Assembly (NCBI RefSeq): GCF_000802235.1
Contig: NZ_JTDL01000037.1
Span: 186,001 to 250,000, forward strand
Direction of reading: 5' to 3'
DNA from: Sinomonas humi
Lineage (GTDB): Bacteria; Actinomycetota; Actinomycetes; Actinomycetales; Micrococcaceae
DNA length: 64,000 bases
The notes under the pieces were generated by a model. It was given only the letters and a program-made list of their open reading frames with translations, did no database searches and was not told where the DNA came from. Shown piece by piece: positions 1 to 64,000 of this stretch (within the stretch, counting starts at the first letter, position 1; each line of letters starts with the position of its first letter). Position numbers and translations under genes: made by a program.

Positions 1-537
1 GTAGCTCTGGACGTCCCACATGTTGATGAGCTCAGGGACCGCGACCATCGACGCCTGCCCAGGAGCAGGATTCTTGTTCGCTTGAGGAGCCTCGGACGGC
101 TCGAGCCGACCGGTCAGCTGCACTTCCCCAGATGGCGGAGCCTCCACTTGGCTTGCCTCGGCAAGCCACCCCCGAGCGACAGGAATGACGACCGTATGGT
201 CGCCATCGACGGCCGGGGCGCCGTCGACCACGAACGCGGTCACGACCCACCACCCGCTCACGCCATTGAGCAGCCGATTCGGGACGAGCACCTGCTTGGA
301 AGCGTCGTAGTGCCCCGTCGCCGTGATCATCTGATCGGCGGCCGCTGCAGGGAAGTCTGTCGCGGGCTGAAGGGTCTTCGTGAGCGGCTGGGGTGTCTCA
401 GTCGTCGTCACGACCGGCGGGGCATCAGATGTGGAACGCGAGAACTGCCACTGGCTCAAGAGCACGAACACGCTGGAGACCGCGAGCGCGCCAATGAGCG
501 CGAGTATCCAACGGGGTTTGAGGGCGGTTCTCAGCAC
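1..537 (-). CDS. SURF1 family cytochrome oxidase biogenesis protein (3' end outside window)
   Basis: Reads open from a GTG at 537 to the window edge, giving the first 179 residues. An in-frame TGA lies just two codons upstream of the GTG, so no longer start is possible in this frame. Residues about 10-30 (WILALIGALAVSSVFVLL) form a membrane segment followed by SQWQF. After that comes an extracytoplasmic domain with the SURF1-like stretches VARGWLAEA and VQLTGRLEPSEAP, then INMWDVQSY near the edge. SURF1 proteins are membrane-anchored assembly factors for cytochrome c oxidase. The second membrane helix expected at the C-terminus would lie beyond the window. The ribosome binding site is weak (AAG next to the start). 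Confidence 0.85.
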   Translation of the reverse strand, partial: MLRTALKPRWILALIGALAVSSVFVLLSQWQFSRSTSDAPPVVTTTETPQPLTKTLQPATDFPAAAADQMITATGHYDASKQVLVPNRLLNGVSGWWVVTAFVVDGAPAVDGDHTVVIPVARGWLAEASQVEAPPSGEVQLTGRLEPSEAPQANKNPAPGQASMVAVPELINMWDVQSY

Positions 538-599
538 CTTTCAACGGTACTCCGACAAGCTGTAGAAAAACTAAACGGCCTCTCACCCCGGGGCCCGGG

Positions 600-1085
600 C
601 TAGTCTCCGAAGACGAGAGCCGAGTTGACGAGCTCTGCGATGATGTCGGCGTCGTTCGCTCGCCGCAGAGACTCGCGGAACCCCGCCTTCGAGAGCGAGC
701 GAGCCATCGTCGCGAGGACCTCCAGGTGCTCTGAGAAGCTCGACGCCGGTGTGGCAATGAGCAACACCACATAGGCCGGGCCGTCAAGGGCCCCGAAGTC
801 GACCGCCCTACCGTACTTGGCGACGCCGACGGCGATCGAGGGCTGCGTTACTTGCTCGCTCCGTGCGTGCGGAAGGCCGATCCCGCCCGGGAGGCCCGTA
901 GCCATCTGGTGCTCTCTGGCGTCGACATCGGCGAGGAAAGCTTCGAGGTCGGCGATCCGGCCCTCGGCGGCGAGACGCTCGGCGAGCTGCCGAGTCGCGT
1001 CCTGGCGGTCCTCGGCGTCCATCTCGAGGATGACGAGTCCAGGCGAGGTCAGCTGCGCGTCGTAGCGATCGAATGGCTGGGGCAT
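600..1085 (-). CDS. PTS sugar transporter EIIA domain protein (fructose/mannitol/Ntr type)
   Basis: 161 residues, a stand-alone EIIA of the PF00359 fold. The phospho-accepting histidine is His73 in GLPHARS, inside the typical GGIGLPHARS context. The C-terminal half contains VVLLIATP and HLEVLATMARSL, also usual for this family. EIIA receives phosphate from HPr and passes it to EIIB, or acts as a regulator where no EIIB/EIIC is present. No EIIB, EIIC or other PTS gene is nearby. It lies 35 bases downstream of glpD and probably shares its transcript, which suggests a link to glycerol or sugar control. The substrate cannot be told from the sequence. Confidence 0.88.
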   Translation of the reverse strand: MPQPFDRYDAQLTSPGLVILEMDAEDRQDATRQLAERLAAEGRIADLEAFLADVDAREHQMATGLPGGIGLPHARSEQVTQPSIAVGVAKYGRAVDFGALDGPAYVVLLIATPASSFSEHLEVLATMARSLSKAGFRESLRRANDADIIAELVNSALVFGD

Positions 1086-1120
1086 GCAGCCATTTTACGG
1101 ATCCGTTCTGAGGACCTCCC

Positions 1121-2842
1121 TCACTGGACCGGGATGATGTCCTCCGCGCCCAGCCGTGCGACGTCGGCGGTCGCGTCGTCAGGTTGCTCTTGGCTCAGTC
1201 TCTCCGCCTCGACGCGCTTGAGATAGTGGGTTATCTCACGTTCGCGCTGCACTTGGCTCCAGCCGAGCAGCGGCGCCATGAGTTCGGCTACGACAGGAGC
1301 TGCAGAGACGCCGCGGTCCCAAGCCTCGATCGAGATGCGGGTGCGGCGGGTCAGGACGTCCTCGACGTGCCGGGCGGCCTCGTGGGTGACGGCGTAGACG
1401 ACCTCGGCCTTGAGGTAGTCATCCGCCCCGGGAAGCGGCTGGGCCAGCGACTGGTCTCGGGCGATGATGTCCAGAACTTCGGTCGCAAGCGACCCGAAGC
1501 GGTTGAGCAGGTGCTCGACGCGGGCCACGTGAACCCCGGCCGCTGAGGCGAGGCGGGCGCGTCGGTTCCAGACTGCCTTGAATCCGTCGGCTCCAAGCAG
1601 CGGGATTCGGTCGGTGACACTCGCCGGGACCCGCTCGTCCAGATTCCGCACCGCCTCGTCCACGGCGTCCCGGGCCATGATCCTGTACGTCGTGAATTTG
1701 CCGCCTGCAATGACCACCATGCCGGGCACAGGATGTGCGACGACGTGCTCACGGCTCAGCTCCGCCGTCGAGTCGTTCTCGCCCGCTAGGAGGGGCCTGA
1801 GGCCCGCGTAGACGCCTTCCACATCCTCTCGGGTGAGGGGACGCCTGAGGACCCGGTTGACGCGCTCGAGGATGTAGTCGATGTCCTTGCTTGAGGCCGC
1901 GGGATGGGCCTTGTCGAGACGCCAGTCGGTGTCGGTGGTTCCGATGATCCAGTGCCGCCCCCACGGTATGACGAACAGCACGGACTTCTCGGTGCGGAGA
2001 ATGAGGCCGACCGTCGACTGGAACCGGTCGCGCGGAACCACAAGATGCACGCCTTTGGATGCCCGAACCTTGAGCTGGCCCCGCTCCGTGACCATGGCCT
2101 GGGTTTCGTCCGTCCAGACACCTGTAGCGTTGATCACCTGCTTTGCGCGGATTTCGAGCTCCTCGCCCGTTTCCAGGTCCCGCACGTGGGCCCCGACAAC
2201 GCGCTCGCCCTCGCGCAGGAAGCTCTCGACCCGCATCCGATTCACCGCGTGGGCTCCGTGGTGGGCAGCGGTGCGGACGACGTTCACCACCATCCGGGCG
2301 TCGTCGACCTGCGCATCGTAATAGCGGATCGCCCCGATCATCGCGTCGTCCCGCAGGCTGGGGGCCGCTCGAAGCGTCCCTCGTCGGAACATGTGCTTGT
2401 GGATGGGAAGGCCAGTTCCGTGGCCGTTCGTAAGGCCCAGCGAGTCGTACATCAGCATGCCCGTTCCGACATAGGGCCGCTCCCACCAGCGGCGCGTCAG
2501 CGGATACAGGAACGGCACCGGCTTCACGAGATGGGGGGCGATCCTCTGCAGGAGGAGTCCGCGTTCCTGCAGAGCCTCCTGGACAAGCCGGAAGTCCAGC
2601 ATCTCAAGGTAGCGAAGGCCGCCATGAATGAGCTTGGACGAGCGCGAAGACGTGCCTGATGCCCAGTCGCGCTGCTCGACGATGCCGACATCGAGGCCTC
2701 GGGTCACGGCGTCGAGGGCCGCGCCAGTCCCCACAATGCCGCCACCGACGATGAGGACGTCGAGCTGCTTCTCTGAGCTGCCCGTCGCCTTGAACCGTTC
2801 GATGGCCTCCGTTCGGGCCTCCGGCCCGAGCTGTGCCGACAT
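1121..2842 (-). CDS. glpD: FAD-dependent glycerol-3-phosphate dehydrogenase
   Basis: 573 residues. Oxidises sn-glycerol 3-phosphate to dihydroxyacetone phosphate and passes electrons to the quinone pool at the inner membrane face. The FAD-binding GGGIVG motif is at residues 33-38, followed by SSRSSKLIHGGLRYLE (66-81), a hallmark of GlpD. The C-terminal part holds LLGADGF and the helical GlpD C-terminal domain. The ATG at 2842 (MSAQLG) is preferred because it is preceded by GGAGGGG about 5 bases upstream; an ATG 20 codons earlier is open but has no such site. The downstream EIIA gene follows after 35 bases. Confidence 0.95.
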   Translation of the reverse strand: MSAQLGPEARTEAIERFKATGSSEKQLDVLIVGGGIVGTGAALDAVTRGLDVGIVEQRDWASGTSSRSSKLIHGGLRYLEMLDFRLVQEALQERGLLLQRIAPHLVKPVPFLYPLTRRWWERPYVGTGMLMYDSLGLTNGHGTGLPIHKHMFRRGTLRAAPSLRDDAMIGAIRYYDAQVDDARMVVNVVRTAAHHGAHAVNRMRVESFLREGERVVGAHVRDLETGEELEIRAKQVINATGVWTDETQAMVTERGQLKVRASKGVHLVVPRDRFQSTVGLILRTEKSVLFVIPWGRHWIIGTTDTDWRLDKAHPAASSKDIDYILERVNRVLRRPLTREDVEGVYAGLRPLLAGENDSTAELSREHVVAHPVPGMVVIAGGKFTTYRIMARDAVDEAVRNLDERVPASVTDRIPLLGADGFKAVWNRRARLASAAGVHVARVEHLLNRFGSLATEVLDIIARDQSLAQPLPGADDYLKAEVVYAVTHEAARHVEDVLTRRTRISIEAWDRGVSAAPVVAELMAPLLGWSQVQREREITHYLKRVEAERLSQEQPDDATADVARLGAEDIIPVQ

Positions 2843-2942
2843 TGCGCCCCCTCCGCTCCCGGAACTTCCTGCTAGGAGTCTAGGCGGAGCGTCAAGGAAC
2901 ACCGGGGCATGTCCACGCCCAGATCACCGCCCGTGCGTGGCT

Positions 2943-4079
2943 CTAGCGCGAGGCGTGCGGCGACACGACGACGTCGACACGCTGGAATTCTTTGAGGTCC
3001 GAGTACCCCGTCGTGGCCATTGAGCGGCGCAGCATGCCGACAAGGTTCGACGTTCCGTCCGCGTGGTGCCCGGGGCCGAAAAGGACTTCCTCCATGGGAC
3101 CGACGGTCCCAACGTTGACGCGCTCCCCGCGCGGGGTGTCCGGGTGATGCGCTTCGGCACCCCAGTGCCAGCCGCGGCCGGGCGCCTCAAGCGATCGGGC
3201 GAGGGCCGAGCCGAGCATGACGGCGTCGGCTCCCATGGCGATAGCCTTGACGATCGCGCCCGAGGTGCCCATCCCGCCGTCGGCGATGACGTGCACATAA
3301 CGGCCACCGGATTCGTCCATGTAGTCGCGCCGGGCTGCAGCGACATCGCTGATGGCAGACGCAAGGGGCGAATGAATGCCCAAGGCGCGCCGCGTCGTCG
3401 TCGTCGCTCCCCCGCCGAAGCCCACAAGCACGCCCGCCGCGCCCGTGCGCATGAGGTGCAGCGCCGGCGTGTAGCCCGCGGCCCCGCCCACGATCACCGG
3501 GACGTCCAGTTCGTAGATGAACTTCTTGAGGTTGAGCGGCTCCTGGTTCTTCGAGACGTGCTCCGCGGAGACGGTCGTGCCCCGGATGACGAAGAGGTCG
3601 ACGCCGGCCGCCAGCACGGTCTTGTAGTGGCGGAGAGTGCTAGCGGGTGTGAGCGCCCCGGCGACAGTCACGCCCGACGCGCGCATCTCGGCGAGGCGCG
3701 ACGTGATGAGCTCGGGGTCGACGGGCTGCGAGTACAGCTCCTGGAGGCGCCGCGTGACGGCCGGGCTCGACGGGTCCCCATCGAGCGAGGCGATCTCCGC
3801 GAGCACCGGCTCCGGATCCTCGTAGCGGGTCCAGAGGCCCTCAAGATCGAGGACTCCGAGACCGCCGAGGCGCCCGAGCTCTACGGCAGTCGCCGGGGAC
3901 ATGACCGAGTCCATCGGGGCAGCGATGACCGGCATCTCGAAACGATAGGCATCGATCTGCCACGAGACCGAGACGTCCTGAGGGTCACGGGTCCGCCGAT
4001 TGGGGACAATGGCGATGTCGTCGAGGGAGTAAGCGCGCCGTCCACGCTTGCCGCGGCCGATTTCGATCTCGTAGGTCAC
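2943..4079 (-). CDS. GuaB3-family IMP dehydrogenase-related protein
   Basis: 378 residues from a GTG at 4079 preceded by AAGGTAGAGG; a longer start at 4103 is open. It is a TIM barrel of the IMPDH/GMP reductase superfamily with the actinobacterial GuaB3 opening EIEIGRGKRGRRAYS. There are no CBS domains. At the place where IMP dehydrogenase has its catalytic Cys loop, the sequence reads FVIRGTTVSAEHVSK, so Cys is replaced by Thr. The phosphate-binding VIADGGMGTSGAIVKAI is kept. It lies just downstream of guaB and in the same direction, but a strong hairpin separates them. The exact reaction of GuaB3 proteins cannot be fixed from sequence. Confidence 0.9.
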   Translation of the reverse strand: MTYEIEIGRGKRGRRAYSLDDIAIVPNRRTRDPQDVSVSWQIDAYRFEMPVIAAPMDSVMSPATAVELGRLGGLGVLDLEGLWTRYEDPEPVLAEIASLDGDPSSPAVTRRLQELYSQPVDPELITSRLAEMRASGVTVAGALTPASTLRHYKTVLAAGVDLFVIRGTTVSAEHVSKNQEPLNLKKFIYELDVPVIVGGAAGYTPALHLMRTGAAGVLVGFGGGATTTTRRALGIHSPLASAISDVAAARRDYMDESGGRYVHVIADGGMGTSGAIVKAIAMGADAVMLGSALARSLEAPGRGWHWGAEAHHPDTPRGERVNVGTVGPMEEVLFGPGHHADGTSNLVGMLRRSMATTGYSDLKEFQRVDVVVSPHASR

Positions 4080-4121
4080 GGCCTCTACCTTAGTCGACCC
4101 CACGGCGGAGGACCGGACGAC

Positions 4122-4154
4122 GGAGGCCCTCGCACCGTCGGTGCGAGGGCCTCC
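4122..4154 (-). terminator. Hairpin terminator downstream of guaB
   Basis: Perfect 14-bp inverted repeat, GGAGGCCCTCGCAC at 4122-4135 and GTGCGAGGGCCTCC at 4141-4154, with a 5-base loop. It lies between the guaB stop and the guaB3 start. There is no clear U tract, as is common in high-GC actinobacteria. It probably ends or attenuates guaB transcription before guaB3. Confidence 0.75.
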
Positions 4155-4162
4155 GGAGGCGC

Positions 4163-5773
<1,611 letters not shown>

Positions 5774-5835
5774 CTATCCTAAACTTTCGCCGGGCGGGCA
5801 GGTATTCCGGCGGCGGTACCGGGTGACCAAACGCA

Positions 5836-5872
5836 CAACGAGGGCCGCCCCGGAAGGGGACGGCCCTCGTTG
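5836..5872 (-). terminator. Intrinsic terminator of the groESL operon
   Basis: Inverted repeat downstream of groEL: ACGAGGGCCG and CGGCCCTCGT (5838-5847 and 5861-5870) with an inner CCCC/GGGG extension around TTCC. On the minus strand it is followed by TT. It is well placed to end groESL transcription before guaB. Confidence 0.78.
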
Positions 5873-5902
5873 GATCAGGCGTTGAGCGCCGACCAGCGTG
5901 CC

Positions 5903-7588
<1,686 letters not shown>

Positions 7589-7885
7589 CTACTTGACGAC
7601 GATCGCGAGGACGTCGCGGGCGGAGAGCACGAGGTACTCGCTGCCGCCCGTCTTGACCTCGGTTCCGCCGTACTTCGAGTAGAGGACGACGTCGCCGACC
7701 GTCACGTCGACGGGGACGCGGTTGCCGTTGTCATCGACGCGACCGGGGCCGACGGCGACAACTTCGCCCTCCTGCGGCTTCTCCTTGGCGGTGTCCGGGA
7801 TCACGAGGCCAGAAGCAGTGGTCTGCTCCGCCTCGAGCGGCTTGACGACAATACGGTCCTCGAGAGGCTTGATGGAGACCGACAC
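7589..7885 (-). CDS. groES: 10 kDa co-chaperonin GroES
   Basis: 98 residues, normal length. It caps the GroEL chamber. It has the GroES opening [33 protein letters not shown]-type region with the mobile loop around residues 20-34, then VVAVGPGR and [14 protein letters not shown]. The start is GTG with AAAGGAGA a few bases upstream. It is the first gene of the groESL operon. Two CIRCE operators and a consensus-like promoter lie upstream, so heat-shock control by HrcA is expected. Confidence 0.97.
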
Positions 7886-7971
7886 GGATCTCTCCTTTTC
7901 ATGAACGGGTCACAGAAATGGGAGCCGGGCATGCAACCGTCGTCGCGGGTGCCGGGAGCGTGCCTGGACAG

Positions 7972-7998
7972 TTAGCACTCGCACAGGTCGAGTGCTAC
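7972..7998 (-). promoter_or_regulatory. CIRCE operator 1 (HrcA site), proximal to groES
   Basis: TTAGCACTC, 9 bases, GAGTGCTAC: 8 of 9 bases match in each arm of the CIRCE consensus TTAGCACTC-N9-GAGTGCTAA. It lies just downstream of the predicted -10 element, overlapping the expected transcription start, the classical position for HrcA repression. Confidence 0.92.
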
Positions 7999-8003
7999 TG
8001 CTG

Positions 8004-8032
8004 ACTCTATTGAGCCGTTGGCACTCGGTCAA
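8004..8032 (-). promoter_or_regulatory. Promoter of groESL
   Basis: On the minus strand, TTGACC (8027-8032) and TAGAGT (8004-8009) are separated by exactly 17 bases. The -35 sits inside CIRCE operator 2, and CIRCE operator 1 begins 6 bases beyond the -10. The arrangement fits a sigma-70-type promoter blocked by HrcA. Confidence 0.75.
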
Positions 8033-8044
8033 GGCGAGTGCCAA
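8018..8044 (-). promoter_or_regulatory. CIRCE operator 2 (HrcA site), overlapping the -35
   Basis: TTGGCACTC, 9 bases, GAGTGCCAA: a perfect 9+9 palindrome. It differs from the consensus by one symmetric change (A to G in each arm). It covers the predicted -35 of the groESL promoter. Confidence 0.9.
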
Positions 8045-8066
8045 TCGTGGGACCCACAGGGCTGCC

Positions 8067-8432
8067 TTATTCGCCCGCGAGCTCCTCGAAGCTCAGGTCG
8101 TCGCCGTCGTCGCCGTTGCGGGAGCGGTTCAGGTACATGACAACGAGCGAGCCGACCAGGAGGACGCCTCCGATCACGAGGCCCACGATCGCGGCGATCT
8201 TCGCCCCAAGGTACTGGTCGCGGAGCGCCTCGGCCTCCGGGGTCGGATCGTTGATGCTCTTGCCGCCTACGGAGTAGACGGTCGCAGTGAACGCATCGAG
8301 GCCGAGGACGATGAAGAGCAGGACCGCAGACACCGCAGCGAGAACGATTCCGAGGATGAGCAAGGGCCGGACAAAGCGGGAGAGCCCCCGGTGGTTGGCA
8401 GTGGGCGAGGCGTCAGCAGGCGTCGTCTCCAT
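8067..8432 (-). CDS. Small two-helix membrane protein, unknown function
   Basis: 121 residues from an ATG at 8432 with GGTGGAG close upstream. Residues about 25-50 (RPLLILGIVLAAVSAVLLFIV) and 78-103 (AAIVGLVIGGVLLVGSLVVMY) are strong membrane segments. Between them is an outside loop of about 30 residues, and the C-terminus is acidic (RNGDDGDDLSFEELAGE). No enzyme motif was recognised. It precedes groES in the same direction, but the CIRCE/promoter region lies between, so it is not obviously part of the operon. A 66-base gap separates it from the divergent methyltransferase gene. Confidence 0.75.
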   Translation of the reverse strand: METTPADASPTANHRGLSRFVRPLLILGIVLAAVSAVLLFIVLGLDAFTATVYSVGGKSINDPTPEAEALRDQYLGAKIAAIVGLVIGGVLLVGSLVVMYLNRSRNGDDGDDLSFEELAGE

Positions 8433-8498
8433 GTCTCCACCATATCCGGAACGGCTGCTCTCGCCTGGGACCGGCGTGGGGTGAACTAGGCTTGATCC

Positions 8499-9734
8499 AT
8501 GGCTCAGGACCCCCACGCCGCCGAGCAGCTCGCCCCTCTGCTGACCTCGGAAGGCTGGGCCCTCCTCAACTCGCTCGGCCCCTACCGGGAAGAGGACGTA
8601 CTCGCGATCACGGCGCGCCTTCGCAAGGCCGGCCACGCACCTGAGCTTGTTTCCGCCGTCCTGAGCCAGGCTCGATTGAGGGTCAAAGCGGAGGCCAAGT
8701 TCGGGGAATTCTCCCGCCACATGCTGTTCACCCGTGCGGGGCTCGAGCAGGCAACGCGCCTGAGCATCGCGGCCCGGCACGCGCGACGCTTCGTCGACGG
8801 CGGCGTCCGGAGCGTGGCGGACCTGGGGTGCGGTCTCGGTGCGGATGCCATGGCCATGGCCTCGCTAGACCTCGAGGTCACAGCCGTCGAACTCGATGAG
8901 ACGACCGCAGCGTGCGCGACCATCAACCTCATGCCGTTTCCCAACGTCCGCGTCGTCCACGCTGACGCGCAGACCGTCCCGCTCGACGGGATCGAAGGCG
9001 TATGGCTGGACCCCGCGCGGCGAACGACGACGACGTCGGGCACCACCCGCTTGTGGGACCCCGAGGAATTCTCGCCTCCGCTGAGCTTCGCGGCCGAGCT
9101 CGCAGACAAAGGACTCCCCGTCGGCGTCAAGCTCGGACCGGGCATCCCCCATCCTTCTGTCCCCGGAGGCTGCGAGGCGCAGTGGGTCTCGGTCGACGGC
9201 GACGTCGCGGAGGTCGCGCTGTATTTCAACGCTCTCCGGCGCCCCACCGTCCGCCGCGCAGCGCTCGTGCTCTCAGGGGACTCGGCCGCTGAACTGGTCG
9301 CGGAGACGGATTTCGGCGAGGGTGTGCACCCGAAGATCGGCCCGCTCGAGGGCTTCCTCTACGAGCCGGACGGCGCCGTGATCCGCGCGGGCCTCGTGGC
9401 CGAACTCGCCGACCGGCTCGGGGGTCACCTCGTAGATCCGCACATTGCGTACTTCTGCGCGCCGGACCTCTCCGCGACGCCGTTTGCCAGGGCGTATCGG
9501 GTGCTCGAGGTGCGCCCGTACAACGTGCGGGCGCTCCGGCAATGGGTCCGCGACGAGGGCATCACGGCCCTCGACATCAAGAAACGAGGAATGGCGGTCG
9601 CGCCCGACGAACTGCGCAAGCTGCTCTTCCTCGGTCTTGGCAAGGCGCCCAAGAAGAAGCCCCACCGGCGGGCCACGCTGGTCCTGACGCGGATCGGCGA
9701 GCACCGAGTGGCGGCGATCGTCGAGCCAGTCTGA
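8499..9734 (+). CDS. Class I SAM-dependent methyltransferase with THUMP-like domain
   Basis: 411 residues. The SAM-binding motif I is VADLGCGLGADAMAMA near residue 105, followed by the acidic VTAVELDE strand end and the motif VWLDPARR where an NPPY-like catalytic loop would sit. The C-terminal 70 residues (YNVRALRQWVRDEGI, LDIKKRG, KKKPHRRATLVLTRIG) match the THUMP-like domain of actinobacterial RNA/DNA methyltransferase relatives. It is probably an RNA-acting enzyme, but the target is unknown. AGG lies 9 bases before the ATG. Its 3' end runs into a tandem repeat region facing the convergent aroE-like gene. Confidence 0.85.
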   Translation: MAQDPHAAEQLAPLLTSEGWALLNSLGPYREEDVLAITARLRKAGHAPELVSAVLSQARLRVKAEAKFGEFSRHMLFTRAGLEQATRLSIAARHARRFVDGGVRSVADLGCGLGADAMAMASLDLEVTAVELDETTAACATINLMPFPNVRVVHADAQTVPLDGIEGVWLDPARRTTTTSGTTRLWDPEEFSPPLSFAAELADKGLPVGVKLGPGIPHPSVPGGCEAQWVSVDGDVAEVALYFNALRRPTVRRAALVLSGDSAAELVAETDFGEGVHPKIGPLEGFLYEPDGAVIRAGLVAELADRLGGHLVDPHIAYFCAPDLSATPFARAYRVLEVRPYNVRALRQWVRDEGITALDIKKRGMAVAPDELRKLLFLGLGKAPKKKPHRRATLVLTRIGEHRVAAIVEPV

Positions 9735-9744
9735 CCCGGCTCCC

Positions 9745-9892
9745 CCATCCAAGGGTCACCTCCCGACGGTGCCCACCCATCCAGAAGTCACCTCCCGACG
9801 GTGCCCACCCATCCAGAAGTCACCTCCCGACGGTGCCCACCCATCCAGAAGTCACCTCCCGACGGTGCCCACCCATCCAGAAGTCACCTCCT
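9745..9892. repeat. 32-bp tandem repeat, five copies, convergent junction
   Basis: CCAGAAGTCACCTCCCGACG recurs at 9781, 9813, 9845 and 9877, with a variant copy at 9749, so the period is exactly 32 bp. Copies 2-4 are identical; the last decays after CACCTCC. It begins about 10 bases after the methyltransferase stop codon. It does not look coding: the reading frames through it encode only the repeat. Confidence 0.9.
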
Positions 9893-9904
9893 GCGGGTTC
9901 TTCG

Positions 9905-10042
9905 CGCCCGCACCCGCGGTAGGTGACCATCAAACGAGACGAAACGCGCCCCGCCGTCGCCCGCACCCGCGGTAGGTGACCATCAAACGAGACGAAACGC
10001 GCCCCGCCGTCGCCCGCACCCGCCGTAGGTGACCATCAAACG
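9905..10042. repeat. 53-bp tandem repeat, 2.6 copies, running into the aroE-like stop codon
   Basis: CGCCCGCACCCGCGGTAGGT starts at 9905 and 9958, with a near copy at 10011, period 53 bp. The shared part GTGACCATCAAACG in the third copy contains the stop codon and last two codons of the minus-strand aroE-like gene (10036). The array therefore looks built from, or homogenised with, the gene end. Confidence 0.9.
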
Positions 10043-10857
10043 GGGGCGCGCATGAACTCCTCAGCCGCCCGCACTTGCTCGTCGCTCGGCCGGATCCCGG
10101 TGTAGAGGACGAACTGCTCGAGCGCTTGGATGGTCATGACCTCGGCGCCACTGATCACCTTCTTGTCCATGGCGTGCCCTGCCTTCACGAGAGGAGTCTC
10201 GGCCGGAACCGCAACGACGTCGAAGACGGCCCCCGCCGCCTCGACCGTGGACGTCGGGAAGGCGAGCGAATCGCCGTCAGGACCGCCTGCCATTCCGATC
10301 GGGGTGACGTTGACGAGGACCTCGGCCTCCGCATCGCCCAGCTCGGCTCGCCAGTGGAATCCGTAGAGGTCGGCGAGCGCGCGGCCAGTTTCCTCGTTCC
10401 GGGCGAGGATCGTCACGTCCCGGAACCCCGCATCGCGGAAAGCCGCCGCCGTTGCCTTCGCCATTCCGCCCGAGCCGCGGAGCAGCACCGACGAGGCAGG
10501 GTCGAGCCCATTCGACTGGATGAGTTGGGCTATGGCCGTGTAGTCGGTGTTGTAGGCGGTGAGGACACCGCCGTCATTGACGATGGTGTTGACCGAATCG
10601 ATGGCAGCCGCAGAGGCATCCATCCGGTCCACCAACGCGATCACGCTTTCCTTGTATGGCATCGAGACGGCGCACCCCCGGATCCCCAGCCCGCGCACCC
10701 CCGCGATCGCCTGCTCGAGGTTCGTCGGTGCGAAGGCCTTGTAGATCCAGTTGAGCTCGAGGGCATCGTAGAGGAAGTTGTGGAACCGCGTCCCGTTGTT
10801 GCTCGGGCGTGCCGAGAGCGAGATGCACAGGGTCATGTCTTTGTTGAGGATCGGCAC
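10036..10857 (-). CDS. Shikimate/quinate 5-dehydrogenase-like protein (AroE family)
   Basis: 273 residues from GTG at 10857, preceded by TTGGAAGC; an in-frame ATG at 10836 has no good binding site. The substrate-binding N-terminal domain has SLSARPSNNGTRFHN, the catalytic lysine in VSMPYKES and the partner aspartate in AYNTDYTA. The nucleotide-binding motif is GSGGMAKATAAA. The ARPSN opening is unlike housekeeping AroE (which has HSLSP) and fits the shikimate dehydrogenase-like side branch. No aromatic pathway gene is adjacent. Reduction or oxidation of a shikimate-like hydroxy acid with NAD(P) is expected; the true substrate is uncertain. Confidence 0.82.
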   Translation of the reverse strand: MPILNKDMTLCISLSARPSNNGTRFHNFLYDALELNWIYKAFAPTNLEQAIAGVRGLGIRGCAVSMPYKESVIALVDRMDASAAAIDSVNTIVNDGGVLTAYNTDYTAIAQLIQSNGLDPASSVLLRGSGGMAKATAAAFRDAGFRDVTILARNEETGRALADLYGFHWRAELGDAEAEVLVNVTPIGMAGGPDGDSLAFPTSTVEAAGAVFDVVAVPAETPLVKAGHAMDKKVISGAEVMTIQALEQFVLYTGIRPSDEQVRAAEEFMRAPV

Positions 10858-10936
10858 GCTTCCAAGGCTATCGGGGCGCCGAAGGCCAAGCATGCTGCCT
10901 CTGGCACCTCGGCACGCGCCGGTGTGCAATGGTCGC

Positions 10937-12649
10937 ATGCCGGACACGATGGCGAATCAGGTGCCTCCGCGAGTGGGCATCGACGAGTTCTCGACGAATG
11001 GCGCCCTTGTCGACGGCGTTCGGCGGCACGGCGCGGGGTGGGCCTCGGGCGCGCTCGCCACGGTGGGGCGGCTGGTCGGTTCTGCCGAGTTCCAAGAGAA
11101 TGCCCGCCTCGCGAACCTGCACATTCCCGCGCTCCACGCGCTCGACCGCTACGGCGAGCGGCTCGACGAGGTCGAATACCACCCTGCCTACCATCGCGTT
11201 CTCGGTGACGCCGTAGCGCACGGCGCCCACACGTCGTCGTGGGCCCACCCGCGCCCAGGTGCTCACGTCGCGCGGGCCGCGGCCTTCATGCTGTTCGCCC
11301 AGGTCGAGCCGGGCCACGCATGCCCCGTCTCCATGACGCACGCCGCCGTTCCCGCGCTCTCCAGGGAGCCCGCCGTCGCCCTCTCGTGGCTTCCGCTCCT
11401 CTACGGCACCGGCTACGAACCGCGCCTTGTCCCGCCAGTCGAGAAGCCGGGTGCACTGATCGGCATGGCAATGACCGAACGACAGGGTGGTTCTGACGTG
11501 CGCGCCAACACGACCATGGCGTTCGACGCCGGCGATGGCACCGCGCGCATCACCGGCGAGAAGTGGTTCTGCTCGGCCCCCATGAGCGACGCGTTCCTCG
11601 TGCTCGCGCAGGAACAGTCTGGACTCTCGTGCTTCCTTGTCCCCCGCGTGCTCCACGACGGGACGCGAAACGCCTTCCGACTGGTGCGGCTCAAGTCCAA
11701 GCTTGGAAACCGGGCGAATGCTTCCGCGGAGGTGGCGTTTGAGGAGACGTTCGGCTGGCGGGTCGGAGACGCTGGTCGAGGTGTCCGGACGATCCTCGAC
11801 ATGGTTCACGAGACCCGTCTGGACTGCGTCCTCGGCACGGCCGCGGGCATGCGGCAAGGCGTTGCCGAGGCGGTATGGCATGCCCGGCACCGGCGAGCCT
11901 TCGGCAAGCTGCTCATAGACCAGCCGGCCATGGCGGCAGTTCTGGCCGACCTCGCGATTGAAGCAGAGGCGTCGATCGCACTCGGTCTGCGGCTCGCGGC
12001 AGCGGACGACGCCGCGTGGCCGGCTGGCGTCGACGCCGTCGCCTCCCACGCCCAAGCGGTCACCGGCTCTGGCGCCGATGCCCTGAGGAGCCGGGAATCG
12101 GCAGCGGGCGCGGCCCGCGAGCGCAGCTTCGCGCGGATCGCAACTGCGGTGGCGAAGTTCTGGGTCTGTCAGCGAGGCCCTGCCCACGCGGCCGAAGCTC
12201 TCCAATGCCTGGGAGGCAACGGCTACACCGAGGATTTCCCGCTCGCCATGCGATATCGCGAGCAGCCCGTGCTGGCCATCTGGGAGGGCTCGGGAAACGT
12301 TGTTGCGTTGGATGTGCTGCGGGCGCTCGCGCGCGAGCCCGAGTCCGCCGAGGCCCTCGCGGATGAACTCGAGCTCCGGCGCGGCGCCGATCCGCTGCTT
12401 GACCGTCAGCTGAACCGGTCGCTCTCGCTCATGTCCGATGCGAGGCGAGAACCCGAGGCGGCGCAATCGTGGGCGCGGCGCCTCGCGGAGGAGCTCGCTT
12501 TGGCTCTCGAGGCCGCGCTCCTCGTCAGCCACGCGCCGTCGTCCGTCGCAGAGGCGTTTCTCGCCGCACGACTCGGCGACGACCGGAGCCTCGGCTTTGG
12601 CTGCCTTCCAGACGCGGCCCGGACTCGGGAGATCCTCGAGCGTGTTTAG
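10937..12649 (+). CDS. Acyl-CoA dehydrogenase, AidB-like
   Basis: 570 residues from ATG at 10937 (MPDTMANQ); an ATG four codons later is also possible. The flavin-binding acyl-CoA dehydrogenase signature AMTERQGGSDVRANT is near residue 180, GEKWFCSAPMSDAFLVLAQ follows, and the C-terminal FAD-contact motif ECLGGNGYTED-type (LQCLGGNGYTEDFPLAMRYREQ) is present. The long N-terminal segment and overall length resemble AidB, a flavoprotein of the alkylation response, and isovaleryl-CoA dehydrogenase relatives. It stands alone and divergent from the aroE-like gene 79 bases away. Substrate and role are not decided by the sequence. Confidence 0.9.
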   Translation: MPDTMANQVPPRVGIDEFSTNGALVDGVRRHGAGWASGALATVGRLVGSAEFQENARLANLHIPALHALDRYGERLDEVEYHPAYHRVLGDAVAHGAHTSSWAHPRPGAHVARAAAFMLFAQVEPGHACPVSMTHAAVPALSREPAVALSWLPLLYGTGYEPRLVPPVEKPGALIGMAMTERQGGSDVRANTTMAFDAGDGTARITGEKWFCSAPMSDAFLVLAQEQSGLSCFLVPRVLHDGTRNAFRLVRLKSKLGNRANASAEVAFEETFGWRVGDAGRGVRTILDMVHETRLDCVLGTAAGMRQGVAEAVWHARHRRAFGKLLIDQPAMAAVLADLAIEAEASIALGLRLAAADDAAWPAGVDAVASHAQAVTGSGADALRSRESAAGAARERSFARIATAVAKFWVCQRGPAHAAEALQCLGGNGYTEDFPLAMRYREQPVLAIWEGSGNVVALDVLRALAREPESAEALADELELRRGADPLLDRQLNRSLSLMSDARREPEAAQSWARRLAEELALALEAALLVSHAPSSVAEAFLAARLGDDRSLGFGCLPDAARTREILERV

Positions 12650-12661
12650 CACCATCTGGCG

Positions 12662-12751
12662 CCCTCCCCCGCACCCGGCGCCCTCCCCCGCACCTGGCGC
12701 CCTCCCCCGCACTTGCGCGCATGGGCAACCGCTCAGGAGCGGGGCAACCGC
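12662..12751. repeat. GC-rich 18-19-bp repeats and 56-bp element, left flank of the AbiEi-like gene
   Basis: GGCGCCCTCCCCCGCACCT-like units follow one another about three times from 12660 to 12714. The last leads into a 56-base element (12696-12751) that recurs at 13849-13904 with 47 of 56 bases identical and in the same orientation. It lies in the convergent gap between the acyl-CoA dehydrogenase and AbiEi-like genes. Confidence 0.85.
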
Positions 12752-12792
12752 CCATTTGGCGGGAAAGCGTGTCTGACGAGAGCGGAACGAGA

Positions 12793-13740
12793 TCAGGCGG
12801 CGGCTGCAAACGCAGCAGCCAAGCGTGCTCCGACCAGTTCCGGATGCTCCAGATCCGACCATACGAGACGGACGAAACGCCATCCCAGCTCGATGAGGGC
12901 GGCCTCACGGCGCCGCTCGAGAAGCAGCACTTCGGGCGTAGGCCGATAGTCGAAGTACTTGCCCCGACCATCGAACTCAAGAATGAGCTTGAAGCGTCGC
13001 CAACCGAAGTCGGCGCGGTAGGAGCCGTGAGGCGTTTCGATGCACACCTGCGTCTCGGGAGGCTCAACCCCGAGCCTCGAGAGCAGCAAGCGCGTACGGG
13101 TCTCGCCAGCCGATTCCGCGCGGGCATCCAGGAGTCGCAGAAGCCGTGCCGCACGGGCTCCTCCACGGACAATGGGTGAAGCTTCGAGCGCGCTTTCAAG
13201 ATCACCAAGCATGACTCCCCCGCGGAGAGCACTGTCTCCGATAACCGCCGCCCGTTCAGGGAGGAGTGTCCTCGCGCAGTCGAGAACGGTACGTACAGGC
13301 TCCGTCGCACGCACCAGGCGGCCGCCGCGTGTCCGAACCATGACGATCTCGGCGTCCTCGAGCGGGACACGGTGTGTGGCGGTGTCCGGGGCATGGCTCG
13401 TCCCCGAATTCGTGCTTCCGATGATGTGGACAGTGGAGCCGACGCCCCAGGTTGCAAAGCCGTGAAGCCTCGCCGCTGATGTGTGACTGTATACCGCTCG
13501 GCCGCCTGTGCCGGCTGCATGTGCTTCGATTCGGTATTCGTCCCGAATCCAAGGGCTGAGCCCTTCCCAATCCTCGGAGCGTGCATAGGCTCCACGGCGG
13601 ATGCGTTCGAGGAATCCAGACCTCACAGACGTCGTCAGAACACGGTCGTCAAGGCCTGCCTCCTGAAGGTCGCGCGTTGAGGCCACTATTCCTCCCGGCC
13701 AGCGTTGGGAAACAAGGCGTCTCGCGGTTTTCGGGTCCAT
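12793..13740 (-). CDS. AbiEi-like / DUF559 (VSR-endonuclease-fold) protein
   Basis: 315 residues from ATG at 13740 with AGGA 8 bases upstream. The N-terminal 60 residues (LVSQRWPGGIVASTRDLQEAG, RGAYA) look like the winged-helix AbiEi antitoxin-type domain. The middle carries the usual HTSAARLHG and VRATEPVRTVLDCAR stretches. The C-terminal region (about 240-305) has ILEFDGRGKYF, LLLERRREAALIELGWRFVRL, typical of the DUF559/Vsr-like nuclease fold. No partner toxin gene is adjacent. It is bounded by 56-bp direct repeats on both sides. Such proteins are common and often solitary in actinobacteria; a defence role is only a possibility. Confidence 0.8.
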   Translation of the reverse strand: MDPKTARRLVSQRWPGGIVASTRDLQEAGLDDRVLTTSVRSGFLERIRRGAYARSEDWEGLSPWIRDEYRIEAHAAGTGGRAVYSHTSAARLHGFATWGVGSTVHIIGSTNSGTSHAPDTATHRVPLEDAEIVMVRTRGGRLVRATEPVRTVLDCARTLLPERAAVIGDSALRGGVMLGDLESALEASPIVRGGARAARLLRLLDARAESAGETRTRLLLSRLGVEPPETQVCIETPHGSYRADFGWRRFKLILEFDGRGKYFDYRPTPEVLLLERRREAALIELGWRFVRLVWSDLEHPELVGARLAAAFAAAA

Positions 13741-13848
13741 CAAGCCATCCTGCCCGGGCGGCGTGTCGCTTAGGGGGCTCTTCATCCCGTATGTGGACAA
13801 CCGCGCCCGTGTGGACCACCTGGACTTGGCCGTCCGTCTTGCGCAATC

Positions 13849-13957
13849 GGCGCTCTCCCCCGCATCTGGGCGCGTGGGCAGCCGCGCATGAGCGGGGCAG
13901 CCGCACACGAGCGGGGCATGGCCCCACGAGCGGGCCAGCCGCACACGAGCCGGGCGG
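13849..13957. repeat. 56-bp element plus 19-bp tandem repeats, right flank of the AbiEi-like gene
   Basis: The gene-free stretch 13741-14049 holds a direct copy (13849-13904, 84% identical) of the 56-base element at 12696. It also holds about four 19-base units of the type GCACACGAGCGGGGCATGG at 13882-13957. Apart from these repeats, only the GGGGGCG ribosome binding site of the next gene was seen. Confidence 0.82.
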
Positions 13958-14049
13958 ACTCGGGGCGAGCGCCACTGCCCTAGACTGGGCACGTTCTGTA
14001 AGGACGCTGCGGCTCAGCCGGAGCCTGAGCTCGGAAGCGGGGGCGAACT

Positions 14050-15195
14050 ATGCGCATCGACTTCGCGCCCTCGAAGCAGTCCACGATCGGGATGGAATGG
14101 GAGCTCGCTCTCGTGGACCGGCACGGGGCCGAACTGGTCTCGGCAGCCCCGGACGTCATGCGGGGCGTATTCGCCGAGCATCCCGAACTCAACGCCGATT
14201 GCCCAAGGGTCCATCAGGAGCTCCTGCTCAACACTGTCGAGATCGTGACAGACGTCCACAACACTGTGCGGGAAGCAAAGGACGACCTCGCGACGACGAT
14301 GGCCGCGGTCCGAGATGTGACCGACCGGCTGGGCGTCGAGCTGTTCTCCGCGGGAAGCCATCCGTTCAGCCCCCCGCGCCTCCAACCGGTGACCGACAAG
14401 GACCGCTACGCGAAGCTCATCGACCGGACCCAGTGGTGGGGCAGGCAGATGGTCATCTACGGCGTGCACATCCACGTGGGCCTGGACCGCGGCGATAAGG
14501 CGATGCCGGTCCTCGACGCCCTCGTCAACTACTTCCCCCACTTCCAAGCCCTCTCGGCGTCGAGCCCTTATTGGGGCGGCGAGGACACGGGGTACGCCTC
14601 GCAGCGCGCGCTCATGTTCCAACAGCTTCCCACCGCCGGGCTTCCCTTCCAGTTCTCGGATTGGGCCGGCTTCGAGGGCTACGTCCAGGACATGCTCACA
14701 ACCGGGGTGATCGACATCATCAGCGAGATCCGCTGGGACATCCGCCCCGTCCCACGCCTCGGCACGATCGAGATGCGTGTGTGCGATGGACTCTCGACCC
14801 TAGAGGAGGTCGGGGCAATCGGAGCGCTCACGCAATGCCTCGTGGAGGAGGCGTCCCGGACGCTGGACGGCGGCGGCTCGATCCCGACCATGCCCCCATG
14901 GCACGTGCAGGAGAACAAGTGGCGCTCGGCGCGCTACGGCCTGGACGCGATCATCATCCTCGACGCAGCGGGCCGCGAACAGCTCGTGACGGAACATCTC
15001 GCGGAGACCCTCGACCGCCTTGAGCCCATCGCCCGCGATCTCGGCTGCGAGAACGAGCTCCGGGACATCGAGGGCATCATCCGCCGCGGCGCCGGCTACC
15101 AGCGGCAGCGGCGCACGGCGGAAGCGCACGGCGGCGACCTCCGCGCCGTCGTCCTCGAGGAGGCCCGCCTCATGCGGGAGGGCTACCCGGCGTGA
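14050..15195 (+). CDS. Glutamate-cysteine ligase-like carboxylate-amine ligase (YbdK/GCS2 family)
   Basis: 381 residues, ATG at 14050 after GGGGGCG. GCS2-family features are the opening STIGMEWELALVD, the active-site region VIYGVHIHVGLDRGD, and IEMRVCDGLSTLEEV. Such enzymes join glutamate to an amine by ATP; E. coli YbdK has weak glutamate-cysteine ligase activity. Because the organism appears to make mycothiol, a true glutathione role is doubtful. A gamma-glutamyl ligase for another small molecule is equally possible. The downstream 62-residue membrane protein starts with a GTG that overlaps the stop codon, so the two are translationally coupled. Confidence 0.88.
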   Translation: MRIDFAPSKQSTIGMEWELALVDRHGAELVSAAPDVMRGVFAEHPELNADCPRVHQELLLNTVEIVTDVHNTVREAKDDLATTMAAVRDVTDRLGVELFSAGSHPFSPPRLQPVTDKDRYAKLIDRTQWWGRQMVIYGVHIHVGLDRGDKAMPVLDALVNYFPHFQALSASSPYWGGEDTGYASQRALMFQQLPTAGLPFQFSDWAGFEGYVQDMLTTGVIDIISEIRWDIRPVPRLGTIEMRVCDGLSTLEEVGAIGALTQCLVEEASRTLDGGGSIPTMPPWHVQENKWRSARYGLDAIIILDAAGREQLVTEHLAETLDRLEPIARDLGCENELRDIEGIIRRGAGYQRQRRTAEAHGGDLRAVVLEEARLMREGYPA

Positions 15196-15380
15196 GCGAA
15201 CCGCGAGCACGACGACGCCGCTCGCCTGGGCGGCTCCTGTTCGTGATCGCGGTGGTCGCCGTCATCCTCGCGGTGACCTCGCACGCGCAGGCGGCCCTGC
15301 TCGTCGTCCTGGCGGGCGTGATCTACGGGGCGATCGAGGGCGCCATCGCATGGCGGAAGGCCCGCGACCAGAGGCCGTGA
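15192..15380 (+). CDS. Small membrane protein, unknown function
   Basis: 62 residues, GTG start overlapping the TGA of the ligase gene (GTGA). After a basic N-terminus (RARRRRSPGR), residues 15-52 form one or two hydrophobic segments (LLFVIAVVAVILAV, ALLVVLAGVIYGAI), then a basic tail WRKARDQRP. No family was recognised. The overlap with the upstream gene and the conserved-looking membrane topology support a real gene. Confidence 0.65.
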   Translation: MSEPRARRRRSPGRLLFVIAVVAVILAVTSHAQAALLVVLAGVIYGAIEGAIAWRKARDQRP

Positions 15381-15425
15381 TCGCCTGCGCCGTCAGCTCC
15401 TCCCCGCAGTGCTGATGCGGCGAGG

Positions 15426-16499
15426 TCAGGCGGAGACCGTCGTGACCGGAAGCGACGAGTCCGGCGCGAACGAAAGCTCGCTCGGCGAGCGCCCGTCCAT
15501 GATGACCCGGGCAGCGAGGGCGGCAACCATGGCCCCGTTGTCGGTGCAGAGGGAGAAGGGCGGTACGGCGAGGGAAATGCCGGCGGCCGCGCATCGTTCC
15601 GCGGTGAGGTCGCGCAGCCGCGAGTTGGCGGCCACTCCCCCGCCCAGCAGGAGGTTGCGGAGCCCGTGCTCACGGCACGCGAGGATCGCCTTCGAGGTCA
15701 CGACGTCGACGACGGCCTCCTGGAACGACGCCGCGATGTCCGCGACCGGCACGGGCTTGCCCGCAGCCTCGTGCTGCTCGACGCATCGAGCGACGGCCGT
15801 CTTGAGGCCCGAAAAGGACCAGTCGTAGCGGTGCGGGCCGGGCACCTCCGCGGATCCCATGTACTTCGGCTGGGTGAGGCCGCGGGGGAACCGGAAGGCA
15901 CGCGGATCGCCCTCCTTCGCGAGGCGGTCTATGGCCGGGCCGCCGGGGTAGCCAAGCCCGAGGAGCCGGGCCACCTTGTCGTAGGCTTCGCCGGCCGCGT
16001 CGTCAATCGTCGATCCGAGCAGTTCGACGTCGGACGCGATGTTCCGCACGCGCAAGATCTCGGTGTGGCCGCCCGAGACGAGCAACGCGCCGAGGTCTTC
16101 CGGCAATGCCCCGCCGTACACGCCGCCGTCGAGCAGCCCGACGCCAACATGCGCCACAAGGTGGTTGATCGCATACAGCGGCTTGTCGGTGGCCACGGCA
16201 AGAGCCTTCGCGGCGCACACCCCCACCATGAGCGCCCCGGCGAGCCCCGGCCCGGAAGTGACGGCAAGCGCGTCGACTTCCTCGAGCGTCACGCCCGCAG
16301 TGTCGAGGGCCTCCGTAAGCGTGGGCACGATTGCATCGAGGTGCGCACGGGACGCGATCTCCGGGATCACCCCGCCGAAGCGTACGTGCTCGTCCATCGA
16401 CGATGAGACCGTGTTGGCGAGCAGCCTCGTGCCCCGCACGATCCCGACGCCGGTCTCGTCGCAGGACGACTCGATCCCGAGGACGAGTGGCTCCTTCAC
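15426..16499 (-). CDS. tsaD: tRNA N6-threonylcarbamoyladenosine transferase TsaD
   Basis: 357 residues, GTG at 16499 overlapping the rimI stop (GTGA). TsaD moves the threonylcarbamoyl group to A37 of ANN-decoding tRNAs, in complex with TsaB and TsaE. Signatures are [16 protein letters not shown] at the N-terminus, the metal-binding histidines His113 and His117 in [18 protein letters not shown] and [11 protein letters not shown]. It ends the five-gene operon alr-tsaE-tsaB-rimI-tsaD. A convergent small gene ends 45 bases away. Confidence 0.97.
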
Positions 16500-17011
16500 T
16501 GGTCTCCTCCCTCGGGCCGCTCGAGCGGCAGCTGCATGATGTGGGCGTCGACCCCGTCCCGGTAGTAACGCCGGCGCGTATGGATCTGGGTGAAGCCGAA
16601 GCGGCGGTAGAGCGCCTGTGCCCGCGGGTTGTCGGCTCGGACCTCGAGCAGCACGTCCTGCGCGCCGCGGCGCCGGGCCTCGTCGATGAGCTCCGTGAGC
16701 ACGGCCGAGCCGATGCCCAGGCCCTCCCGTTCCGGCACGACGGCGATGGTCTGCACGTCCGCGATGGGCGGGACGCACATGACGCCGGCGTAGGCGATGA
16801 TCCGCGGCGCGTCCTCCGGCCCTCGCTCCTCGGCCACGTAGTAGCGCCTCGTTTCGGGCTGCGAGAGTTCGTCGCGGAACATGCGCTCCGGCCAAGCGTC
16901 GACGGGGAACAGGACCTTCTCGAGCGCGTGGACGGCGGGGACGTCCGCCTCGGTCATGTCCCGGAACACGACCCCCGCCGGGAAGGACTGCGTCTGGGGC
17001 TGCTGGGTCAT
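16496..17011 (-). CDS. rimI: Ribosomal protein S18-alanine N-acetyltransferase
   Basis: 171 residues of the GNAT fold. The acetyl-CoA-binding motif is [18 protein letters not shown] near residue 93, followed by [20 protein letters not shown], the typical C-terminal part of RimI. The family acetylates the N-terminal alanine of ribosomal protein S18. Its position between tsaB and tsaD is the normal actinobacterial order. Overlaps with both neighbours (1 base with tsaB, 4 with tsaD) suggest coupled translation. Confidence 0.93.
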
Positions 17012-17697
17012 CAGAGCGCCTTCTTCCGTGGCCCGGGCACCTGCGCGTCTGATTCCCGGAGGTAGCGCGGCGCGGTGTCAAGCAGTTCTTCGCCGCGGGC
17101 CAGGCGTTCGACGGCGGCGAGCCCCAAAGACGCGGCCGTGGGCTGCGCGTCCTCGAAGGCCCGGACGACGACGGCGCCAGCCGCCTCGAGCTTCTCCCGG
17201 TAGATCCCGGCGCCCGCGCCGTACACCGGGAGCGCCCCGAGTGCGTCCGGATAGTCGACCTGAGGCCCTTCGAGGAGGACGCCTCGTGCCGAATACCGTG
17301 CCCAGTACACCTCGCGCCGACGGGCATCGGTCGCGACGAGAAACTCGGAGAACGGTGGTCTGGCTCCCGCGAGGACGTCCCACGCGATCGCATCGAGACT
17401 CATGAGGCCCGCGAGCGGGGTGTTCCACGCGAAGGCGAGGGCCCGGGCCGTGGCGATGCCCGAGCGGAGCCCTGTGAAGGGACCCGGGCCGACGCCGACC
17501 ACGATCCTGTCGATGTCCGCTCCCTTGAGCCCCTGCTCGAGGAGCAACGCACGGATGCCCGGAGCGAGGACCTCGGCATGCGATTTAGTGTCCTCCGTCG
17601 CGAACTGGGCGAGGACGGCGCCCCGAGGCTCGTCCTCGTGCCAGCGCACAAGAGCCGCGGACGCGATCGCGGACGTGTCGATGACGAGGAGGATCAC
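17011..17697 (-). CDS. tsaB: tRNA threonylcarbamoyladenosine biosynthesis protein TsaB
   Basis: 228 residues from GTG at 17697 that overlaps the tsaE stop (GTGA). TsaB is an ASKHA-fold, inactive paralogue of TsaD that scaffolds the t6A complex. Motifs: [14 protein letters not shown] at the start, [13 protein letters not shown], and [26 protein letters not shown] around residues 65-90. An upstream in-frame ATG exists but lies inside tsaE, so the overlapping GTG is preferred. Confidence 0.95.
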
Positions 17698-18356
17698 CGG
17701 GCATCCCCCGAGCGCTCTGGGGCAGTAGCACCGGGCAGAGCGGGCGGCTCCCCCCACCGCGGCCCGAAGCCGCGAACGACGACGAGGCGCGGCTCGTCGT
17801 CGTCGTACTCTTCGTCGACGCTCGCCTCAGCACCCGTGGGATCGAAGTCCACTTCCGGATCCGCCCCCGCTGCGCCGCCGCCGATCCCGGGCAGAGGTCC
17901 CCGATCGAGCTCGATGTCCAGCCAGGACTCCGCAAGGCCCTCGACGAGCCCCCTGCCCCACTCGACAACCGTGACCGAACTGTCGGCCCAATTCTCGAGG
18001 TCGAGGTCCTCGACCTCCCCCTCTCCCTCGAGCCTGTACCCGTCGACGTGGACGAGGTCGGGGCCCCCGGGACGGGGGCCGTCAGGGAGGTTCGGGTGGA
18101 TGCGTACCAGCACGAAGGTCGGCGAGATGATCCCACCGCGCACGCCGAGGCCCGCACCAAGGCCTTGGGTGAAGGTCGTCTTCCCCGCGCCGAGTGCGCC
18201 CGTGAGCACGACGAGATCGCCCGCCTCGAGGATTCGCCCTAGTGCCGCGCCGAGCGCCTGGGTCTCCTCCGCCGTCGTCGGCGTCGCCCGGAGCTCCCAG
18301 GCCGGGGTTCGACCGCCAGAACGCGGACCGGCGGAAAGTGGACCGGTCGCACTCAC
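17694..18356 (-). CDS. tsaE: tRNA threonylcarbamoyladenosine biosynthesis ATPase TsaE, with acidic insertion
   Basis: 220 residues from GTG at 18356, overlapping the alr stop (GTGA). TsaE is the P-loop ATPase of the t6A complex. Walker A is GALGAGKTT at 53-61, then ISPTFVLVR (77-85), VHVDGYRLEG and VTVVEWG. It is longer than the usual 150-170 residues because of an acidic, Gly-rich insert at about 155-190 (DPEVDFDPTGAEASVDEEYD) before the last strand LVVVRGFGPRW, plus a tail of about 20 residues. Confidence 0.94.
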   Translation of the reverse strand: MSATGPLSAGPRSGGRTPAWELRATPTTAEETQALGAALGRILEAGDLVVLTGALGAGKTTFTQGLGAGLGVRGGIISPTFVLVRIHPNLPDGPRPGGPDLVHVDGYRLEGEGEVEDLDLENWADSSVTVVEWGRGLVEGLAESWLDIELDRGPLPGIGGGAAGADPEVDFDPTGAEASVDEEYDDDEPRLVVVRGFGPRWGEPPALPGATAPERSGDAR

Positions 18357-19585
18357 GCCGGCCCTCCCCCTACGGTCGCCACGGCGCCCGGAGCGATTCC
18401 CGTCCCGGGCTCGCCCTCTGCCGAATCGACGTGGATACGGGGCACACGGGGGCTGATCCGGGTGACGATCTCGTAGTTGATGGTCCCGGCAGCGCGGGCC
18501 CAGTCGTCCGCGGTGGGGCCGCCGTCGTCGCCCGTCCCGAAGAGCACGGCCTCGCCGCCCGCGAGAGCTTCGACGTCGGCCTCTGGCCCGAGGTCCACGA
18601 CCATCTGGTCCATCGCGACGCGCCCGACGACGCGATACGTCTTGTCGCCGATCCGGACGGGGCCGCCACTGGACGTACGCGGAACACCGTCCGCGTAGCC
18701 GAGCGGGATGAGTCCGAGCGCGCTCTCGCCAGGCGTGCGGTAGGTCAGCCCGTAGCTCACGCCCTGCCCGGCTGGCACACGCTTGCACTGGGAAACCAGA
18801 GTCCGCAGGGTCATAGCCGGGCGCAGCCCGAGGTCGGAGGAGAACTGATCTGGGAACGGCGAAAGGCCGTAGATGGAGATCCCGGCACGGACGAGATCGA
18901 AGTGGGTGTCGGGCCGCGAAAAGATCGCAGGCGAGTTGGCGATGTGACGCACCTCGAGGTCGCACCCGGCGTCCTCGGCGAGCGCGACGGCGTCGCGGAA
19001 CACGCCCAGCTGGACGTCCGTCTCGGGCCGGTCGGGCTCGTCGGCGACGGCGAGGTGGCTGAAGACGCCGACGACGCGGAGCAGCCCCTGATCCTGGTAG
19101 TCGGTGGCCTCGTCGAGCACGGCCTCCCAACGGTCGGGCGTCACGCCGTTCCGGCCGAGTCCAGTGTCGATCTTGAGGTGCACACGGGCCGGGCGCTGCT
19201 GCTCGCGGGCAGCATCCGCGATCCGCCCGAGCTCCCACCCGGAGCAGCCGAGGTCGACACCGGCGCCCACGGCCGCGGAGAAGTTGCTGTCGGTCGTGTG
19301 AAGCCATGCGAGGGTGGGCGCCTCGATGCCGGCAGCTCGGAGGGTGAGCGCCTCGCTGATGTGCGCGACTCCGAGCCAGGCGGCTCCGGCTTCGAGCGCG
19401 GCACGCGCAACGGGGACGGCTCCATGCCCGTAGGCGTCCGCCTTGACGACGGCCATGACGCGCGCCGGCTCCGCGACCGTCCGGACAAGGCGGACGTTGT
19501 GCCGGATGGCCTCCAGATCAACGACGGCGGCCCGCTCGGGAAGGCGAGGAAGGCGTTCTACTTCGGGGTCGCGCGTGGAAGTCAC
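18353..19585 (-). CDS. alr: Alanine racemase
   Basis: 410 residues. PLP-dependent conversion of L- to D-alanine for peptidoglycan. The PLP lysine lies in AVVKADAYGHGA near residue 48. The catalytic tyrosine region is SYGLTYRTP, and LGYADGVPR is a further family motif. The first gene of the operon leading to tsaE, tsaB, rimI and tsaD. Divergent from mshA with a 100-base shared upstream region. The nnr (NAD(P)H-hydrate repair) gene that often precedes alr in actinobacteria is instead at 60.7 kb. Confidence 0.96.
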   Translation of the reverse strand: MTSTRDPEVERLPRLPERAAVVDLEAIRHNVRLVRTVAEPARVMAVVKADAYGHGAVPVARAALEAGAAWLGVAHISEALTLRAAGIEAPTLAWLHTTDSNFSAAVGAGVDLGCSGWELGRIADAAREQQRPARVHLKIDTGLGRNGVTPDRWEAVLDEATDYQDQGLLRVVGVFSHLAVADEPDRPETDVQLGVFRDAVALAEDAGCDLEVRHIANSPAIFSRPDTHFDLVRAGISIYGLSPFPDQFSSDLGLRPAMTLRTLVSQCKRVPAGQGVSYGLTYRTPGESALGLIPLGYADGVPRTSSGGPVRIGDKTYRVVGRVAMDQMVVDLGPEADVEALAGGEAVLFGTGDDGGPTADDWARAAGTINYEIVTRISPRVPRIHVDSAEGEPGTGIAPGAVATVGGGPA

Positions 19586-19685
19586 GCCCCGAGTCTACCG
19601 GCGGCGCCCACAGCAGCCCGCCCGAATGGGGCTCCTCTGGAGTCCCGACTGCCGGGCAGCGGCGAGGAAACCGTAGCCTTGTATC

Positions 19686-20933
19686 GTGCAGCACCAGGAC
19701 CGCGTGGCGATGATCAGCCTCCACACGTCGCCCCTCGAGCAGCCGGGAGCGGGCGATGCGGGGGGCATGAACGTCTACATCAGCCACCTCGCGCGTGCCC
19801 TCGCCGCCGACGGCCTCGGCGTCGACATCTACACGCGGGCGACCGATCCCGTGCAGCCCAACACCGTCCTCCTCGGCCCCGGCGTGAAGGTCCACCACAT
19901 CGAGGCCGGCCCCCGCCGTCGCCTCGTGAAGGAGCAGATGCCGCCCATTGCGGATGAATTCGCCGAGGGCCTGCTCCGCCGGATGCAGAGCGCCCCGCGG
20001 CCGCGGGTCGTGCACAGCCACTACTGGGTCTCCGGACTCGCGGGCCTCCGCGCGGCCGCCGAGTGGGAGGTCCCGCTCGTCCACACGATGCACACCATGG
20101 CGCGGGTCAAGAACCGCCACCTCGCCGCCGGCGACCTGCCCGAGCCGACCTGGCGCGAGCGCGGGGAGCAGCTCATCGCCGACGGCGCGACGTGGCTCAC
20201 CGCGAACACGGCGGCTGAGCGGGACGAGCTCGTGCGGCATTACGACGTCGACGAGGACCGTATCGACATCGTGAACCCCGGGGTGGACCTCGACGTCTTC
20301 CGCCCGGCGTTCCGTTCCCGCTCGCGGGTCGCATCGGGGGTCCCGGCGGCCACGTTCCACATTCTCTTCGCCGGCCGGTTGCAGCGGCTCAAGGGGCCTC
20401 AAGTGCTCGTGGCGGCGGCGGGCGAGCTCCGCCGTCGTCGTCCCGACATCCCGCTCGCCGTGACCATCATCGGCGCGCCGAGCGGCTCCCTGGGTCTCGA
20501 CCTCGACGAGCTCGCGAGCCAAGAGGGGCTCGACGGCGTCGTCCACCGTCTCCCACCCGTCCCCGCCGGTGTGCTCGCCGAGTGGTTCAGGTCTGCCGAC
20601 GTGGTGGCCATGCCGAGCTATTCGGAATCGTTCGGGCTCGTGGCGCTCGAGGCGCAGGCGTGCGGGACCCCGGTCGTCGCCGCCCGCGTGGGCGGCCTGC
20701 CGAAGGCGGTGTGTGATGGACGCACCGGATTCCTCGTGGGAAGCCACGATCCCATCGAATGGGCCAGTGTCCTCGAGCAGCTCTACGATGACCCCTCAAC
20801 CCGCGTGGACTTGGGGCGGGCGGCCTCGATCTACGCCCAGCGCTTCGGCTGGGAGCAGACCGCCGAGGGGACCCGCGCGGCGTATCGGCGGGCGGTCCGG
20901 GCGCACGTCAGCGCACACCCCGTCGCGACCTGA
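19686..20933 (+). CDS. mshA: D-inositol-3-phosphate glycosyltransferase (mycothiol synthesis)
   Basis: 415 residues of a GT-B, GT4-family enzyme. MshA transfers GlcNAc from UDP-GlcNAc to inositol 3-phosphate, the first committed step of mycothiol synthesis. The N-terminal MISLHTSPLEQPGAGDAGG followed by MNVYI is the MshA hallmark. Further support: NPGVDLDVFRP, ILFAGRLQRLKGPQ and the acidic motif PSYSESFGLVALEAQACGTP. GTG at 19686 gives the longest form; GTG at 19704 with CCAGGA upstream is an equally good start. The inositol phosphate is supplied by ino1 at 30-31 kb. Confidence 0.93.
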   Translation: MQHQDRVAMISLHTSPLEQPGAGDAGGMNVYISHLARALAADGLGVDIYTRATDPVQPNTVLLGPGVKVHHIEAGPRRRLVKEQMPPIADEFAEGLLRRMQSAPRPRVVHSHYWVSGLAGLRAAAEWEVPLVHTMHTMARVKNRHLAAGDLPEPTWRERGEQLIADGATWLTANTAAERDELVRHYDVDEDRIDIVNPGVDLDVFRPAFRSRSRVASGVPAATFHILFAGRLQRLKGPQVLVAAAGELRRRRPDIPLAVTIIGAPSGSLGLDLDELASQEGLDGVVHRLPPVPAGVLAEWFRSADVVAMPSYSESFGLVALEAQACGTPVVAARVGGLPKAVCDGRTGFLVGSHDPIEWASVLEQLYDDPSTRVDLGRAASIYAQRFGWEQTAEGTRAAYRRAVRAHVSAHPVAT

Positions 20934-20958
20934 CCCGTCCCTCTTGGTGTCCGACGCC

Positions 20959-20981
20959 CTGCCCGCCACCTAACCGGGCAG
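20959..20981 (+). terminator. Hairpin between mshA and fhs
   Basis: CTGCCCG (20959-20965) pairs with CGGGCAG (20975-20981) around a 9-base loop in the 73-base gap. It may be a weak terminator for mshA or a leader hairpin of fhs. Confidence 0.45.
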
Positions 20982-21006
20982 TAGGCAGCGCGGTAGGGTG
21001 AGGCTC

Positions 21007-22692
21007 ATGAGCGCCACGGCCGCCACGCCCAGCGATCTCGAGATCGCGCGGGCCGCAACACTCCGCCCCATCGCAGAGATCGCCGCATCAGCCGGGATTC
21101 CGGAGGAAGCGATCGAGCCGTATGGCCGTTACAAGGCAAAGATCGACGTCGCCCAGTTGCCCCCCGCGAGTGCGCTTGGGCAGGTGGTCCTGGTCTCGGC
21201 CATTTCGCCAACGCCAGCAGGCGAGGGCAAGTCGACCCTCACGGTGGGCCTCGCCGACGCCCTCGCGCGCGCCGGCAAGCGCACCATGGTGGCGATCCGG
21301 GAACCCAGCCTCGGCCCAGTGCTCGGCATGAAGGGCGGGGCGACGGGCGGCGGCCGCTCCCAGATCCTTCCGATGGATGACATCAACCTCCATTTCACGG
21401 GTGACTTCCACGCCATCACCTCCGCGAACAACGCGCTGTGCGCCCTGATCGACAACCACATGTTCCAAGGCAACGAGCTGGCGATCGATCCGCGCCGCAT
21501 CACGTTCCGACGCGTTATGGACATGAACGACCGCAGCCTGCGCGAGATCGTCGTGGGACTCGGGGGCCCCGCGCAGGGCGTGCCGCGCCAGGACGGGTTC
21601 GACATCACGGTGGCTTCCGAAGTGATGGCTGTCTTCTGCCTTGCTTCCTCACCCCGCGACCTCACCGAACGCCTCGCCCGGATCACCATCGGCTACACGT
21701 ACGACAGGCGCCCCGTCAGAGTCGCCGATCTGGGGGCCCAGGGCGTCATGGCGATGCTCCTCAAGGACGCCATCAAGCCGAATCTCGTCCAGACAATCGC
21801 CGGGACGCCAGCCCTCGTGCACGGCGGCCCCTTCGCGAACATCGCCCACGGCTGCAATTCCGTCATCGCGACGACGACGGCCCGCCGCCTCGCCGAGATC
21901 GTCGTGACCGAGGCCGGGTTCGGGGCGGATCTCGGCGCCGAAAAGTTCGTGGACATCAAGGCGCGCTGCGCAGACGTGGCGCCTTCCGCCGTCGTCCTCG
22001 TCGCGACGGTCCGCGCGCTCAAACACCACGGGGGCCTCCCCCTCGATCGGCTCACCGAGCCGGATGTCGCCGCCCTCGAGTCCGGACTGCCCAACCTGGC
22101 CCGGCACCTCTCCACCGTGCGCAAGTTCGGGCTCGAACCCGTGGTCGCCGTGAACCGCTTCGCGACCGACACCGACGAAGAGCTCGCGGCGATCCTCGCC
22201 TGGTGCCGCCAAGCCGGCGTTCGCGCGGCCGTGGCCGATGTCTGGGGGCGAGGCGGCGGGGACGACGGCGGCGACGAGCTAGCGCAGGAAGTTCTGGCGG
22301 CGCTCTCTGCCCCCGGCGAGTGCCGTCAGCTCTACCCCCTCGATCTGCCGGTTGAAGAGAAGATCCGCACCATCGTCCGCGAGGTCTACGGCGGGGCTGA
22401 TGCAGAGTTCTCCGAAGCCGCTCGGCGCCAGCTCGCCCAGATCCGCGAGAACGGTTGGGACGCGCTGCCTGTATGCATGGCGAAGACGCAGTACTCGTTC
22501 TCAGACAACCCGTCGCTGCTCGGTGCCCCTGAAGGGTTTACCGTCCACGTCCGGGAGCTCCGCGCACGCACGGGGGCCGGTTTCATCATTGCCGTCACCG
22601 GTACCCTCATGACAATGCCCGGGCTTCCGAAGAACCCCGGCGCTCTGCGGATGGGCCTCGACGAGCTAGGGCGCCCCGAGGGACTCTTCTGA
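21007..22692 (+). CDS. fhs: Formate-tetrahydrofolate ligase
   Basis: 561 residues from ATG at 21007; GTG three codons earlier is open but has no spaced ribosome binding site. The enzyme makes 10-formyl-THF from formate, THF and ATP. Motifs: the P-loop SPTPAGEGKSTLTVGLADAL near 66, REPSLGPVLGMKGGATGGG, and HFTGDFHAITSANN. The C-terminal AGFIIAVTGTLMTMPGLP is typical. Length matches the family. It follows mshA after 73 bases and ends at a hairpin shared with convergent genes. Confidence 0.97.
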   Translation: MSATAATPSDLEIARAATLRPIAEIAASAGIPEEAIEPYGRYKAKIDVAQLPPASALGQVVLVSAISPTPAGEGKSTLTVGLADALARAGKRTMVAIREPSLGPVLGMKGGATGGGRSQILPMDDINLHFTGDFHAITSANNALCALIDNHMFQGNELAIDPRRITFRRVMDMNDRSLREIVVGLGGPAQGVPRQDGFDITVASEVMAVFCLASSPRDLTERLARITIGYTYDRRPVRVADLGAQGVMAMLLKDAIKPNLVQTIAGTPALVHGGPFANIAHGCNSVIATTTARRLAEIVVTEAGFGADLGAEKFVDIKARCADVAPSAVVLVATVRALKHHGGLPLDRLTEPDVAALESGLPNLARHLSTVRKFGLEPVVAVNRFATDTDEELAAILAWCRQAGVRAAVADVWGRGGGDDGGDELAQEVLAALSAPGECRQLYPLDLPVEEKIRTIVREVYGGADAEFSEAARRQLAQIRENGWDALPVCMAKTQYSFSDNPSLLGAPEGFTVHVRELRARTGAGFIIAVTGTLMTMPGLPKNPGALRMGLDELGRPEGLF

Positions 22693-22696
22693 GCGA

Positions 22697-22732
22697 GGCT
22701 CCCTGGCTCGCTTTCCGAGCCGAGGGAGAGCC
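22697..22732. terminator. Terminator hairpin at the fhs / racemase-family convergent junction
   Basis: GGCTCCCTGGCTCG (22697-22710) pairs with CGAGCC-GAGGGAG-AGCC (22716-22732) with single-base bulges, loop CTTTC. The rest of the gap (22733-22860) has a second GCTCCCTCGGCT copy of the stem and nothing else recognised. Confidence 0.6.
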
Positions 22733-22860
22733 CCCCAACATACCGCTCCCTCGGCTGGCGTAGCACCCCGCTACGGGTCGTAGGATACAGCCGCTACCCT
22801 TGCCGCCTCTAGGGGCGAATCGCGCATGCCGGCGGCTCTCTAGCGGAGGCGCGCCTCGGC

Positions 22861-23592
22861 TCAGGCGAGCAGCTTGCCCCAGCGTGGCTCCAGCAGAGGA
22901 GCCCCGGCGAGCTGGAGGCAACGCCACAGGGTGACGGCGACGGAATCGAGCGCGGCGACCCCGGTCTGCTCCTCGACGCGGGCGACGACGGGCGCACCGT
23001 AGAGATTCGTGCACAGATACACGAGCGCATCTGGCCTCCCGGCCGCGAGCTCGAGCGATCCGGGCAGGAGCTCCTCCGGTGCAACGCGGGCGAACGACTC
23101 GTTGTCGCTCAGCCCGAGGGCGCGGTGCCCCTTCACGTGCACACCCTCGGCGGCGTACTTCGCGATCACCGCGACGTTCACGTCCTGAGTGTAGGGCGTC
23201 ACAAGACCGACGGTTTCGGTGCCGAACTGGGCGAACGCGTCGAGGTACGCGAGCGTCGACGTCGTGGCCGGGATGGCAGTGGCCGCGGTGATCTCGGCGG
23301 CGATTTCCCTGTCGTGGTCCGGGCCGAGCCAAGATCCTGAGGTCCCGTTCCAGGCGATGACGTCGACGTCCGCGGTCGCGAGGAGCTCCGCGGCACGCCG
23401 CATTCCCTCGACATCGAACTGCCGGTCCGACCCGGAGTCGAGGGCGATCCTCGTGACCGGGATGCGGGTCGAGTGAACGGTCACGTCCTCCCGGGCGCCG
23501 AGGATGCGGTAGGTCATCGGCTCGAGGCACGTGTTCGAGGATGGGACGATCATCCCGATGCGCGCGGGACGGGCAGACTGGACCGCGGTCAC
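22861..23592 (-). CDS. Asp/Glu racemase superfamily protein, arylmalonate decarboxylase / maleate isomerase-like
   Basis: 243 residues, GTG at 23592 overlapping the amidohydrolase stop (GTGA). N-terminal RIGMIVPSSNTCLEP is typical of the maleate isomerase/arylmalonate decarboxylase branch. The second catalytic cysteine is kept in LVYLCTNLYGA. The first site reads VIAWNGTSGSWLG, with Gly where two-cysteine racemases and isomerases have Cys. This Gly/Cys pair is the pattern of arylmalonate decarboxylase. Last gene of the minus-strand catabolic operon. Substrate unknown; a role in racemising, isomerising or decarboxylating a breakdown product of the cyclic amide pathway is inferred. Confidence 0.8.
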   Translation of the reverse strand: MTAVQSARPARIGMIVPSSNTCLEPMTYRILGAREDVTVHSTRIPVTRIALDSGSDRQFDVEGMRRAAELLATADVDVIAWNGTSGSWLGPDHDREIAAEITAATAIPATTSTLAYLDAFAQFGTETVGLVTPYTQDVNVAVIAKYAAEGVHVKGHRALGLSDNESFARVAPEELLPGSLELAAGRPDALVYLCTNLYGAPVVARVEEQTGVAALDSVAVTLWRCLQLAGAPLLEPRWGKLLA

Positions 23593-25115
23593 TTGCCCTC
23601 CCCCGAGCCAAGAGATGCTGCCGCAGCAAACTCTCCACCCCGTGACGAGGAGCCGGGGGCCGGGAGAGCCGACGCCTCGCGGTAACCCAAGCGCGAGACG
23701 AAGCGCCCGGTGGGACCCGGGTCGTGGAAGCCCTGCTCATCGAGCACGACCCGGCCTGCCGCTACGACAACCTGGGGCCAACCCCGCAGCTCGCGGCCCT
23801 CGAAGGGCGAGAAGTCCGTGCCCATATGGAGTGCCGTGCCATCGACGCTGCGTGCCTCTGCCGGGTCGAAGACCACGAGGTCCGCGTCGTATCCGGGCAC
23901 GATGGCACCTTTGCCGGGCAGTCCGTTGATCCTGGCCGGCGCGGCGGAGAACAGCTCTACGAACCGCTCAAGCAGTCCCAGCCCGGGCGAGCCCTCCGCG
24001 GCGGCCGGGGACCCGGCGTCGTGCGCTGCCGGCGAGCTCAGCGCATTCCCGGCCTCGAGCAGCGCCGTGAACGCGACCGGCATGCGGGTCTCGACGCCGG
24101 GGAGACCGTGAGGCATCTGCCGGATGTCCTCCACATGCTCGCGCTTCTGGGTCAGGTCATAGCAGGAGTGGTCGCTTGAAACGGTGTGGATCGATCCGTC
24201 GGCGAAGCGTTCGCGCAGGGCAGCAACCGTCTCACGCGACCGCATCGGCGGGCAGCACGCGAACCATTCGGGAAAGCGCGAGCTGTAGACCCCGTCGTCG
24301 AGCACGAGGTAGTGGGGGCACGTCTCCGAGTGGATCGGAAGGCCGCGGGAGCGGGCCTCGGCTACGAGGTCGACGGCGCCCGGAGTGGACTGGTGCACAA
24401 AGTACACCGGGGCGTGCGTGAATTCGGCCATCGCGAGCACTTCCCGAACCGAAGCATCCTCCGCGAGCTCCGGACGCGTCTCATGGAGGTGCTCGATGCC
24501 GATCGCCCCAGCATCGGCGTGCTCCTGCGTGCACGCGACCGTGATGGCGTCGTGCTCCGCGTGGATATACGTGAGCCCGTCCAGACGGACCATCTCCCGC
24601 ATGACCTTGAGGACGGTGTCGTTCTCCGCCATCGTTGTCCCGCGATTCGTCATGTACATCTTGACCGAGCGAATGCCGAGGCGAGCCAATTCCTCGAGCT
24701 GCGCCGGGACTGTCTCGTCCCAGTCGAGGACGGCGCCGTGGAGGCCGACGTCGCAGCGCGCCTCACGGGCGAGGGCGAGCTTGTTCTTCGCTGCATCGAG
24801 GGGCGACTCGGAACGGTCGCGTGGAATGCCGAAATCGATGATGGTCGTGGTGCCGCCCCACAGCGCCGCCTTCGACGTGACTGCAAAGTCGTCGAGAGTG
24901 CGGTACGGTCCGGTGACCTGAGCGATGTGGCAGTGGCCGTCCACTCCCCCAGGGATGACCGCGCGGCCTGCGGCATCGATGATCCGATCGGCTGCGGGGA
25001 CCGGTTCTGACGCGTCGACGACGGCGGTCACCCGGCCGCCGTCGACGACGACGTGGGCGACGCGGGTGCCGAACGAGTTCACCACGAGGCCGTGCGCGAT
25101 GACGAGATCTGTCAT
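23589..25115 (-). CDS. Hydantoinase/dihydropyrimidinase/allantoinase-family amidohydrolase
   Basis: 508 residues, ATG at 25115 overlapping the previous stop (ATGA). The binuclear metal site is complete: His61 and His63 (DGHCHIAQ), carboxylated Lys152 (SVKMYM), His185 (YIHAEH), His241 (FVHQST) and Asp315 (SSDHSCYD). Enzymes of this family open cyclic amides such as hydantoins, dihydropyrimidines or allantoin to N-carbamoyl acids. The C-terminus has an Ala/Ser/Gly-rich extension. It sits between two racemase-superfamily genes, reminiscent of hydantoin utilisation (hyu) clusters of Arthrobacter, but no N-carbamoylase gene is present in the operon. Confidence 0.9.
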   Translation of the reverse strand: MTDLVIAHGLVVNSFGTRVAHVVVDGGRVTAVVDASEPVPAADRIIDAAGRAVIPGGVDGHCHIAQVTGPYRTLDDFAVTSKAALWGGTTTIIDFGIPRDRSESPLDAAKNKLALAREARCDVGLHGAVLDWDETVPAQLEELARLGIRSVKMYMTNRGTTMAENDTVLKVMREMVRLDGLTYIHAEHDAITVACTQEHADAGAIGIEHLHETRPELAEDASVREVLAMAEFTHAPVYFVHQSTPGAVDLVAEARSRGLPIHSETCPHYLVLDDGVYSSRFPEWFACCPPMRSRETVAALRERFADGSIHTVSSDHSCYDLTQKREHVEDIRQMPHGLPGVETRMPVAFTALLEAGNALSSPAAHDAGSPAAAEGSPGLGLLERFVELFSAAPARINGLPGKGAIVPGYDADLVVFDPAEARSVDGTALHMGTDFSPFEGRELRGWPQVVVAAGRVVLDEQGFHDPGPTGRFVSRLGYREASALPAPGSSSRGGEFAAAASLGSGEGK

Positions 25116-25906
25116 GAGAGGTCGCCCCCTTCGAGGGAAGCAGCGACTGGGCGAGCGGCGAGCTGGCGCTCGTCCAGGGCAGCATCGAGCACCGGGGCAA
25201 GGCCAGCCCGCCGCTTGGGCGGCGGGACGGCGAAGGAGCCTGCGCGGTGGGCGCCGGAGCGAAGCCCGACGACGGCCTCCGCGAACCGGACTCCGGCTCC
25301 GATGCCGTCCACGACAGGAACGGGGATCTCCGAGGCGACGTCGCGTGCGAGGCCCGCGAGCGGGGCGCCTGCCAGAACGACGACGTCGGCGCCGTCCTCC
25401 GCGACGGCGAGCCGGGCGAGCTCGACGAGGGTCGGGCGGAAGTCGTCCTGGACTGTGCCGATCCCGCGCAGCGCCTCCTTGAGGGAACGGATCGACGCGA
25501 GTCGGCTGGCGAATCCGAAATGTTCGACGCACTCGCGGTACCACGCCGTGATGCGGTCCGAAATGGCGATGATCGAGAAGCGGCTGCCCTGGAGCGCAGC
25601 CGCGCAGAGGGCCGCTTCCGTGATGCCGATGACCGGGATTTCGACGAGTTCCTTGAGCGCCGGCATGCCGGGGTCCCCGAATGCCGCGACGAGGACGCCG
25701 TCGACCTCGTCGCGGTGTGCGGCAATGACTTCCGCAACGGCCCCTGCCGCGAGGAGGGATTCGAAACGCGTCTCGATGTATTCGACGCCGCGCGGAGCCG
25801 TGCGTACGAGCAGGTCGGTAGTGGGAGCCGCGGAGCGTTCCGCCTCCGCGCGGATCAGTTCCGTGACGTCGGAACTGATGTTCGGGTTGACGACGAGAAG
25901 TCTCAT
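25112..25906 (-). CDS. Hydantoin racemase-like Asp/Glu racemase family protein lacking both catalytic Cys
   Basis: 264 residues, beginning MRLLVVNPNISSDVT, the usual hydantoin racemase opening (VNPN). The fold is supported by AAFGDPG, PVIGITEAA and RFSIIAISDR. In hydantoin racemases two cysteines flank the substrate. Here the first site is Ala75 (LVAAFGDPG) and the second is Gly180 (VVLAGAPLAG), so both appear missing. It may be a non-racemase relative with a different reaction. First structural gene after the GntR regulator gene (47-base gap) and translationally coupled to the amidohydrolase. Confidence 0.8.
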   Translation of the reverse strand: MRLLVVNPNISSDVTELIRAEAERSAAPTTDLLVRTAPRGVEYIETRFESLLAAGAVAEVIAAHRDEVDGVLVAAFGDPGMPALKELVEIPVIGITEAALCAAALQGSRFSIIAISDRITAWYRECVEHFGFASRLASIRSLKEALRGIGTVQDDFRPTLVELARLAVAEDGADVVVLAGAPLAGLARDVASEIPVPVVDGIGAGVRFAEAVVGLRSGAHRAGSFAVPPPKRRAGLAPVLDAALDERQLAARPVAASLEGGDLS

Positions 25907-25953
25907 GAAGATTCCTTGGGTGGCGGAGAGTCGGGCCTCGACGGGATCGAGGG

Positions 25954-26601
25954 TCAGACGGTGTCCGGATACTGTTCTCGGTATTTGTCGATGTGATGCG
26001 TCGACTGGACGGCGGCGAGCTCGGGATCGCCGCTGGCTATGGCGGCGAGGAGCTCACGGTGTTCGTGCACGAGCTCTGGCAGGTCCGTGACGTGGCGGAA
26101 CAGCCAGTGCATGCGGCCCTGCAGCGGCTCGAGCGCCGTGCGGAGGAAGCCGTTGTCGGCGATCCGCGTGACCTCGTCGTGAAACTCGCTGTTGAGCCGG
26201 TGGGCTTCGTTGATGCTGCCCCGAGCGAGCGCGTCCTCGGCCCGGTCGATCAGGCTCTGGAGCTTGTCGATGTCCTCGGGGGTCGCCCGGCGCGCGGCCA
26301 GCCGGCACGCGAGCACCTCGAGCGAGTGGCGCACGTCGAAGAGGTCCTCCACATCCTTCTCGCTGAGGGCCGCTACCACCGAGCCTCGAGAGGCCCTCTC
26401 GGCGAGGATTCCTTCCTGGACGAGCATCCGCAGCGCCTCCCGCACAGGGAGCCGCGAGACGTTGAACTCCGCCGCGAGGTCCCGTTCGATGAGGCGGGTG
26501 CCGGGCGCGTAGTGGCCTTCGAAGATCCGTGTCCGCAGGGTGTCGCGGATGACTTCACGGAGTGGTCGATCGCGCTGCGGTTCCTCTGCTGGCTGCGCCA
26601 T
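25954..26601 (-). CDS. GntR-family transcriptional regulator, FCD (FadR-like) subfamily
   Basis: 215 residues. The winged helix-turn-helix spans about 13-78 (LREVIRDTLRTRIFEGHY, LAAEFNVSRLPVREALRML). The all-helical FCD ligand domain (about 85-205) keeps metal-binding type residues in EFHDEVTR, HEHRELLAAI and STHHIDKY. Such regulators usually repress a neighbouring catabolic operon until a carboxylate or related inducer binds. It is divergent from the MFS transporter gene, and the 354-base gap holds repeated TTGGGATCCCAA-type palindromes that are good operator candidates. Probably autoregulated. Confidence 0.93.
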   Translation of the reverse strand: MAQPAEEPQRDRPLREVIRDTLRTRIFEGHYAPGTRLIERDLAAEFNVSRLPVREALRMLVQEGILAERASRGSVVAALSEKDVEDLFDVRHSLEVLACRLAARRATPEDIDKLQSLIDRAEDALARGSINEAHRLNSEFHDEVTRIADNGFLRTALEPLQGRMHWLFRHVTDLPELVHEHRELLAAIASGDPELAAVQSTHHIDKYREQYPDTV

Positions 26602-26680
26602 GTCAGTTGTCCCCTTCCGTGTGGGCCGCGCGGGAGCCGCAGGCTGGCCGGTTGAGGGTCCCGTCTTGGGATCTCAAATC

Positions 26681-26710
26681 AGACTAAGCGCGTGTCCTAA
26701 GGTGAGTCAA
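26681..26710 (-). promoter_or_regulatory. Predicted promoter of the gntR/racemase/amidohydrolase operon
   Basis: On the minus strand TTGACT (26705-26710) and TAGTCT (26681-26686) are 18 bases apart. The palindrome TTGAGATCCCAA starts 3 bases beyond the -10, over the expected start site. Confidence 0.55.
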
Positions 26711-26752
26711 CAGTTGGGATCCCGGACTGGGATCCCATTTTGCTCCGACCTC

Positions 26753-26781
26753 TTGACTGTGGTGCACACCACTCCTACCTT
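26753..26781 (+). promoter_or_regulatory. Predicted promoter of the MFS transporter gene
   Basis: TTGACT (26753-26758) and TACCTT (26776-26781) are 17 bases apart. The palindrome TTGGGATCCCAA begins 5 bases beyond the -10, mirroring the arrangement on the other strand. Confidence 0.6.
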
Positions 26782-26955
26782 TGTTTTTGGGATCCCAATA
26801 CGGGATACCAAGAACGCCTCCCTCGCGGACGATCGCCGCACCCGAGGCCCTCTCTATACAGACCGACCTTGGAAGCAACCCGCCAACAAGGAAGTGCCCC
26901 GGTCAACCCAGCGTCCGCAGGCTTCTTCCGCCTGCCCTCTGAAGGGAGACTCCCC

Positions 26956-28530
26956 TTGAGCACTCAGCTCACCCCCGAAGAAGCAGCAATATCTCAACGC
27001 CAGCATTCGCAGCTCGCGAATGCGATGGACAAGATCGGCCTTGGCAAGGCCCAGAAGATCATCATCCTGCTGGTTGCGATCGGTACGATCTTCGACGCAA
27101 TCGAGCAATTCAACATCGGTTATGCAGCCCCCGACATCAAGCGCGTGTGGGCCCTGCAAGACTTCCAAGTCGGGCTGTTGAGCACGGCAACCTTTGGCGG
27201 CGTGGCCATCGGGTGCCTGCTCGCGGGCATGGCTGGCGACCTGTTGGGCCGAAAAATCACCTACCTCTACAACCTTGCCCTCTACACGCTGGGCGCGCTG
27301 GTATGCGCGTTTGCTCCGGACTACACAGTCCTCATCATCGGGCGCATCATGGTCGGCATCGGGCTGGGTGGCGAGCTCAACACCGGTGTCACGATCGTCT
27401 CGGAGATGGTCCCCACGAAGGTCCGCGGGGCCTGCACCGCCATCGTGCAGGTAGCCGGCGGCGGTCTGGGCATCTTCCTTTCGAGCGCGCTCTCCTGGGC
27501 CATCCTCGTTCCCGGTGGCAGCCTCTTCGGCGGCGCTGACACGAGCTGGAGATGGCTTCTCGGAGTGCTTGCCGTCCCGGCGCTGCTTGTCTTCGTCTAC
27601 CGCCGGTACATGCCGGAAAGCCCTCGCTACCTCCTCACCCGTGGTCGGGTTCACGAGGCGAATACGGTGTTGAGCCTGCTCTCTCGGGGCCGTCTGCGCA
27701 ACGACGGCGGAGAGGTCACGGACTACGTGAAGACTCCAGAAGGCCACGTGACTCGGACCGAGTCCGTCCGTCTTCTCGACATCTTCCGCGGCGCGCTTCG
27801 CCGACGGACGGCCGTGCTCTGGATCGTCTCGTTCATGGCCTTCGGCGCTCAAGACACGATCACAATCTTCATGCCATCCATCCTCGTCAACGAGGGGTAT
27901 GCCGTAGCAACTAGCCTCGGATTCACGCTCATCATCAACGTCGGCGGCCTCGTCGGTTCCATCCTGGGTTCCTTCGGCGCCCATAGGCTCCGCCGCAAGG
28001 TCGTCCTCGGTTACGGTTGCCTCGCGGCAGTCGTCACGGCGATCGGCTTCGTCATGTCGCCGAATCTGGGTCTCGTGCTCCTCTTCGGTTCGCTGTTCCA
28101 GCTGATGTCGATGGTCCTCAACACCTTGATCTGGGTTTGGGCACCGGAAATGTACCCGACACGTGTTCGTGCGTTCGGCGTCGGTGCTTCCGTCTTCATC
28201 GCCTCCGCCGCCGGTTCGATCATCCCGCCGTTCGCAGGCCGCGTCCTTCAGTCCTTCGGGGCGCTCGGCATCTTCTCCCTCGTCGTCGCGATGTATCTCA
28301 TCGCCGCCATCGCAGTTCGATTCGGCCCGGAGACCCTGGGCAAGACGCTCGAACAGATCTCGGAGCTCGACGACTCTGTGGAGCGCCTTGAGGTTGCAGC
28401 ACCCGATCACCTCGTCGGCCCAGGAGGCACTGCTCCCGAGCATTCGATGCACGAGGCGACACACGATCAAGACAGGGCCAACCTTCGGTCTTCGGAGCGC
28501 CCCGATGGGAGCCGGGCGGCTCAGCGCTAG
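26956..28530 (+). CDS. MFS transporter
   Basis: 524 residues from a TTG at 26956, preceded by GAAGGGAGA; no closer start has such a site. Twelve membrane segments are expected, starting near residue 33 (KIIILLVAIGTIFDAIEQF). The conserved loop 2-3 motif is GDLLGRKITYLYN and a second-half relative RVRAFGVGAS. Architecture resembles aromatic acid/H+ or sugar-porter symporters, including the PESPRYLLTRGR motif after helix 6. The long hydrophilic C-terminus follows ETLGKTLEQ. Divergent from the GntR gene and followed by an amidase, so it probably imports the substrate of this cluster. Confidence 0.92.
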   Translation: MSTQLTPEEAAISQRQHSQLANAMDKIGLGKAQKIIILLVAIGTIFDAIEQFNIGYAAPDIKRVWALQDFQVGLLSTATFGGVAIGCLLAGMAGDLLGRKITYLYNLALYTLGALVCAFAPDYTVLIIGRIMVGIGLGGELNTGVTIVSEMVPTKVRGACTAIVQVAGGGLGIFLSSALSWAILVPGGSLFGGADTSWRWLLGVLAVPALLVFVYRRYMPESPRYLLTRGRVHEANTVLSLLSRGRLRNDGGEVTDYVKTPEGHVTRTESVRLLDIFRGALRRRTAVLWIVSFMAFGAQDTITIFMPSILVNEGYAVATSLGFTLIINVGGLVGSILGSFGAHRLRRKVVLGYGCLAAVVTAIGFVMSPNLGLVLLFGSLFQLMSMVLNTLIWVWAPEMYPTRVRAFGVGASVFIASAAGSIIPPFAGRVLQSFGALGIFSLVVAMYLIAAIAVRFGPETLGKTLEQISELDDSVERLEVAAPDHLVGPGGTAPEHSMHEATHDQDRANLRSSERPDGSRAAQR

Positions 28531-28554
28531 AGAACGCAGCTCAGCACCAGCAGC

Positions 28555-28588
28555 GGTGCGGCACCTGGCTCATTCCGGGTGCCGCACC
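28555..28588 (+). terminator. Hairpin between the MFS and amidase genes
   Basis: GGTGCGGCACC (28555-28565) and GGTGCCGCACC (28578-28588), perfect 11-bp stem with a 12-base loop. It could be a terminator or an attenuator that lowers amidase expression relative to the transporter. Confidence 0.55.
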
Positions 28589-28599
28589 GCAGCAGGCAC

Positions 28600-28635
28600 G
28601 GAAGAAGCCATCGATACGGAAGAAGCCATTGATGC
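28600..28635 (+). repeat. 18-bp direct duplication over the amidase start
   Basis: GGAAGAAGCCATCGATAC (28600-28617) is followed directly by GGAAGAAGCCATTGATGC (28618-28635), 16 of 18 bases identical. The second copy supplies both the GGAAG ribosome binding site and the ATG of the amidase gene; the first copy has the same binding site but ATC in place of the start. Confidence 0.85.
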
Positions 28636-30137
28636 AGTCACCATCCATCAGCCCCAACGTTCTCGAAACGGGAGCAGTCAGGCTCGCAAGCGCGATCCGT
28701 GCCGGGCAGCTCACTGCAGTCGAGGCCGTCACTGCCCATCTGGACCGTATCGATCAATGCAACGGATCTCTTCGGGCGATCATCGCACCCGATGGCGCCA
28801 CGATCAGGCGAGAGGCGCTCAATAAGGCCGCCGCTGCAGACGCCGCACGTGAACGAGGAGAGGAACTCGGCCCACTGCACGGGGTCCCGTTCACGGTGAA
28901 GGATACGCTCGCCGTTGCGGGTTACCCCGCGACGGCAGGATCCGCTGTCCTCAAGGACTACGCTCCCGAGACGACCGCCCCCGTCGTCGCCCGTGTTCTG
29001 GCGGCAGGCGCGATCCTTTTGGGCAAGGCCAACTGTTCGGAGTTCGCGGTCGATACCCATGCCGGGAACCTCCTCTTCGGCGACACCCGCAACCCCTTCG
29101 ACCTTGCGCGGACACCGGGCGGCTCGAGCGGCGGCGATGCCGCAGCGGTGGCAGGAGGCCTCGCCGCCTTCGGCCTGGGAACGGACTTCGGCGGTTCCAT
29201 CAGGTGGCCCGCGCACTGCACCGGCCTCGCGAGCATGCGGCCCACGTTGGGCGTCCTGCCGGGAACCGGAATCCTGCCCTATGACACGACGGCGCCGCTA
29301 TCCCCGCCCAATACGTCGTCCGTTCTGCACCGCTACATGACCGCAGGACCCATTGCCCGGCGCGTTGAGGACGTCGAGCTGCTCGTGCACCTCATGGCAG
29401 GGCCGGACGGCATCGATTCCGCATGCGGGCCCGTAGCGCTCGGCCATTCGGACGACGTCGACCTCGCGGCCCTCTCCGTGGCCTGGTGCGAGGGTGAAGG
29501 GACCGTTCCTGTGCGTTCCGACATCGTCCGGGTGCTCTCCCGCACCGCGCAGCTTCTTGCTTCCGCGGTCCGCTCGGTCGTCAAGCAGAGGCCGCCGCGT
29601 CTAGAAGAGGCCGCCGGCCTGTTCATCGAACTGCGCGACGCCGAAGGCTTGCCCGAAGTCGCCGAAGCGATCCACAGGTCACGTGCACAGTCGCACCCCG
29701 CCGAAGTTACTGCCGGGATCCTCCAGTACCTCTCTGGGATCGAAGCGAAGCTGGCGAACATGTCAGGAGCGGAATTGCTCGCCGGAAACCTGAGGGCCAC
29801 AGCCCGGAGGGATGCCGTGTTTGCTGCTGTTACTCGCTTCCTCGAGGAGCATCAGATCCTGCTTCTGCCAGTAGCCAGTGCCACCGCCCCGATCATCGGC
29901 GCGCATGCTGTCGAGATCGATGGCCGCGAAGTCCCACGATCGCAGCTCGGGGTGAGCTGTCGGGCGATCAGCATTCTTGGGCTTCCAAGCGCCGTCGTTC
30001 CCGTCGGTCTCGGCGACGACGGGATGCCTATCGGCATTCAAGTGGTGGGGCGGCGGTTCCACGATCAGGAAGTGCTAGCCGTCGCCCGTGAAATTGAACG
30101 GGTCGTGGATTTCCGGCCCGGTCCGCTTGCTCTGTGA
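28632..30137 (+). CDS. Amidase signature family hydrolase
   Basis: 501 residues from ATG at 28632 (a TTG directly before it is also open). The Ser-cisSer-Lys triad is complete: Lys90 (FTVKDT), Ser165 (PGGSSGG) and Ser189 (DFGGSIRWPA), with the same 75/24 spacing as known amidases. It hydrolyses an amide bond in the cytoplasm. Its location behind the MFS transporter and opposite the hydantoinase-like operon suggests that it cleaves an amide, ureide or carbamoyl intermediate of the same pathway. It is not a GatA: gatB and gatC are absent and the context is catabolic. Confidence 0.9.
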   Translation: MQSPSISPNVLETGAVRLASAIRAGQLTAVEAVTAHLDRIDQCNGSLRAIIAPDGATIRREALNKAAAADAARERGEELGPLHGVPFTVKDTLAVAGYPATAGSAVLKDYAPETTAPVVARVLAAGAILLGKANCSEFAVDTHAGNLLFGDTRNPFDLARTPGGSSGGDAAAVAGGLAAFGLGTDFGGSIRWPAHCTGLASMRPTLGVLPGTGILPYDTTAPLSPPNTSSVLHRYMTAGPIARRVEDVELLVHLMAGPDGIDSACGPVALGHSDDVDLAALSVAWCEGEGTVPVRSDIVRVLSRTAQLLASAVRSVVKQRPPRLEEAAGLFIELRDAEGLPEVAEAIHRSRAQSHPAEVTAGILQYLSGIEAKLANMSGAELLAGNLRATARRDAVFAAVTRFLEEHQILLLPVASATAPIIGAHAVEIDGREVPRSQLGVSCRAISILGLPSAVVPVGLGDDGMPIGIQVVGRRFHDQEVLAVAREIERVVDFRPGPLAL

Positions 30138-30146
30138 GATTGAGCG

Positions 30147-30179
30147 AGGCCCCCGCGTCCTGTACGGACTCGGGGGCCT
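30147..30179. terminator. Bidirectional terminator between amidase and ino1
   Basis: AGGCCCCCG (30147-30155) and CGGGGGCCT (30171-30179) pair perfectly with an inner GTCC/GGAC extension. It lies 10 bases after the amidase stop, in a convergent junction, followed by TT on the plus strand. Confidence 0.75.
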
Positions 30180-30229
30180 TCGCGCGAGAGATGACGACGA
30201 CGCCGCTTGGCTTGCCGCCGGCCGCTCGC

Positions 30230-31315
30230 CTAACGCTCCACGTCGCCGCGGATGAACGCCTCGACCTGGGCGCGCGCCACGTCGTCGGCACGCTGCTCGG
30301 GCGGAGACTTCATGAAGTACGCGGACGGCGAGACGAGGGGGCCGCCGATGCCGCGGTCGAGGCCGATCTTGGCCGCCCGGACGGCGTCGATGATCACTCC
30401 CGCCGAGTTGGGCGAGTCCCACACCTCGAGCTTGTACTCGAGCGAGACCGGGGCGTCGCCGAAGTTGCGGCCCTCGAGGCGCACAAAGGCCCACTTGCGG
30501 TCGTCGAGCCACTCGACGTAGTCGCTCGGGCCGATGTGGACGTCGCGGGGGGCGAGCTCGGCCTCGACGTTCGAGGTCACGGCCTGGGTCTTGGAGATCT
30601 TCTTGGACTGGAGCCGCTCGCGCTCGAGCATGTTCTTGAAGTCCATGTTGCCGCCCACGTTCAGCTGGTACGTGCGGTCCACGGTCACGCCGCGGTCCTC
30701 GAACAGCTTTGCGAGCACACGGTGGGTGATGGTGGCACCGATCTGGCTCTTGATGTCGTCGCCGACGATCGGCACGCCCGCCTCGGTGAACTTCTGAGCC
30801 CACTCCGGCGTGCCCGCGATGAACACGGGGAGGGCGTTGACGAACGCGACGTGGGCGTCGATCGCGCACTGGGCGTAGAACTTCGCGGCCTGGTCGGAAC
30901 CGACGGGGAGGTAGCACACGAGCACATCCACCTTGGCCTCGCGGAGCGCGGCGACGACGTCGACGGGCTCCGCGTCGGACTCTTCGATGGTCTCGCGGTA
31001 GTACTTGCCGAGGCCGTCGAGGGTGTGGCCGCGCTGGACCGTGACGCCCGTCGGCGGCACGTCCGCGATCTTGATCGTGTTGTTCTCACTCGCGCCGATT
31101 GCGTCGGCGAGATCGACTCCGACCTTCTTCCCGTCCACGTCGAAGGCGGCAACGAACTCGAGATCGCGGACGTGGTACCGCCCGAACTGGACGTGCATGA
31201 GGCCGGGGACGGTCTCCCCCGGGTCCGCGTCGCGGTAGTAGTGCACTCCCTGGACGAGGGAGGCGGCGCAGTTGCCCACGCCGACGATGGCCACACGGAT
31301 CGGGTTCTCAGACAC
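30230..31315 (-). CDS. ino1: Inositol-3-phosphate synthase
   Basis: 361 residues from GTG at 31315 after AAGGAGA. It converts glucose 6-phosphate to 1D-myo-inositol 3-phosphate using NAD. The Rossmann motif is [16 protein letters not shown] at the N-terminus. The actinobacterial signature includes [28 protein letters not shown] and [13 protein letters not shown]. The product is the acceptor of MshA (19.7 kb) in mycothiol synthesis and also feeds phosphatidylinositol. It stands alone between a terminator and a divergent small gene. Confidence 0.95.
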
Positions 31316-31446
31316 GGTTCTCCTTGCAGATCAACTGGCACCGGCGAAGGATGCGTCCGACGCCGGAAAGCAAAGTCATCCTACCCAACGCGTTTCCGGC
31401 TCAAGCGGACCTAGACTCGAAAACACAGCATTTCACAGGAGGGTCT

Positions 31447-31704
31447 ATGGCACGCCGCGCCCAACGCGCCCAAAAGGAATGGAAGAAGATGAGCGGACGG
31501 AGGAGGTTCTGGGTCATCAGCTTCTCGATGCTCGAGTTCGGCCTCAAGCTGCTCGCGTGGCGGGACCTCGCTCGCCGCCCAGCCCAGCAGATCAACGGCC
31601 GGAAGGCGGCGTGGTTCGCGGCGACCTTCATCAACACGTTCGGTCCGCTCGCGTACTTCATCTTCGGACGGCGCCCCGCCGCCGTCTCACCCACACACCG
31701 CTGA
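31447..31704 (+). CDS. Small membrane protein with PLDc_N-like domain
   Basis: 85 residues, ATG at 31447 after a strong AGGAGGG. Basic N-terminus, then two hydrophobic segments: FWVISFSMLEFGLKLLAW (about 21-38) and FAATFINTFGPLAYFIFG (about 57-74). The second segment with GPLAYFIFGRR is typical of the phospholipase D-nuclease N-terminal (PLDc_N) domain, often found as a small stand-alone protein. No catalytic HKD motif is present. Divergent from ino1. Its 3' end runs into repeats facing a convergent aldo/keto reductase. Confidence 0.8.
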   Translation: MARRAQRAQKEWKKMSGRRRFWVISFSMLEFGLKLLAWRDLARRPAQQINGRKAAWFAATFINTFGPLAYFIFGRRPAAVSPTHR

Positions 31705-31731
31705 CGCGTCGCGAGGCGCCGCGGCGGAAGA

Positions 31732-31791
31732 ATCTGGCCACTCGTCGGGAAAGATCTGGCCACTCGTCGGAGTTCCGACGAGTGGCCAGAT
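31732..31791. repeat. Direct plus inverted 18-bp repeat at a convergent junction
   Basis: ATCTGGCCACTCGTCGGA occurs at 31732 (last base differs) and 31754, 22 bp apart. Two bases later its exact inverse TCCGACGAGTGGCCAGAT follows (31774-31791). The second and third copies make a perfect 18-bp palindrome, able to act as a terminator in both directions. Confidence 0.9.
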
Positions 31792-31825
31792 CTCGCCCAT
31801 CCCGTGGGCACATCCCGCCCCAGTG

Positions 31826-32842
31826 TCAGTGGCTCGCCAGGATCCGGTCGATTGTGGCGAGCTCCTCATCGAGGAACTCCGGCCCAGCCAAGGCGCCGAG
31901 CGAGTCTTCGAGCTGGCCTACGGACGAAGCACCGATAAGCGCCGAGGTCACGGGCGCCGCTCCTGACGGCTGCGGCCTCAGTACCCACGCAATGGCCATC
32001 TGGGCGAGGGTCTGCCCTCGCTCTCCGGCAACGGCGTCGAGCGCCCGGACCATCTCGACCTTGTCCTCGGTGATCGAGGACGACTTGAGGAAGTGCTCCT
32101 TCGCTGCCCGCGAGTCCTCCGGGATCCCGTGCAGGTAGCGGTTCGTCAGCAGGCCTTGGGCGAGCGGCGAGAAGACAATGGATCCGGCCCCCACCTCTTC
32201 CAGAGCCTGGTACAGGTTGGGGCTGCCCTGCTCGGTCCACCTGTCCGCCATCGAGTACCGCGGCTGGTGAATGAGCAGCGGCGTGCCCAGGTCGCGCAGG
32301 ATCTGGGCTGCCTCGAGTGTCTGCTGTGGCGAGTAGGACGAGATGCCGGCGTAGAGCGCACGCCCGGAGCGCACGGCATAGTCGAGCGCCCCCATCGTCT
32401 CCTCGAGCGGGGTATCCGGATCAGGACGGTGGCTGTAGAAGATGTCCACGTACTCCAGACCCATGCGCTTGAGCGATTGGTCAAGGCTCGAAATCAGATA
32501 TTTCCGGGAACCCCATTCGCCGTACGGCCCGTCCCACATGAAATACCCGGCCTTGGTCGAGATGATGAGTTCGTCCCGGTACGGCCGGAAGTCCTCCCGG
32601 AGGTGGCGGCCGAAGTTGGACTCAGCGCTCCCGGGAGGCGGCCCGTAGTTGTTGGCCAAGTCGAAGTGGGTGACTCCGAGGTCGAATGCCCGTCGGAGGA
32701 TGGCGCGCTGCTCCTCGAAGTTTTTGTCGTCCCCGAAGTTGTGCCAGAGACCGAGGGAGATCGCCGGCAGCTTGAGGCCGCTGCGGCCAACCCGGTTGTA
32801 CTGCATGGATTCATAACGAGTGGAATCTGCGATGTACGTCAC
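31826..32842 (-). CDS. Aldo/keto reductase (YghZ/glyceraldehyde-3-phosphate reductase-like)
   Basis: 338 residues, TIM-barrel NADPH-dependent oxidoreductase. The tetrad is visible: Asp and Tyr in FDLANNYGPPPGSAE, Lys in ISTKAGY and His in FYSHRPDPDTP. The C-terminal coenzyme-binding part has SALIGASSVGQLEDSL. The GPPPGSAESNFG segment is characteristic of the YghZ-type branch, which reduces L-glyceraldehyde 3-phosphate and methylglyoxal-like aldehydes. It stands alone. Start ATG at 32842; a second Met at residue 13 (MQYNRVG) is a possible shorter start. Confidence 0.92.
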   Translation of the reverse strand: MTYIADSTRYESMQYNRVGRSGLKLPAISLGLWHNFGDDKNFEEQRAILRRAFDLGVTHFDLANNYGPPPGSAESNFGRHLREDFRPYRDELIISTKAGYFMWDGPYGEWGSRKYLISSLDQSLKRMGLEYVDIFYSHRPDPDTPLEETMGALDYAVRSGRALYAGISSYSPQQTLEAAQILRDLGTPLLIHQPRYSMADRWTEQGSPNLYQALEEVGAGSIVFSPLAQGLLTNRYLHGIPEDSRAAKEHFLKSSSITEDKVEMVRALDAVAGERGQTLAQMAIAWVLRPQPSGAAPVTSALIGASSVGQLEDSLGALAGPEFLDEELATIDRILASH

Positions 32843-32973
32843 AGCGCACCATCCTATAAAGATTCAGCATCGTATCGACGGCAACGGTGACGGCCACGTG
32901 GTTGCGTGTTAGAACAACTGAATTGGGGAAATACGTAGTTCTCTACGGGATCGCACCAGCAAAGGAGAATAAC

Positions 32974-33240
32974 GTGGGCTTCATCGGATTCCTGATCCTC
33001 GGCCTGATCGCCGGGGCGATTGCCAAGGCCATCCTCCCTGGGAGGCAGGGCGGAGGCTGGATTGCCACTCTCATTCTGGGCGTCATAGGCGCTTGGCTGG
33101 GAGGCTTCATCGGTGGCCTGATCTTCGGTTTCAACACGATCGGCACCTTCTTCGAGATTCGCACCTGGGTAACTGCGATCGTCGGATCCATCATCGTCCT
33201 CCTCATCTGGGGTGCCATCGTGCACCGCCGCAGGGCTTAG
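32974..33240 (+). CDS. GlsB/YeaQ/YmgE family stress-response membrane protein
   Basis: 88 residues from GTG at 32974 with AAAGGAG 7 bases upstream. Three hydrophobic segments rich in glycine: FIGFLILGLIAGAIAKAI, IATLILGVIGAWLGGFIGGLI and VTAIVGSIIVLLIWGAI. The LPGRQGGGW loop between the first two is the usual mark of transglycosylase-associated/YeaQ proteins. Such small inner-membrane proteins are often stress-induced; their function is not known in detail. A classic terminator follows immediately. Confidence 0.93.
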   Translation: MGFIGFLILGLIAGAIAKAILPGRQGGGWIATLILGVIGAWLGGFIGGLIFGFNTIGTFFEIRTWVTAIVGSIIVLLIWGAIVHRRRA

Positions 33241-33254
33241 GTCCCTCACCAGCG

Positions 33255-33289
33255 AAAAGCCCCGTCCGGCAGTGCCGGACGGGGCTTTT
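33255..33289. terminator. Strong bidirectional intrinsic terminator
   Basis: AAAAGCCCCGTCCGGCA (33255-33271) is followed after one base by its inverse (33273-33289), ending in TTTT. Flanking A and T runs make it a canonical terminator on both strands, serving the YeaQ-like gene and treZ. Confidence 0.92.
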
Positions 33290-33331
33290 GGTTGCCGAGA
33301 ACGGCAGTTGTCGAGGAAGCGATCCCCTGCG

Positions 33332-35134
33332 CTATTCGCCGAGGACGACGGCGCCGGGGCCCGGGAAGGCGATCCTGTCGCCGTCCACGCGAATCGCCTC
33401 GTCCGTCGCGACGACTGCGCGCCGTGCACCGCTGCCCGGGAGGCGCAGCTCAGCCGCTCCAGGGCCCAAGTTGACGGCAACCCCCGCGCCCGGACGGTTC
33501 CATGCGATCCACCTGGTCCCGCCTTCCGTTCCGGTCACGACCTCAGTCTCGTCGAAACGCCCGGACCACAGGCCCGGCAGCTCACTCCGCGCTTGGATGA
33601 GGCGCCGGTATAGCGCAAGGAGGCGAGCGCCGTCGTCCGTCTCTGCCTCGCTCCAGTCGAGGATCGAGCGGCGGCGGGTCTCAGGGTCCTGGGGATCGGG
33701 GACGAGGGAGGAATCCCAGCCCATCTTCTCGAACTCCTTGAGCCTGCCTTCCGCGGTTGCACGGGCGAGCTCAGGCTCCGGGTGGGACGTGAAGAACTGC
33801 CAGGGCGTGCGCGCCCCATACTCCTCACCCATGAAGAGCATCGGCGTGAACGGCGAGGCGAGCACGAGGGTCGCCGCAACCGCGAGCCGGCTGTAGTCAA
33901 GCGACGCGCTCGGACGGTCGCCAGCAGCCCGGTTGCCCACCTGATCATGGTTCTGGCTGCAGACAACCAGCTGGCTTGGCGCCACCAGGTCAGCGTCGAT
34001 GTGCTTGCCGTGGCGACGCTCACGGAAGCTCGAATAGGTGCCGTCGTGGTAGAAGCCGCCTCGGAGAACCTTCGCGAGCGCTTCAGGGTCCGCGAAATCC
34101 GCGTAGTAGCCCTCGGCCTCACCCGTGAGGGCGACGTGCACTGCGTGGTGGTAATCGTCGCTCCACTGGCCGTGCACGCCGTAGCCGCCGCGGTCCCGGG
34201 GCGAGACGAGGCGAGGATCGTTCAGGTCCGATTCCGCGATGAGCACCTTGGCGCGGCCCGTGCGATGCTCGACGTCGCGCGCGAGCACCGAGAGGTCCTC
34301 GAGCAGGTGAACTGCGCGCCGGTCCACGAACGCGTGAACCGCGTCCAGCCGCAGTCCGTCCACCCGATAGTCCTCAAGCCAAAGCCGCGCATTGTCGAGG
34401 ATGAAGGCACGCACCTCATCCGATTTCGGCCCGTCCAGATTGACCGAGTCACCCCAGGCCGTCGCTCCGCCCTCAAGCAGGTAGGGGCCGAACTTCGGGA
34501 GGTAGTTCCCGCTCGGTCCCAAGTGGTTGTAGACGACGTCCTGAATGACTCCGATCCCCTGCGCGTGCGCGGCGTCAACGAAGCGCTCGTACGCGGCGGG
34601 GCCTCCGTAGCCTTCGTGGACGGCCGACCACAGGACGCCGTCGTAGCCCCAGTTGTACGGGCCGTTGAATGCGTTGACGGGCAGGAGCTCTACAAAGCCG
34701 ATGCCCAGCTCGGCGAGGTACGGAAGCCGCTCGGCTGCCGCATCAAGCGTTCCCTCGGGCGTGAACGTCCCGATATGAAGCTCGTAGACAACCGAACCGG
34801 CGAGTTCTCGGCCGCGCCACGCGTCGTCAGACCACCGGTGGGCGGACGGGTCGAAGCCGGCCGAGAGCTCGTGCACCCCCTCCGGCTGCCGGAGCGAGCG
34901 CGGATCAGGGAAGGGCCCCTCGCCGTCGACCACATAGCCATACCGCGCTCCGTCGGCCAGTGCCGTACGCACCCGCGCCCGGTCGGCCTCGGGGACGACC
35001 CGCCAACCGCCGCCCTGCTCCACGAGACCGAGCTTCTCGTCGCCGAGGACGAGTTCGACCTCTTTCGCGGCCGGCGCCCACACATCTCCCAGCTCATGCC
35101 TCATGTCGTCGGCAGTTTGCTCCTGGTCTGTCAT
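33332..35134 (-). CDS. treZ: Malto-oligosyltrehalose trehalohydrolase
   Basis: 600 residues, GH13 enzyme that releases trehalose from the maltooligosyl-trehalose made by TreY. After an N-terminal E-set domain, the barrel has [26 protein letters not shown], the nucleophile Asp in [11 protein letters not shown], the acid Glu in [11 protein letters not shown] and the third Asp in [10 protein letters not shown]. The [12 protein letters not shown] and [10 protein letters not shown] segments are specific to TreZ. Its ATG overlaps the treY stop by one base. Last gene of the glgX-glgX-treY-treZ operon. Confidence 0.96.
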
Positions 35135-37530
35135 CAGTTCTCCTCCGGGACAAGCAGGGCGACTGGCAGCTCGGCGAATGCCTCGGCGAGAGGCAGTTGC
35201 CCCGCCTCATAGACAGCGCCTGTGAAGGCATTACGGCTCGGCCACGGGAGCACCACGTAGGTGTCGTCCCACCCACCCCGCCGCTCGAGCCCGGCGGGAA
35301 GCCTCGTGGCGAGGGCGACGACGCCGCGCGCCCCCCGCCTGAATCCCACCGCATGCTCGGCGGCCGGGCCGTTCGCCTCAAGCGGGACGTACCCCTCGAA
35401 AAGCTCGGGCCGGTCGCGGCGGAGCCGGAGGGTCCGAGACACGACGAGGAGCTTTGCTTCCTGCGCGGTCGGGGTCGGGGTAGGCGAGCCGGCGTCGAGC
35501 GCGGACAGCGCGTCTTCCCGAGCCTCGAAGTCCACGGGCCGGCGATTGTCGGGATCCGTGAGCGAGCGGTCCCAGAACTCGGTGCCCTGGTAGACATCGG
35601 GCACACCCGGGCCCGCGAGCTGCACGAGCTTTGCGGAGAGCGCGTTGGAGGCGGCGTATGGCTCGATCCTTGCGACGAAGTCCTCGACGAGGCTCCGCGT
35701 TCCGGCATCCGAAACCGCCGACTGCGCGAGCGCCTCGAGCTTGCCCTCGAAATCGGCGTTCGGCTCAGTCCACGTCGTGTTCAGAGCCCCCTCCCTAGCC
35801 GCCTTGAGCGCGTAGCCGGTGAGACGCTCGGCGTCCGCTGGCCAGGCCCCGATGATGGCCTGCCACACGAGATTGGCAAGAGAGCCGTCCGGAAGCTCAG
35901 CCCGTTCAAGGAGGCGCGGGAGAAGCTGCGCCCACTCGTCGGCCAGCTCGGCCAGGACGGAAATGCGCGCCCGTGCGTCTTCGCTGCGCTTGGTGTCATG
36001 GGTCGTGAGCGCAGTCATCGATCGCGGGATCGATGCCTCTCTCTCACTCATCCGCGCGTGGAACTCGTCGAGTCCCACCGAGAAGCGTCCGGGATCGGTT
36101 CCGACCTCGGTCAGGGTTCCGAGCCGGGAGATGCGGTAGAACGCCGTGTCCTCGACGCCCTTTGCCATGATCATCCCCGTGGTCTGCTGGAACCGGATGC
36201 AGAGCTCCGTGGCTGGGTCCGTCAAGAGTGGCCCGAGAGTCTTGATTGTCTCTGCTAGATCAGGGCGCTCCTCAGCGGCTTGTTGGCACGTCTGTTCCAC
36301 AAGGCCTTCCTCGCCCGGCACGTGCGGGAGGTACGTGCGGTAGACGGGGAATGCGACCGCGATCTCGGCGAGCGCGTCGGCCACATCATCCGGCGACGCC
36401 AGAGCAGGTGGAAGCGCCCCCGCCTCGGTCAGGTTGTGCGCTTCGGCGGCTGCTGGGACAAGGCGCGCGAGACGAAGGATCTCCGCTCGAAGGGGTCCGG
36501 CGGTGATCATCCGCTTGGCGGTGCGCTTTACAGCTTCCACGTCGTCGCCAGAGGCGCCCGCCTCACCCCATCCTTCGGGGCGCGCCGCACGACGACGTAG
36601 CGTCGCCTCGAGCTCGTTGAGCCGCGCCTCGCCCGCGGGATCGACAAAGAGGCGATCGATGGTGCCCAGAGCGTCGTAACCCGTCGTGCCCTCGCACGGG
36701 AACTCCGATGGGAGCCGCTCGTCGGCCTCGAGGATCTTCTCTATGACCGTGTACGAGTTGTGGGTGAGCTCGCGCAGCCGCGCGAGATACTCGATGGGGT
36801 CGGCCAGTCCGTCCGGATGGTCGATCCGAAGACCGTCAGCCAAGCCCTCGTCGAACCAGCGGCGAACCTCGGCGTGAGCCGCATGGAAGACCCACGGCAC
36901 CTCGACGCGCAGGCCGGCAAGGCTCGTGACCGTGAAGAACCGCCGGTAGTTGAGCCGCGTCTCGCCCTCGCGCCACGGAATGAGTTCGTAGTGCTGGCGC
37001 GCCGCCACCTCCCTCGGGGTCTCGCCCGGGCTGGCGCTGCCTTCGGCGAGGGGTAGCGCCATCTCCCCGAGGTACAGGCGATCTTCCTCGAGACGGAGCC
37101 CGTCCAGGTCCGCCTCCGAGCCGAGGAGCGGAAGAAGGATCTTTCCGTCCCCCGCCGCCCAATCCACGTCGAACGCCTCGGCGAACCGGGAGTTCCGCCC
37201 CTCCCGGAGAAGGGACCACCACCATGGATTCTGTTCGGGGACGTCGACGCCGAGGTGGTTGGGCACGATGTCCACCAAGACGCCCATGCCTGCCTCGTGC
37301 GCTGCAGCGGCAAGCCGCTTCAGGCTGTCCTCGCCGCCCCTTTCGGGGTCCACGCGAGTGGGGTCGGCCACGTCGTAGCCGTGCTCGGATCCCCGCACCG
37401 CGGTGAGGATCGGCGAGAGGTAGACCCAGCCCACTCCAAGCCGGTGCAGGTAGGGCACGAGGCTCGCAGCGTCGTCGAGCGTGAAGCCCGGGCGGATCTG
37501 CAGTCGGTACGTTGACGACGGGTACCGCAT
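35134..37530 (-). CDS. treY: Malto-oligosyltrehalose synthase
   Basis: 798 residues from ATG at 37530, one base after the glgX stop. TreY is a GH13 enzyme that turns the reducing-end alpha-1,4 bond of a maltodextrin into alpha-1,1. It has the TreY opening [18 protein letters not shown], then [16 protein letters not shown], the nucleophile Asp in [25 protein letters not shown], and [15 protein letters not shown]. Family length is usual (700-850). It acts before TreZ, and both are in the same transcript. Confidence 0.96.
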
Positions 37531-37531
37531 G

Positions 37532-40003
37532 TCAGTCCTTGCCCCTCCGCGGCCCCGTGCCGGGCCGTCTCGTCTTGGAGGGGTCGGGCGTCCCATCGTC
37601 CGTCGGCTCAGCCGGAGCCGCCTCCTCAACAGGCGTCTCCACATCAGCCTCAGCCGGAGCCGCCTCCTCAACAGGCGTCTCCACATCAGCCTCAGCCGGA
37701 GCCGCCTCCTCCACAGGCGTCTCCACATCAGCCTCAGCCGGAGCCGCCTCCTCAACGGGCGTCTCAACATCAGCCTCAGCCGGAGCCGCCTCCTCCACAG
37801 GCTCCTCGCCCTGTTCGGTTTCCTCCGGCGCGCGCCCCTCGCTCTCCGCCAGCGCCGCGAGCGACGCCGCAACTGAGTGGTCTGCTTCAAGCGCCACGGG
37901 CTCGTGGGCCCGCAGCACGGCCAGGCTCTTGGCCGCGATCCCGATCTCGGTACCCGCGAGCACCTCCTTGCCGTGAGGCAGCGCCCCTGACGTATCGATG
38001 AGCACGTCCCACCCTGGCGCGTACTTCCGGGACGGAATCCGGAAGGTCACTTCGCCGTCGTGCGCGTTGAAGTACAGGAGGAAGTGGGCGTCCGTGATGG
38101 CTTGCCCGCGGCGGTCCACCCCGTTGATGCCGTTTCCGTTGAGGAACACCGCCACCGATCGGCCGAATGCGGTGTCCCAGTCCTCGGGCACCATGGTCTC
38201 GCCGTCCGGCCTGAGCCAGACGATGTCCGGAAGCCGGTCGCCCTCTTCGCGGCGCACGGGCTTGCCGATGAAGAACTTGCTCCGGCGGAACGTGGGGTGC
38301 TCTGCGCGCAGTCGCGCAACAGCCGCAGTGAACTCGACGAGGGGCCGGTCCATGGCCTCCCAGTTGATCCATGTGAGTTCGGAGTCCTGGCAGTAGGCAT
38401 TGTTGTTGCCGTGCTGGGTACGCCCGAGTTCGTCACCGTGGCAGATCATCGGCACGCCCTGGGAGAGGAACATCGTCGCCAGGAAGTTCCTCTGCTGGCG
38501 TGCGCGCAGCTCGAGGACCTTCTCGTCCTTGGTCGGCCCTTCGGCGCCACAGTTCCAGGAACGGTTGTGGGACTCGCCGTCGTTGTTGTCCTCGCCATTG
38601 GCCTCGTTGTGCTTCTCGTTGTAGGAGACGAGGTCGCGCAGCGTGAAGCCGTCGTGCGCCGTGACGAAGTTGATGGACGCGACGGGCCGCCGCCCGTCCC
38701 GCTCATAGAGGTCGGCGGAACCGGTGAGCCGCGAGGCGAATTCCCCGAGCGTCGCCGGCTCGCCGCGCCAGAAGTCGCGCACCGTGTCGCGGTACTTGCC
38801 GTTCCACTCTGACCATTGCGGCGGGAAGTTGCCCACCTGGTAGCCGCCGGGTCCAACGTCCCACGGCTCGGCAATGAGCTTCACCTGGGAGACGACCGGA
38901 TCCTGCTGGATGAGTTCGAAGAAGCTCGAGAGGCGGTCGACGTCGTAGAACTCGCGGGCGAGCGTCGAGGCGAGGTCGAAGCGGAACCCGTCCACGTGCA
39001 TCTCGGTGACCCAGTAGCGCAGCGAATCCATGAGCAGCTGGAGAGAGTGCGGCTGCCGGGCATTGAGCGAATTGCCCGTGCCCGTGTAGTCCATGTAGTA
39101 CTGCGGGTCGTCTTCCACGAGCCGGTAGTAGCGGGCGTTGTCGATGCCCTTGAGGGAGAGCGTCGGGCCCATGTGGTTGCCCTCGGCCGTGTGGTTGTAC
39201 ACGACGTCCAGGATCACCTCGATGTCCGCCTCGTGAAGCGCACGGACCATCGCCTTGAATTCCTGCACCTGGCTCCCGAGGTCGCCGGCAGAGCTGTACC
39301 CGGCGTGCGGCGCGAAGAACCCGATCGTGTTGTAGCCCCAGTAGTTGTGCAGGCCCTTGTCCTGGAGGGTGCTGTCGTCCACGAACTGGTGCACTGGCAT
39401 GAGCTCGAGGGCGGTCACCCCGAGCTTCTTCAGATGGGCGACGACGGCGGGGTGCGCCACACCTGCGTACGTTCCCCGCTGGTTCTCCGGAACCTCGGGA
39501 TGCAGCTCCGTGAGGCCCTTGACGTGGGCCTCATAGATGACGGTCTCGTGGTACGGGATCCGCAACTGCGCGTCGGGGCCCCAGTCGAAGAACGGGTTCG
39601 TGACGACCCCGAGCATCATGTACGGCCCGGAATCATCGTCGTTGCGGCTGGACGGATCGCCGAAGTTGTACGAGAACAGCGGCTGGGACCACTCGGGCTG
39701 CCCATGGACGGCCTTTGCATACGGGTCGAGGAGGAGCTTGTTGGGGTTGCAGCGCAAGCCCTTGCTCGGGTCATACTCGCCGTGTACGCGGTAGCCGTAG
39801 AGCTGCCCGGGCTGAATGTCCGGGAGGTACGCGTGCCACACGAAACCGTCCACTTCGGTGAGCTCGACCCGCTTCTCATTCCGGTCCGCGTCGAAGAGGC
39901 ACAGCTCTACCTTGCTCGCCGCCTCACTGAACAAGGCAAAGTTCGTCCCGGTTCCATCGAACGTCGCCCCCAAGGGGTAGGGGGTGCCGGGCCAGATCTC
40001 CAT
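37532..40003 (-). CDS. glgX: Glycogen debranching enzyme GlgX (TreX-type), with repetitive C-terminal tail
   Basis: 823 residues, ATG at 40003 after GAGGAG. GH13 isoamylase-type enzyme that cuts alpha-1,6 branches of glycogen or maltodextrin. N-terminal CBM48-like domain ([20 protein letters not shown]), nucleophile Asp in DGFRFDLAS, acid Glu in LIAEPWDVG and Asp in [11 protein letters not shown]. The enzyme proper ends near residue 710. The last 110 residues are a low-complexity acidic tail of about five 14-residue repeats ([14 protein letters not shown]), then basic [14 protein letters not shown] second glgX lies directly upstream in the operon. Confidence 0.95.
37609..37808. repeat. 42-bp minisatellite inside glgX
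   Basis: CAGCCGGAGCCGCCTCCTC recurs at 37609, 37651, 37693, 37735 and 37777, period exactly 42 bp, with few base changes. It keeps the reading frame and encodes the 14-residue acidic repeats of the GlgX tail. Number of copies may vary between strains. Confidence 0.92.
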
Positions 40004-40103
40004 GTAGCTCCTCTATCTGTGGTGGGTCACGGCGGACCCGGTGCCTCGCATCATAGCTAGGGGTGGTGACGCCGTCGTTATCTTTCGGCCGTGACTCGGC
40101 TCT

Positions 40104-42203
40104 TCACTCCCTTACGGCCTCAAGCACGACAGCGCTGCGGGCAGGCACCACGAAGCGCTCACCCGCACCAGTCCGTTCCCCCACCAGCCCCGAACTACAC
40201 GTGGTGAGGGCGGTCGTCCATTTGTCGGGAAAGTGGCCGGCAGGGATGAGGTAGTCAACGTCGTTGTCCGCAGCATTGAGGATCACAAGCATGTCCGAGT
40301 CCCGCGGCGCACTGCCGAACCCCGGCACCGCATTGCCGTTGAGGAAGAACGCAAGGGACTTCGCCCAGTCCTCGTCCCAGTCGTCGCTGCCCATGGTGGT
40401 GCCGTCCGCATCGAGCCACACGATGTCGGGGAGCGGGTCCCCCTCTGCCGGGGCGACGGGAGTTCCGTCGAAGAAGCTGCGGCGGCGGAAGACGGGATGC
40501 TCTTGACGCAGCTGGACGAGGCGGCGCACGAAGTCGACCAGCTCCACGTCGGCCCGCTCCCAGTCAATCCACGTCGTCTCGTTGTCCTGACAGTAGGCGT
40601 TGTTGTTCCCACCCTGGGTGCGCCCGAGCTCGTCGCCGTGAGAGAGCATCGGCACCCCTTGGGCCAGCATGAGCGTGAGGAGCAGGTTTCGCTGCTGCCG
40701 GGCACGGAGCTCGAGGACGTGAGGATCATCGCTCGGACCCTCGACCCCGCAGTTCCACGACCGGTTGTCGTCCGTCCCGTCGCGGTTGTCCTCGCCGTTC
40801 GCCTCGTTGTGCTTGTTGTTGTACGAGACCAGGTCCCGGAGCGTGAAGCCGTCGTGGACGGTCACGAAGTTCACGGAGGCCGAGGGCCTTCGGCCTTCCT
40901 CCTCGTAGAGGTCTGCGGAGCCGGAGAGCCGAGTGGCCAGTTCCCTGAGTTTCCCGGGCTCGCCGCGCCAGAAGTCCCGCACGCAGTCTCGGAACTTCCC
41001 GTTCCACTCGACCCACTGAGGCGGGAAGTTCCCCACCTGATAGCCGCCGGGCCCCACATCCCACGGCTCGGCGATGAGCTTCACGCGGGAAAGAATCGGA
41101 TCAGCAGCCACAAGCTCGAAGAACGGCGAGACCATGTCCACCTCACCGGCTTCCCTCGCGAGCGAGGCCGCGAGATCGAACCGGAACCCATCGACGTGCA
41201 TCTCGGTGACCCAGTAGCGCAGCGAGTCAACTACGAGGCGAAGCGTCAGCGGGTGGCCGACATTCAGGGTGTTCCCGGTGCCGGTGTAGTCCATGTAGTG
41301 GAACTCGTCCCCCGGCACGAGGTGGTAGTAGGCCGCGTTGTCGATGCCGCGGAAGGAGAGCGTGGGCCCAAGATGGTTGCCCTCGGCCGTGTGGTTGTAG
41401 ACGACGTCGAGGATCACCTCGATGCCGGCACGGTGGTAGGCCTTGACGAGGTCCTTGAACTCGGCGATCTGCTGGCCGTGCTGTCCGCTGGACGAGTACG
41501 CGTTGTGCGGGGCGAAGAAGCAGATGCTGTTGTAGCCCCAGTAGTTCGAGAGGCCTTTCTCGACGAGGGTGGGATCTTCGATGAACTGGTGGACCGGCAT
41601 GAGCTCGAGTGCCGTAACACCGAGCGAGGCGAGATGGCCGACGACGGCGGGGTGCGCCGCACCGCGGAATGTTCCCCTGAGGTCTTCGGGAACCTCGGGA
41701 TGGAGCTGGGTGAGGCCCTTCACGTGGGCTTCGTAGACGATCGTCTCGTGGTACGGGCGGCGCGGTGGGCGGTCGCCTTCCCAGTCGTACTCTCCGTGGT
41801 CGCAGACGACGGAGAGCATCGCCCGTCCGAGCGAGTCTCTCGTGTCGATGCTCGCGGGCTGGCCGACCTCGTAGCCGAGGAGTTCCTGCTCTCCTCTGAA
41901 TATTCCCGAGGCCGAGAGCGTGTAGGGGTCGAGGAGCAGCTTCGCCGGATTGAACCGGAGTCCATGCTCGGGCTCCCACGGGCCGTGGACCCGATAGCCG
42001 TAGAGCTGGCCCTCGCCGACCCAGGGGACCTCGCCCTCCCAGCGCACGGCGCCGTCGGCCTCGCCCTGCCGCGCGAGGTCCACGCACGTCTGCTCGCCGC
42101 CGTCGACCAGACAGACCTCCACGCGCTCGGCCTCCGGCGCGGCCGCCAGCGCGAAGCGCGTTCCCCCATCGGTCAGATGCGCCCCATAGGGCTCCTGTTC
42201 CAT
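40104..42203 (-). CDS. glgX: Second glycogen debranching enzyme GlgX
   Basis: 699 residues, without the repetitive tail of its neighbour. Same GH13 isoamylase features: [49 protein letters not shown] and WNCGVEGPSDD. Ends about where the first GlgX enters its tail. It is the first gene of the operon, 100 bases upstream of the second glgX. Sequence similarity is high over the whole barrel, so a tandem duplication is likely, yet many positions differ. The two may prefer different glucans (glycogen versus maltodextrin for TreYZ). The ATG lacks a clear ribosome binding site. Confidence 0.94.
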   Translation of the reverse strand: MEQEPYGAHLTDGGTRFALAAAPEAERVEVCLVDGGEQTCVDLARQGEADGAVRWEGEVPWVGEGQLYGYRVHGPWEPEHGLRFNPAKLLLDPYTLSASGIFRGEQELLGYEVGQPASIDTRDSLGRAMLSVVCDHGEYDWEGDRPPRRPYHETIVYEAHVKGLTQLHPEVPEDLRGTFRGAAHPAVVGHLASLGVTALELMPVHQFIEDPTLVEKGLSNYWGYNSICFFAPHNAYSSSGQHGQQIAEFKDLVKAYHRAGIEVILDVVYNHTAEGNHLGPTLSFRGIDNAAYYHLVPGDEFHYMDYTGTGNTLNVGHPLTLRLVVDSLRYWVTEMHVDGFRFDLAASLAREAGEVDMVSPFFELVAADPILSRVKLIAEPWDVGPGGYQVGNFPPQWVEWNGKFRDCVRDFWRGEPGKLRELATRLSGSADLYEEEGRRPSASVNFVTVHDGFTLRDLVSYNNKHNEANGEDNRDGTDDNRSWNCGVEGPSDDPHVLELRARQQRNLLLTLMLAQGVPMLSHGDELGRTQGGNNNAYCQDNETTWIDWERADVELVDFVRRLVQLRQEHPVFRRRSFFDGTPVAPAEGDPLPDIVWLDADGTTMGSDDWDEDWAKSLAFFLNGNAVPGFGSAPRDSDMLVILNAADNDVDYLIPAGHFPDKWTTALTTCSSGLVGERTGAGERFVVPARSAVVLEAVRE

Positions 42204-42373
42204 GGAGCGACACTATCCCACGCTCCTGACACTTTCGCAGGGTCCCGGGAGGTCGCTGTGTGACAGGGTCGTGACGCTTACGAAACGCCTATGACATCTG
42301 TTTGCGCAACCGCTTACACTGGTGCCCGAGATCCCAACTCAGAGCAAGCGGGATGCGGTCGTTAGGGGGCGCT

Positions 42374-42718
42374 ATGAGCTTCAGGAGCCTCGCTCTCGGG
42401 GACAAGGTCACGTTCCGCGACACCGGCCCAAAGCCCTTCAATGTCCGCGCCATCTCGCCTGATCAACGCGTCGTCATCCTCAGCCGCCCCGTCGACGGCA
42501 CCAACGCCGTCGAGTACACGATGATCGACTGGGACCGCGACGCACGAGGCTTGGACGGAACCTTCGGACGCGGCCACGTCGTCGGCTCCGGGGTGCACAA
42601 GAACCTCTGGAGGTTCTTCCGGGGAGTCACCACCGACGCCCCGGCCACCACTCAGACGGTCATGGACTTCACCCGTTGGGTCTCCCTCTCCATCTCGGCC
42701 GTCAACGGACGCCCCTAG
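42374..42718 (+). CDS. Hypothetical protein, 114 residues
   Basis: ATG at 42374 preceded by AGGGGGCG. No family was recognised. The protein is soluble, begins MSFRSLALGDKVTFRDTG, has beta-rich segments (VVILSRPVDG, VEYTMIDWDRDARGLDG) and ends with a hydrophobic helix-like stretch (TVMDFTRWVSLSISAV). No signal peptide. It precedes the nucleotidyltransferase-fold gene by 40 bases in the same direction and stands alone upstream (170-base gap to the divergent glgX). Confidence 0.6.
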   Translation: MSFRSLALGDKVTFRDTGPKPFNVRAISPDQRVVILSRPVDGTNAVEYTMIDWDRDARGLDGTFGRGHVVGSGVHKNLWRFFRGVTTDAPATTQTVMDFTRWVSLSISAVNGRP

Positions 42719-42758
42719 CCTGTTTGCCTTCGACCCCGCCGGTCAGAATGATTGAACC

Positions 42759-43649
42759 GTGGGGGGACTTGAGACAGAAGCGCATCCGGACCGCAGAACG
42801 CCATTGGCCGAACTGCCACTGGGCGACAGGATCCAGCTCGCCCATGCTCTCGTCGAGTGGCTCTCGGCCGAAGCGGGGATCGACCTCCTGCACATCAAGG
42901 GATACGCGGCTGACCGCGGCCTCTATCCGGCTGGGCGGGCGAGCACTGACGTCGACGTCCTCGTGCGCCCGGCACACGCCGGGCGGCTTGCCGAAATCCT
43001 TCTGGCCCACGGGTGGAAGGTCACGACGACGTTCCGGAGCGGCTCGGTGTTCCATCACGCCATGACGCTCTGGAGCGAGCACTGGGGGCACGTCGACATC
43101 CATCGGAGCTTCCCTGGGATCGGGCTCGACCCGGAGGAATTCTTCGAGCACCTATGGATGCGCCGCGGCGAGTCGACCATTGCGGCATGGCCCTGCCGCG
43201 TTCCCGCCCTTGAGGACCAGGCCCTGTTGATCGTCCTCCACGCCGCCCGCGACCCACACCGAGGCGCCGCCGACGTGGAATCCGTTCGGGAGTCGCTCGG
43301 TCCGGCACGATGGGCTGAGCTCGAGCGTGCCGCCCTTGCCTTCGGGGCGGGCGTGAGCTGGGCTGCGGCGACAGGCCGCCTCGACGACTGGCAGGGCCAC
43401 CCGGAGCGCGCCGTCTGGGAGGTGGTCTCGCGGGGAGGCTCACGCGTCGAACTCTTCCGTGCCCGCTGGCGAGCCTCACGGGGTTCCGCCGAGCGTCTCG
43501 AGCTCATCCGTTCGCTTCTGTTGATCAACGGGGACCACCTGCGCATGAAGCTGCTGAGGGAGCCGAAGGCGTCCGACTATTCGAAAGAACTGGGATCCAG
43601 AGTCGCCGACGTTATGCGGTCGGTGCTCACTCGTCGGCCACGAAGCTAG
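42759..43649 (+). CDS. Nucleotidyltransferase-fold protein (NTP_transf_5-like)
   Basis: 296 residues from GTG at 42759; ribosome binding site weak. The polymerase-beta-like core has LLHIKGYAADRGLYP, then STDVDVLVRP with two aspartates of the metal site and HVDIHRSF with a third. The C-terminal half is helical. Proteins of this family occur in polysaccharide and peptide-modification clusters; their reaction is not settled. It stands at the edge of the surface polysaccharide locus and its last 23 bases overlap the end of the convergent glycosyltransferase gene. Confidence 0.82.
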   Translation: MGGLETEAHPDRRTPLAELPLGDRIQLAHALVEWLSAEAGIDLLHIKGYAADRGLYPAGRASTDVDVLVRPAHAGRLAEILLAHGWKVTTTFRSGSVFHHAMTLWSEHWGHVDIHRSFPGIGLDPEEFFEHLWMRRGESTIAAWPCRVPALEDQALLIVLHAARDPHRGAADVESVRESLGPARWAELERAALAFGAGVSWAAATGRLDDWQGHPERAVWEVVSRGGSRVELFRARWRASRGSAERLELIRSLLLINGDHLRMKLLREPKASDYSKELGSRVADVMRSVLTRRPRS

Positions 43650-44781
43650 GCGAACCAGGGGTGTGGCCACTCGTCAGAGCATCGACTTCGGTCCGCAGGC
43701 GTTCGCGGAACCGGTCCTCCGAGAACCGGTCTACATGCGCGCGAATAGCCGAGTGGTCCCAGTCGCTCTCCTCGAAGGCGAGGACCGCGCTTCGGATCGC
43801 CTCCGCGGTCGGATCTTCGATGAAGCGCCCGGTCACGCCGTCCGCGATCGTGTCGAGATAGCCTCCCGCACGGAGCGCGATCGTCGGCTTTCCCCACGCA
43901 CCGGCCTCGAGCGGCGTGATCCCGAAGTCCTCGTGGGAGGGTGCGATGAGTGCCTTCGCGGAAGCGTACGCCCACCGCATCTGGGCATCCGTTACAAGCC
44001 CGGCTAGGCGGACGTTCGAGGGCCGTGCGGCTTCGAGGGCCCGAGCGAGCGGGCCGGTGCCCACCACAAGCAGCCGCTCGCCGAGACCGCGGAAGGCTTC
44101 GATGGCCTGGTCCACGTTCTTGTACGGAAGAAGCCTCGACACGATTAGGAAGTGGCCGCCGTCGCCCACGAAATCCTCGAGTTCGGGGACCGGATCACGC
44201 CTTCCGGTCACATCGACGCTATGGGGAGGGTGAAGAATGTCAGCCTCCACGCCATAAACTCTGGCGATACGCTCACGGACGACAGTCGAGTTGGCCAAGT
44301 ACCGCTCGGCACTCCACGCGGCGCGTCGATCCCACCGCACGAGATGAGGCTTGAGCGCCGCCAGGCCCGCCCCCTGCACGCTCCGAAGCCCTGCGCTGCC
44401 GAGGTACTGCTCGGCGAGATACAGCCAGCGCGCGGGCGAATGGCAGTAGGCGAGCACGTCCCCTTCGGTACGGAAGCCATGCGCCCAACCGCTCGTCGAC
44501 GCAATGACGACGTCGGCCGGGACCGAGAGCGCGCTCGCTGCCGTCGCCAAGACGGGAAGGGCTGCTCGATGATGCCTGCGGAGAGGGGGAAAGCGGTTGA
44601 GGGCCGAGGTGACGATCCGCGCCCTCCGGAACTCGGGATACGTGCGTTCGGGGTCGTAGAGGGTCGTGTAGATGGTGGCCTCGGGAAACGCTCGATGCAT
44701 TGCAAGCACAACGCGCTCGGCCCCGCCGCGCTGAGTGAGGTAGTCGTGGGCGATCGCCACGACAGGCTTGGTTTGCCGCAA
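43627..44781 (-). CDS. Glycosyltransferase, GT4 family
   Basis: 384 residues from TTG at 44781 after GGGGGAG. GT-B fold: N-terminal VAIAHDYLTQRGGAERVV, C-terminal donor domain with FLIVSRLLPYKNVDQAIEAF, LVVVGTGPLARAL and the acidic motif APSHEDFGITPLEAGAWGKP. It would add a sugar from a nucleotide donor at the cytoplasmic membrane face. It is the last gene of the polysaccharide operon, 57 bases after the GT2 gene. It overlaps tail-to-tail with the nucleotidyltransferase-fold gene. Donor and linkage are unknown. Confidence 0.92.
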   Translation of the reverse strand: MRQTKPVVAIAHDYLTQRGGAERVVLAMHRAFPEATIYTTLYDPERTYPEFRRARIVTSALNRFPPLRRHHRAALPVLATAASALSVPADVVIASTSGWAHGFRTEGDVLAYCHSPARWLYLAEQYLGSAGLRSVQGAGLAALKPHLVRWDRRAAWSAERYLANSTVVRERIARVYGVEADILHPPHSVDVTGRRDPVPELEDFVGDGGHFLIVSRLLPYKNVDQAIEAFRGLGERLLVVGTGPLARALEAARPSNVRLAGLVTDAQMRWAYASAKALIAPSHEDFGITPLEAGAWGKPTIALRAGGYLDTIADGVTGRFIEDPTAEAIRSAVLAFEESDWDHSAIRAHVDRFSEDRFRERLRTEVDALTSGHTPGSPSFVADE

Positions 44782-44838
44782 GATGTCTCCCCCGTGGATT
44801 CCGCGGTTAGGCGGAGCAGTTGTTGTAACCCAGTCGTG

Positions 44839-45810
44839 CTAGAACATTCCGCGTGCGCGGCGCGGATACCTCACCCCGGCGATCCCGGCCGACTCAACCG
44901 CGAGCGCGATGAGCTTCTCCGCGAGCGCGGCAGGCAGCCACGAAGCCGCGGAGTCTGCAGCCGCCCCGTACGCACGCAGCGTCCGCTCGGTCGTGAACGT
45001 GCTCGAGGTGGTGACGACTCTGTCCCACAAACCGGATCTGTCCCACAAGCCGGGCTTCCTCGCAGAGCGAGCGCCGTCGAATTCTCGAAGAGCCGCCTGT
45101 CCGTGTAGGGCGAGGAAAGTCTCGCGCGCGGCACCTGAGTGCAGCGCGCGCACCGCGCGAACCGCCGTCGTCGTCGAGGCACCGTGGTGGACGGCAATGA
45201 GCTCGGGGGCGACGACAATGGGGAATCCCGCTCGGTGCAGGCGATAGCCGAAGTCGACGTCCTCCCACCCGTAGCGGCGATAGCGTCCGTCGTAGCCGCC
45301 TAGCCGTGAGTGGACGGCGGCGGGCACAGAGACATTGGCTGACCAGAGCCGCCACGTGCGCTTGGCCGGGAGGGCGAGGGCGCCTGCGATCGCCCGCGCG
45401 TTCGCCTTGCGTCCGTATGCCCTCGCGTAGGCGGTGTCCGGCAAGGCGTTGGTGGTAAGACCTACGACGCCACATCTCTGAGTCGAGTGCCTCGCGACGT
45501 GCCCTGCGATGAAGTCCGAGCGCGGTTCAAGGTCGTCATCGCAGCGGATGATGATTCGGCCCGCAGCCGCGGCTGCTCCGGCATTGAGTGCAGCGGCGCG
45601 GCCGCGGTTCTCGGGGAAAATGACAGGCTTCAGGTTGAGTCGGTCTGCCCAGCTACGTAGGACCTCCTCGGACCCATCGATGTCGCCGTCAACGACGGGC
45701 ACAACCTCGAAGTCGTCGGTCTCCTGGGCGGCGAGAGTAGCGAGGAGGACAGGCAGACGTGCGGCGCCTCCGCGCGTCGGAATGACGACAGATGCGGCGA
45801 GCCTGCTCAT
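44839..45810 (-). CDS. Glycosyltransferase, GT2 family
   Basis: 323 residues, GT-A fold. ASVVIPTRGGAARLPVLL at the start, the nucleotide-binding DxD-type motif in IIIRCDDDLEPRSDF, and the acceptor-domain pattern GGYDGRYRRYGWEDVDFGYRL. The tail contains a short in-frame duplication GLWDRS-GLWDRV caused by an 18-base tandem repeat (45020-45055). Start ATG overlaps the stop of the upstream GT4 gene by 4 bases. Part of the polysaccharide operon; donor sugar unknown. Confidence 0.92.
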   Translation of the reverse strand: MSRLAASVVIPTRGGAARLPVLLATLAAQETDDFEVVPVVDGDIDGSEEVLRSWADRLNLKPVIFPENRGRAAALNAGAAAAAGRIIIRCDDDLEPRSDFIAGHVARHSTQRCGVVGLTTNALPDTAYARAYGRKANARAIAGALALPAKRTWRLWSANVSVPAAVHSRLGGYDGRYRRYGWEDVDFGYRLHRAGFPIVVAPELIAVHHGASTTTAVRAVRALHSGAARETFLALHGQAALREFDGARSARKPGLWDRSGLWDRVVTTSSTFTTERTLRAYGAAADSAASWLPAALAEKLIALAVESAGIAGVRYPRRARGMF

Positions 45811-46871
45811 GGGGCGCTCTCCGCTTGCTCGATCCGCCTCTCCCCGGGAACGAGGTCGAGGGCAGCGAGAAGACTCCCGAGAGCCTCTCGGCCCACCTCC
45901 GGTGAAAAGAGCTCGGCCCAGCGCTTGTGGGCGCGTTCGACGACGTCATCCGCCGGCAGCGCGGTGGCAGCCTCGGCAATGACGTCGGCGAGGGATTGCG
46001 GATCCCCCGCGTGCGCGATCCAGGGATGGTCATGGCCGACCACCTCGGGGAGCGCGCCCGCGTCAGTCACGACGACCGGGACTCGGGCGGACATCGCCTC
46101 CGTGACGACGAGGCCGAACGGTTCGTCCCAGACGGACGGTACGACCAGAATGTCGATCGTGCCGAGGAACTCGTCCGTGACCATCCATCCGAGTTCCTGG
46201 ACGGAGCGCCCCAGGGAACGGATCCGGCCTTCGACGACGACGCGCTCCCGCGCGTCCACGAAGCGCGGCTCCCCTGCGATGCGCAGGAAGTAGCGGAGCG
46301 GCGCGCGGTGGCGAAGGCGCCCCATGGCATCGGCGAGCAATGGGATGCCCTTCGCCTCGGAGGGCCGCCCAAGGAAGCCGAGGCGGACGGGGCCCTTTCC
46401 CCGCGGAACCAGGACCCGTTCGAGTGCGGGCGACCAGTTTGCGAGCACTCTGGCACCTCGCACCTTCGACGCCATGAACTGAGACGGCACGAGAGTGGCC
46501 ATCGCACGGGCGCGAGCCATGGGCACGACGAGCTGCTGAGGCCCTGCGGGGAGCTGGTGGAGGTGGACAATGCGATGCGCCATGCCCGCCGTCGCTGTGG
46601 CTGGGACCAGCCCGTTGCACCACAGGACCCCTTCCGGGTGGGCCTTCCTCCAGCGCCGCAGCGCGAGCATGTACTCGGGCCGCCCACGGCACGGGAGCGC
46701 CTCGACCGGGAAGCCGCGCTCCTGCGCCGCGACGATCACACCCTGTGGGTTCTCCGGGCCCACGACCAGCACGTCGACCCCCATCTCCCTGAGGACCTCG
46801 GCGATTGCGAGGAGCATGACCTCCCCTCCGCCGATCTCACCGTTGTTGGCCGCGAGAACGATGTGTGTCAT
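45807..46871 (-). CDS. Glycosyltransferase, GT4 family
   Basis: 354 residues, GT-B fold: HIVLAANNGEIGGGEVMLLAIAE at the N-terminus, RLGFLGRPSEAKGIPLLADAM in the donor domain and VPSVWDEPFGLVVTEAMSARVPVVVTD as the conserved acidic motif. Starts with ATG overlapping the stop of the polymerase/ligase gene by 4 bases and overlaps the next gene in the same way. One of several chain-building transferases of the operon; specificity unknown. Confidence 0.92.
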   Translation of the reverse strand: MTHIVLAANNGEIGGGEVMLLAIAEVLREMGVDVLVVGPENPQGVIVAAQERGFPVEALPCRGRPEYMLALRRWRKAHPEGVLWCNGLVPATATAGMAHRIVHLHQLPAGPQQLVVPMARARAMATLVPSQFMASKVRGARVLANWSPALERVLVPRGKGPVRLGFLGRPSEAKGIPLLADAMGRLRHRAPLRYFLRIAGEPRFVDARERVVVEGRIRSLGRSVQELGWMVTDEFLGTIDILVVPSVWDEPFGLVVTEAMSARVPVVVTDAGALPEVVGHDHPWIAHAGDPQSLADVIAEAATALPADDVVERAHKRWAELFSPEVGREALGSLLAALDLVPGERRIEQAESAP

Positions 46872-48082
46872 GTCCCATTCCTCCTGAACCGCTGGATCTC
46901 TTCCGAGGGGCCGGCAGCCGAACCCGCCCGCGGAAATTGGGTGATAGCCGCATATTGCATCGAAATCCCTACCGCAGCCGCCGACGACACGGTCATGAGC
47001 ACCTCACCGAGATTGATCGCACACACTGCGATGCCGATGAGGGTCGCTTCGTACAGGGGGACGCGTCGCGAACCGAGCTTGACGAGGGCTGCGAATGCGG
47101 CGAAAAGGAGGCCGACGACGAGTGCGAACGCGATCCAGCCGCCTTCCGTCCTCACCGAGAGATACGAGCTGTGGTAGAAGAACGTGAGACCGTCGACGAG
47201 AGCGCGCGCTGTCCCGGCACCGTGGCCGAACCAGGGGCTCGTCTGGACATCCGCGAGCGCGGCCTCATCGATCCGAGCACGCAGGGCATCACTCCCTGCT
47301 CGGCCCGAGAAGGCGTCCGCCCCTAGGCCCTCATGGGTCGCGGTGCTGACCCAGAGAACGGCGACAGCGAGAAGGCCGAGCGCAAGCCACGGGTTCACGC
47401 GGAGCCGTCTCAGCAGGAGCCACGCCGCCATCGTGCATGCCGCGAGGAGCGTCGTCCGCGAGTCGGTGAGCAGTACGCCGGCAATCGCAGAGGCCGCAAC
47501 GATCAGCCTGCTCCCTCCCTTGTGAAGGGTTGGGAGCGCCAGACCGGCGCACACGATGATGATGAGCCCGGCGGTGTTCGGGTCGCCGAAGATGCCCGTG
47601 AGTCGGTTCTCGTAAGCACTTTCCTTGAACGTAGCGGCGCCCCAGACAACCCCTATGACCATTCCGAATGCGAGCCCGCGTGCGAGGGCCACCCGATCGA
47701 GCCGACCCGCGGCGATGACGACGATCGCGATGGCGTCGATCGCCAGATGGCTCAAGCGCCGAATGTCCGGATTGCCGAGCGCGATCGAAACCAGGGCGAT
47801 CCACACCGCTCCTGAAAGGGCAAGGACTGGCATCCAGCGCGGAAGAGGCATGGCGTTCGGCCGCGACCCGAGGCCTACCAGGACTGCGAGTCCTGCTGCG
47901 ATCGAGTCGACCGGGATCCCCAGCCCGGGCACGTCGACTCCCCCGACCACGAAGCCGACAGCGCAGAGGAAGGCCAGAAGTTCGGCCATCCCAGCCGGCC
48001 GCATACCGAGGCTCCGGCTTGTGCCGAGGCTGCTCCCTCCGCCAGATGCCAATCGAGGAGACGACAGAGCCCCGGACGTCAC
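46868..48082 (-). CDS. O-antigen polymerase/ligase-like membrane protein (Wzy/WaaL type)
   Basis: 404 residues, GTG at 48082, 4-base overlaps at both ends. About ten to twelve hydrophobic segments, for example LLAFLCAVGFVVGGV, MPVLALSGAVWIALV, WLALGLLAVAVLWVS and WIAFALVVGLLFAAFAAL. The family motif region is ENRLTGIFGDPNTAG and the periplasmic loop SPWFGHGAGTARALVDG-to-HSSYLSV, both typical of O-antigen ligase-like proteins. It would polymerise repeat units or join chains to their anchor outside the membrane. Confidence 0.87.
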   Translation of the reverse strand: MTSGALSSPRLASGGGSSLGTSRSLGMRPAGMAELLAFLCAVGFVVGGVDVPGLGIPVDSIAAGLAVLVGLGSRPNAMPLPRWMPVLALSGAVWIALVSIALGNPDIRRLSHLAIDAIAIVVIAAGRLDRVALARGLAFGMVIGVVWGAATFKESAYENRLTGIFGDPNTAGLIIIVCAGLALPTLHKGGSRLIVAASAIAGVLLTDSRTTLLAACTMAAWLLLRRLRVNPWLALGLLAVAVLWVSTATHEGLGADAFSGRAGSDALRARIDEAALADVQTSPWFGHGAGTARALVDGLTFFYHSSYLSVRTEGGWIAFALVVGLLFAAFAALVKLGSRRVPLYEATLIGIAVCAINLGEVLMTVSSAAAVGISMQYAAITQFPRAGSAAGPSEEIQRFRRNGT

Positions 48083-49242
48083 GCGTTACCCCGCTCGTAC
48101 TCTGCAACGATCAGCGCGGACATCTCCCGCCTCGTCGGCCAGCCCTCCGCCAGGGCAGGGCGTTCATCGCCATCGGCCTGGCGGACGATGGCGTCGGCTA
48201 CGCCGCGCGGATCATCGGCTGCTGCGAGGCACCGCTCAGGGAGGATCTCGGGGTTTCCGCCTACGGGCGTGGCAACGACTCCTAGGCCCGCCCTCACGGC
48301 GTCGAGCAGAGCGTAGGAACAGTTCTCCCATACTGAGAGCTGGACCAGAACGTCTGCGTTCGCCATTGCTGCAGCCGGATCCAGGAAGCCAGGAAGGTCA
48401 ACGGCTTCCCCGAGACCCATATCGCGGACGGCTGCAACGATCGCCGCACGCTCGGGTCCGTCGCCGGCGATTGTGAGCGTTGCGCGCGGATCGAGGTTCC
48501 GCAGCTCGGCGAAAGCGTGCAGGAGGTCTTTGAGGCGCTTCTCGCGTGAGAGCCTGGCCAGCGAGAGAACGCGCAGGCCGTGCCCCACCCTGTCCCCCGA
48601 GCGGACCGACGGCGCGGCGTCACCCGAGCCGCGGGGCGTCACCGCCTCAGCGCTCACACCATTGCCCGAGCCGGTGTCGGGCCGGTCAACGCCGTTGGGG
48701 ACTACCGCGATCTCAGACCGAGGCGACCATTTCTCGACCATCGCACCTTTGGTCGCATGGGAGACGGCTATCGCGGTATTGGTCGCGGCGAGTCGCGCCC
48801 GGTGGACCTGTGCCATGGCTCGCGAGCGCCAAGCGGATCCGTGGTAGACGGCGTCATCAGCTGCGATCCCGTGCTCGGTGGTCACGAGTTGGACGGCCAT
48901 CCCCCTCGTTGCGAGCACCGCGACGACGTCTGCGTAAGCAAGATGCGTGTGCACAACCTCGGGTCTCAGCGCCCGGATCGCCCTGCGGAGTGCGTTCACC
49001 GAAGTCGGCAGTCCGGCGTCCGGACCGAACTTCGTGGCGTAGACGGCAGCACCTGCAGTTCTCAATCGTTCTGCGAGGCGACCCTCCGGGCACATGACCA
49101 CCAGCCGCCAGCCGGGCAGGCCCACTTCCGCGACGTCGAGAACGTGCCGAGCGACCCCACCGAGGTCCGCAACCGGTACCACCCACAATGCGGTGGGGTG
49201 GAGGCTCATCGGCGAGCGCCGGCGTCGAGCGTTCAGAACCAT
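48079..49242 (-). CDS. Glycosyltransferase, GT4 family
   Basis: 387 residues from ATG at 49242, which overlaps the upstream synthase stop by 10 bases; ATG at 49209 is a shorter alternative. GT-B fold: LWVVPVADLGGVARHVLDVAE, RVLSLARLSREKRLKDLLHAF, LTIAGDGPERAAI, and ADVLVQLSVWENCSYALLDAVRAG in place of the usual ESFG motif. A 35-residue Gly/Ser-rich insertion (about 205-240) sits between the two domains. Member of the polysaccharide operon. Confidence 0.9.
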   Translation of the reverse strand: MVLNARRRRSPMSLHPTALWVVPVADLGGVARHVLDVAEVGLPGWRLVVMCPEGRLAERLRTAGAAVYATKFGPDAGLPTSVNALRRAIRALRPEVVHTHLAYADVVAVLATRGMAVQLVTTEHGIAADDAVYHGSAWRSRAMAQVHRARLAATNTAIAVSHATKGAMVEKWSPRSEIAVVPNGVDRPDTGSGNGVSAEAVTPRGSGDAAPSVRSGDRVGHGLRVLSLARLSREKRLKDLLHAFAELRNLDPRATLTIAGDGPERAAIVAAVRDMGLGEAVDLPGFLDPAAAMANADVLVQLSVWENCSYALLDAVRAGLGVVATPVGGNPEILPERCLAAADDPRGVADAIVRQADGDERPALAEGWPTRREMSALIVAEYERGNA

Positions 49243-51473
49243 CGCTCGAGCCTGTCGAGCGCGGTCCAGAAGCCCTCCCCGCTGTTCGTGTGCCCCTGCC
49301 AGATCTCAGGGATGAACCCGACCTCAGGTGCGAGCCGATCAAGCTGTGCGGCGAGCGAAGCCCAGTCGACCTCTCCCTCTCCGATCTGCACGCCCTCGCC
49401 GTCAACGCCCTTCGCGTCCACGAGGTGAAGGTGGATCGTGTGAGGGGCCAAGAGCTCGACCGCTTCGGAGAACGGGATCCCGAGGTGGTTGGCGGCGAGC
49501 TTCGAGTGGGAGACGTCGAGACACAGGCCAATGCCGGTCGACGCGGCGAACTCCGCTGTGTCCTGCGGGTCGAGGAACAGGTTGTGGTACTGCTGGCCGC
49601 CCATAAGCCACGGGTAGGGCGGCAAGGTCTGGGCCGCGAGGCGCACGCCCGAGGTGTCGAGCCGCCCCAGGGCGCTTGCGATCCGCTCGTACATCTGGGC
49701 CCGGTGCTCGGCCGGAACGTGCCGGTCGCGAGTGAACCCGCCCATTGTCACCACCACGATCGGTTCGTCCTCTCGGAACCAGCGGGCGACGGACCGCGTG
49801 ATGCCGATCGTCCGCTGGACCTCTGCGATCGAGCGCTCCCACACCTCGCCGTCGGAGGACGCGAGGTCCACGAGGAAGTCCCCGGCGAAGAGATCAGGCA
49901 GATGGGTCGTGAAACGCATATCGAGCGGCTTGGCGAAGACAGACTCCACGTCGACTTCTAGGTCCTTGTAGGAGAAGTGGAACTCGAGGAAGTCAGGAGT
50001 GCAGTCGGCGACGAGGGCTGCATGGTCGTGATACCGGACCGGCAGCCCCCACGGCCGCCGGAATCGGAAGTCGCGCGCCGCGGGCACGACGTCGCCGAGA
50101 TCGCCGCTGTAGAAGAAGTCTCCTTCCGCGACGGCTCGCCGAAGAGTCCTGCCGAGCAGGCGCGGGAGTGCATTGGGCTGGAGTCCACGCCCGGGACTCT
50201 TGATGTCCACGTCTGCCTCTCGCACCACGTGGCCCATGGGCAGTGGCCTGGCGGCAACGAGAGATTTCGCAAGGTTCGCCCGGTTCATGAGCTCGCCCGT
50301 CGAGACCTCTCGCGGGGCACTCTCCCCAATCGATTCCTCAGCCTCGCGGATCCAGCGGACCATCTCCGCGAATTCATGCGGGAGAAGCGAAACCTTGTGG
50401 TCGTTGCCCTCCATTGAGACGTCCACGGTGAAGTGCTTCTCAATGATCTTGGCCCCGCGCGCCACCGCAGCGAGCGGCACGTGGTAGCCGCGCTCATGCC
50501 CCGAGTAGCCCACGATGCATTGGCCGATCTCAGCGAGCCGATCCATGTACGCAAGGTTCACGTCCTTGAACGGAGCAGGGTATGAGGACTGGCAGTGGAG
50601 CAACGCAAAGCTCGCACCGAGCCCTCGGACCAGCGCAGAGGACTCCCGGATCTCGTCTTCCCGCGACATCCCCGTACTCAGTACGAGCGGCAGGCCCGTC
50701 GATGCGGCTTCGCGCAGAAGCCCGTGGTTGGTCAGATCGGCCGAGGCAATTTTGAGAGCGGGAATGCCGTAGTCAGCGAGAGCTCCCACGCTCGGGCCAT
50801 CCCACGGTGTGCACATGACGTCGATGCCGCGGTCACGGCAATGATCGAAGACCTCGAAGAGCTTCCCTGCCGGGAGCGAGAAGCGTGAGAGGAGGTCGAG
50901 GGTGTACTGGGCGCCCAGATCCTCCCCTTCGCTCGAGCCCCCGGCCTGGCGGTAGAGCGCATCAAGGTCCCGGAGCTGGAACTTGACGGCGTCAGCCCCT
51001 GCGTCGGCCGCCAGATCCACGAGGCGGCGCGCGAGATCGAGGGAGCCATTGTGGTTGTTCCCGATCTCGGCGATCACGAAAGCGGGCTGCCCTGCCCCGA
51101 TCTCGCGGCTCCCGATCGTGAAGACGTCGGCGCGGTCCACTGCTACTGCTACGAGACGACCCCGCTCATCGACGAGGGGGAGGTGACGGATCTCCCTGCC
51201 CATGAGAGTGCCGAGGTCCGGAAGCGGCGTTCCAGCTCTTGCACTCCGGACCCCAGGGTTGGCTACGTGGACGGCAGGAACATCCAGCTCGGCGTTCGGG
51301 TTCTGGACAATCCAGCGCCGGAAGTCACCGTCTGAGAGGGAGCCCCGGAGAACACCGTGCTCGTCAACGCAGAACGCGATCCGCTCCTGGTTCTCGGTGA
51401 TCTTCGCGAGCGCCGTGAGGATCGGAGCCTCGGCGAAGACGATGAAGGGCGCAATGTTGCGCTCGATGATCAC
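49233..51473 (-). CDS. NeuB-like nonulosonate synthase fused to CBS domains and a sugar isomerase-like TIM barrel
   Basis: 746 residues, GTG at 51473 overlapping the neuA-like stop (GTGA). Residues 10-120 are a CBS pair (FCVDEHGVLRGSLSDGDFR; HLPLVDERGRLVAVAV). Residues 130-365 are a NeuB barrel with EIGNNHNG, VKFQLRD, KIASADL, LSTGM, HCQSSYPAP, YSGHERG and EKHFTVD. Residues 395-460 are an SAF/antifreeze-like domain. Residues 475-746 resemble the xylose isomerase-like/AP endonuclease 2 barrel (CLDVSHSKLAANHLG, HLHLVDAKG, EGEVDWASLAAQ). NeuB enzymes condense PEP with an N-acyl hexosamine to give a nonulosonic acid. The last domain could prepare or process the sugar. Single-domain NeuB is about 350 residues. 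Confidence 0.92.
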   Translation of the reverse strand: MIIERNIAPFIVFAEAPILTALAKITENQERIAFCVDEHGVLRGSLSDGDFRRWIVQNPNAELDVPAVHVANPGVRSARAGTPLPDLGTLMGREIRHLPLVDERGRLVAVAVDRADVFTIGSREIGAGQPAFVIAEIGNNHNGSLDLARRLVDLAADAGADAVKFQLRDLDALYRQAGGSSEGEDLGAQYTLDLLSRFSLPAGKLFEVFDHCRDRGIDVMCTPWDGPSVGALADYGIPALKIASADLTNHGLLREAASTGLPLVLSTGMSREDEIRESSALVRGLGASFALLHCQSSYPAPFKDVNLAYMDRLAEIGQCIVGYSGHERGYHVPLAAVARGAKIIEKHFTVDVSMEGNDHKVSLLPHEFAEMVRWIREAEESIGESAPREVSTGELMNRANLAKSLVAARPLPMGHVVREADVDIKSPGRGLQPNALPRLLGRTLRRAVAEGDFFYSGDLGDVVPAARDFRFRRPWGLPVRYHDHAALVADCTPDFLEFHFSYKDLEVDVESVFAKPLDMRFTTHLPDLFAGDFLVDLASSDGEVWERSIAEVQRTIGITRSVARWFREDEPIVVVTMGGFTRDRHVPAEHRAQMYERIASALGRLDTSGVRLAAQTLPPYPWLMGGQQYHNLFLDPQDTAEFAASTGIGLCLDVSHSKLAANHLGIPFSEAVELLAPHTIHLHLVDAKGVDGEGVQIGEGEVDWASLAAQLDRLAPEVGFIPEIWQGHTNSGEGFWTALDRLERWF

Positions 51474-52180
51474 AGCTCTGCTTCCTTCGCCTCGAGCGCG
51501 TCTTGGAACCATCTGAGCTGCTGTTCGGCAATGAGCAGGTCCAGTTCGGTATCGACGTCGATGCCTTCTCGCTCGTCCATCACGAAGAGCCCGACTTTGC
51601 CGCCGAGGCGGTGGCCGCCCTGCTCGTAGATCTCTGTACGAGTGATGTAGAGAGAACCGGTTTCGCGGTATGCATAAGCGGCTTCATCGAGATCCTGCCT
51701 CCGGGGGCGCCGCGCGGGATCATACGCAGCGGACGGCACGTCCCCCCAGAGCCACAGAAACGGTGGCTGCGGAACGACGCCCACCAAGGAGTCGACTCCG
51801 CTTGCCTCGAACTGCTCGAGAGCGCGGTCCAAGGTTCCAGGGAATCGCACGGGCGAGGTCGCTTGAAGCAGCACGACCGCGTCCGGACGCCGCCCTTGCC
51901 GAACGCGTGAGGCGATGGCGTGGCGGACGACGGGCTCGGTGGGCGTCTCGTCGAGCGCCAAAGCCGCAGGCCGTATAAAGGGCACGTCTGCTCCGGCGCC
52001 GCGAGCGACTTCGGCAATCTCGTCGTCGTCCGTCGACACGAGGACATCAAGGCTGGGGCGAGCGTTGAGGGCCTGTTCAATGGTCCAGACGAGGAGTGGC
52101 TTCCCGGCGACGGCGCGGACGTTCTTGCGATGGACGCCCTTCGACCCGCCGCGCGCCGGTATCACGCAGAGTATGCTCAA
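51470..52180 (-). CDS. CMP-nonulosonate (acylneuraminate) cytidylyltransferase, NeuA-like
   Basis: 236 residues from TTG at 52180, preceded by GGGGAAG and overlapping the upstream stop as TTGA. CTP-binding motif CVIPARGGSKGVHRKNV at residues 5-21, then DVLVSTDDDEIAEVA, and LLQATSPVRFPG, all typical of CMP-NeuAc synthetases. The C-terminal part has EREGIDVDTELDLLIAEQ. It would activate the product of the adjacent NeuB-like protein to a CMP-sugar for transfer. Whether the sugar is neuraminic, legionaminic or another nonulosonic acid is open: no NeuC/NeuD-type gene is in the window. Confidence 0.92.
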   Translation of the reverse strand: MSILCVIPARGGSKGVHRKNVRAVAGKPLLVWTIEQALNARPSLDVLVSTDDDEIAEVARGAGADVPFIRPAALALDETPTEPVVRHAIASRVRQGRRPDAVVLLQATSPVRFPGTLDRALEQFEASGVDSLVGVVPQPPFLWLWGDVPSAAYDPARRPRRQDLDEAAYAYRETGSLYITRTEIYEQGGHRLGGKVGLFVMDEREGIDVDTELDLLIAEQQLRWFQDALEAKEAEL

Positions 52181-53331
52181 TTTCTTCCCCTTGGATGCTG
52201 CGGTGCGGATGGCTCGTCGGATACCTGCGGGCCGCAGTGCCCGAGGAGCCGCAGGACATGATCGGCGACGGCGGCCGCGGGTTCGCGCGCCGGCCTCACC
52301 GGAGGCGGCGTGGGCGGCCCGCCCCAACGCCGCATTGAATAGCGGTCCCAGAACTCGAGGAGCCAGCGAGGTGCTTCGGGAAACACGACCCAAGCCGGAA
52401 CGCCCCGTGCAGCGGCCTCGAGCACGCCTGTGGAAAAGGCAGACACGACAGGCCGTTCCAGCTCTCGCAGGGGCCGTCCCGAACGGTCGAATTCAATGCC
52501 GAGACGCTCCCAGAGCGCGTGCTGGAGACGGGATGCGATATCGGTCTCTGCAGGATGGGGCCGGTATATCGCCCCGGTCGCCCGGCAGAAGTCTGCCGTC
52601 ACGCGCCCTTTGGTCCCGCGCGGGAGCTCGGCGCCGTGGAGCTGCCCCAAGTACAGGGGGCGTCCCCCTCGCGATGGCACTGACTGCTCGTTCCTTGCAG
52701 CCCACAACAGCTGCGATCCGATGCTCGAACAGACGACGTCGTCTCGCTGCGCCGCCGCAAACTCGCCGTCCTCGTCGCTGAACGCCAGGAAATGCGATTC
52801 CGGTGGGAGCGGGGGCGCATGCGGGGTCAGGAGACCGTGCTGGACGACAAGTCGCGCCGCACCTGCGGCCCGTGCCCACCGATTGACGAGCGCGCCCACG
52901 GGCAGGAAGTGACCGATCGTCACCACCGCGCGAAGAGCGCCCAAGACCTCGGGCAGAGCGGTTCGATCGGAACCACTCGGAGCCGCGCCGGCGTCGTCCG
53001 GCCCGCACACCGCTGCTGCCCCGCCCAGAGGTACCTCGAGCCATCGCCAGCCCTGCCCCGGCAGCAGGCCAGGGCGCCGCGAGCGCATGAGTACGGCCGC
53101 GTCAATACCGGGGAGCAGCTCGAGGGGACGTAGGAGCGAGGCCAGTTGAGTTGGGGTCTCGGCGTCAAGGCCGATGAGGGCCACCGGCGCGGTTCCCCGT
53201 AGCGCGAGCCAAAGATCGCTCTCCCGTCGAGGGAGAAGCGATGTACGGATGCTCCGCAAACGGTTCTGGCGTCCCTGCCACCGCCGCCACTCCTCAATGT
53301 CGCGTGGAAACAGGAGTCCGTGTTCGGTCAC
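52177..53331 (-). CDS. Candidate nonulosonate (sialic acid-type) transferase, GT-B-like, family not recognised
   Basis: 384 residues, GTG at 53331 overlapping the upstream stop (GTGA). It could not be placed in a named family by eye. Three short motifs of bacterial sialyltransferases appear in the right order and spacing: an acidic D/E-D/E-G type motif (DEDG, 186-189), an HP motif (YRPHPAE, His259-Pro260) and an S-S/T motif (AFSTG, 300-301). LVVQHGLLTPHAP (162-174) is another GT-B-like feature. It ends directly into the neuA-like gene. Transfer of a CMP-activated sugar is therefore proposed. Other membrane-associated polysaccharide transferases with QHG and HP motifs remain possible. Confidence 0.6.
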   Translation of the reverse strand: MTEHGLLFPRDIEEWRRWQGRQNRLRSIRTSLLPRRESDLWLALRGTAPVALIGLDAETPTQLASLLRPLELLPGIDAAVLMRSRRPGLLPGQGWRWLEVPLGGAAAVCGPDDAGAAPSGSDRTALPEVLGALRAVVTIGHFLPVGALVNRWARAAGAARLVVQHGLLTPHAPPLPPESHFLAFSDEDGEFAAAQRDDVVCSSIGSQLLWAARNEQSVPSRGGRPLYLGQLHGAELPRGTKGRVTADFCRATGAIYRPHPAETDIASRLQHALWERLGIEFDRSGRPLRELERPVVSAFSTGVLEAAARGVPAWVVFPEAPRWLLEFWDRYSMRRWGGPPTPPPVRPAREPAAAVADHVLRLLGHCGPQVSDEPSAPQHPRGRN

Positions 53332-54338
53332 ACCCACAGTGCGTCCACCTCGGCAATGCGGTGGGCGAAAGTGTGGTGGGCGAGACTCCGCCGCCGCCCA
53401 GCCTCGCGGATGCGCTCGGACCAAACATGATCGCGCTGTGCGCGGACGGCCAGTTCCACGAGTTCCGACGCCGATTCGAAGACAAGGACTTCCTTGCCGA
53501 CGTCGTAGAACTCGCCGACGTCCTGACGGTCGGCCAGCTGGAGCCCGCCCATCCCCGGGACCTCGAACGTCCGCATCGCCAGGCCGGCTTGGGGTCCATG
53601 AATGTTCACCGCGGCCGCCGCCTCCGCTTGGACGGCGTATGCGCGTTGGAGCGGAATGTCGCGCTCGGCCGGGACGGACGGTCGTGCCAGTTCCCACGTC
53701 CTCAACCTGTCGAAGAGGTGATGAGACCATTGGCGCCCGTACGCCCGAACCGGGAGGCCCGCCTTCCCCAGCTGGGTCAACAGGTCCACCCGGTTCGCGT
53801 ACCGGGCGCCCACGAAGACGATTTCTCCTGAGCGTCTGGCTGACGGAGACGTCAGGTCCGGGTCGAAGGCATTCGGCACAAAGGTCGACTGGATACCGCG
53901 CGCGCAGAGCTGCTGCGCCTCGGCTCGGGCATAGCTGACGACGGGCCCCACCTTGCGGAGGAACTCGTCAGTGAACCGGTGCCGGCGTAGGTCGTCGTAC
54001 AGCCAGAGGATGCGAGGTGTGCGGTGTTCGTCGAGGTGGTGCCAGAACTCGCCTCCGAGCGTGTCACCTTTGATCACCACGACCCGATCAGGTTGCGCCT
54101 CACGAAGCACTGCGAGTGCCCGCCGGGTGGCCCATGTCTCAGCGTGAGCATGACCGTCGAATCCCAGTCGAGCAGGAAGCTCGAAGCGTGCTTTGTTGCG
54201 CAGCTTGTCTGGGAAGCTCTCGAACGCGTCGTAGCAGTGGGTCATGACCTCGTATCCCCGGCTCCCGAACGCACGTGCGATGGAGCGGTGGTAACCGTGG
54301 AAAGTGGGCGTGACGAGCAACAGCCGCAGTGTTCTCAC
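53328..54338 (-). CDS. Glycosyltransferase, CgeB/Glyco_trans_1_2-like
   Basis: 336 residues, GTG at 54338 overlapping the upstream GT2 stop (GTGA). GT-B-like: LRLLLVTPTFHGYHRSIARAF at the start, VVVIKGDTLGGEFW, ILWLYDDLRRH, and in the C-terminal domain IVFVGARYANRVDLL and AMRTFEVPGMGGLQLADRQ, the pattern of CgeB-type transferases. Probably acts in the cytoplasm on a lipid-linked glycan. Member of the polysaccharide operon; substrate unknown. Confidence 0.87.
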   Translation of the reverse strand: MRTLRLLLVTPTFHGYHRSIARAFGSRGYEVMTHCYDAFESFPDKLRNKARFELPARLGFDGHAHAETWATRRALAVLREAQPDRVVVIKGDTLGGEFWHHLDEHRTPRILWLYDDLRRHRFTDEFLRKVGPVVSYARAEAQQLCARGIQSTFVPNAFDPDLTSPSARRSGEIVFVGARYANRVDLLTQLGKAGLPVRAYGRQWSHHLFDRLRTWELARPSVPAERDIPLQRAYAVQAEAAAAVNIHGPQAGLAMRTFEVPGMGGLQLADRQDVGEFYDVGKEVLVFESASELVELAVRAQRDHVWSERIREAGRRRSLAHHTFAHRIAEVDALWV

Positions 54339-55288
54339 CGTGCTTGCCGCCTGACATACCCAAGTTCTCGCCGGAACACGGCGAGCGCGCTTACGTCCCG
54401 CCCTAGAATCTGGCGAAGTGCGTTGGCGCCAGCATTGACGATCGAGGCGGCTGTGAGGGCGGCCCTAAGCTTGCGCTCCCCGCCCCATTTGCGGGCGTAG
54501 ATCAAGCGCGCGGAGACCAACCACTCGCGCCGCAGGCCCGGATCGGAAGAGGCGCCGCCCTCGTGAACGGCGCTCACGGTGCCTACAAAGATCGACGGCA
54601 CGCCTCGCGCACGAAGACGACGCTGCAGATCGACTTCCTCGACGTTCATGAAGAAGCGCTCGTCGAATCCGCCCACCGCACGGAACTCCGCGACCGGCAG
54701 GAGCATCGCCGCGCCGACAACCCAGTCGACGGGAACGACGGCGCCGTCGGTGCAGGCAGCATCGTGACCCACCGCCTCGTGCAGGACATCGAAATGCCGG
54801 AAGCGAGCGAGAGGAGCCAGCCATTCGACGGCCTGATGGGCCACCGTTGGGAAATGGCGTCCAACCCATTGGGGCGCTCCACCGGAATCGTGCAGCTGCG
54901 GGCTGACGAGAGCTGGTTGCCAAGGCGTAGCGGCCTCGACGAGATCACGGACGAAGTTCTTCCCCACGACGAGGTCGGTGTTGAGCACAAGCGCGAGCGG
55001 CGTCTCGACAAGTTCCATTCCCGAATTGACTGCGCTGCCGAAGCCTCCGTTGGTGACGCGGTAAACAACCTCGACGCCCGCAGTCGGGGGGAAGGGAACC
55101 GGCGACGCATCGTCGCTCACGACGATGCGCTTCGGAGCCTGGGGTTCTTGAGCGCGAAGGGCCGCGATGAGCCGCAGCGTCGGTGCCGGATCGCCGTAAT
55201 GGGGGATCACCACAGAGACCTGGAGGTCTGCCCCCGGTTCGGCCGCCTCAGCACGAAACCCTTCCTGACCCGTCCGTGCCACGCTCAC
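54335..55288 (-). CDS. Glycosyltransferase, GT2 family (rhamnosyltransferase-like)
   Basis: 317 residues, GTG at 55288 overlapping the ABC transporter stop (GTGA). GT-A fold with VSVVIPHYGDPAPTLRLIAAL, NGGFGSAVNSGME, the metal motif LVLNTDLVVGK and the acceptor motif GGFDERFFMNVEEVDLQRRL, the usual pattern of rhamnosyltransferase-type GT2 enzymes. The C-terminal helix region (YARKWGGERKL) may associate with the membrane. Second gene of the operon. Confidence 0.92.
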   Translation of the reverse strand: MSVARTGQEGFRAEAAEPGADLQVSVVIPHYGDPAPTLRLIAALRAQEPQAPKRIVVSDDASPVPFPPTAGVEVVYRVTNGGFGSAVNSGMELVETPLALVLNTDLVVGKNFVRDLVEAATPWQPALVSPQLHDSGGAPQWVGRHFPTVAHQAVEWLAPLARFRHFDVLHEAVGHDAACTDGAVVPVDWVVGAAMLLPVAEFRAVGGFDERFFMNVEEVDLQRRLRARGVPSIFVGTVSAVHEGGASSDPGLRREWLVSARLIYARKWGGERKLRAALTAASIVNAGANALRQILGRDVSALAVFRRELGYVRRQAR

Positions 55289-57060
55289 ACCCGGCCCAAG
55301 GAAACGAGCTGCGAAAATTCGGGACTGAGCTCTCGCACTTCCTCGAACGTCCCCTCTGCAGCGACGGAGCCAGCGGAAAGAAAGAGGATCTTGTCGGCAT
55401 GGCGAACGGTCGAGAGGCGATGGGCGACCACGATGACCGTCATGAGGCCGCTCAACCGCTCCACCGTTTCGGTGATGCGGTACTCCGTCGCGCCGTCCAA
55501 CGAGGAGGTGGCCTCGTCGAGGACCAGGACCTTGGGCTTCCGATACAGTGCGCGCGCAATCCCCACCCGCTGACGCTGACCGCCCGAGAGCCTCACCCCG
55601 CGTTCGCCCAACCGAGCTGCGAGTCCGTCCGGAAGGTCCGCAATCACGGCGTCGAGCTGAGCAAGGCGCACAGCTTCGCGGAGACGGTCGAGGTCAGTGG
55701 CACCCTCGCCGAGAGTGATATTCGCCTCGAGCGTGTCATCGAGGAGGAAGACCTCCTGCGGGACGACCCCCAGTCCGGCATACCAACTGTTGAGATCGTC
55801 CTTGGTATTGACGCCGCCACAAGTGATCGAACCGCTCGTGGGCTCCAGCAGTCCGAGGACGAGATCGAGCAGTGTGCTCTTGCCTGCGCCGCTCGCGCCG
55901 ACGAAAGCGGTCGTGCGCCCGCGTTCGATGGTGGTCGACACACTGCGAAGCACTGGCTCATCCGCATCAGGAAAGGCGAACGTCACGCGGTCGAGGCGAA
56001 TGTCGCCGTCGTACACCCTGCTCGGCGGCGCCAATGGGTGGCGCTCGGCACGATCGAGCTCCTTGGTTTCGGCGGCCAAGACGGCGAGCGCCTTCTGTCC
56101 GGAGCGGATCAGGCCTGTGGTTGCAACCAGCCGATTGACGGTGGGCAGGATCCGGGTTGCGGCGACCGAGAAGACCCCGATGACGGAAGCTGCTTCACCC
56201 GGGCTCTGGGTCGCGAACAGGAGAGCAGCGACGGCCCCGATGCCCGCCACGAACGCCACCTCGAGAACGTATTTCGGAAGTTCCGAAATGAGCGACAGCT
56301 CGCGCTGGGCATGAGCTCGTTCGTGCTTCGCCTGGCGGAGCCGCCCGACGAAGAGCTCTTCTGCTCCGGCGAGCCGCACCTCGCGGAAGCCGTGGAGGGT
56401 TGGCATGAGCGCAGACCAGGATTCGAGATCCACCCGCGCCATGGTCTCGCCGACTCTTCCGAAGCGAGGACGGAGAACGCGCTGAACCGTCCAGCCTGAG
56501 CCCGCGAAGACCACGGCCGCGAGCACCGTTGCGGATGGCGATACAGAGAGGAGAACGACGACGACGGCTAGCAGAGTGAGCGCGTCGGTAATCCAGTTGA
56601 GGAGGCCTTGGACCACTTGGGAGAAGGTTTGCGGCACGAACGATTCGACGCAGCGACGGATCTCTCCCACATTGCGCAGACGGTGCGTCCCGTAAGGCGA
56701 CAGCACGTATCGGCGTGTGAGTTCGACGGAAGCCTCGGCCTCGAGGCCCGTCGTGAAGCCGAGCTGCCACCAGCGGAAGCCTATGGTGACGAGGCTTTTG
56801 AGGACGAAGGCACACGCTATGAGGCCTGCGATGGCGGGAATGAGGATGCCGGGCTCCGACGATCCGACGATCCGAGCGGCCCAGGCTGCTGGCCCGTTCT
56901 CTGCCGAGCCCCCTGTGACCAGCTGCATCAGTGGGAGCACTGCGGCCACGCCGAGCATGTCGAGCACTGCCACAAGGCACGAACCGACCACCGAAAGAAG
57001 AGTCCGCCCGGCAACCGGACCTCCGACGAGCCCACGGACTGTCCTCAGCTTTTCGATCAC
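55285..57060 (-). CDS. ABC transporter, fused permease and ATPase (PglK-like flippase candidate)
   Basis: 591 residues, GTG at 57060 after GGAG. N-terminal six-helix membrane domain (LLSVVGSCLVAVLDMLGVAAVLP; LTLLAVVVVLLSV; VAFVAGIGAVAALLF), then an ATPase with Walker A VGASGAGKSTLLDLV, signature VRLSGGQRQRVGIARAL, Walker B KVLVLDEATSSLD and the switch His in VAHRLSTVRHAD. Half-transporters of this type flip lipid-linked oligosaccharides or export lipids. As first gene of the polysaccharide operon it is the best candidate for moving the glycan across the membrane. Confidence 0.93.
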   Translation of the reverse strand: MIEKLRTVRGLVGGPVAGRTLLSVVGSCLVAVLDMLGVAAVLPLMQLVTGGSAENGPAAWAARIVGSSEPGILIPAIAGLIACAFVLKSLVTIGFRWWQLGFTTGLEAEASVELTRRYVLSPYGTHRLRNVGEIRRCVESFVPQTFSQVVQGLLNWITDALTLLAVVVVLLSVSPSATVLAAVVFAGSGWTVQRVLRPRFGRVGETMARVDLESWSALMPTLHGFREVRLAGAEELFVGRLRQAKHERAHAQRELSLISELPKYVLEVAFVAGIGAVAALLFATQSPGEAASVIGVFSVAATRILPTVNRLVATTGLIRSGQKALAVLAAETKELDRAERHPLAPPSRVYDGDIRLDRVTFAFPDADEPVLRSVSTTIERGRTTAFVGASGAGKSTLLDLVLGLLEPTSGSITCGGVNTKDDLNSWYAGLGVVPQEVFLLDDTLEANITLGEGATDLDRLREAVRLAQLDAVIADLPDGLAARLGERGVRLSGGQRQRVGIARALYRKPKVLVLDEATSSLDGATEYRITETVERLSGLMTVIVVAHRLSTVRHADKILFLSAGSVAAEGTFEEVRELSPEFSQLVSLGRV

Positions 57061-57105
57061 GGTCGCTCCACCGTCGCCGGACAGACCGTCCGGGCTCTAT
57101 CGGCC

Positions 57106-57123
57106 CCCGGCAGAGCTGCCGGG
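57106..57123. promoter_or_regulatory. Inverted repeat in the divergent polysaccharide control region
   Basis: CCCGGCAG-AG-CTGCCGGG lies 46 bases before the ABC transporter start, in the 311-base gap (57061-57371) between the two arms of the locus. It may be an operator or a leader hairpin. Nothing else definite was seen in this gap besides the ribosome binding sites. Confidence 0.4.
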
Positions 57124-57371
57124 ACCAAGGATGAACGCATATTTCCCCCATAGATCAATGTGCTCGGCTCAGCGTAGCCGCGGCCCCAAACCGCCCCTAA
57201 TTGCCCTCACGCGGATCGAATCCTCGAAGCTCGGATCGCCCACCGAGTTCCCGCTTTGAGCGATCTTTCGTCCGCCAGCTTGATCACTGGCTGCGAGGCT
57301 CGGATATGCTCTCGGCGGCGCCGCAATGAGCGGCTCAAAGACAGGTATCGGCTGCATTCATGGGGGCAGGG

Positions 57372-59036
57372 ATGAGCGAAAGTGCTGCAAAGCCTGGCCT
57401 CCTATCTGGCGGGCAGGACAATAGTGATCAGAACATTGTCACGAATGTGACTGATGGAAAGAGTGGGCGGAACAAATGGCACCCGCCGGCTACCGCAAAT
57501 GTGACGCAGTCGTCGAAGCTACCCGACAACCGCTGCTCAAATTCCGGCACAATTGTGACAGCGACGCCAGAAGGTCCCATCTCGCAAGAGACGTCTGCGA
57601 GGTTGCCAGTCGACCATGCAGCAATGATCGTGCTCGCGGACTTCATGGCGGTTGCGATGGCTATAGCCGGCGCCCAGCTGCTCCGCTTCGGCCCCGGAGG
57701 GTCGTCGGCGGACCTGGGCCAAGGCCCTATTCCGTATGCCCTCGTGAGCGTCGTGCTCGGTATTTCGTGGTGGTGCGTACTCGGGCTCTCCGGCTCACGG
57801 GACATCCGTGTCCTCGGCTACGGCCCTGAAGAGTACAAGCGGGTCACGTCGGCATCGCTCTGGCTGTTTGGCGGGATCGCAGTCCTCTCGTATGTCTTCC
57901 AGCTCGAGACCGCCCGCGGCTACGTGGCAGTTGCCCTCCCCCTCGGTCTTGTCTGCCTGCTTGCAGGACGCCGGGCGCTGCGCGGCAGGCTTATCCGTGA
58001 GCGGCAGCTGGGCCACGCCGTCTCCCGCGTGCTGCTCGTCGGCGCATCGCAGAGCGTGCAGCACCTGAACCTGCAGCTCAGCCGGCACCCAGAAGCGGGC
58101 TATCAACCCGTCGCCGCCTACGTAACGGATCCCAAGCCCGAGGCGGACGGCCAGGGCGACCTGGCCGGCGGCCTGAGGATGCCAGTCCCGCGCCGGAGCC
58201 CAGAGATCGACGGCGTCCTCGCCGCGGTGGAGGCTTCTGCGGCTGACGCCGTCGTCATCTCGGGCGGAGCGAGCCTCGATCCGTCTGCGCTTCGGCAGCT
58301 TGGCTGGGCTCTCACGACCCGCGAGGTGGGCATGATCATGGCACCGGCGCTCACGGACATCGCCGGTCCCCGCATCCACACGCAGCCGGTCGCGGGCCTC
58401 CCACTCATCCACGTGACAACCCCCAGGCTCGATGGCCCGAAGGGGCTGGCCAAGCGAGGGTTCGACCTCGCCGTCACGCTGGTCCTCCTCCTCGTGCTTG
58501 CCGTTCCCATGCTCGTGATCGCGCTCTGGGTGAAGCTCGACAGCCCAGGGCCGGTGATCTTCCGGCAGACCAGGATCGGCCGGGCGGGCGAACCATTCCG
58601 AATGCTCAAATTCCGCTCGATGGTCGAGGACGCAGAAAAGAAACTAAGCGACCTCCGCGGACGGAACGAGGGAAGTGGGCCTCTCTTCAAACTCCGAGAC
58701 GACCCCCGCGTAACCCGATTCGGTCGATTTATCCGCCGCCATTCTCTCGACGAACTGCCACAGCTTTTCAACGTGCTGGCCGGCAGCATGAGCCTTATCG
58801 GCCCAAGACCCCCTCTCCCCCAAGAGGTTGAGCGCTACGACAAGGCCGCTCATCGTCGACTACTTATCAAACCGGGAATCACTGGACTTTGGCAGGTAAG
58901 CGGCCGGAGCGACCTTTCATGGGACGACTCCATCAAATTGGATCTCTACTACGTAGAAAATTGGTCCATGATTCAGGACCTCATGATCCTGTTTCGGACG
59001 GTAGGCGCAGTTTCCACGAAAAGCGGTGCCTACTGA
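57372..59036 (+). CDS. Polyprenyl glycosylphosphotransferase (WbaP/exopolysaccharide initiating sugar transferase)
   Basis: 554 residues from ATG at 57372 with GGGGGCAGGG upstream; ATG at 57360 is also open. After a hydrophilic N-terminus of about 70 residues come four membrane helices, a CoA-binding-like domain (VLLVGASQSVQHLN), and a fifth helix. The C-terminal transferase domain has KRGFDLAVTLVLLL, VIFRQTRIGRAGEPFRMLKFRS, DELPQLFNVLAGSMSLIGPRPP and KPGITGLWQVSGRS. It links the first sugar phosphate to undecaprenyl phosphate. Divergent from the glycan operon; galE starts 2 bases after its stop. Confidence 0.94.
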   Translation: MSESAAKPGLLSGGQDNSDQNIVTNVTDGKSGRNKWHPPATANVTQSSKLPDNRCSNSGTIVTATPEGPISQETSARLPVDHAAMIVLADFMAVAMAIAGAQLLRFGPGGSSADLGQGPIPYALVSVVLGISWWCVLGLSGSRDIRVLGYGPEEYKRVTSASLWLFGGIAVLSYVFQLETARGYVAVALPLGLVCLLAGRRALRGRLIRERQLGHAVSRVLLVGASQSVQHLNLQLSRHPEAGYQPVAAYVTDPKPEADGQGDLAGGLRMPVPRRSPEIDGVLAAVEASAADAVVISGGASLDPSALRQLGWALTTREVGMIMAPALTDIAGPRIHTQPVAGLPLIHVTTPRLDGPKGLAKRGFDLAVTLVLLLVLAVPMLVIALWVKLDSPGPVIFRQTRIGRAGEPFRMLKFRSMVEDAEKKLSDLRGRNEGSGPLFKLRDDPRVTRFGRFIRRHSLDELPQLFNVLAGSMSLIGPRPPLPQEVERYDKAAHRRLLIKPGITGLWQVSGRSDLSWDDSIKLDLYYVENWSMIQDLMILFRTVGAVSTKSGAY

Positions 59037-59037
59037 C

Positions 59038-60051
59038 ATGCGCATCCTTGTAACCGGGGGCGCCGGGTATATCGGTTCCCACACCGTCCTCACGCTCGTC
59101 ACGGCCGGGCACCAGGTCACGGTGCTCGACAACTTCGAGAACTCCTCCCCAGCTGCCCTCAAGCGCGTCAGCGAACTGGCTGGCGTGCCGATTCCCAGCA
59201 TCACTGCAGACCTCTTGGACGCCACCACCGTGAGGAGCGTGCTCGACGTGGAGGCCCCCGACGCCGTCGTGCATTTCGCCGGGCTGAAATCGGTCGGCGA
59301 GTCGACCACGAATCCGCTGCGATACTTCGTCTGCAACATCGGCGGCACGCTCAACCTTCTGGAGGCGATGGACGCAAGCGGGGTGAGGCGCCTTTTGTTC
59401 TCCTCCTCGGCAACGGTCTATGGCGCACCCCGCAAGGTGCCCATCTCGGAGGAAGAACCGCTCTCCGCTACAAACCCATACGGCCGCACCAAGCTGATCA
59501 TCGAACAGATGCTCGGGGACATGGTGACAGCCGACGACCGTTGGTCGATCGGGATTCTGCGGTATTTCAATCCCGTTGGCGCTCATCCATCCGGCCAGCT
59601 CGGCGAAGATCCTCGAGGAAAGCCGGCCAACCTGGTCCCCTTTGTCGGGCAGGTCGCAACGGGCAGGCGCCCTTTTGTCGAAGTCTTCGGCTCCGACTAC
59701 GAAACGCCCGATGGCACCGGCATCAGGGACTTCATCCACGTTCTCGACCTCGCCGAAGGGCACGTTGCGGCCCTGGAATGGATCGTCTCGAATTCGGGAG
59801 CACACGTATGGAATCTCGGCACGGGACGCGGCTACAGCGTCCTTGAGGTGCTGCATGCCTACTCGGAAGCTGCCGGGAGGGACGTTCCGTATCGCTTCGC
59901 CGAACGCCGCCCCGGGGACGTTCCGGCGTCGTTCGCCGAGACGACCAAGGCAGAGCGGGAGCTCGGCTGGAAAGCGCGCCGCGGTCTCATCGAGATGGTT
60001 TCGGACCACTGGCGCTGGCAACGGCTCAACCCGGCCGGCTACCAAGAGTAG
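59038..60051 (+). CDS. galE: UDP-glucose 4-epimerase
   Basis: 337 residues, ATG at 59038. Short-chain dehydrogenase fold: ILVTGGAGYIGSHTVLTL (NAD-binding), FSSSATVYG with the catalytic Ser, and NPYGRTK with Tyr and Lys of the YxxxK motif. RYFNPVGAHPSGQLGEDP and VFGSDYETPDGTGIRDFIHV are GalE-specific. It interconverts UDP-glucose and UDP-galactose and thus can feed galactose to the initiating transferase just upstream. Its stop codon lies in the stem of a terminator. Confidence 0.96.
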   Translation: MRILVTGGAGYIGSHTVLTLVTAGHQVTVLDNFENSSPAALKRVSELAGVPIPSITADLLDATTVRSVLDVEAPDAVVHFAGLKSVGESTTNPLRYFVCNIGGTLNLLEAMDASGVRRLLFSSSATVYGAPRKVPISEEEPLSATNPYGRTKLIIEQMLGDMVTADDRWSIGILRYFNPVGAHPSGQLGEDPRGKPANLVPFVGQVATGRRPFVEVFGSDYETPDGTGIRDFIHVLDLAEGHVAALEWIVSNSGAHVWNLGTGRGYSVLEVLHAYSEAAGRDVPYRFAERRPGDVPASFAETTKAERELGWKARRGLIEMVSDHWRWQRLNPAGYQE

Positions 60052-60063
60052 CCGGCCGGGTTG
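60027..60063. terminator. Bidirectional terminator overlapping the galE stop codon
   Basis: CAACCCGGCCGGCTAC (60027-60042) and GTAGCCGGCCGGGTTG (60048-60063) form a perfect 16-bp stem with loop CAAGA. The left arm encodes the last galE residues and the TAG stop is in the right arm. It also faces the end of the convergent secreted-protein gene. Confidence 0.85.
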
Positions 60064-60077
60064 GCCTCAAGCAGCTG

Positions 60078-60632
60078 TCAGAGGCACACGACCGATTTGA
60101 CGCCCAGGTTGAGCTGAGCGAGAGCCGAGACGGACGCGGAATTCGGGGCCGCCGTCGTCGTGCTTGAGGGATGGTCCGTGCCGTTGAGCTGGAGCGTGTA
60201 CGTGTAGACGAGGCCGACGGTCACGAATTGCCCGAGAAGGTCGATCGTCACCGCGCTCCCCTGCGCGAGCGGTGCGGTGAGCGTCAGGAGCGCCGACGAG
60301 CCGCTCAGCAGGGAAATCGACACGAGTCCGTTCGGGCTCGCCGTCAGTAGGCTCACGTCAAGCAGAGAGCTCGAAGTGAGCGTAAAGCTCGTCCCGGCGG
60401 GAACGGTGCCCTGCACCGCTGTGATCGTGAAGTCCAAGCGTGATTGTCCGAGAATCCCGAGCAAGCCCGTGGAGCATCTCCCAGTAATCCCGACATCCCA
60501 GAAACCCTGCGAGGCCGCTGCCATTGGCGCAGCGACCGCCGCGGCAATCACCGGCGCAGCCCAAGCCGCCGTCTTCACTACCTGCCTGCGCTCGACCTGC
60601 GGCAGCGCTTCGCTGTCCATCATCTTTTCCAT
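60078..60632 (-). CDS. Secreted protein with Tat-type signal, unknown function
   Basis: 184 residues from ATG at 60632 after GGGGGACC. The N-terminus has a twin-arginine motif ERRQVVK followed by a hydrophobic Ala-rich stretch (AAWAAPVIAAAVAAPMAAA), indicating Tat export. The mature part is rich in Ser, Thr, Leu and Val (FTLTSSSLLDVSLL, LVSISLLSGSSALLTL) and probably forms a beta-sandwich. One cysteine near the start (GRCSTG) and one at the end (SVVCL) could form a disulphide. It stands alone next to the polysaccharide locus; a surface-associated role is inferred. Confidence 0.72.
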   Translation of the reverse strand: MEKMMDSEALPQVERRQVVKTAAWAAPVIAAAVAAPMAAASQGFWDVGITGRCSTGLLGILGQSRLDFTITAVQGTVPAGTSFTLTSSSLLDVSLLTASPNGLVSISLLSGSSALLTLTAPLAQGSAVTIDLLGQFVTVGLVYTYTLQLNGTDHPSSTTTAAPNSASVSALAQLNLGVKSVVCL

Positions 60633-60712
60633 TGGTCCCCCGACCTTCCTGAGTTGGCAAACATGCATCTGCATGTCCGTGCCTAAGTTCTACCGGCCGG
60701 CAAGCGACGGGT

Positions 60713-62161
60713 CTACCGCGACTGGAGGGAAGGGCCCTGAACGGGCCCCTGAAATGCCCTAATCGCCCGCCGTACAGCTGGCGCGAGTTGACCAGCGCCG
60801 AAAGGACCGTCTTCCGCCGCGATCCGCCCCGCCCGGCCATGGACCATGGCTGCTGCTGCGGCAACGTGAACAGGCCGTACGCCGGACGTCGTCGCAAGGA
60901 GCGCCCCGACGATTCCCGTCAGGGTGTCACCGGAACCGGCCGTCGCGAGGTACGGATGTGCCGCGGCTTGGACGCACACTGTCCCATCGGGCGCAGCGCA
61001 GACGGTCGCGGGCCCCTTGAGGAGCACCGTTGCACCTAGCCTTTCGGCAGCGCGCCTTGCCCACTCGATCGGCCGTTCCTCGACTTCTTGCCGTTCCACG
61101 TCGAGCCCGAGCCGAGTCAGGATGCGGGCCAGCTCACCCGCATGCGGTGTGAGGACTGCCCGGCCGTCCAGCGACGGCCCAGGGATGCGGTTGAGTGCGG
61201 AGGCATCCACAACGATGGGCAGGCCCGAGTCCAAGGCGACATCGAAAGCATGCTGCTGATCGGCGTCGTCACCTATCCCCGGCCCTACAGCCCAGGCCTG
61301 AACCCGACCCTCTGGTGAGCCGGACGCGACAACCTCGGGGTGGGCGGCGAGCACAGCGCGGCGTACACTCTCAGGCGCAATGTGACGCACCATCCCCACA
61401 CCCGTCGCCAGCGCCGCTGACGTTGTGAGGACCGCAGCCCCGGGGTACTCGTCCGAACCAGCGATGACGCCCAACACCCCGCGCGTGTACTTCTGCCAAT
61501 CGTCGCGCGGCTCCGGAAGGACGCGCCTGACATCCTCGGCCTCGAGGATATGCACGTCAGGCTGCGGAAGATACTCGCGGATCCCGATGTCGACGACTTC
61601 GACGCGTCCCGCAAGTGCCCGGCCGCGGCCGGCCAGAAGTCCGCTCTTGAGCGCTCCGAACGTCACGGTCACGTCCGCGCGCCACACCTCGGGCGAGGCC
61701 GTGCCCGAGTCCGCGTCGACCCCGGACGGGAGGTCGCAGGCAACGACGATGCCGTCCGGACGCGGGAAGGGCGCACGGAAGTCGCCGCTCGCGCCCGTGC
61801 CGAGCACCGCGTCGACGATGACGTCGGCTCGCCCGAGCGTCCGTTCCACCCGGCCGCCGGCAGCCAGGAAGGCCGCGAGACCCTCGGCATGGGCCGAACC
61901 GGAGGCGAGGACCGCCGTCGTCTGCACGCCGCGGCCCGCGAGTTCCGCGAGCGCGAAGAGCGCGTCGCCGCCATTGTTGCCCTTGCCGACGACGGCGGTG
62001 ACCCGCGCGCCGTACAGCCCGCCCCTGGTGCGTCGCAGCTCCGAGACGAGTGCCAAGTAAAGGCCGTGGGCGGCACGCGCCATGAGTTCGCGCCCCATGC
62101 CTCGATCGAGGAGCGGACGTTCGGCTTCGCGGACTTGGCTGCCGGTGAAGGCCCTAAGCAC
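60713..62161 (-). CDS. nnr: Bifunctional NAD(P)H-hydrate epimerase and ADP-dependent dehydratase
   Basis: 482 residues from GTG at 62161, with GAGG just upstream. The enzyme repairs hydrated NAD(P)H. N-terminal YjeF_N epimerase domain (about 1-205) with VVGKGNNGGDALFALAEL and ACDLPSGVDADSG. C-terminal ribokinase-like dehydratase domain (about 215-480) with VLGVIAGSDEYPGAA, LTPHAGELARIL and TAGSGDTLTGIVGALLA. Both domains look complete. It follows acpS after 4 bases and is not next to alr. Confidence 0.94.
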   Translation of the reverse strand: MLRAFTGSQVREAERPLLDRGMGRELMARAAHGLYLALVSELRRTRGGLYGARVTAVVGKGNNGGDALFALAELAGRGVQTTAVLASGSAHAEGLAAFLAAGGRVERTLGRADVIVDAVLGTGASGDFRAPFPRPDGIVVACDLPSGVDADSGTASPEVWRADVTVTFGALKSGLLAGRGRALAGRVEVVDIGIREYLPQPDVHILEAEDVRRVLPEPRDDWQKYTRGVLGVIAGSDEYPGAAVLTTSAALATGVGMVRHIAPESVRRAVLAAHPEVVASGSPEGRVQAWAVGPGIGDDADQQHAFDVALDSGLPIVVDASALNRIPGPSLDGRAVLTPHAGELARILTRLGLDVERQEVEERPIEWARRAAERLGATVLLKGPATVCAAPDGTVCVQAAAHPYLATAGSGDTLTGIVGALLATTSGVRPVHVAAAAAMVHGRAGRIAAEDGPFGAGQLAPAVRRAIRAFQGPVQGPSLQSR

Positions 62162-62165
62162 GGCC

Positions 62166-62516
62166 TCAGCCCTCGGCGACGACCATCGCGGTGGCGATTC
62201 CGCCGTCGTGCGACATGCTGAGGTGCCACGTGCGGACGCCACGATCCTGAGCGACGGCGAGCACCGTCCCCTTGATTTGGATGGTCGGCCCGGAGGCGTT
62301 GAGGCCGATCCAGCAGTCCTGCCAGTTCATGCCTGCTGGGGCGCCGAGCACTTTCGCGACGGCCTCCTTCGCGGCGAAGCGAGCAGCTAACGAGCGTGGG
62401 TGGAGCTCGCGCTCGGCGGGGACGAAGAGGCGATCCCTCAGGCCGGGGGTGCGCTCGAGCTGCCGCTCGAACCGGTCGATGTCCACGACGTCAACGCCGA
62501 TGCCGATGATAGCCAT
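62166..62516 (-). CDS. acpS: Holo-[acyl-carrier-protein] synthase
   Basis: 116 residues. Transfers 4'-phosphopantetheine from CoA to acyl carrier protein. Signatures: [18 protein letters not shown] with the Mg-binding Asp, and [14 protein letters not shown] with the catalytic Glu-Lys pair. The end [15 protein letters not shown] is also typical. Co-transcribed with nnr, from which it is separated by 4 bases. Between this gene and glmS lie a divergent DinB gene and the repeat array. Confidence 0.96.
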
Positions 62517-62579
62517 GGGCCTACTGTATCGTCCGCGGACCCTCCACTTGAGCGGGCAGACGGGGCTAGTGTTGCCCCC

Positions 62580-63146
62580 ATGACAGAGGAGCAGAACTGG
62601 GCCATCCGTATCCTCGAAGACGGCTTCGGTCGAGTGCGGGAGAGCGTCGAGCGCGTGGTTTTCGGCCTCTCGCCGGCGCAGCTCGTCGAGCAGCCTTCGC
62701 CCGAAGCGAATTCCGCTGGTTGGATCCTGTGGCACTTGACCCGGATCACCGACGACCATTTCGCGGCGCTCGCGCACACGCTCAGAGGCGCCGAGGCACC
62801 CTCGGGACGCGACTTTTCGATGCCCCCGGGCCAGCTGTGGACCAGTTGGCGAGAACGGTTCGGCACGCCTTATCCCGAAGCGAGCACTGGCTTTGGCCAT
62901 TCCCCAGAGGATGTCGCCGCGTTCCCCAAGATCGAACCGCAGCTGCTGGGGGACTATCAGGACGCCGTTTACGAGCGGGCTGTCGAGATTCTTCGCGGGA
63001 TCTCGGCCGATGACCTCGGGAAGGTCGTAGACCGGCGATGGGACCCACCCGTCACCGCGGCCGTGCGACTTGTGAGCATCCTCAACGATGCAACCCAGCA
63101 CGTGGGCCAGGCCGCCTATGTGAAGGGGCTGCTCACCTCGCGCTAA
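62580..63146 (+). CDS. DinB-family protein (mycothiol-dependent transferase type, DUF664)
   Basis: 188 residues, ATG at 62580. Four-helix bundle with metal-binding His residues in [13 protein letters not shown] and [12 protein letters not shown]. This pattern belongs to DinB/DUF664 proteins, many of which are thiol transferases using mycothiol or bacillithiol. The presence of mshA and ino1 in the same window agrees with a mycothiol role, but the substrate is unknown. Its 3' end faces glmS across a large repeat array. Confidence 0.87.
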
Positions 63147-63162
63147 CCCCGCCCCCATCCGT

Positions 63163-63570
63163 TTCGGGTACGCCAACTCCCACCCACAACCGTCTCCGGT
63201 ACGCCAACTCCCGCCCAAAACCGTCTCGGGTACGCCAACTCCCGCCCAAAACCGTCTCGGGTACGCCAACTCCCACCCACAACCGTCTCGGGTACGCCAA
63301 CTCCCGCCCACAACCGTCTCGGGTACGCCAACTCCCAGCCACAACCGTCTCGGGTACGCCAACTCCCGCCCAAAACCGTCTCGGGTACGCCAACTCGCAG
63401 CGGCAGCTGAGCCGTGCCGCGAGTTGGCGTACCCGAAACGACGGAGACGGAAAGTTGGCGTACCCGAAACGACGAAGACGGAAAGTTGGCGTACCCGAAA
63501 CGACGAAGACGGAAAGTTGGCGTACCCGAAACGACGGAGACGGAAAGTTGGCGTATCCGAAACGAGTAGG
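63163..63570. repeat. 31-bp-period tandem array that inverts midway (8 + 5 copies)
   Basis: The word GTACGCCAACT appears eight times from 63168 to about 63395 at 31-bp steps. It then appears as its inverse AGTTGGCGTAC five times from 63422 to about 63556, again at 31-bp steps. Between the arms lies GCAGCGGCAGCTGAGCCGTG. Spacer words differ: CCCGCCCAAAACCGTCTCGG in the left arm, CCGAAACGACGGAGACGGAA in the right. The inner copies can fold into a long hairpin. The array fills the 450-base convergent gap between the DinB gene and glmS. Confidence 0.95.
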
Positions 63571-63596
63571 CGGGCGGGCTATTCGACGGGACCGAC

Positions 63597-64000
63597 CTAT
63601 TCGACTGTGACCGACTTGGCCAGGTTGCGCGGCTGGTCCACGTCGAAGCCCTTCGCTGCCGCGAGCTCGGCGGCGAAGATCTGCAGCGGGACGGTCGTGA
63701 GCAGCGGCATGAGCAGCGGCGGCGTTTCGGGCACGTACACGACGTGCTCGGCATACTCGCGCACAGCTTCGTCGCCCTCCTCGGCGATCACGAGAGTGCG
63801 CGCCCCGCGGGCCCGTACCTCCTGAATGTTGGAGACAACCTTCGAGTGCAGCGAATCACGGCCTCGCGGCGACGGCACGACGACGAACACCGGCTGACCC
63901 GCGTCAATGAGCGCGATCGGCCCGTGCTTGAGCTCGCCAGCAGCAAAACCCTCTGCGTGCAGGTACGCGATCTCCTTGAGCTTGAGCGCTCCTTCAAGTG
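63597..64000 (-). CDS. glmS: Glutamine-fructose-6-phosphate aminotransferase, C-terminal part (5' end outside window)
   Basis: The last 134 codons of GlmS are present. The isomerase domain shows EGALKLKEIAYLHAEGF followed by AAGELKHGPIALID near the window edge, then VFVVVPSPRGRDSLHSKVVSN, and the C-terminal signature PRNLAKSVTVE. GlmS makes glucosamine 6-phosphate, the entry to UDP-GlcNAc, peptidoglycan and mycothiol. Its N-terminal glutaminase domain lies outside. The gene ends 26 bases from the repeat array. Confidence 0.95.
   Translation of the reverse strand, partial: LEGALKLKEIAYLHAEGFAAGELKHGPIALIDAGQPVFVVVPSPRGRDSLHSKVVSNIQEVRARGARTLVIAEEGDEAVREYAEHVVYVPETPPLLMPLLTTVPLQIFAAELAAAKGFDVDQPRNLAKSVTVE

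Follow-up and report, generated by a model that had tools for sequence, protein, structure and literature searches.

Alpha-2,8-polysialyltransferases are collected in the family PF07388, which we take to cover enzymes of GT38, among them SiaD/MhPST of Mannheimia and the polyST of Neisseria. Teichulosonic acid polymers hold nonulosonic acids. According to the title of a cited paper, they occur in actinomycete cell walls, and the Streptomyces coelicolor gene cluster SCO4873-SCO4882 is named in connection with them in the available part of the source. In enzymes of GT38 and GT80, residues of the HP and S-T motifs were shown to bind CMP, as given in the available parts of PMC2169525 and PMC5517516, and the HP and S-T residues of the protein described here align at those places. 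The HP motif is also common to this protein, GT80 PmST1 and GT52 Lst, whose motifs are listed in the available part of PMC2169525. SpsB of B. subtilis, which has DEG and HP motifs, is encoded beside CMP-legionaminate genes, and legionaminic acid stayed on the spore when spsB was deleted (PMC7439481, available part). Since the same kind of argument failed for SpsB, this precedent slightly lowers our confidence that the protein described below is a nonulosonate transferase. Searches of the open-access literature gave no description of its family and no such transferase for the bacteria that carry it.

Gene locus in Sinomonas humi

The window, which is the whole stretch of 64,000 nt analysed here, comes from the soil actinobacterium Sinomonas humi (GCF_000802235.1, NZ_JTDL01000037.1, positions 186,001 to 250,000, forward strand). 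An earlier note on this DNA had pointed to a frame at 52177-53331 whose product carries DEDG at residues 186-189, YRPHP at 256-260 and AFSTG at 298-302; the frame and the order of its motifs were confirmed, and it lies on the minus strand, which the note had left unstated. The gene is part of a surface-polysaccharide cluster with the following features:

52177..53331, minus strand: predicted CMP-nonulosonate transferase of GT-B type, 384 aa from a GTG start; open frame 53331..52177
51470..52180, minus strand: NeuA-like cytidylyltransferase, 236 aa (PF02348, 1.2e-18); presumed TTG start
49233..51473, minus strand: NeuB-type synthase, a CBS-NeuB-SAF-TIM-barrel fusion (PF03102, 1.8e-77); presumed GTG start
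53328..54338, minus strand: PF13524 glycosyltransferase, WaaS/CpsH-like, below that model's cut-off
54335..55288, minus strand: GT2-type glycosyltransferase of the same cluster
55285..57060, minus strand: ABC transporter, MsbA/HepA/PglK type
43627..49242, minus strand: remainder of the cluster, with four glycosyltransferases (three of GT4 type, one of GT2 type) and a Wzy-like polymerase (PF04932)

The cytidylyltransferase gene and then the neuB gene follow directly downstream, as had been claimed. The proposed translational coupling stands in part: the gene overlaps neuA and neuA overlaps neuB, but the GTGA (53331-53328) couples it to the preceding PF13524 glycosyltransferase gene, while the overlap with neuA is TTGA (52180-52177), provided that neuA begins at that TTG. 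The neuA-neuB overlap is GTGA, provided that neuB begins at 51473. The best NCBIfam model for the NeuA-like protein is PseF, at 134.1 bits, which is below the 205.7 cut-off of that model.

The 384-residue protein has no Pfam or NCBIfam match at E<=1 and no PHROG match, and neither its sequence nor the profile of its family matches any PDB sequence. When 16 family members were compared with the whole Pfam library (E<=10), three chance-level matches appeared, each in a single member. No relevant match to GT42, GT52, GT80, GT97 or GT100 was found in sequence-versus-model searches, which covered the families with a Pfam model (Pfam, 16 members, E<=10; NCBIfam, window protein, E<=1) and in which the assignment of Pfam and NCBIfam models to these CAZy families is our assumption. 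The family is unnamed and unannotated in Pfam, NCBIfam and PHROG.

Members of the family

Relatives in genome contigs were found by the patterns LGQ[LM]HGAE and EFW[DE]RY[GS][ML], and the best 80 of 112 were taken as loci. Because these patterns served to find the loci, the invariance of the residues inside them is partly by construction, while QHG, D188, HP and STG lie outside. The actinobacterial alignment holds 81 members, and among the best 80 of 112 the family is known from about twenty named actinobacterial genera, and it forms a specific unannotated enzyme set for which a partner synthase and a partner cytidylyltransferase can be named. Alignment A1, built from 20 places, omits L017, which is degenerate, L018, where 45 residues match inside a frame of 78 codons, and L019 and L020, which are second pieces of the L016 and L011 genes; L101 and L104 are omitted from alignment A3. 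Viral contigs gave 49 pattern candidates and no relatives, and plasmids gave no relatives. A phylum-wide search of 396 genomes with the family alignment returned the S. humi genome and two marginal fragments, which were judged to reflect chance or general GT-B similarity and were rejected as relatives.

Conserved motifs and relation to PF07388

The motifs of the protein, all encoded on the minus strand, are the following:

52834..52842, minus strand: Q164-H165-G166, invariant (81/81), best aligned to the S/A-D-G (equivalent to D/E-D/E-G) site of PF07388, the N-terminal part not being significant alone
52765..52776, minus strand: D186-E187-D188-G189, of which D188 alone is invariant (81/81)
52642..52650, minus strand: L228-G229-Q230, start of the C-terminal domain, an LGQ-like step also present in PF07388 members; invariance partly by construction
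52552..52557, minus strand: H259-P260 (HP motif), invariant (81/81), aligned with the HP of PF07388
52426..52437, minus strand: F299-S300-T301-G302, STG invariant (81/81), aligned with STA/STG of PF07388

The earlier note had read DEDG, HP and ST as the three motif types of bacterial sialyltransferases. This holds for HP and STG but not for DEDG, which was rejected as the D/E-D/E-G motif on conservation, the strict form at 187-189 being present in 4/81 members. The three short motifs alone are weak evidence, because the same loosely spaced series also turns up in 140 of 5000 shuffled versions of the protein and, among the 1494 other long stop-to-stop frames (six frames, 80 loci), in 56.

The PF07388 model has no match in the window protein (E<=1) or in 16 family members (E<=10), and the S. 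humi genome has no PF07388 protein. In profile comparison, the whole family against 20 actinobacterial PF07388 proteins (a set that omits L101, L146 and L147) reached 81.3% in hhalign with a score of 49.05, compared with at most 24.7 for ten control families and 26.1 for the best of 30 column shuffles. The C-terminal domain alone reached 94.6% with a score of 48.4 (best of 100 shuffles, 18.5), while the N-terminal half scored 11.1 against shuffles of up to 20.3 and has no significant similarity to PF07388. A tblastn search with the window protein matches one PF07388 locus (L102) directly, at E 4.7e-4 over residues 251-316. The PF07388 profile itself found SiaD among the PDB sequences at E 1.8 only.

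Both families have LGQ, K/R-P-H-P and F-S-T in equal order. The distance from HP to S is similar, with 40-41 residues in the new family and 48 in PF07388, and that from motif 1 to HP is shorter (median 96 versus 118 residues, spacing in PF07388 being measured in 17/20 proteins). At the presumed base site, the new family has Q-H-G and PF07388 has S/A-D-G, or E-E-G in one protein. The profile alignment, the spacing and the position relative to the strands make QHG 164-166 a more likely equivalent of D/E-D/E-G than DEDG, and it stays a candidate for motif 1 because the N-terminal half lacks significant similarity to PF07388. Although the protein falls below any Pfam threshold and its N-terminal half is not alignable with PF07388 at significance, a divergent relative of PF07388 is the best reading of these sequence comparisons.

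Co-occurrence with NeuB and with other cluster genes

Among the best 80 of 112 loci, NeuA is present in 76/80 and NeuB in 74/80, and NeuA starts within 60 bp of the stop of the family gene (<=60 bp) in 73 of the 76. Three loci without NeuB (L046, L051 and L092) have NeuA and reach a contig end; in the other three (L087, L088 and L090) NeuB is elsewhere in the same genome, about 14 kb off on the same contig for L090.

The 98 genomes examined for co-occurrence include that of S. humi, and G030 was removed from the family column since its match is the 45-residue one in the 78-codon frame of L018. This collection and the 80 loci are not independent, because some genomes are in both (for example L021 and G006). 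NeuB is found in 16/17 genomes that bear the family; the exception, G069, has a copy without HP and FSTG. Within the genus, the family is present in 8/8 NeuB-positive and 0/7 NeuB-negative genomes. PF07388 is found in 19 genomes, all NeuB-positive, with an overlap of 0 with the family among the 98 genomes. Exactly one of the two is present in 35/41 NeuB-positive genomes and neither in 6, and the mutual exclusion has a Fisher p of 7e-7 within NeuB-positives, uncorrected for kinship. Both families are located at NeuB loci, and among related bacteria one takes the place of the other.

These data also bear on which gene of the cluster would transfer the nonulosonic acid. It is unlikely that another cluster glycosyltransferase, for which the PF13524 protein (53328-54338) is the best candidate, has this role while the 384-residue protein moves an ordinary NDP-sugar. 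The PF13524 neighbour is as conserved in the loci (77/80), the best Foldseek matches of the 384-residue protein among those listed are UDP-sugar enzymes of GT-B fold, and SpsB of B. subtilis sets a precedent (PMC7439481, available part). However, the PF13524 family has no profile similarity to PF07388 (0.18%, compared with 81-95% for the family described here), the mutual exclusion involves the latter family and PF07388, and 0/10 of the other cluster proteins were found at L087 or L088, although both genomes have a NeuB at another place.

Proposed function and mechanism

The protein is probably a CMP-nonulosonate transferase for a surface polysaccharide. This function, which the earlier note had put forward together with a possibly new family, gains support from neuA/neuB coupling, NeuB co-occurrence, mutual exclusion with PF07388 and remote C-terminal homology to PF07388. 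The NeuB-type synthase and then the NeuA-type cytidylyltransferase would provide CMP-nonulosonate, and the transferase would move the nine-carbon nonulosonic acid onto a surface polysaccharide, either lipid-linked or still growing, that is made and exported by the surrounding glycosyltransferases, the Wzy-type polymerase and the ABC exporter.

The C-terminal domain would hold CMP. By analogy with enzymes described in the available parts of PMC2169525 and PMC5517516, H259 of the HP motif may bind the CMP phosphate and act as general acid to the leaving phosphate, and S300 and T301 of S300-T301-G302 may bind the phosphate, as suggested by the available part of PMC5517516. A residue of the N-terminal domain, most likely H165 of QHG, would activate the acceptor hydroxyl in place of the D/E-D/E-G catalytic carboxylate, with the invariant D188 as an alternative or a partner. 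Inversion is the probable stereochemical course, in line with what has been proposed for enzymes of GT38 and GT80. The family may thus differ from known bacterial sialyltransferases at one key catalytic position, which raises a testable mechanistic question, namely whether histidine can stand in for the acidic residue that serves as base in an enzyme resembling sialyltransferases. A more tentative proposal, held with less than even confidence, is that these proteins form a family of inverting CMP-nonulosonate transferases that has gone unrecognised, mostly from Micrococcales and Propionibacteriales, in which H165 replaces the catalytic carboxylate and histidines serve both acceptor activation and leaving-group stabilisation, in a TagF-like manner on a CMP-sialic-type donor.

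The histidines could also be read as those of an enzyme like TagF/TagB, with a CDP-activated polyol phosphate as donor, in which QHG would be the catalytic HG and H259 the second catalytic His. TagB/TagF proteins (PF04464, consensus WHGTPLK and R-x-H) do have, as found here, a second conserved His besides an H-G step that precedes the C-terminal domain, and the catalytic histidines of TagF are H444 and H584 (PMC5974469, available part). This assignment is highly improbable, given that PF04464 has no profile match in the protein or in 16 members (hhalign 0.4%), that at the places of FSTG and HP in the family its consensus shows TDYSS and lacks a conserved HP, and that the gene context differs, the neighbours being NeuA and NeuB in a genome without PF04464 at E<=1e-10.

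Predicted structures

AF2 models of two family members, with mean pLDDT of 90.1 and 94.0, show that the fold of the CMP-nonulosonate transferase candidate is confidently predicted and GT-B-like. The Foldseek matches listed (50 of 912 and 50 of 893) are mostly GT-B-fold enzymes, the best PDB matches among them being UDP-GlcNAc 2-epimerases and SenB (TM 0.4-0.5). A confident match to a non-sialyl family, which the earlier note had named as contrary evidence, is absent at the sequence level, but these top structural matches are non-sialyl enzymes. No GT38, GT52 or GT80 structure, SiaD included, is among the 50 PDB matches listed for either model. The protein resembles PmST1 and Lst in its predicted GT-B fold and in an invariant acid (D188) in the N-terminal half and, unlike them, has no family match and no strict D/E-D/E-G; neither enzyme is among the 50 structural matches listed.

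The top Foldseek matches listed for the model of the window protein would fit a UDP-GlcNAc 2-epimerase-like enzyme that supplies the NeuB substrate in the role of NeuC. Such a precursor enzyme would co-occur with NeuB as well, and PF02350 is absent from the S. humi genome and from the seven other genomes of the genus that bear the family. This role is extremely improbable and was rejected on the profile result, since hhalign gave 0.28% with a set of 18 PF02350 proteins that omits L165 and L168; there is no PF02350 match in Pfam, the structural matches reach a TM of about 0.45 only, PF02350 is present alongside the family in G017 and G027, and HP and FSTG are shared with PF07388 instead.

The matches listed for one model include the CMP-Kdo transferases KpsC and WbbB (E 5e-3 to 1e-2), which also have an HP motif (PMC10148158, available part) and would share a CMP-ulosonate donor with the protein in the present reading. 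A retaining transferase like these beta-Kdo enzymes, with a covalent Asp/Glu intermediate, would need a nucleophile such as D188, which is invariant, or E235, which is invariant in the 81-member alignment but lies inside a locus-finding pattern. It is highly improbable, since the QXXXD nucleophile motif of KpsC and WbbB, as defined in the available part of PMC10148158, is absent at the only nameable matching strand end, where position +4 from Q230 is Ala (A234) in 81/81 members, also inside the pattern; KpsC is not among the 50 matches listed for the model of the window protein, and the profile relation is to PF07388. PF05159 has one match in 198 genomes. A BFVD structure search gave generic matches, for example a 2-epimerase, a capsule polysaccharide protein and a CDP-glycerol transferase.

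Gene and surrounding cluster

The candidate transferase is encoded in a surface-polysaccharide cluster, which is organized as follows.

Upstream of the target: MsbA/PglK-like ABC transporter, GT2 protein and PF13524 glycosyltransferase, the last (54338-53328, minus strand) immediately preceding the target with a GTGA overlap
53331-52177, minus strand: target, open reading frame of 384 aa from GTG 53331 to TGA 52177
Overlapping the target stop (TTGA 52180-52177), minus strand: NeuA cytidylyltransferase (PF02348), inferred TTG start
Downstream of NeuA: CBS-NeuB-SAF-TIM-barrel fusion, then GT4, Wzy-like, GT4, GT2 and GT4 genes
Divergent from the cluster genes: Bac_transf-type priming transferase and sugar epimerase/dehydratase

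The frame of the target could be extended upstream to 53730, and similarity to homologues starts at or near GTG 53331. A GTGA overlap is also found between neuA and neuB, with both starts inferred. The nearest named relative, among the best 80 of 112 relatives in GTDB genome contigs, belongs to Sinomonas susongensis (70% identity).

The NeuB fusion (49233-51473, minus strand) has CBS domains ahead of NeuB, and a SAF domain and a xylose-isomerase-like TIM barrel, perhaps a supplier of the aldose substrate, behind it. In 69 of the 74 loci with a NeuB match, 90% or more of the fusion is spanned by a single tblastn match. Elsewhere in the window, four consecutive frames with alpha-amylase catalytic domains, two of them with CBM48 (33332-42203, minus strand), form an ordinary alpha-glucan/trehalose-type cluster.

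Association with nonulosonate genes

Homologues were collected from 98 genomes, own genome included, 18 of which have a match (one a spurious fragment, one degenerate), and from GTDB genome contigs, from which the best 80 of 112 relatives were retained as loci. After G030 was dropped from the target-bearing genomes, the target is found in 17 of the 98 genomes, NeuB in 41 and PF07388, the alpha-2,8-polysialyltransferase family, in 19. NeuB is present in 16/17 target genomes and in 19/19 PF07388 genomes, while target and PF07388 occur together in none of the 98. Exactly one of the two is found in 35 of the 41 NeuB-positive genomes, and six have neither. By our reading of coordinates, NeuB lies at most 1.5 kb from the target in 16/16 cases and at most 4 kb from PF07388 in 18/19, the remaining one being on separate contigs. 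Agreement is exact in the own genus, where eight genomes have target and NeuB and seven have neither. Fisher tests ignore kinship, yet in three genera (g1, g4 and g6) congeners that differ in the target also differ in NeuB. The sole target genome without NeuB among the 98 carries a copy without HP and FSTG, a pattern suggestive of gene decay once the donor pathway had been lost. Read most simply, the target family and PF07388 would serve as alternatives to each other in transferring the NeuB/NeuA product.

In the best 80 of 112 relatives, NeuA is found in 76 loci, NeuB in 74 and the gene of the PF13524 glycosyltransferase, the rival candidate for the transferase, in 77; in 73 of the 76 the inferred NeuA start lies no more than 60 bp from the target stop. 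NeuB is missing from six loci: L046, L051 and L092 have NeuA and reach the contig end, and L087, L088 and L090 have NeuB elsewhere, outside the locus. L093 has a NeuB fragment at the contig end and lacks NeuA in the locus, and a search of its genome gave no NeuB over threshold. In L087 and the syntenic L088 the target alone of eleven cluster proteins is found in the locus, and both genomes retain NeuB.

These two loci (L087 7998-9026, L088 7998-9023) are from two Dermabacteraceae with matching surroundings, and in both the gene is separated from the glycan cluster; in L087 it is flanked by genes for a methyltransferase and a ParA-like ATPase. QHG, HP and STG are intact in both copies.

Relation to PF07388

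Sequence searches with the single target protein or its family gave no Pfam, NCBIfam, PHROG or PDB relative. Actinobacterial PF07388 members, taken from relatives, typically have H-S-D-G-L-M-S-Y-G-P-T-R followed by LGQYL, FKPHPS and CFSTA, whereas the window protein has VVQHGLLTP, LGQLHGAEL, YRPHPAE and AFSTG. Profile-profile comparison of the target family gives a probability of 57% with 10 PF07388 sequences and 81% (score 49.05) with 20, against scores of at most 24.7 for ten control families (the TagF-like PF04464 and nine families of neighbouring proteins), at most 26.1 for 30 column shuffles and 16.1 for the reversed profile. The C-terminal domain alone reaches 94.6% (score 48.4; 100 shuffles at most 18.5, nine control profiles at most 23.6), and one PF07388 locus is matched directly by tblastn (E 4.7e-4, residues 251-316). 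By the tests applied the target is not a PF07388 member; its family is divergent and so far unnamed, and by sequence comparison its C-terminal domain is homologous to PF07388.

On its own, the N-terminal part does not reach significance (score 11.1, shuffles up to 20.3) and is no longer aligned under a stricter setting; its best alignment again places Q-H-G on S-D-G of PF07388. In the target model the order is strand-helix unit, strand 159-163, QHG, and SDG appears, from sequence, to be placed likewise. The QHG-to-HP distance is 93-120 (median 96), compared with 114-127 in PF07388 (17 of 20 measured) and, by residue numbers in PMC2169525 and PMC5517516, 125 in NmB-polyST and 138 in MhPST. The D188-to-H259 distance, 71, is farther from these spacings. 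Strand context and HP spacing thus favour QHG over D188 as the motif-1 site, independently of the alignment.

Motifs and predicted structure

The earlier note had read DEDG (186-189), HP within YRPHP (256-260) and ST within AFSTG (298-302) as the three motif types of bacterial sialyltransferases, and all three are at these residues. Ordered and with loose spacing, they also turn up in 140 of 5000 shuffled versions of the target; among other long stop-to-stop frames from the 80 loci, 56 of 1494 contain them, so the three alone mean little. Conservation is more telling: in an alignment of 81 sequences (the 80 loci proteins and the window protein), HP, S-T-G, Q-H-G at 164-166 and D188 are each kept in 81/81. 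Strict D/E-D/E-G at 187-189 is found in 4/81, the most frequent residues being A-D-A, so DEDG is a few-copy coincidence around the conserved D188 and falls as motif 1.

AlphaFold2 models of the window protein (mean pLDDT 90.1, pTM 0.88) and the L087 homologue (94.0, 0.91) match mostly GT-B-fold enzymes in Foldseek against the PDB (TM 0.4-0.5), the best being UDP-GlcNAc 2-epimerases and SenB, respectively. The 50 matches listed, of 912 and 893, include no GT38, GT52 or GT80 entry; those for L087 include the CMP-Kdo enzymes KpsC and WbbB (E 5e-3 to 1e-2). The predicted fold does not single out sialyltransferases and counts against close membership.

Proposed mechanism

Beyond the observed conserved family, gene context and C-terminal homology, we infer the following steps. 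NeuB would condense a six-carbon sugar with PEP, NeuA would produce the CMP-sugar, and the target would bind it via HP and STG and pass the sugar to the polysaccharide. PMC5517516 proposes that H291, S339 and T340 of MhPST bind the CMP-sugar. In PmST1 and MhPST the motif's second acid acts as base (D141 in PmST1, PMC2169525; E153 in MhPST, PMC5517516); in the target the base would be H165 by alignment, or D188 if the N-terminal alignment is wrong. Two histidines are catalytically important in TagF-like enzymes, according to PMC5974469, which gives a precedent for histidine at such a site, and we propose a histidine base tentatively.

That the target is a nonulosonate transferase seems likely to us, with SpsB of B. 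subtilis as a caution: according to PMC7439481 it has DEG and HP motifs and lies beside CMP-legionaminate genes, but spores of the deletion mutant still carried legionaminic acid. That paper also mentions two Tannerella forsythia proteins with TagB domains as plausible transferases of pseudaminate and legionaminate. The gene is real and the function guessed in the earlier note probably stands, with one motif, DEDG, misassigned. The function itself is of a known kind; what is new here is the target family, along with a possible histidine base.

Sugar and second nonulosonate cluster

Against the N-acetylneuraminate synthase model the window NeuB reaches 298 bits (cut-off 399.65) and against pseudaminic acid synthase 219 (cut-off 340.25), while NeuA reaches 134 against PseF (cut-off 205.7), all under the cut-offs. 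No UDP-GlcNAc 2-epimerase (PF02350, E<=1e-10) is found in eight same-genus target-bearing genomes (own genome, G002, G003, G006, G007, G009, G010 and G014). For the own genome this makes the usual ManNAc route less likely, and in all eight the PF02350 family is probably not used to produce the nonulosonic acid through ManNAc.

A separate PseI-type synthase on another contig of the own genome is over the cut-off (463.6 bits). It belongs to a second nonulosonate cluster (contig C56 9000-26000, locus L153) with a flippase-like protein, a DegT aminotransferase and a fused Glyco_tran_28_C and GNAT protein, which we read as PseG/PseH-like. A BNR-repeat (sialidase-like) protein adjoins the synthase. 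Two genes ahead of PseI, a 342-aa protein with no Pfam match at E<=1e-4 (L153:5230-6258, plus strand) is possibly a transferase or maturation protein of this cluster.
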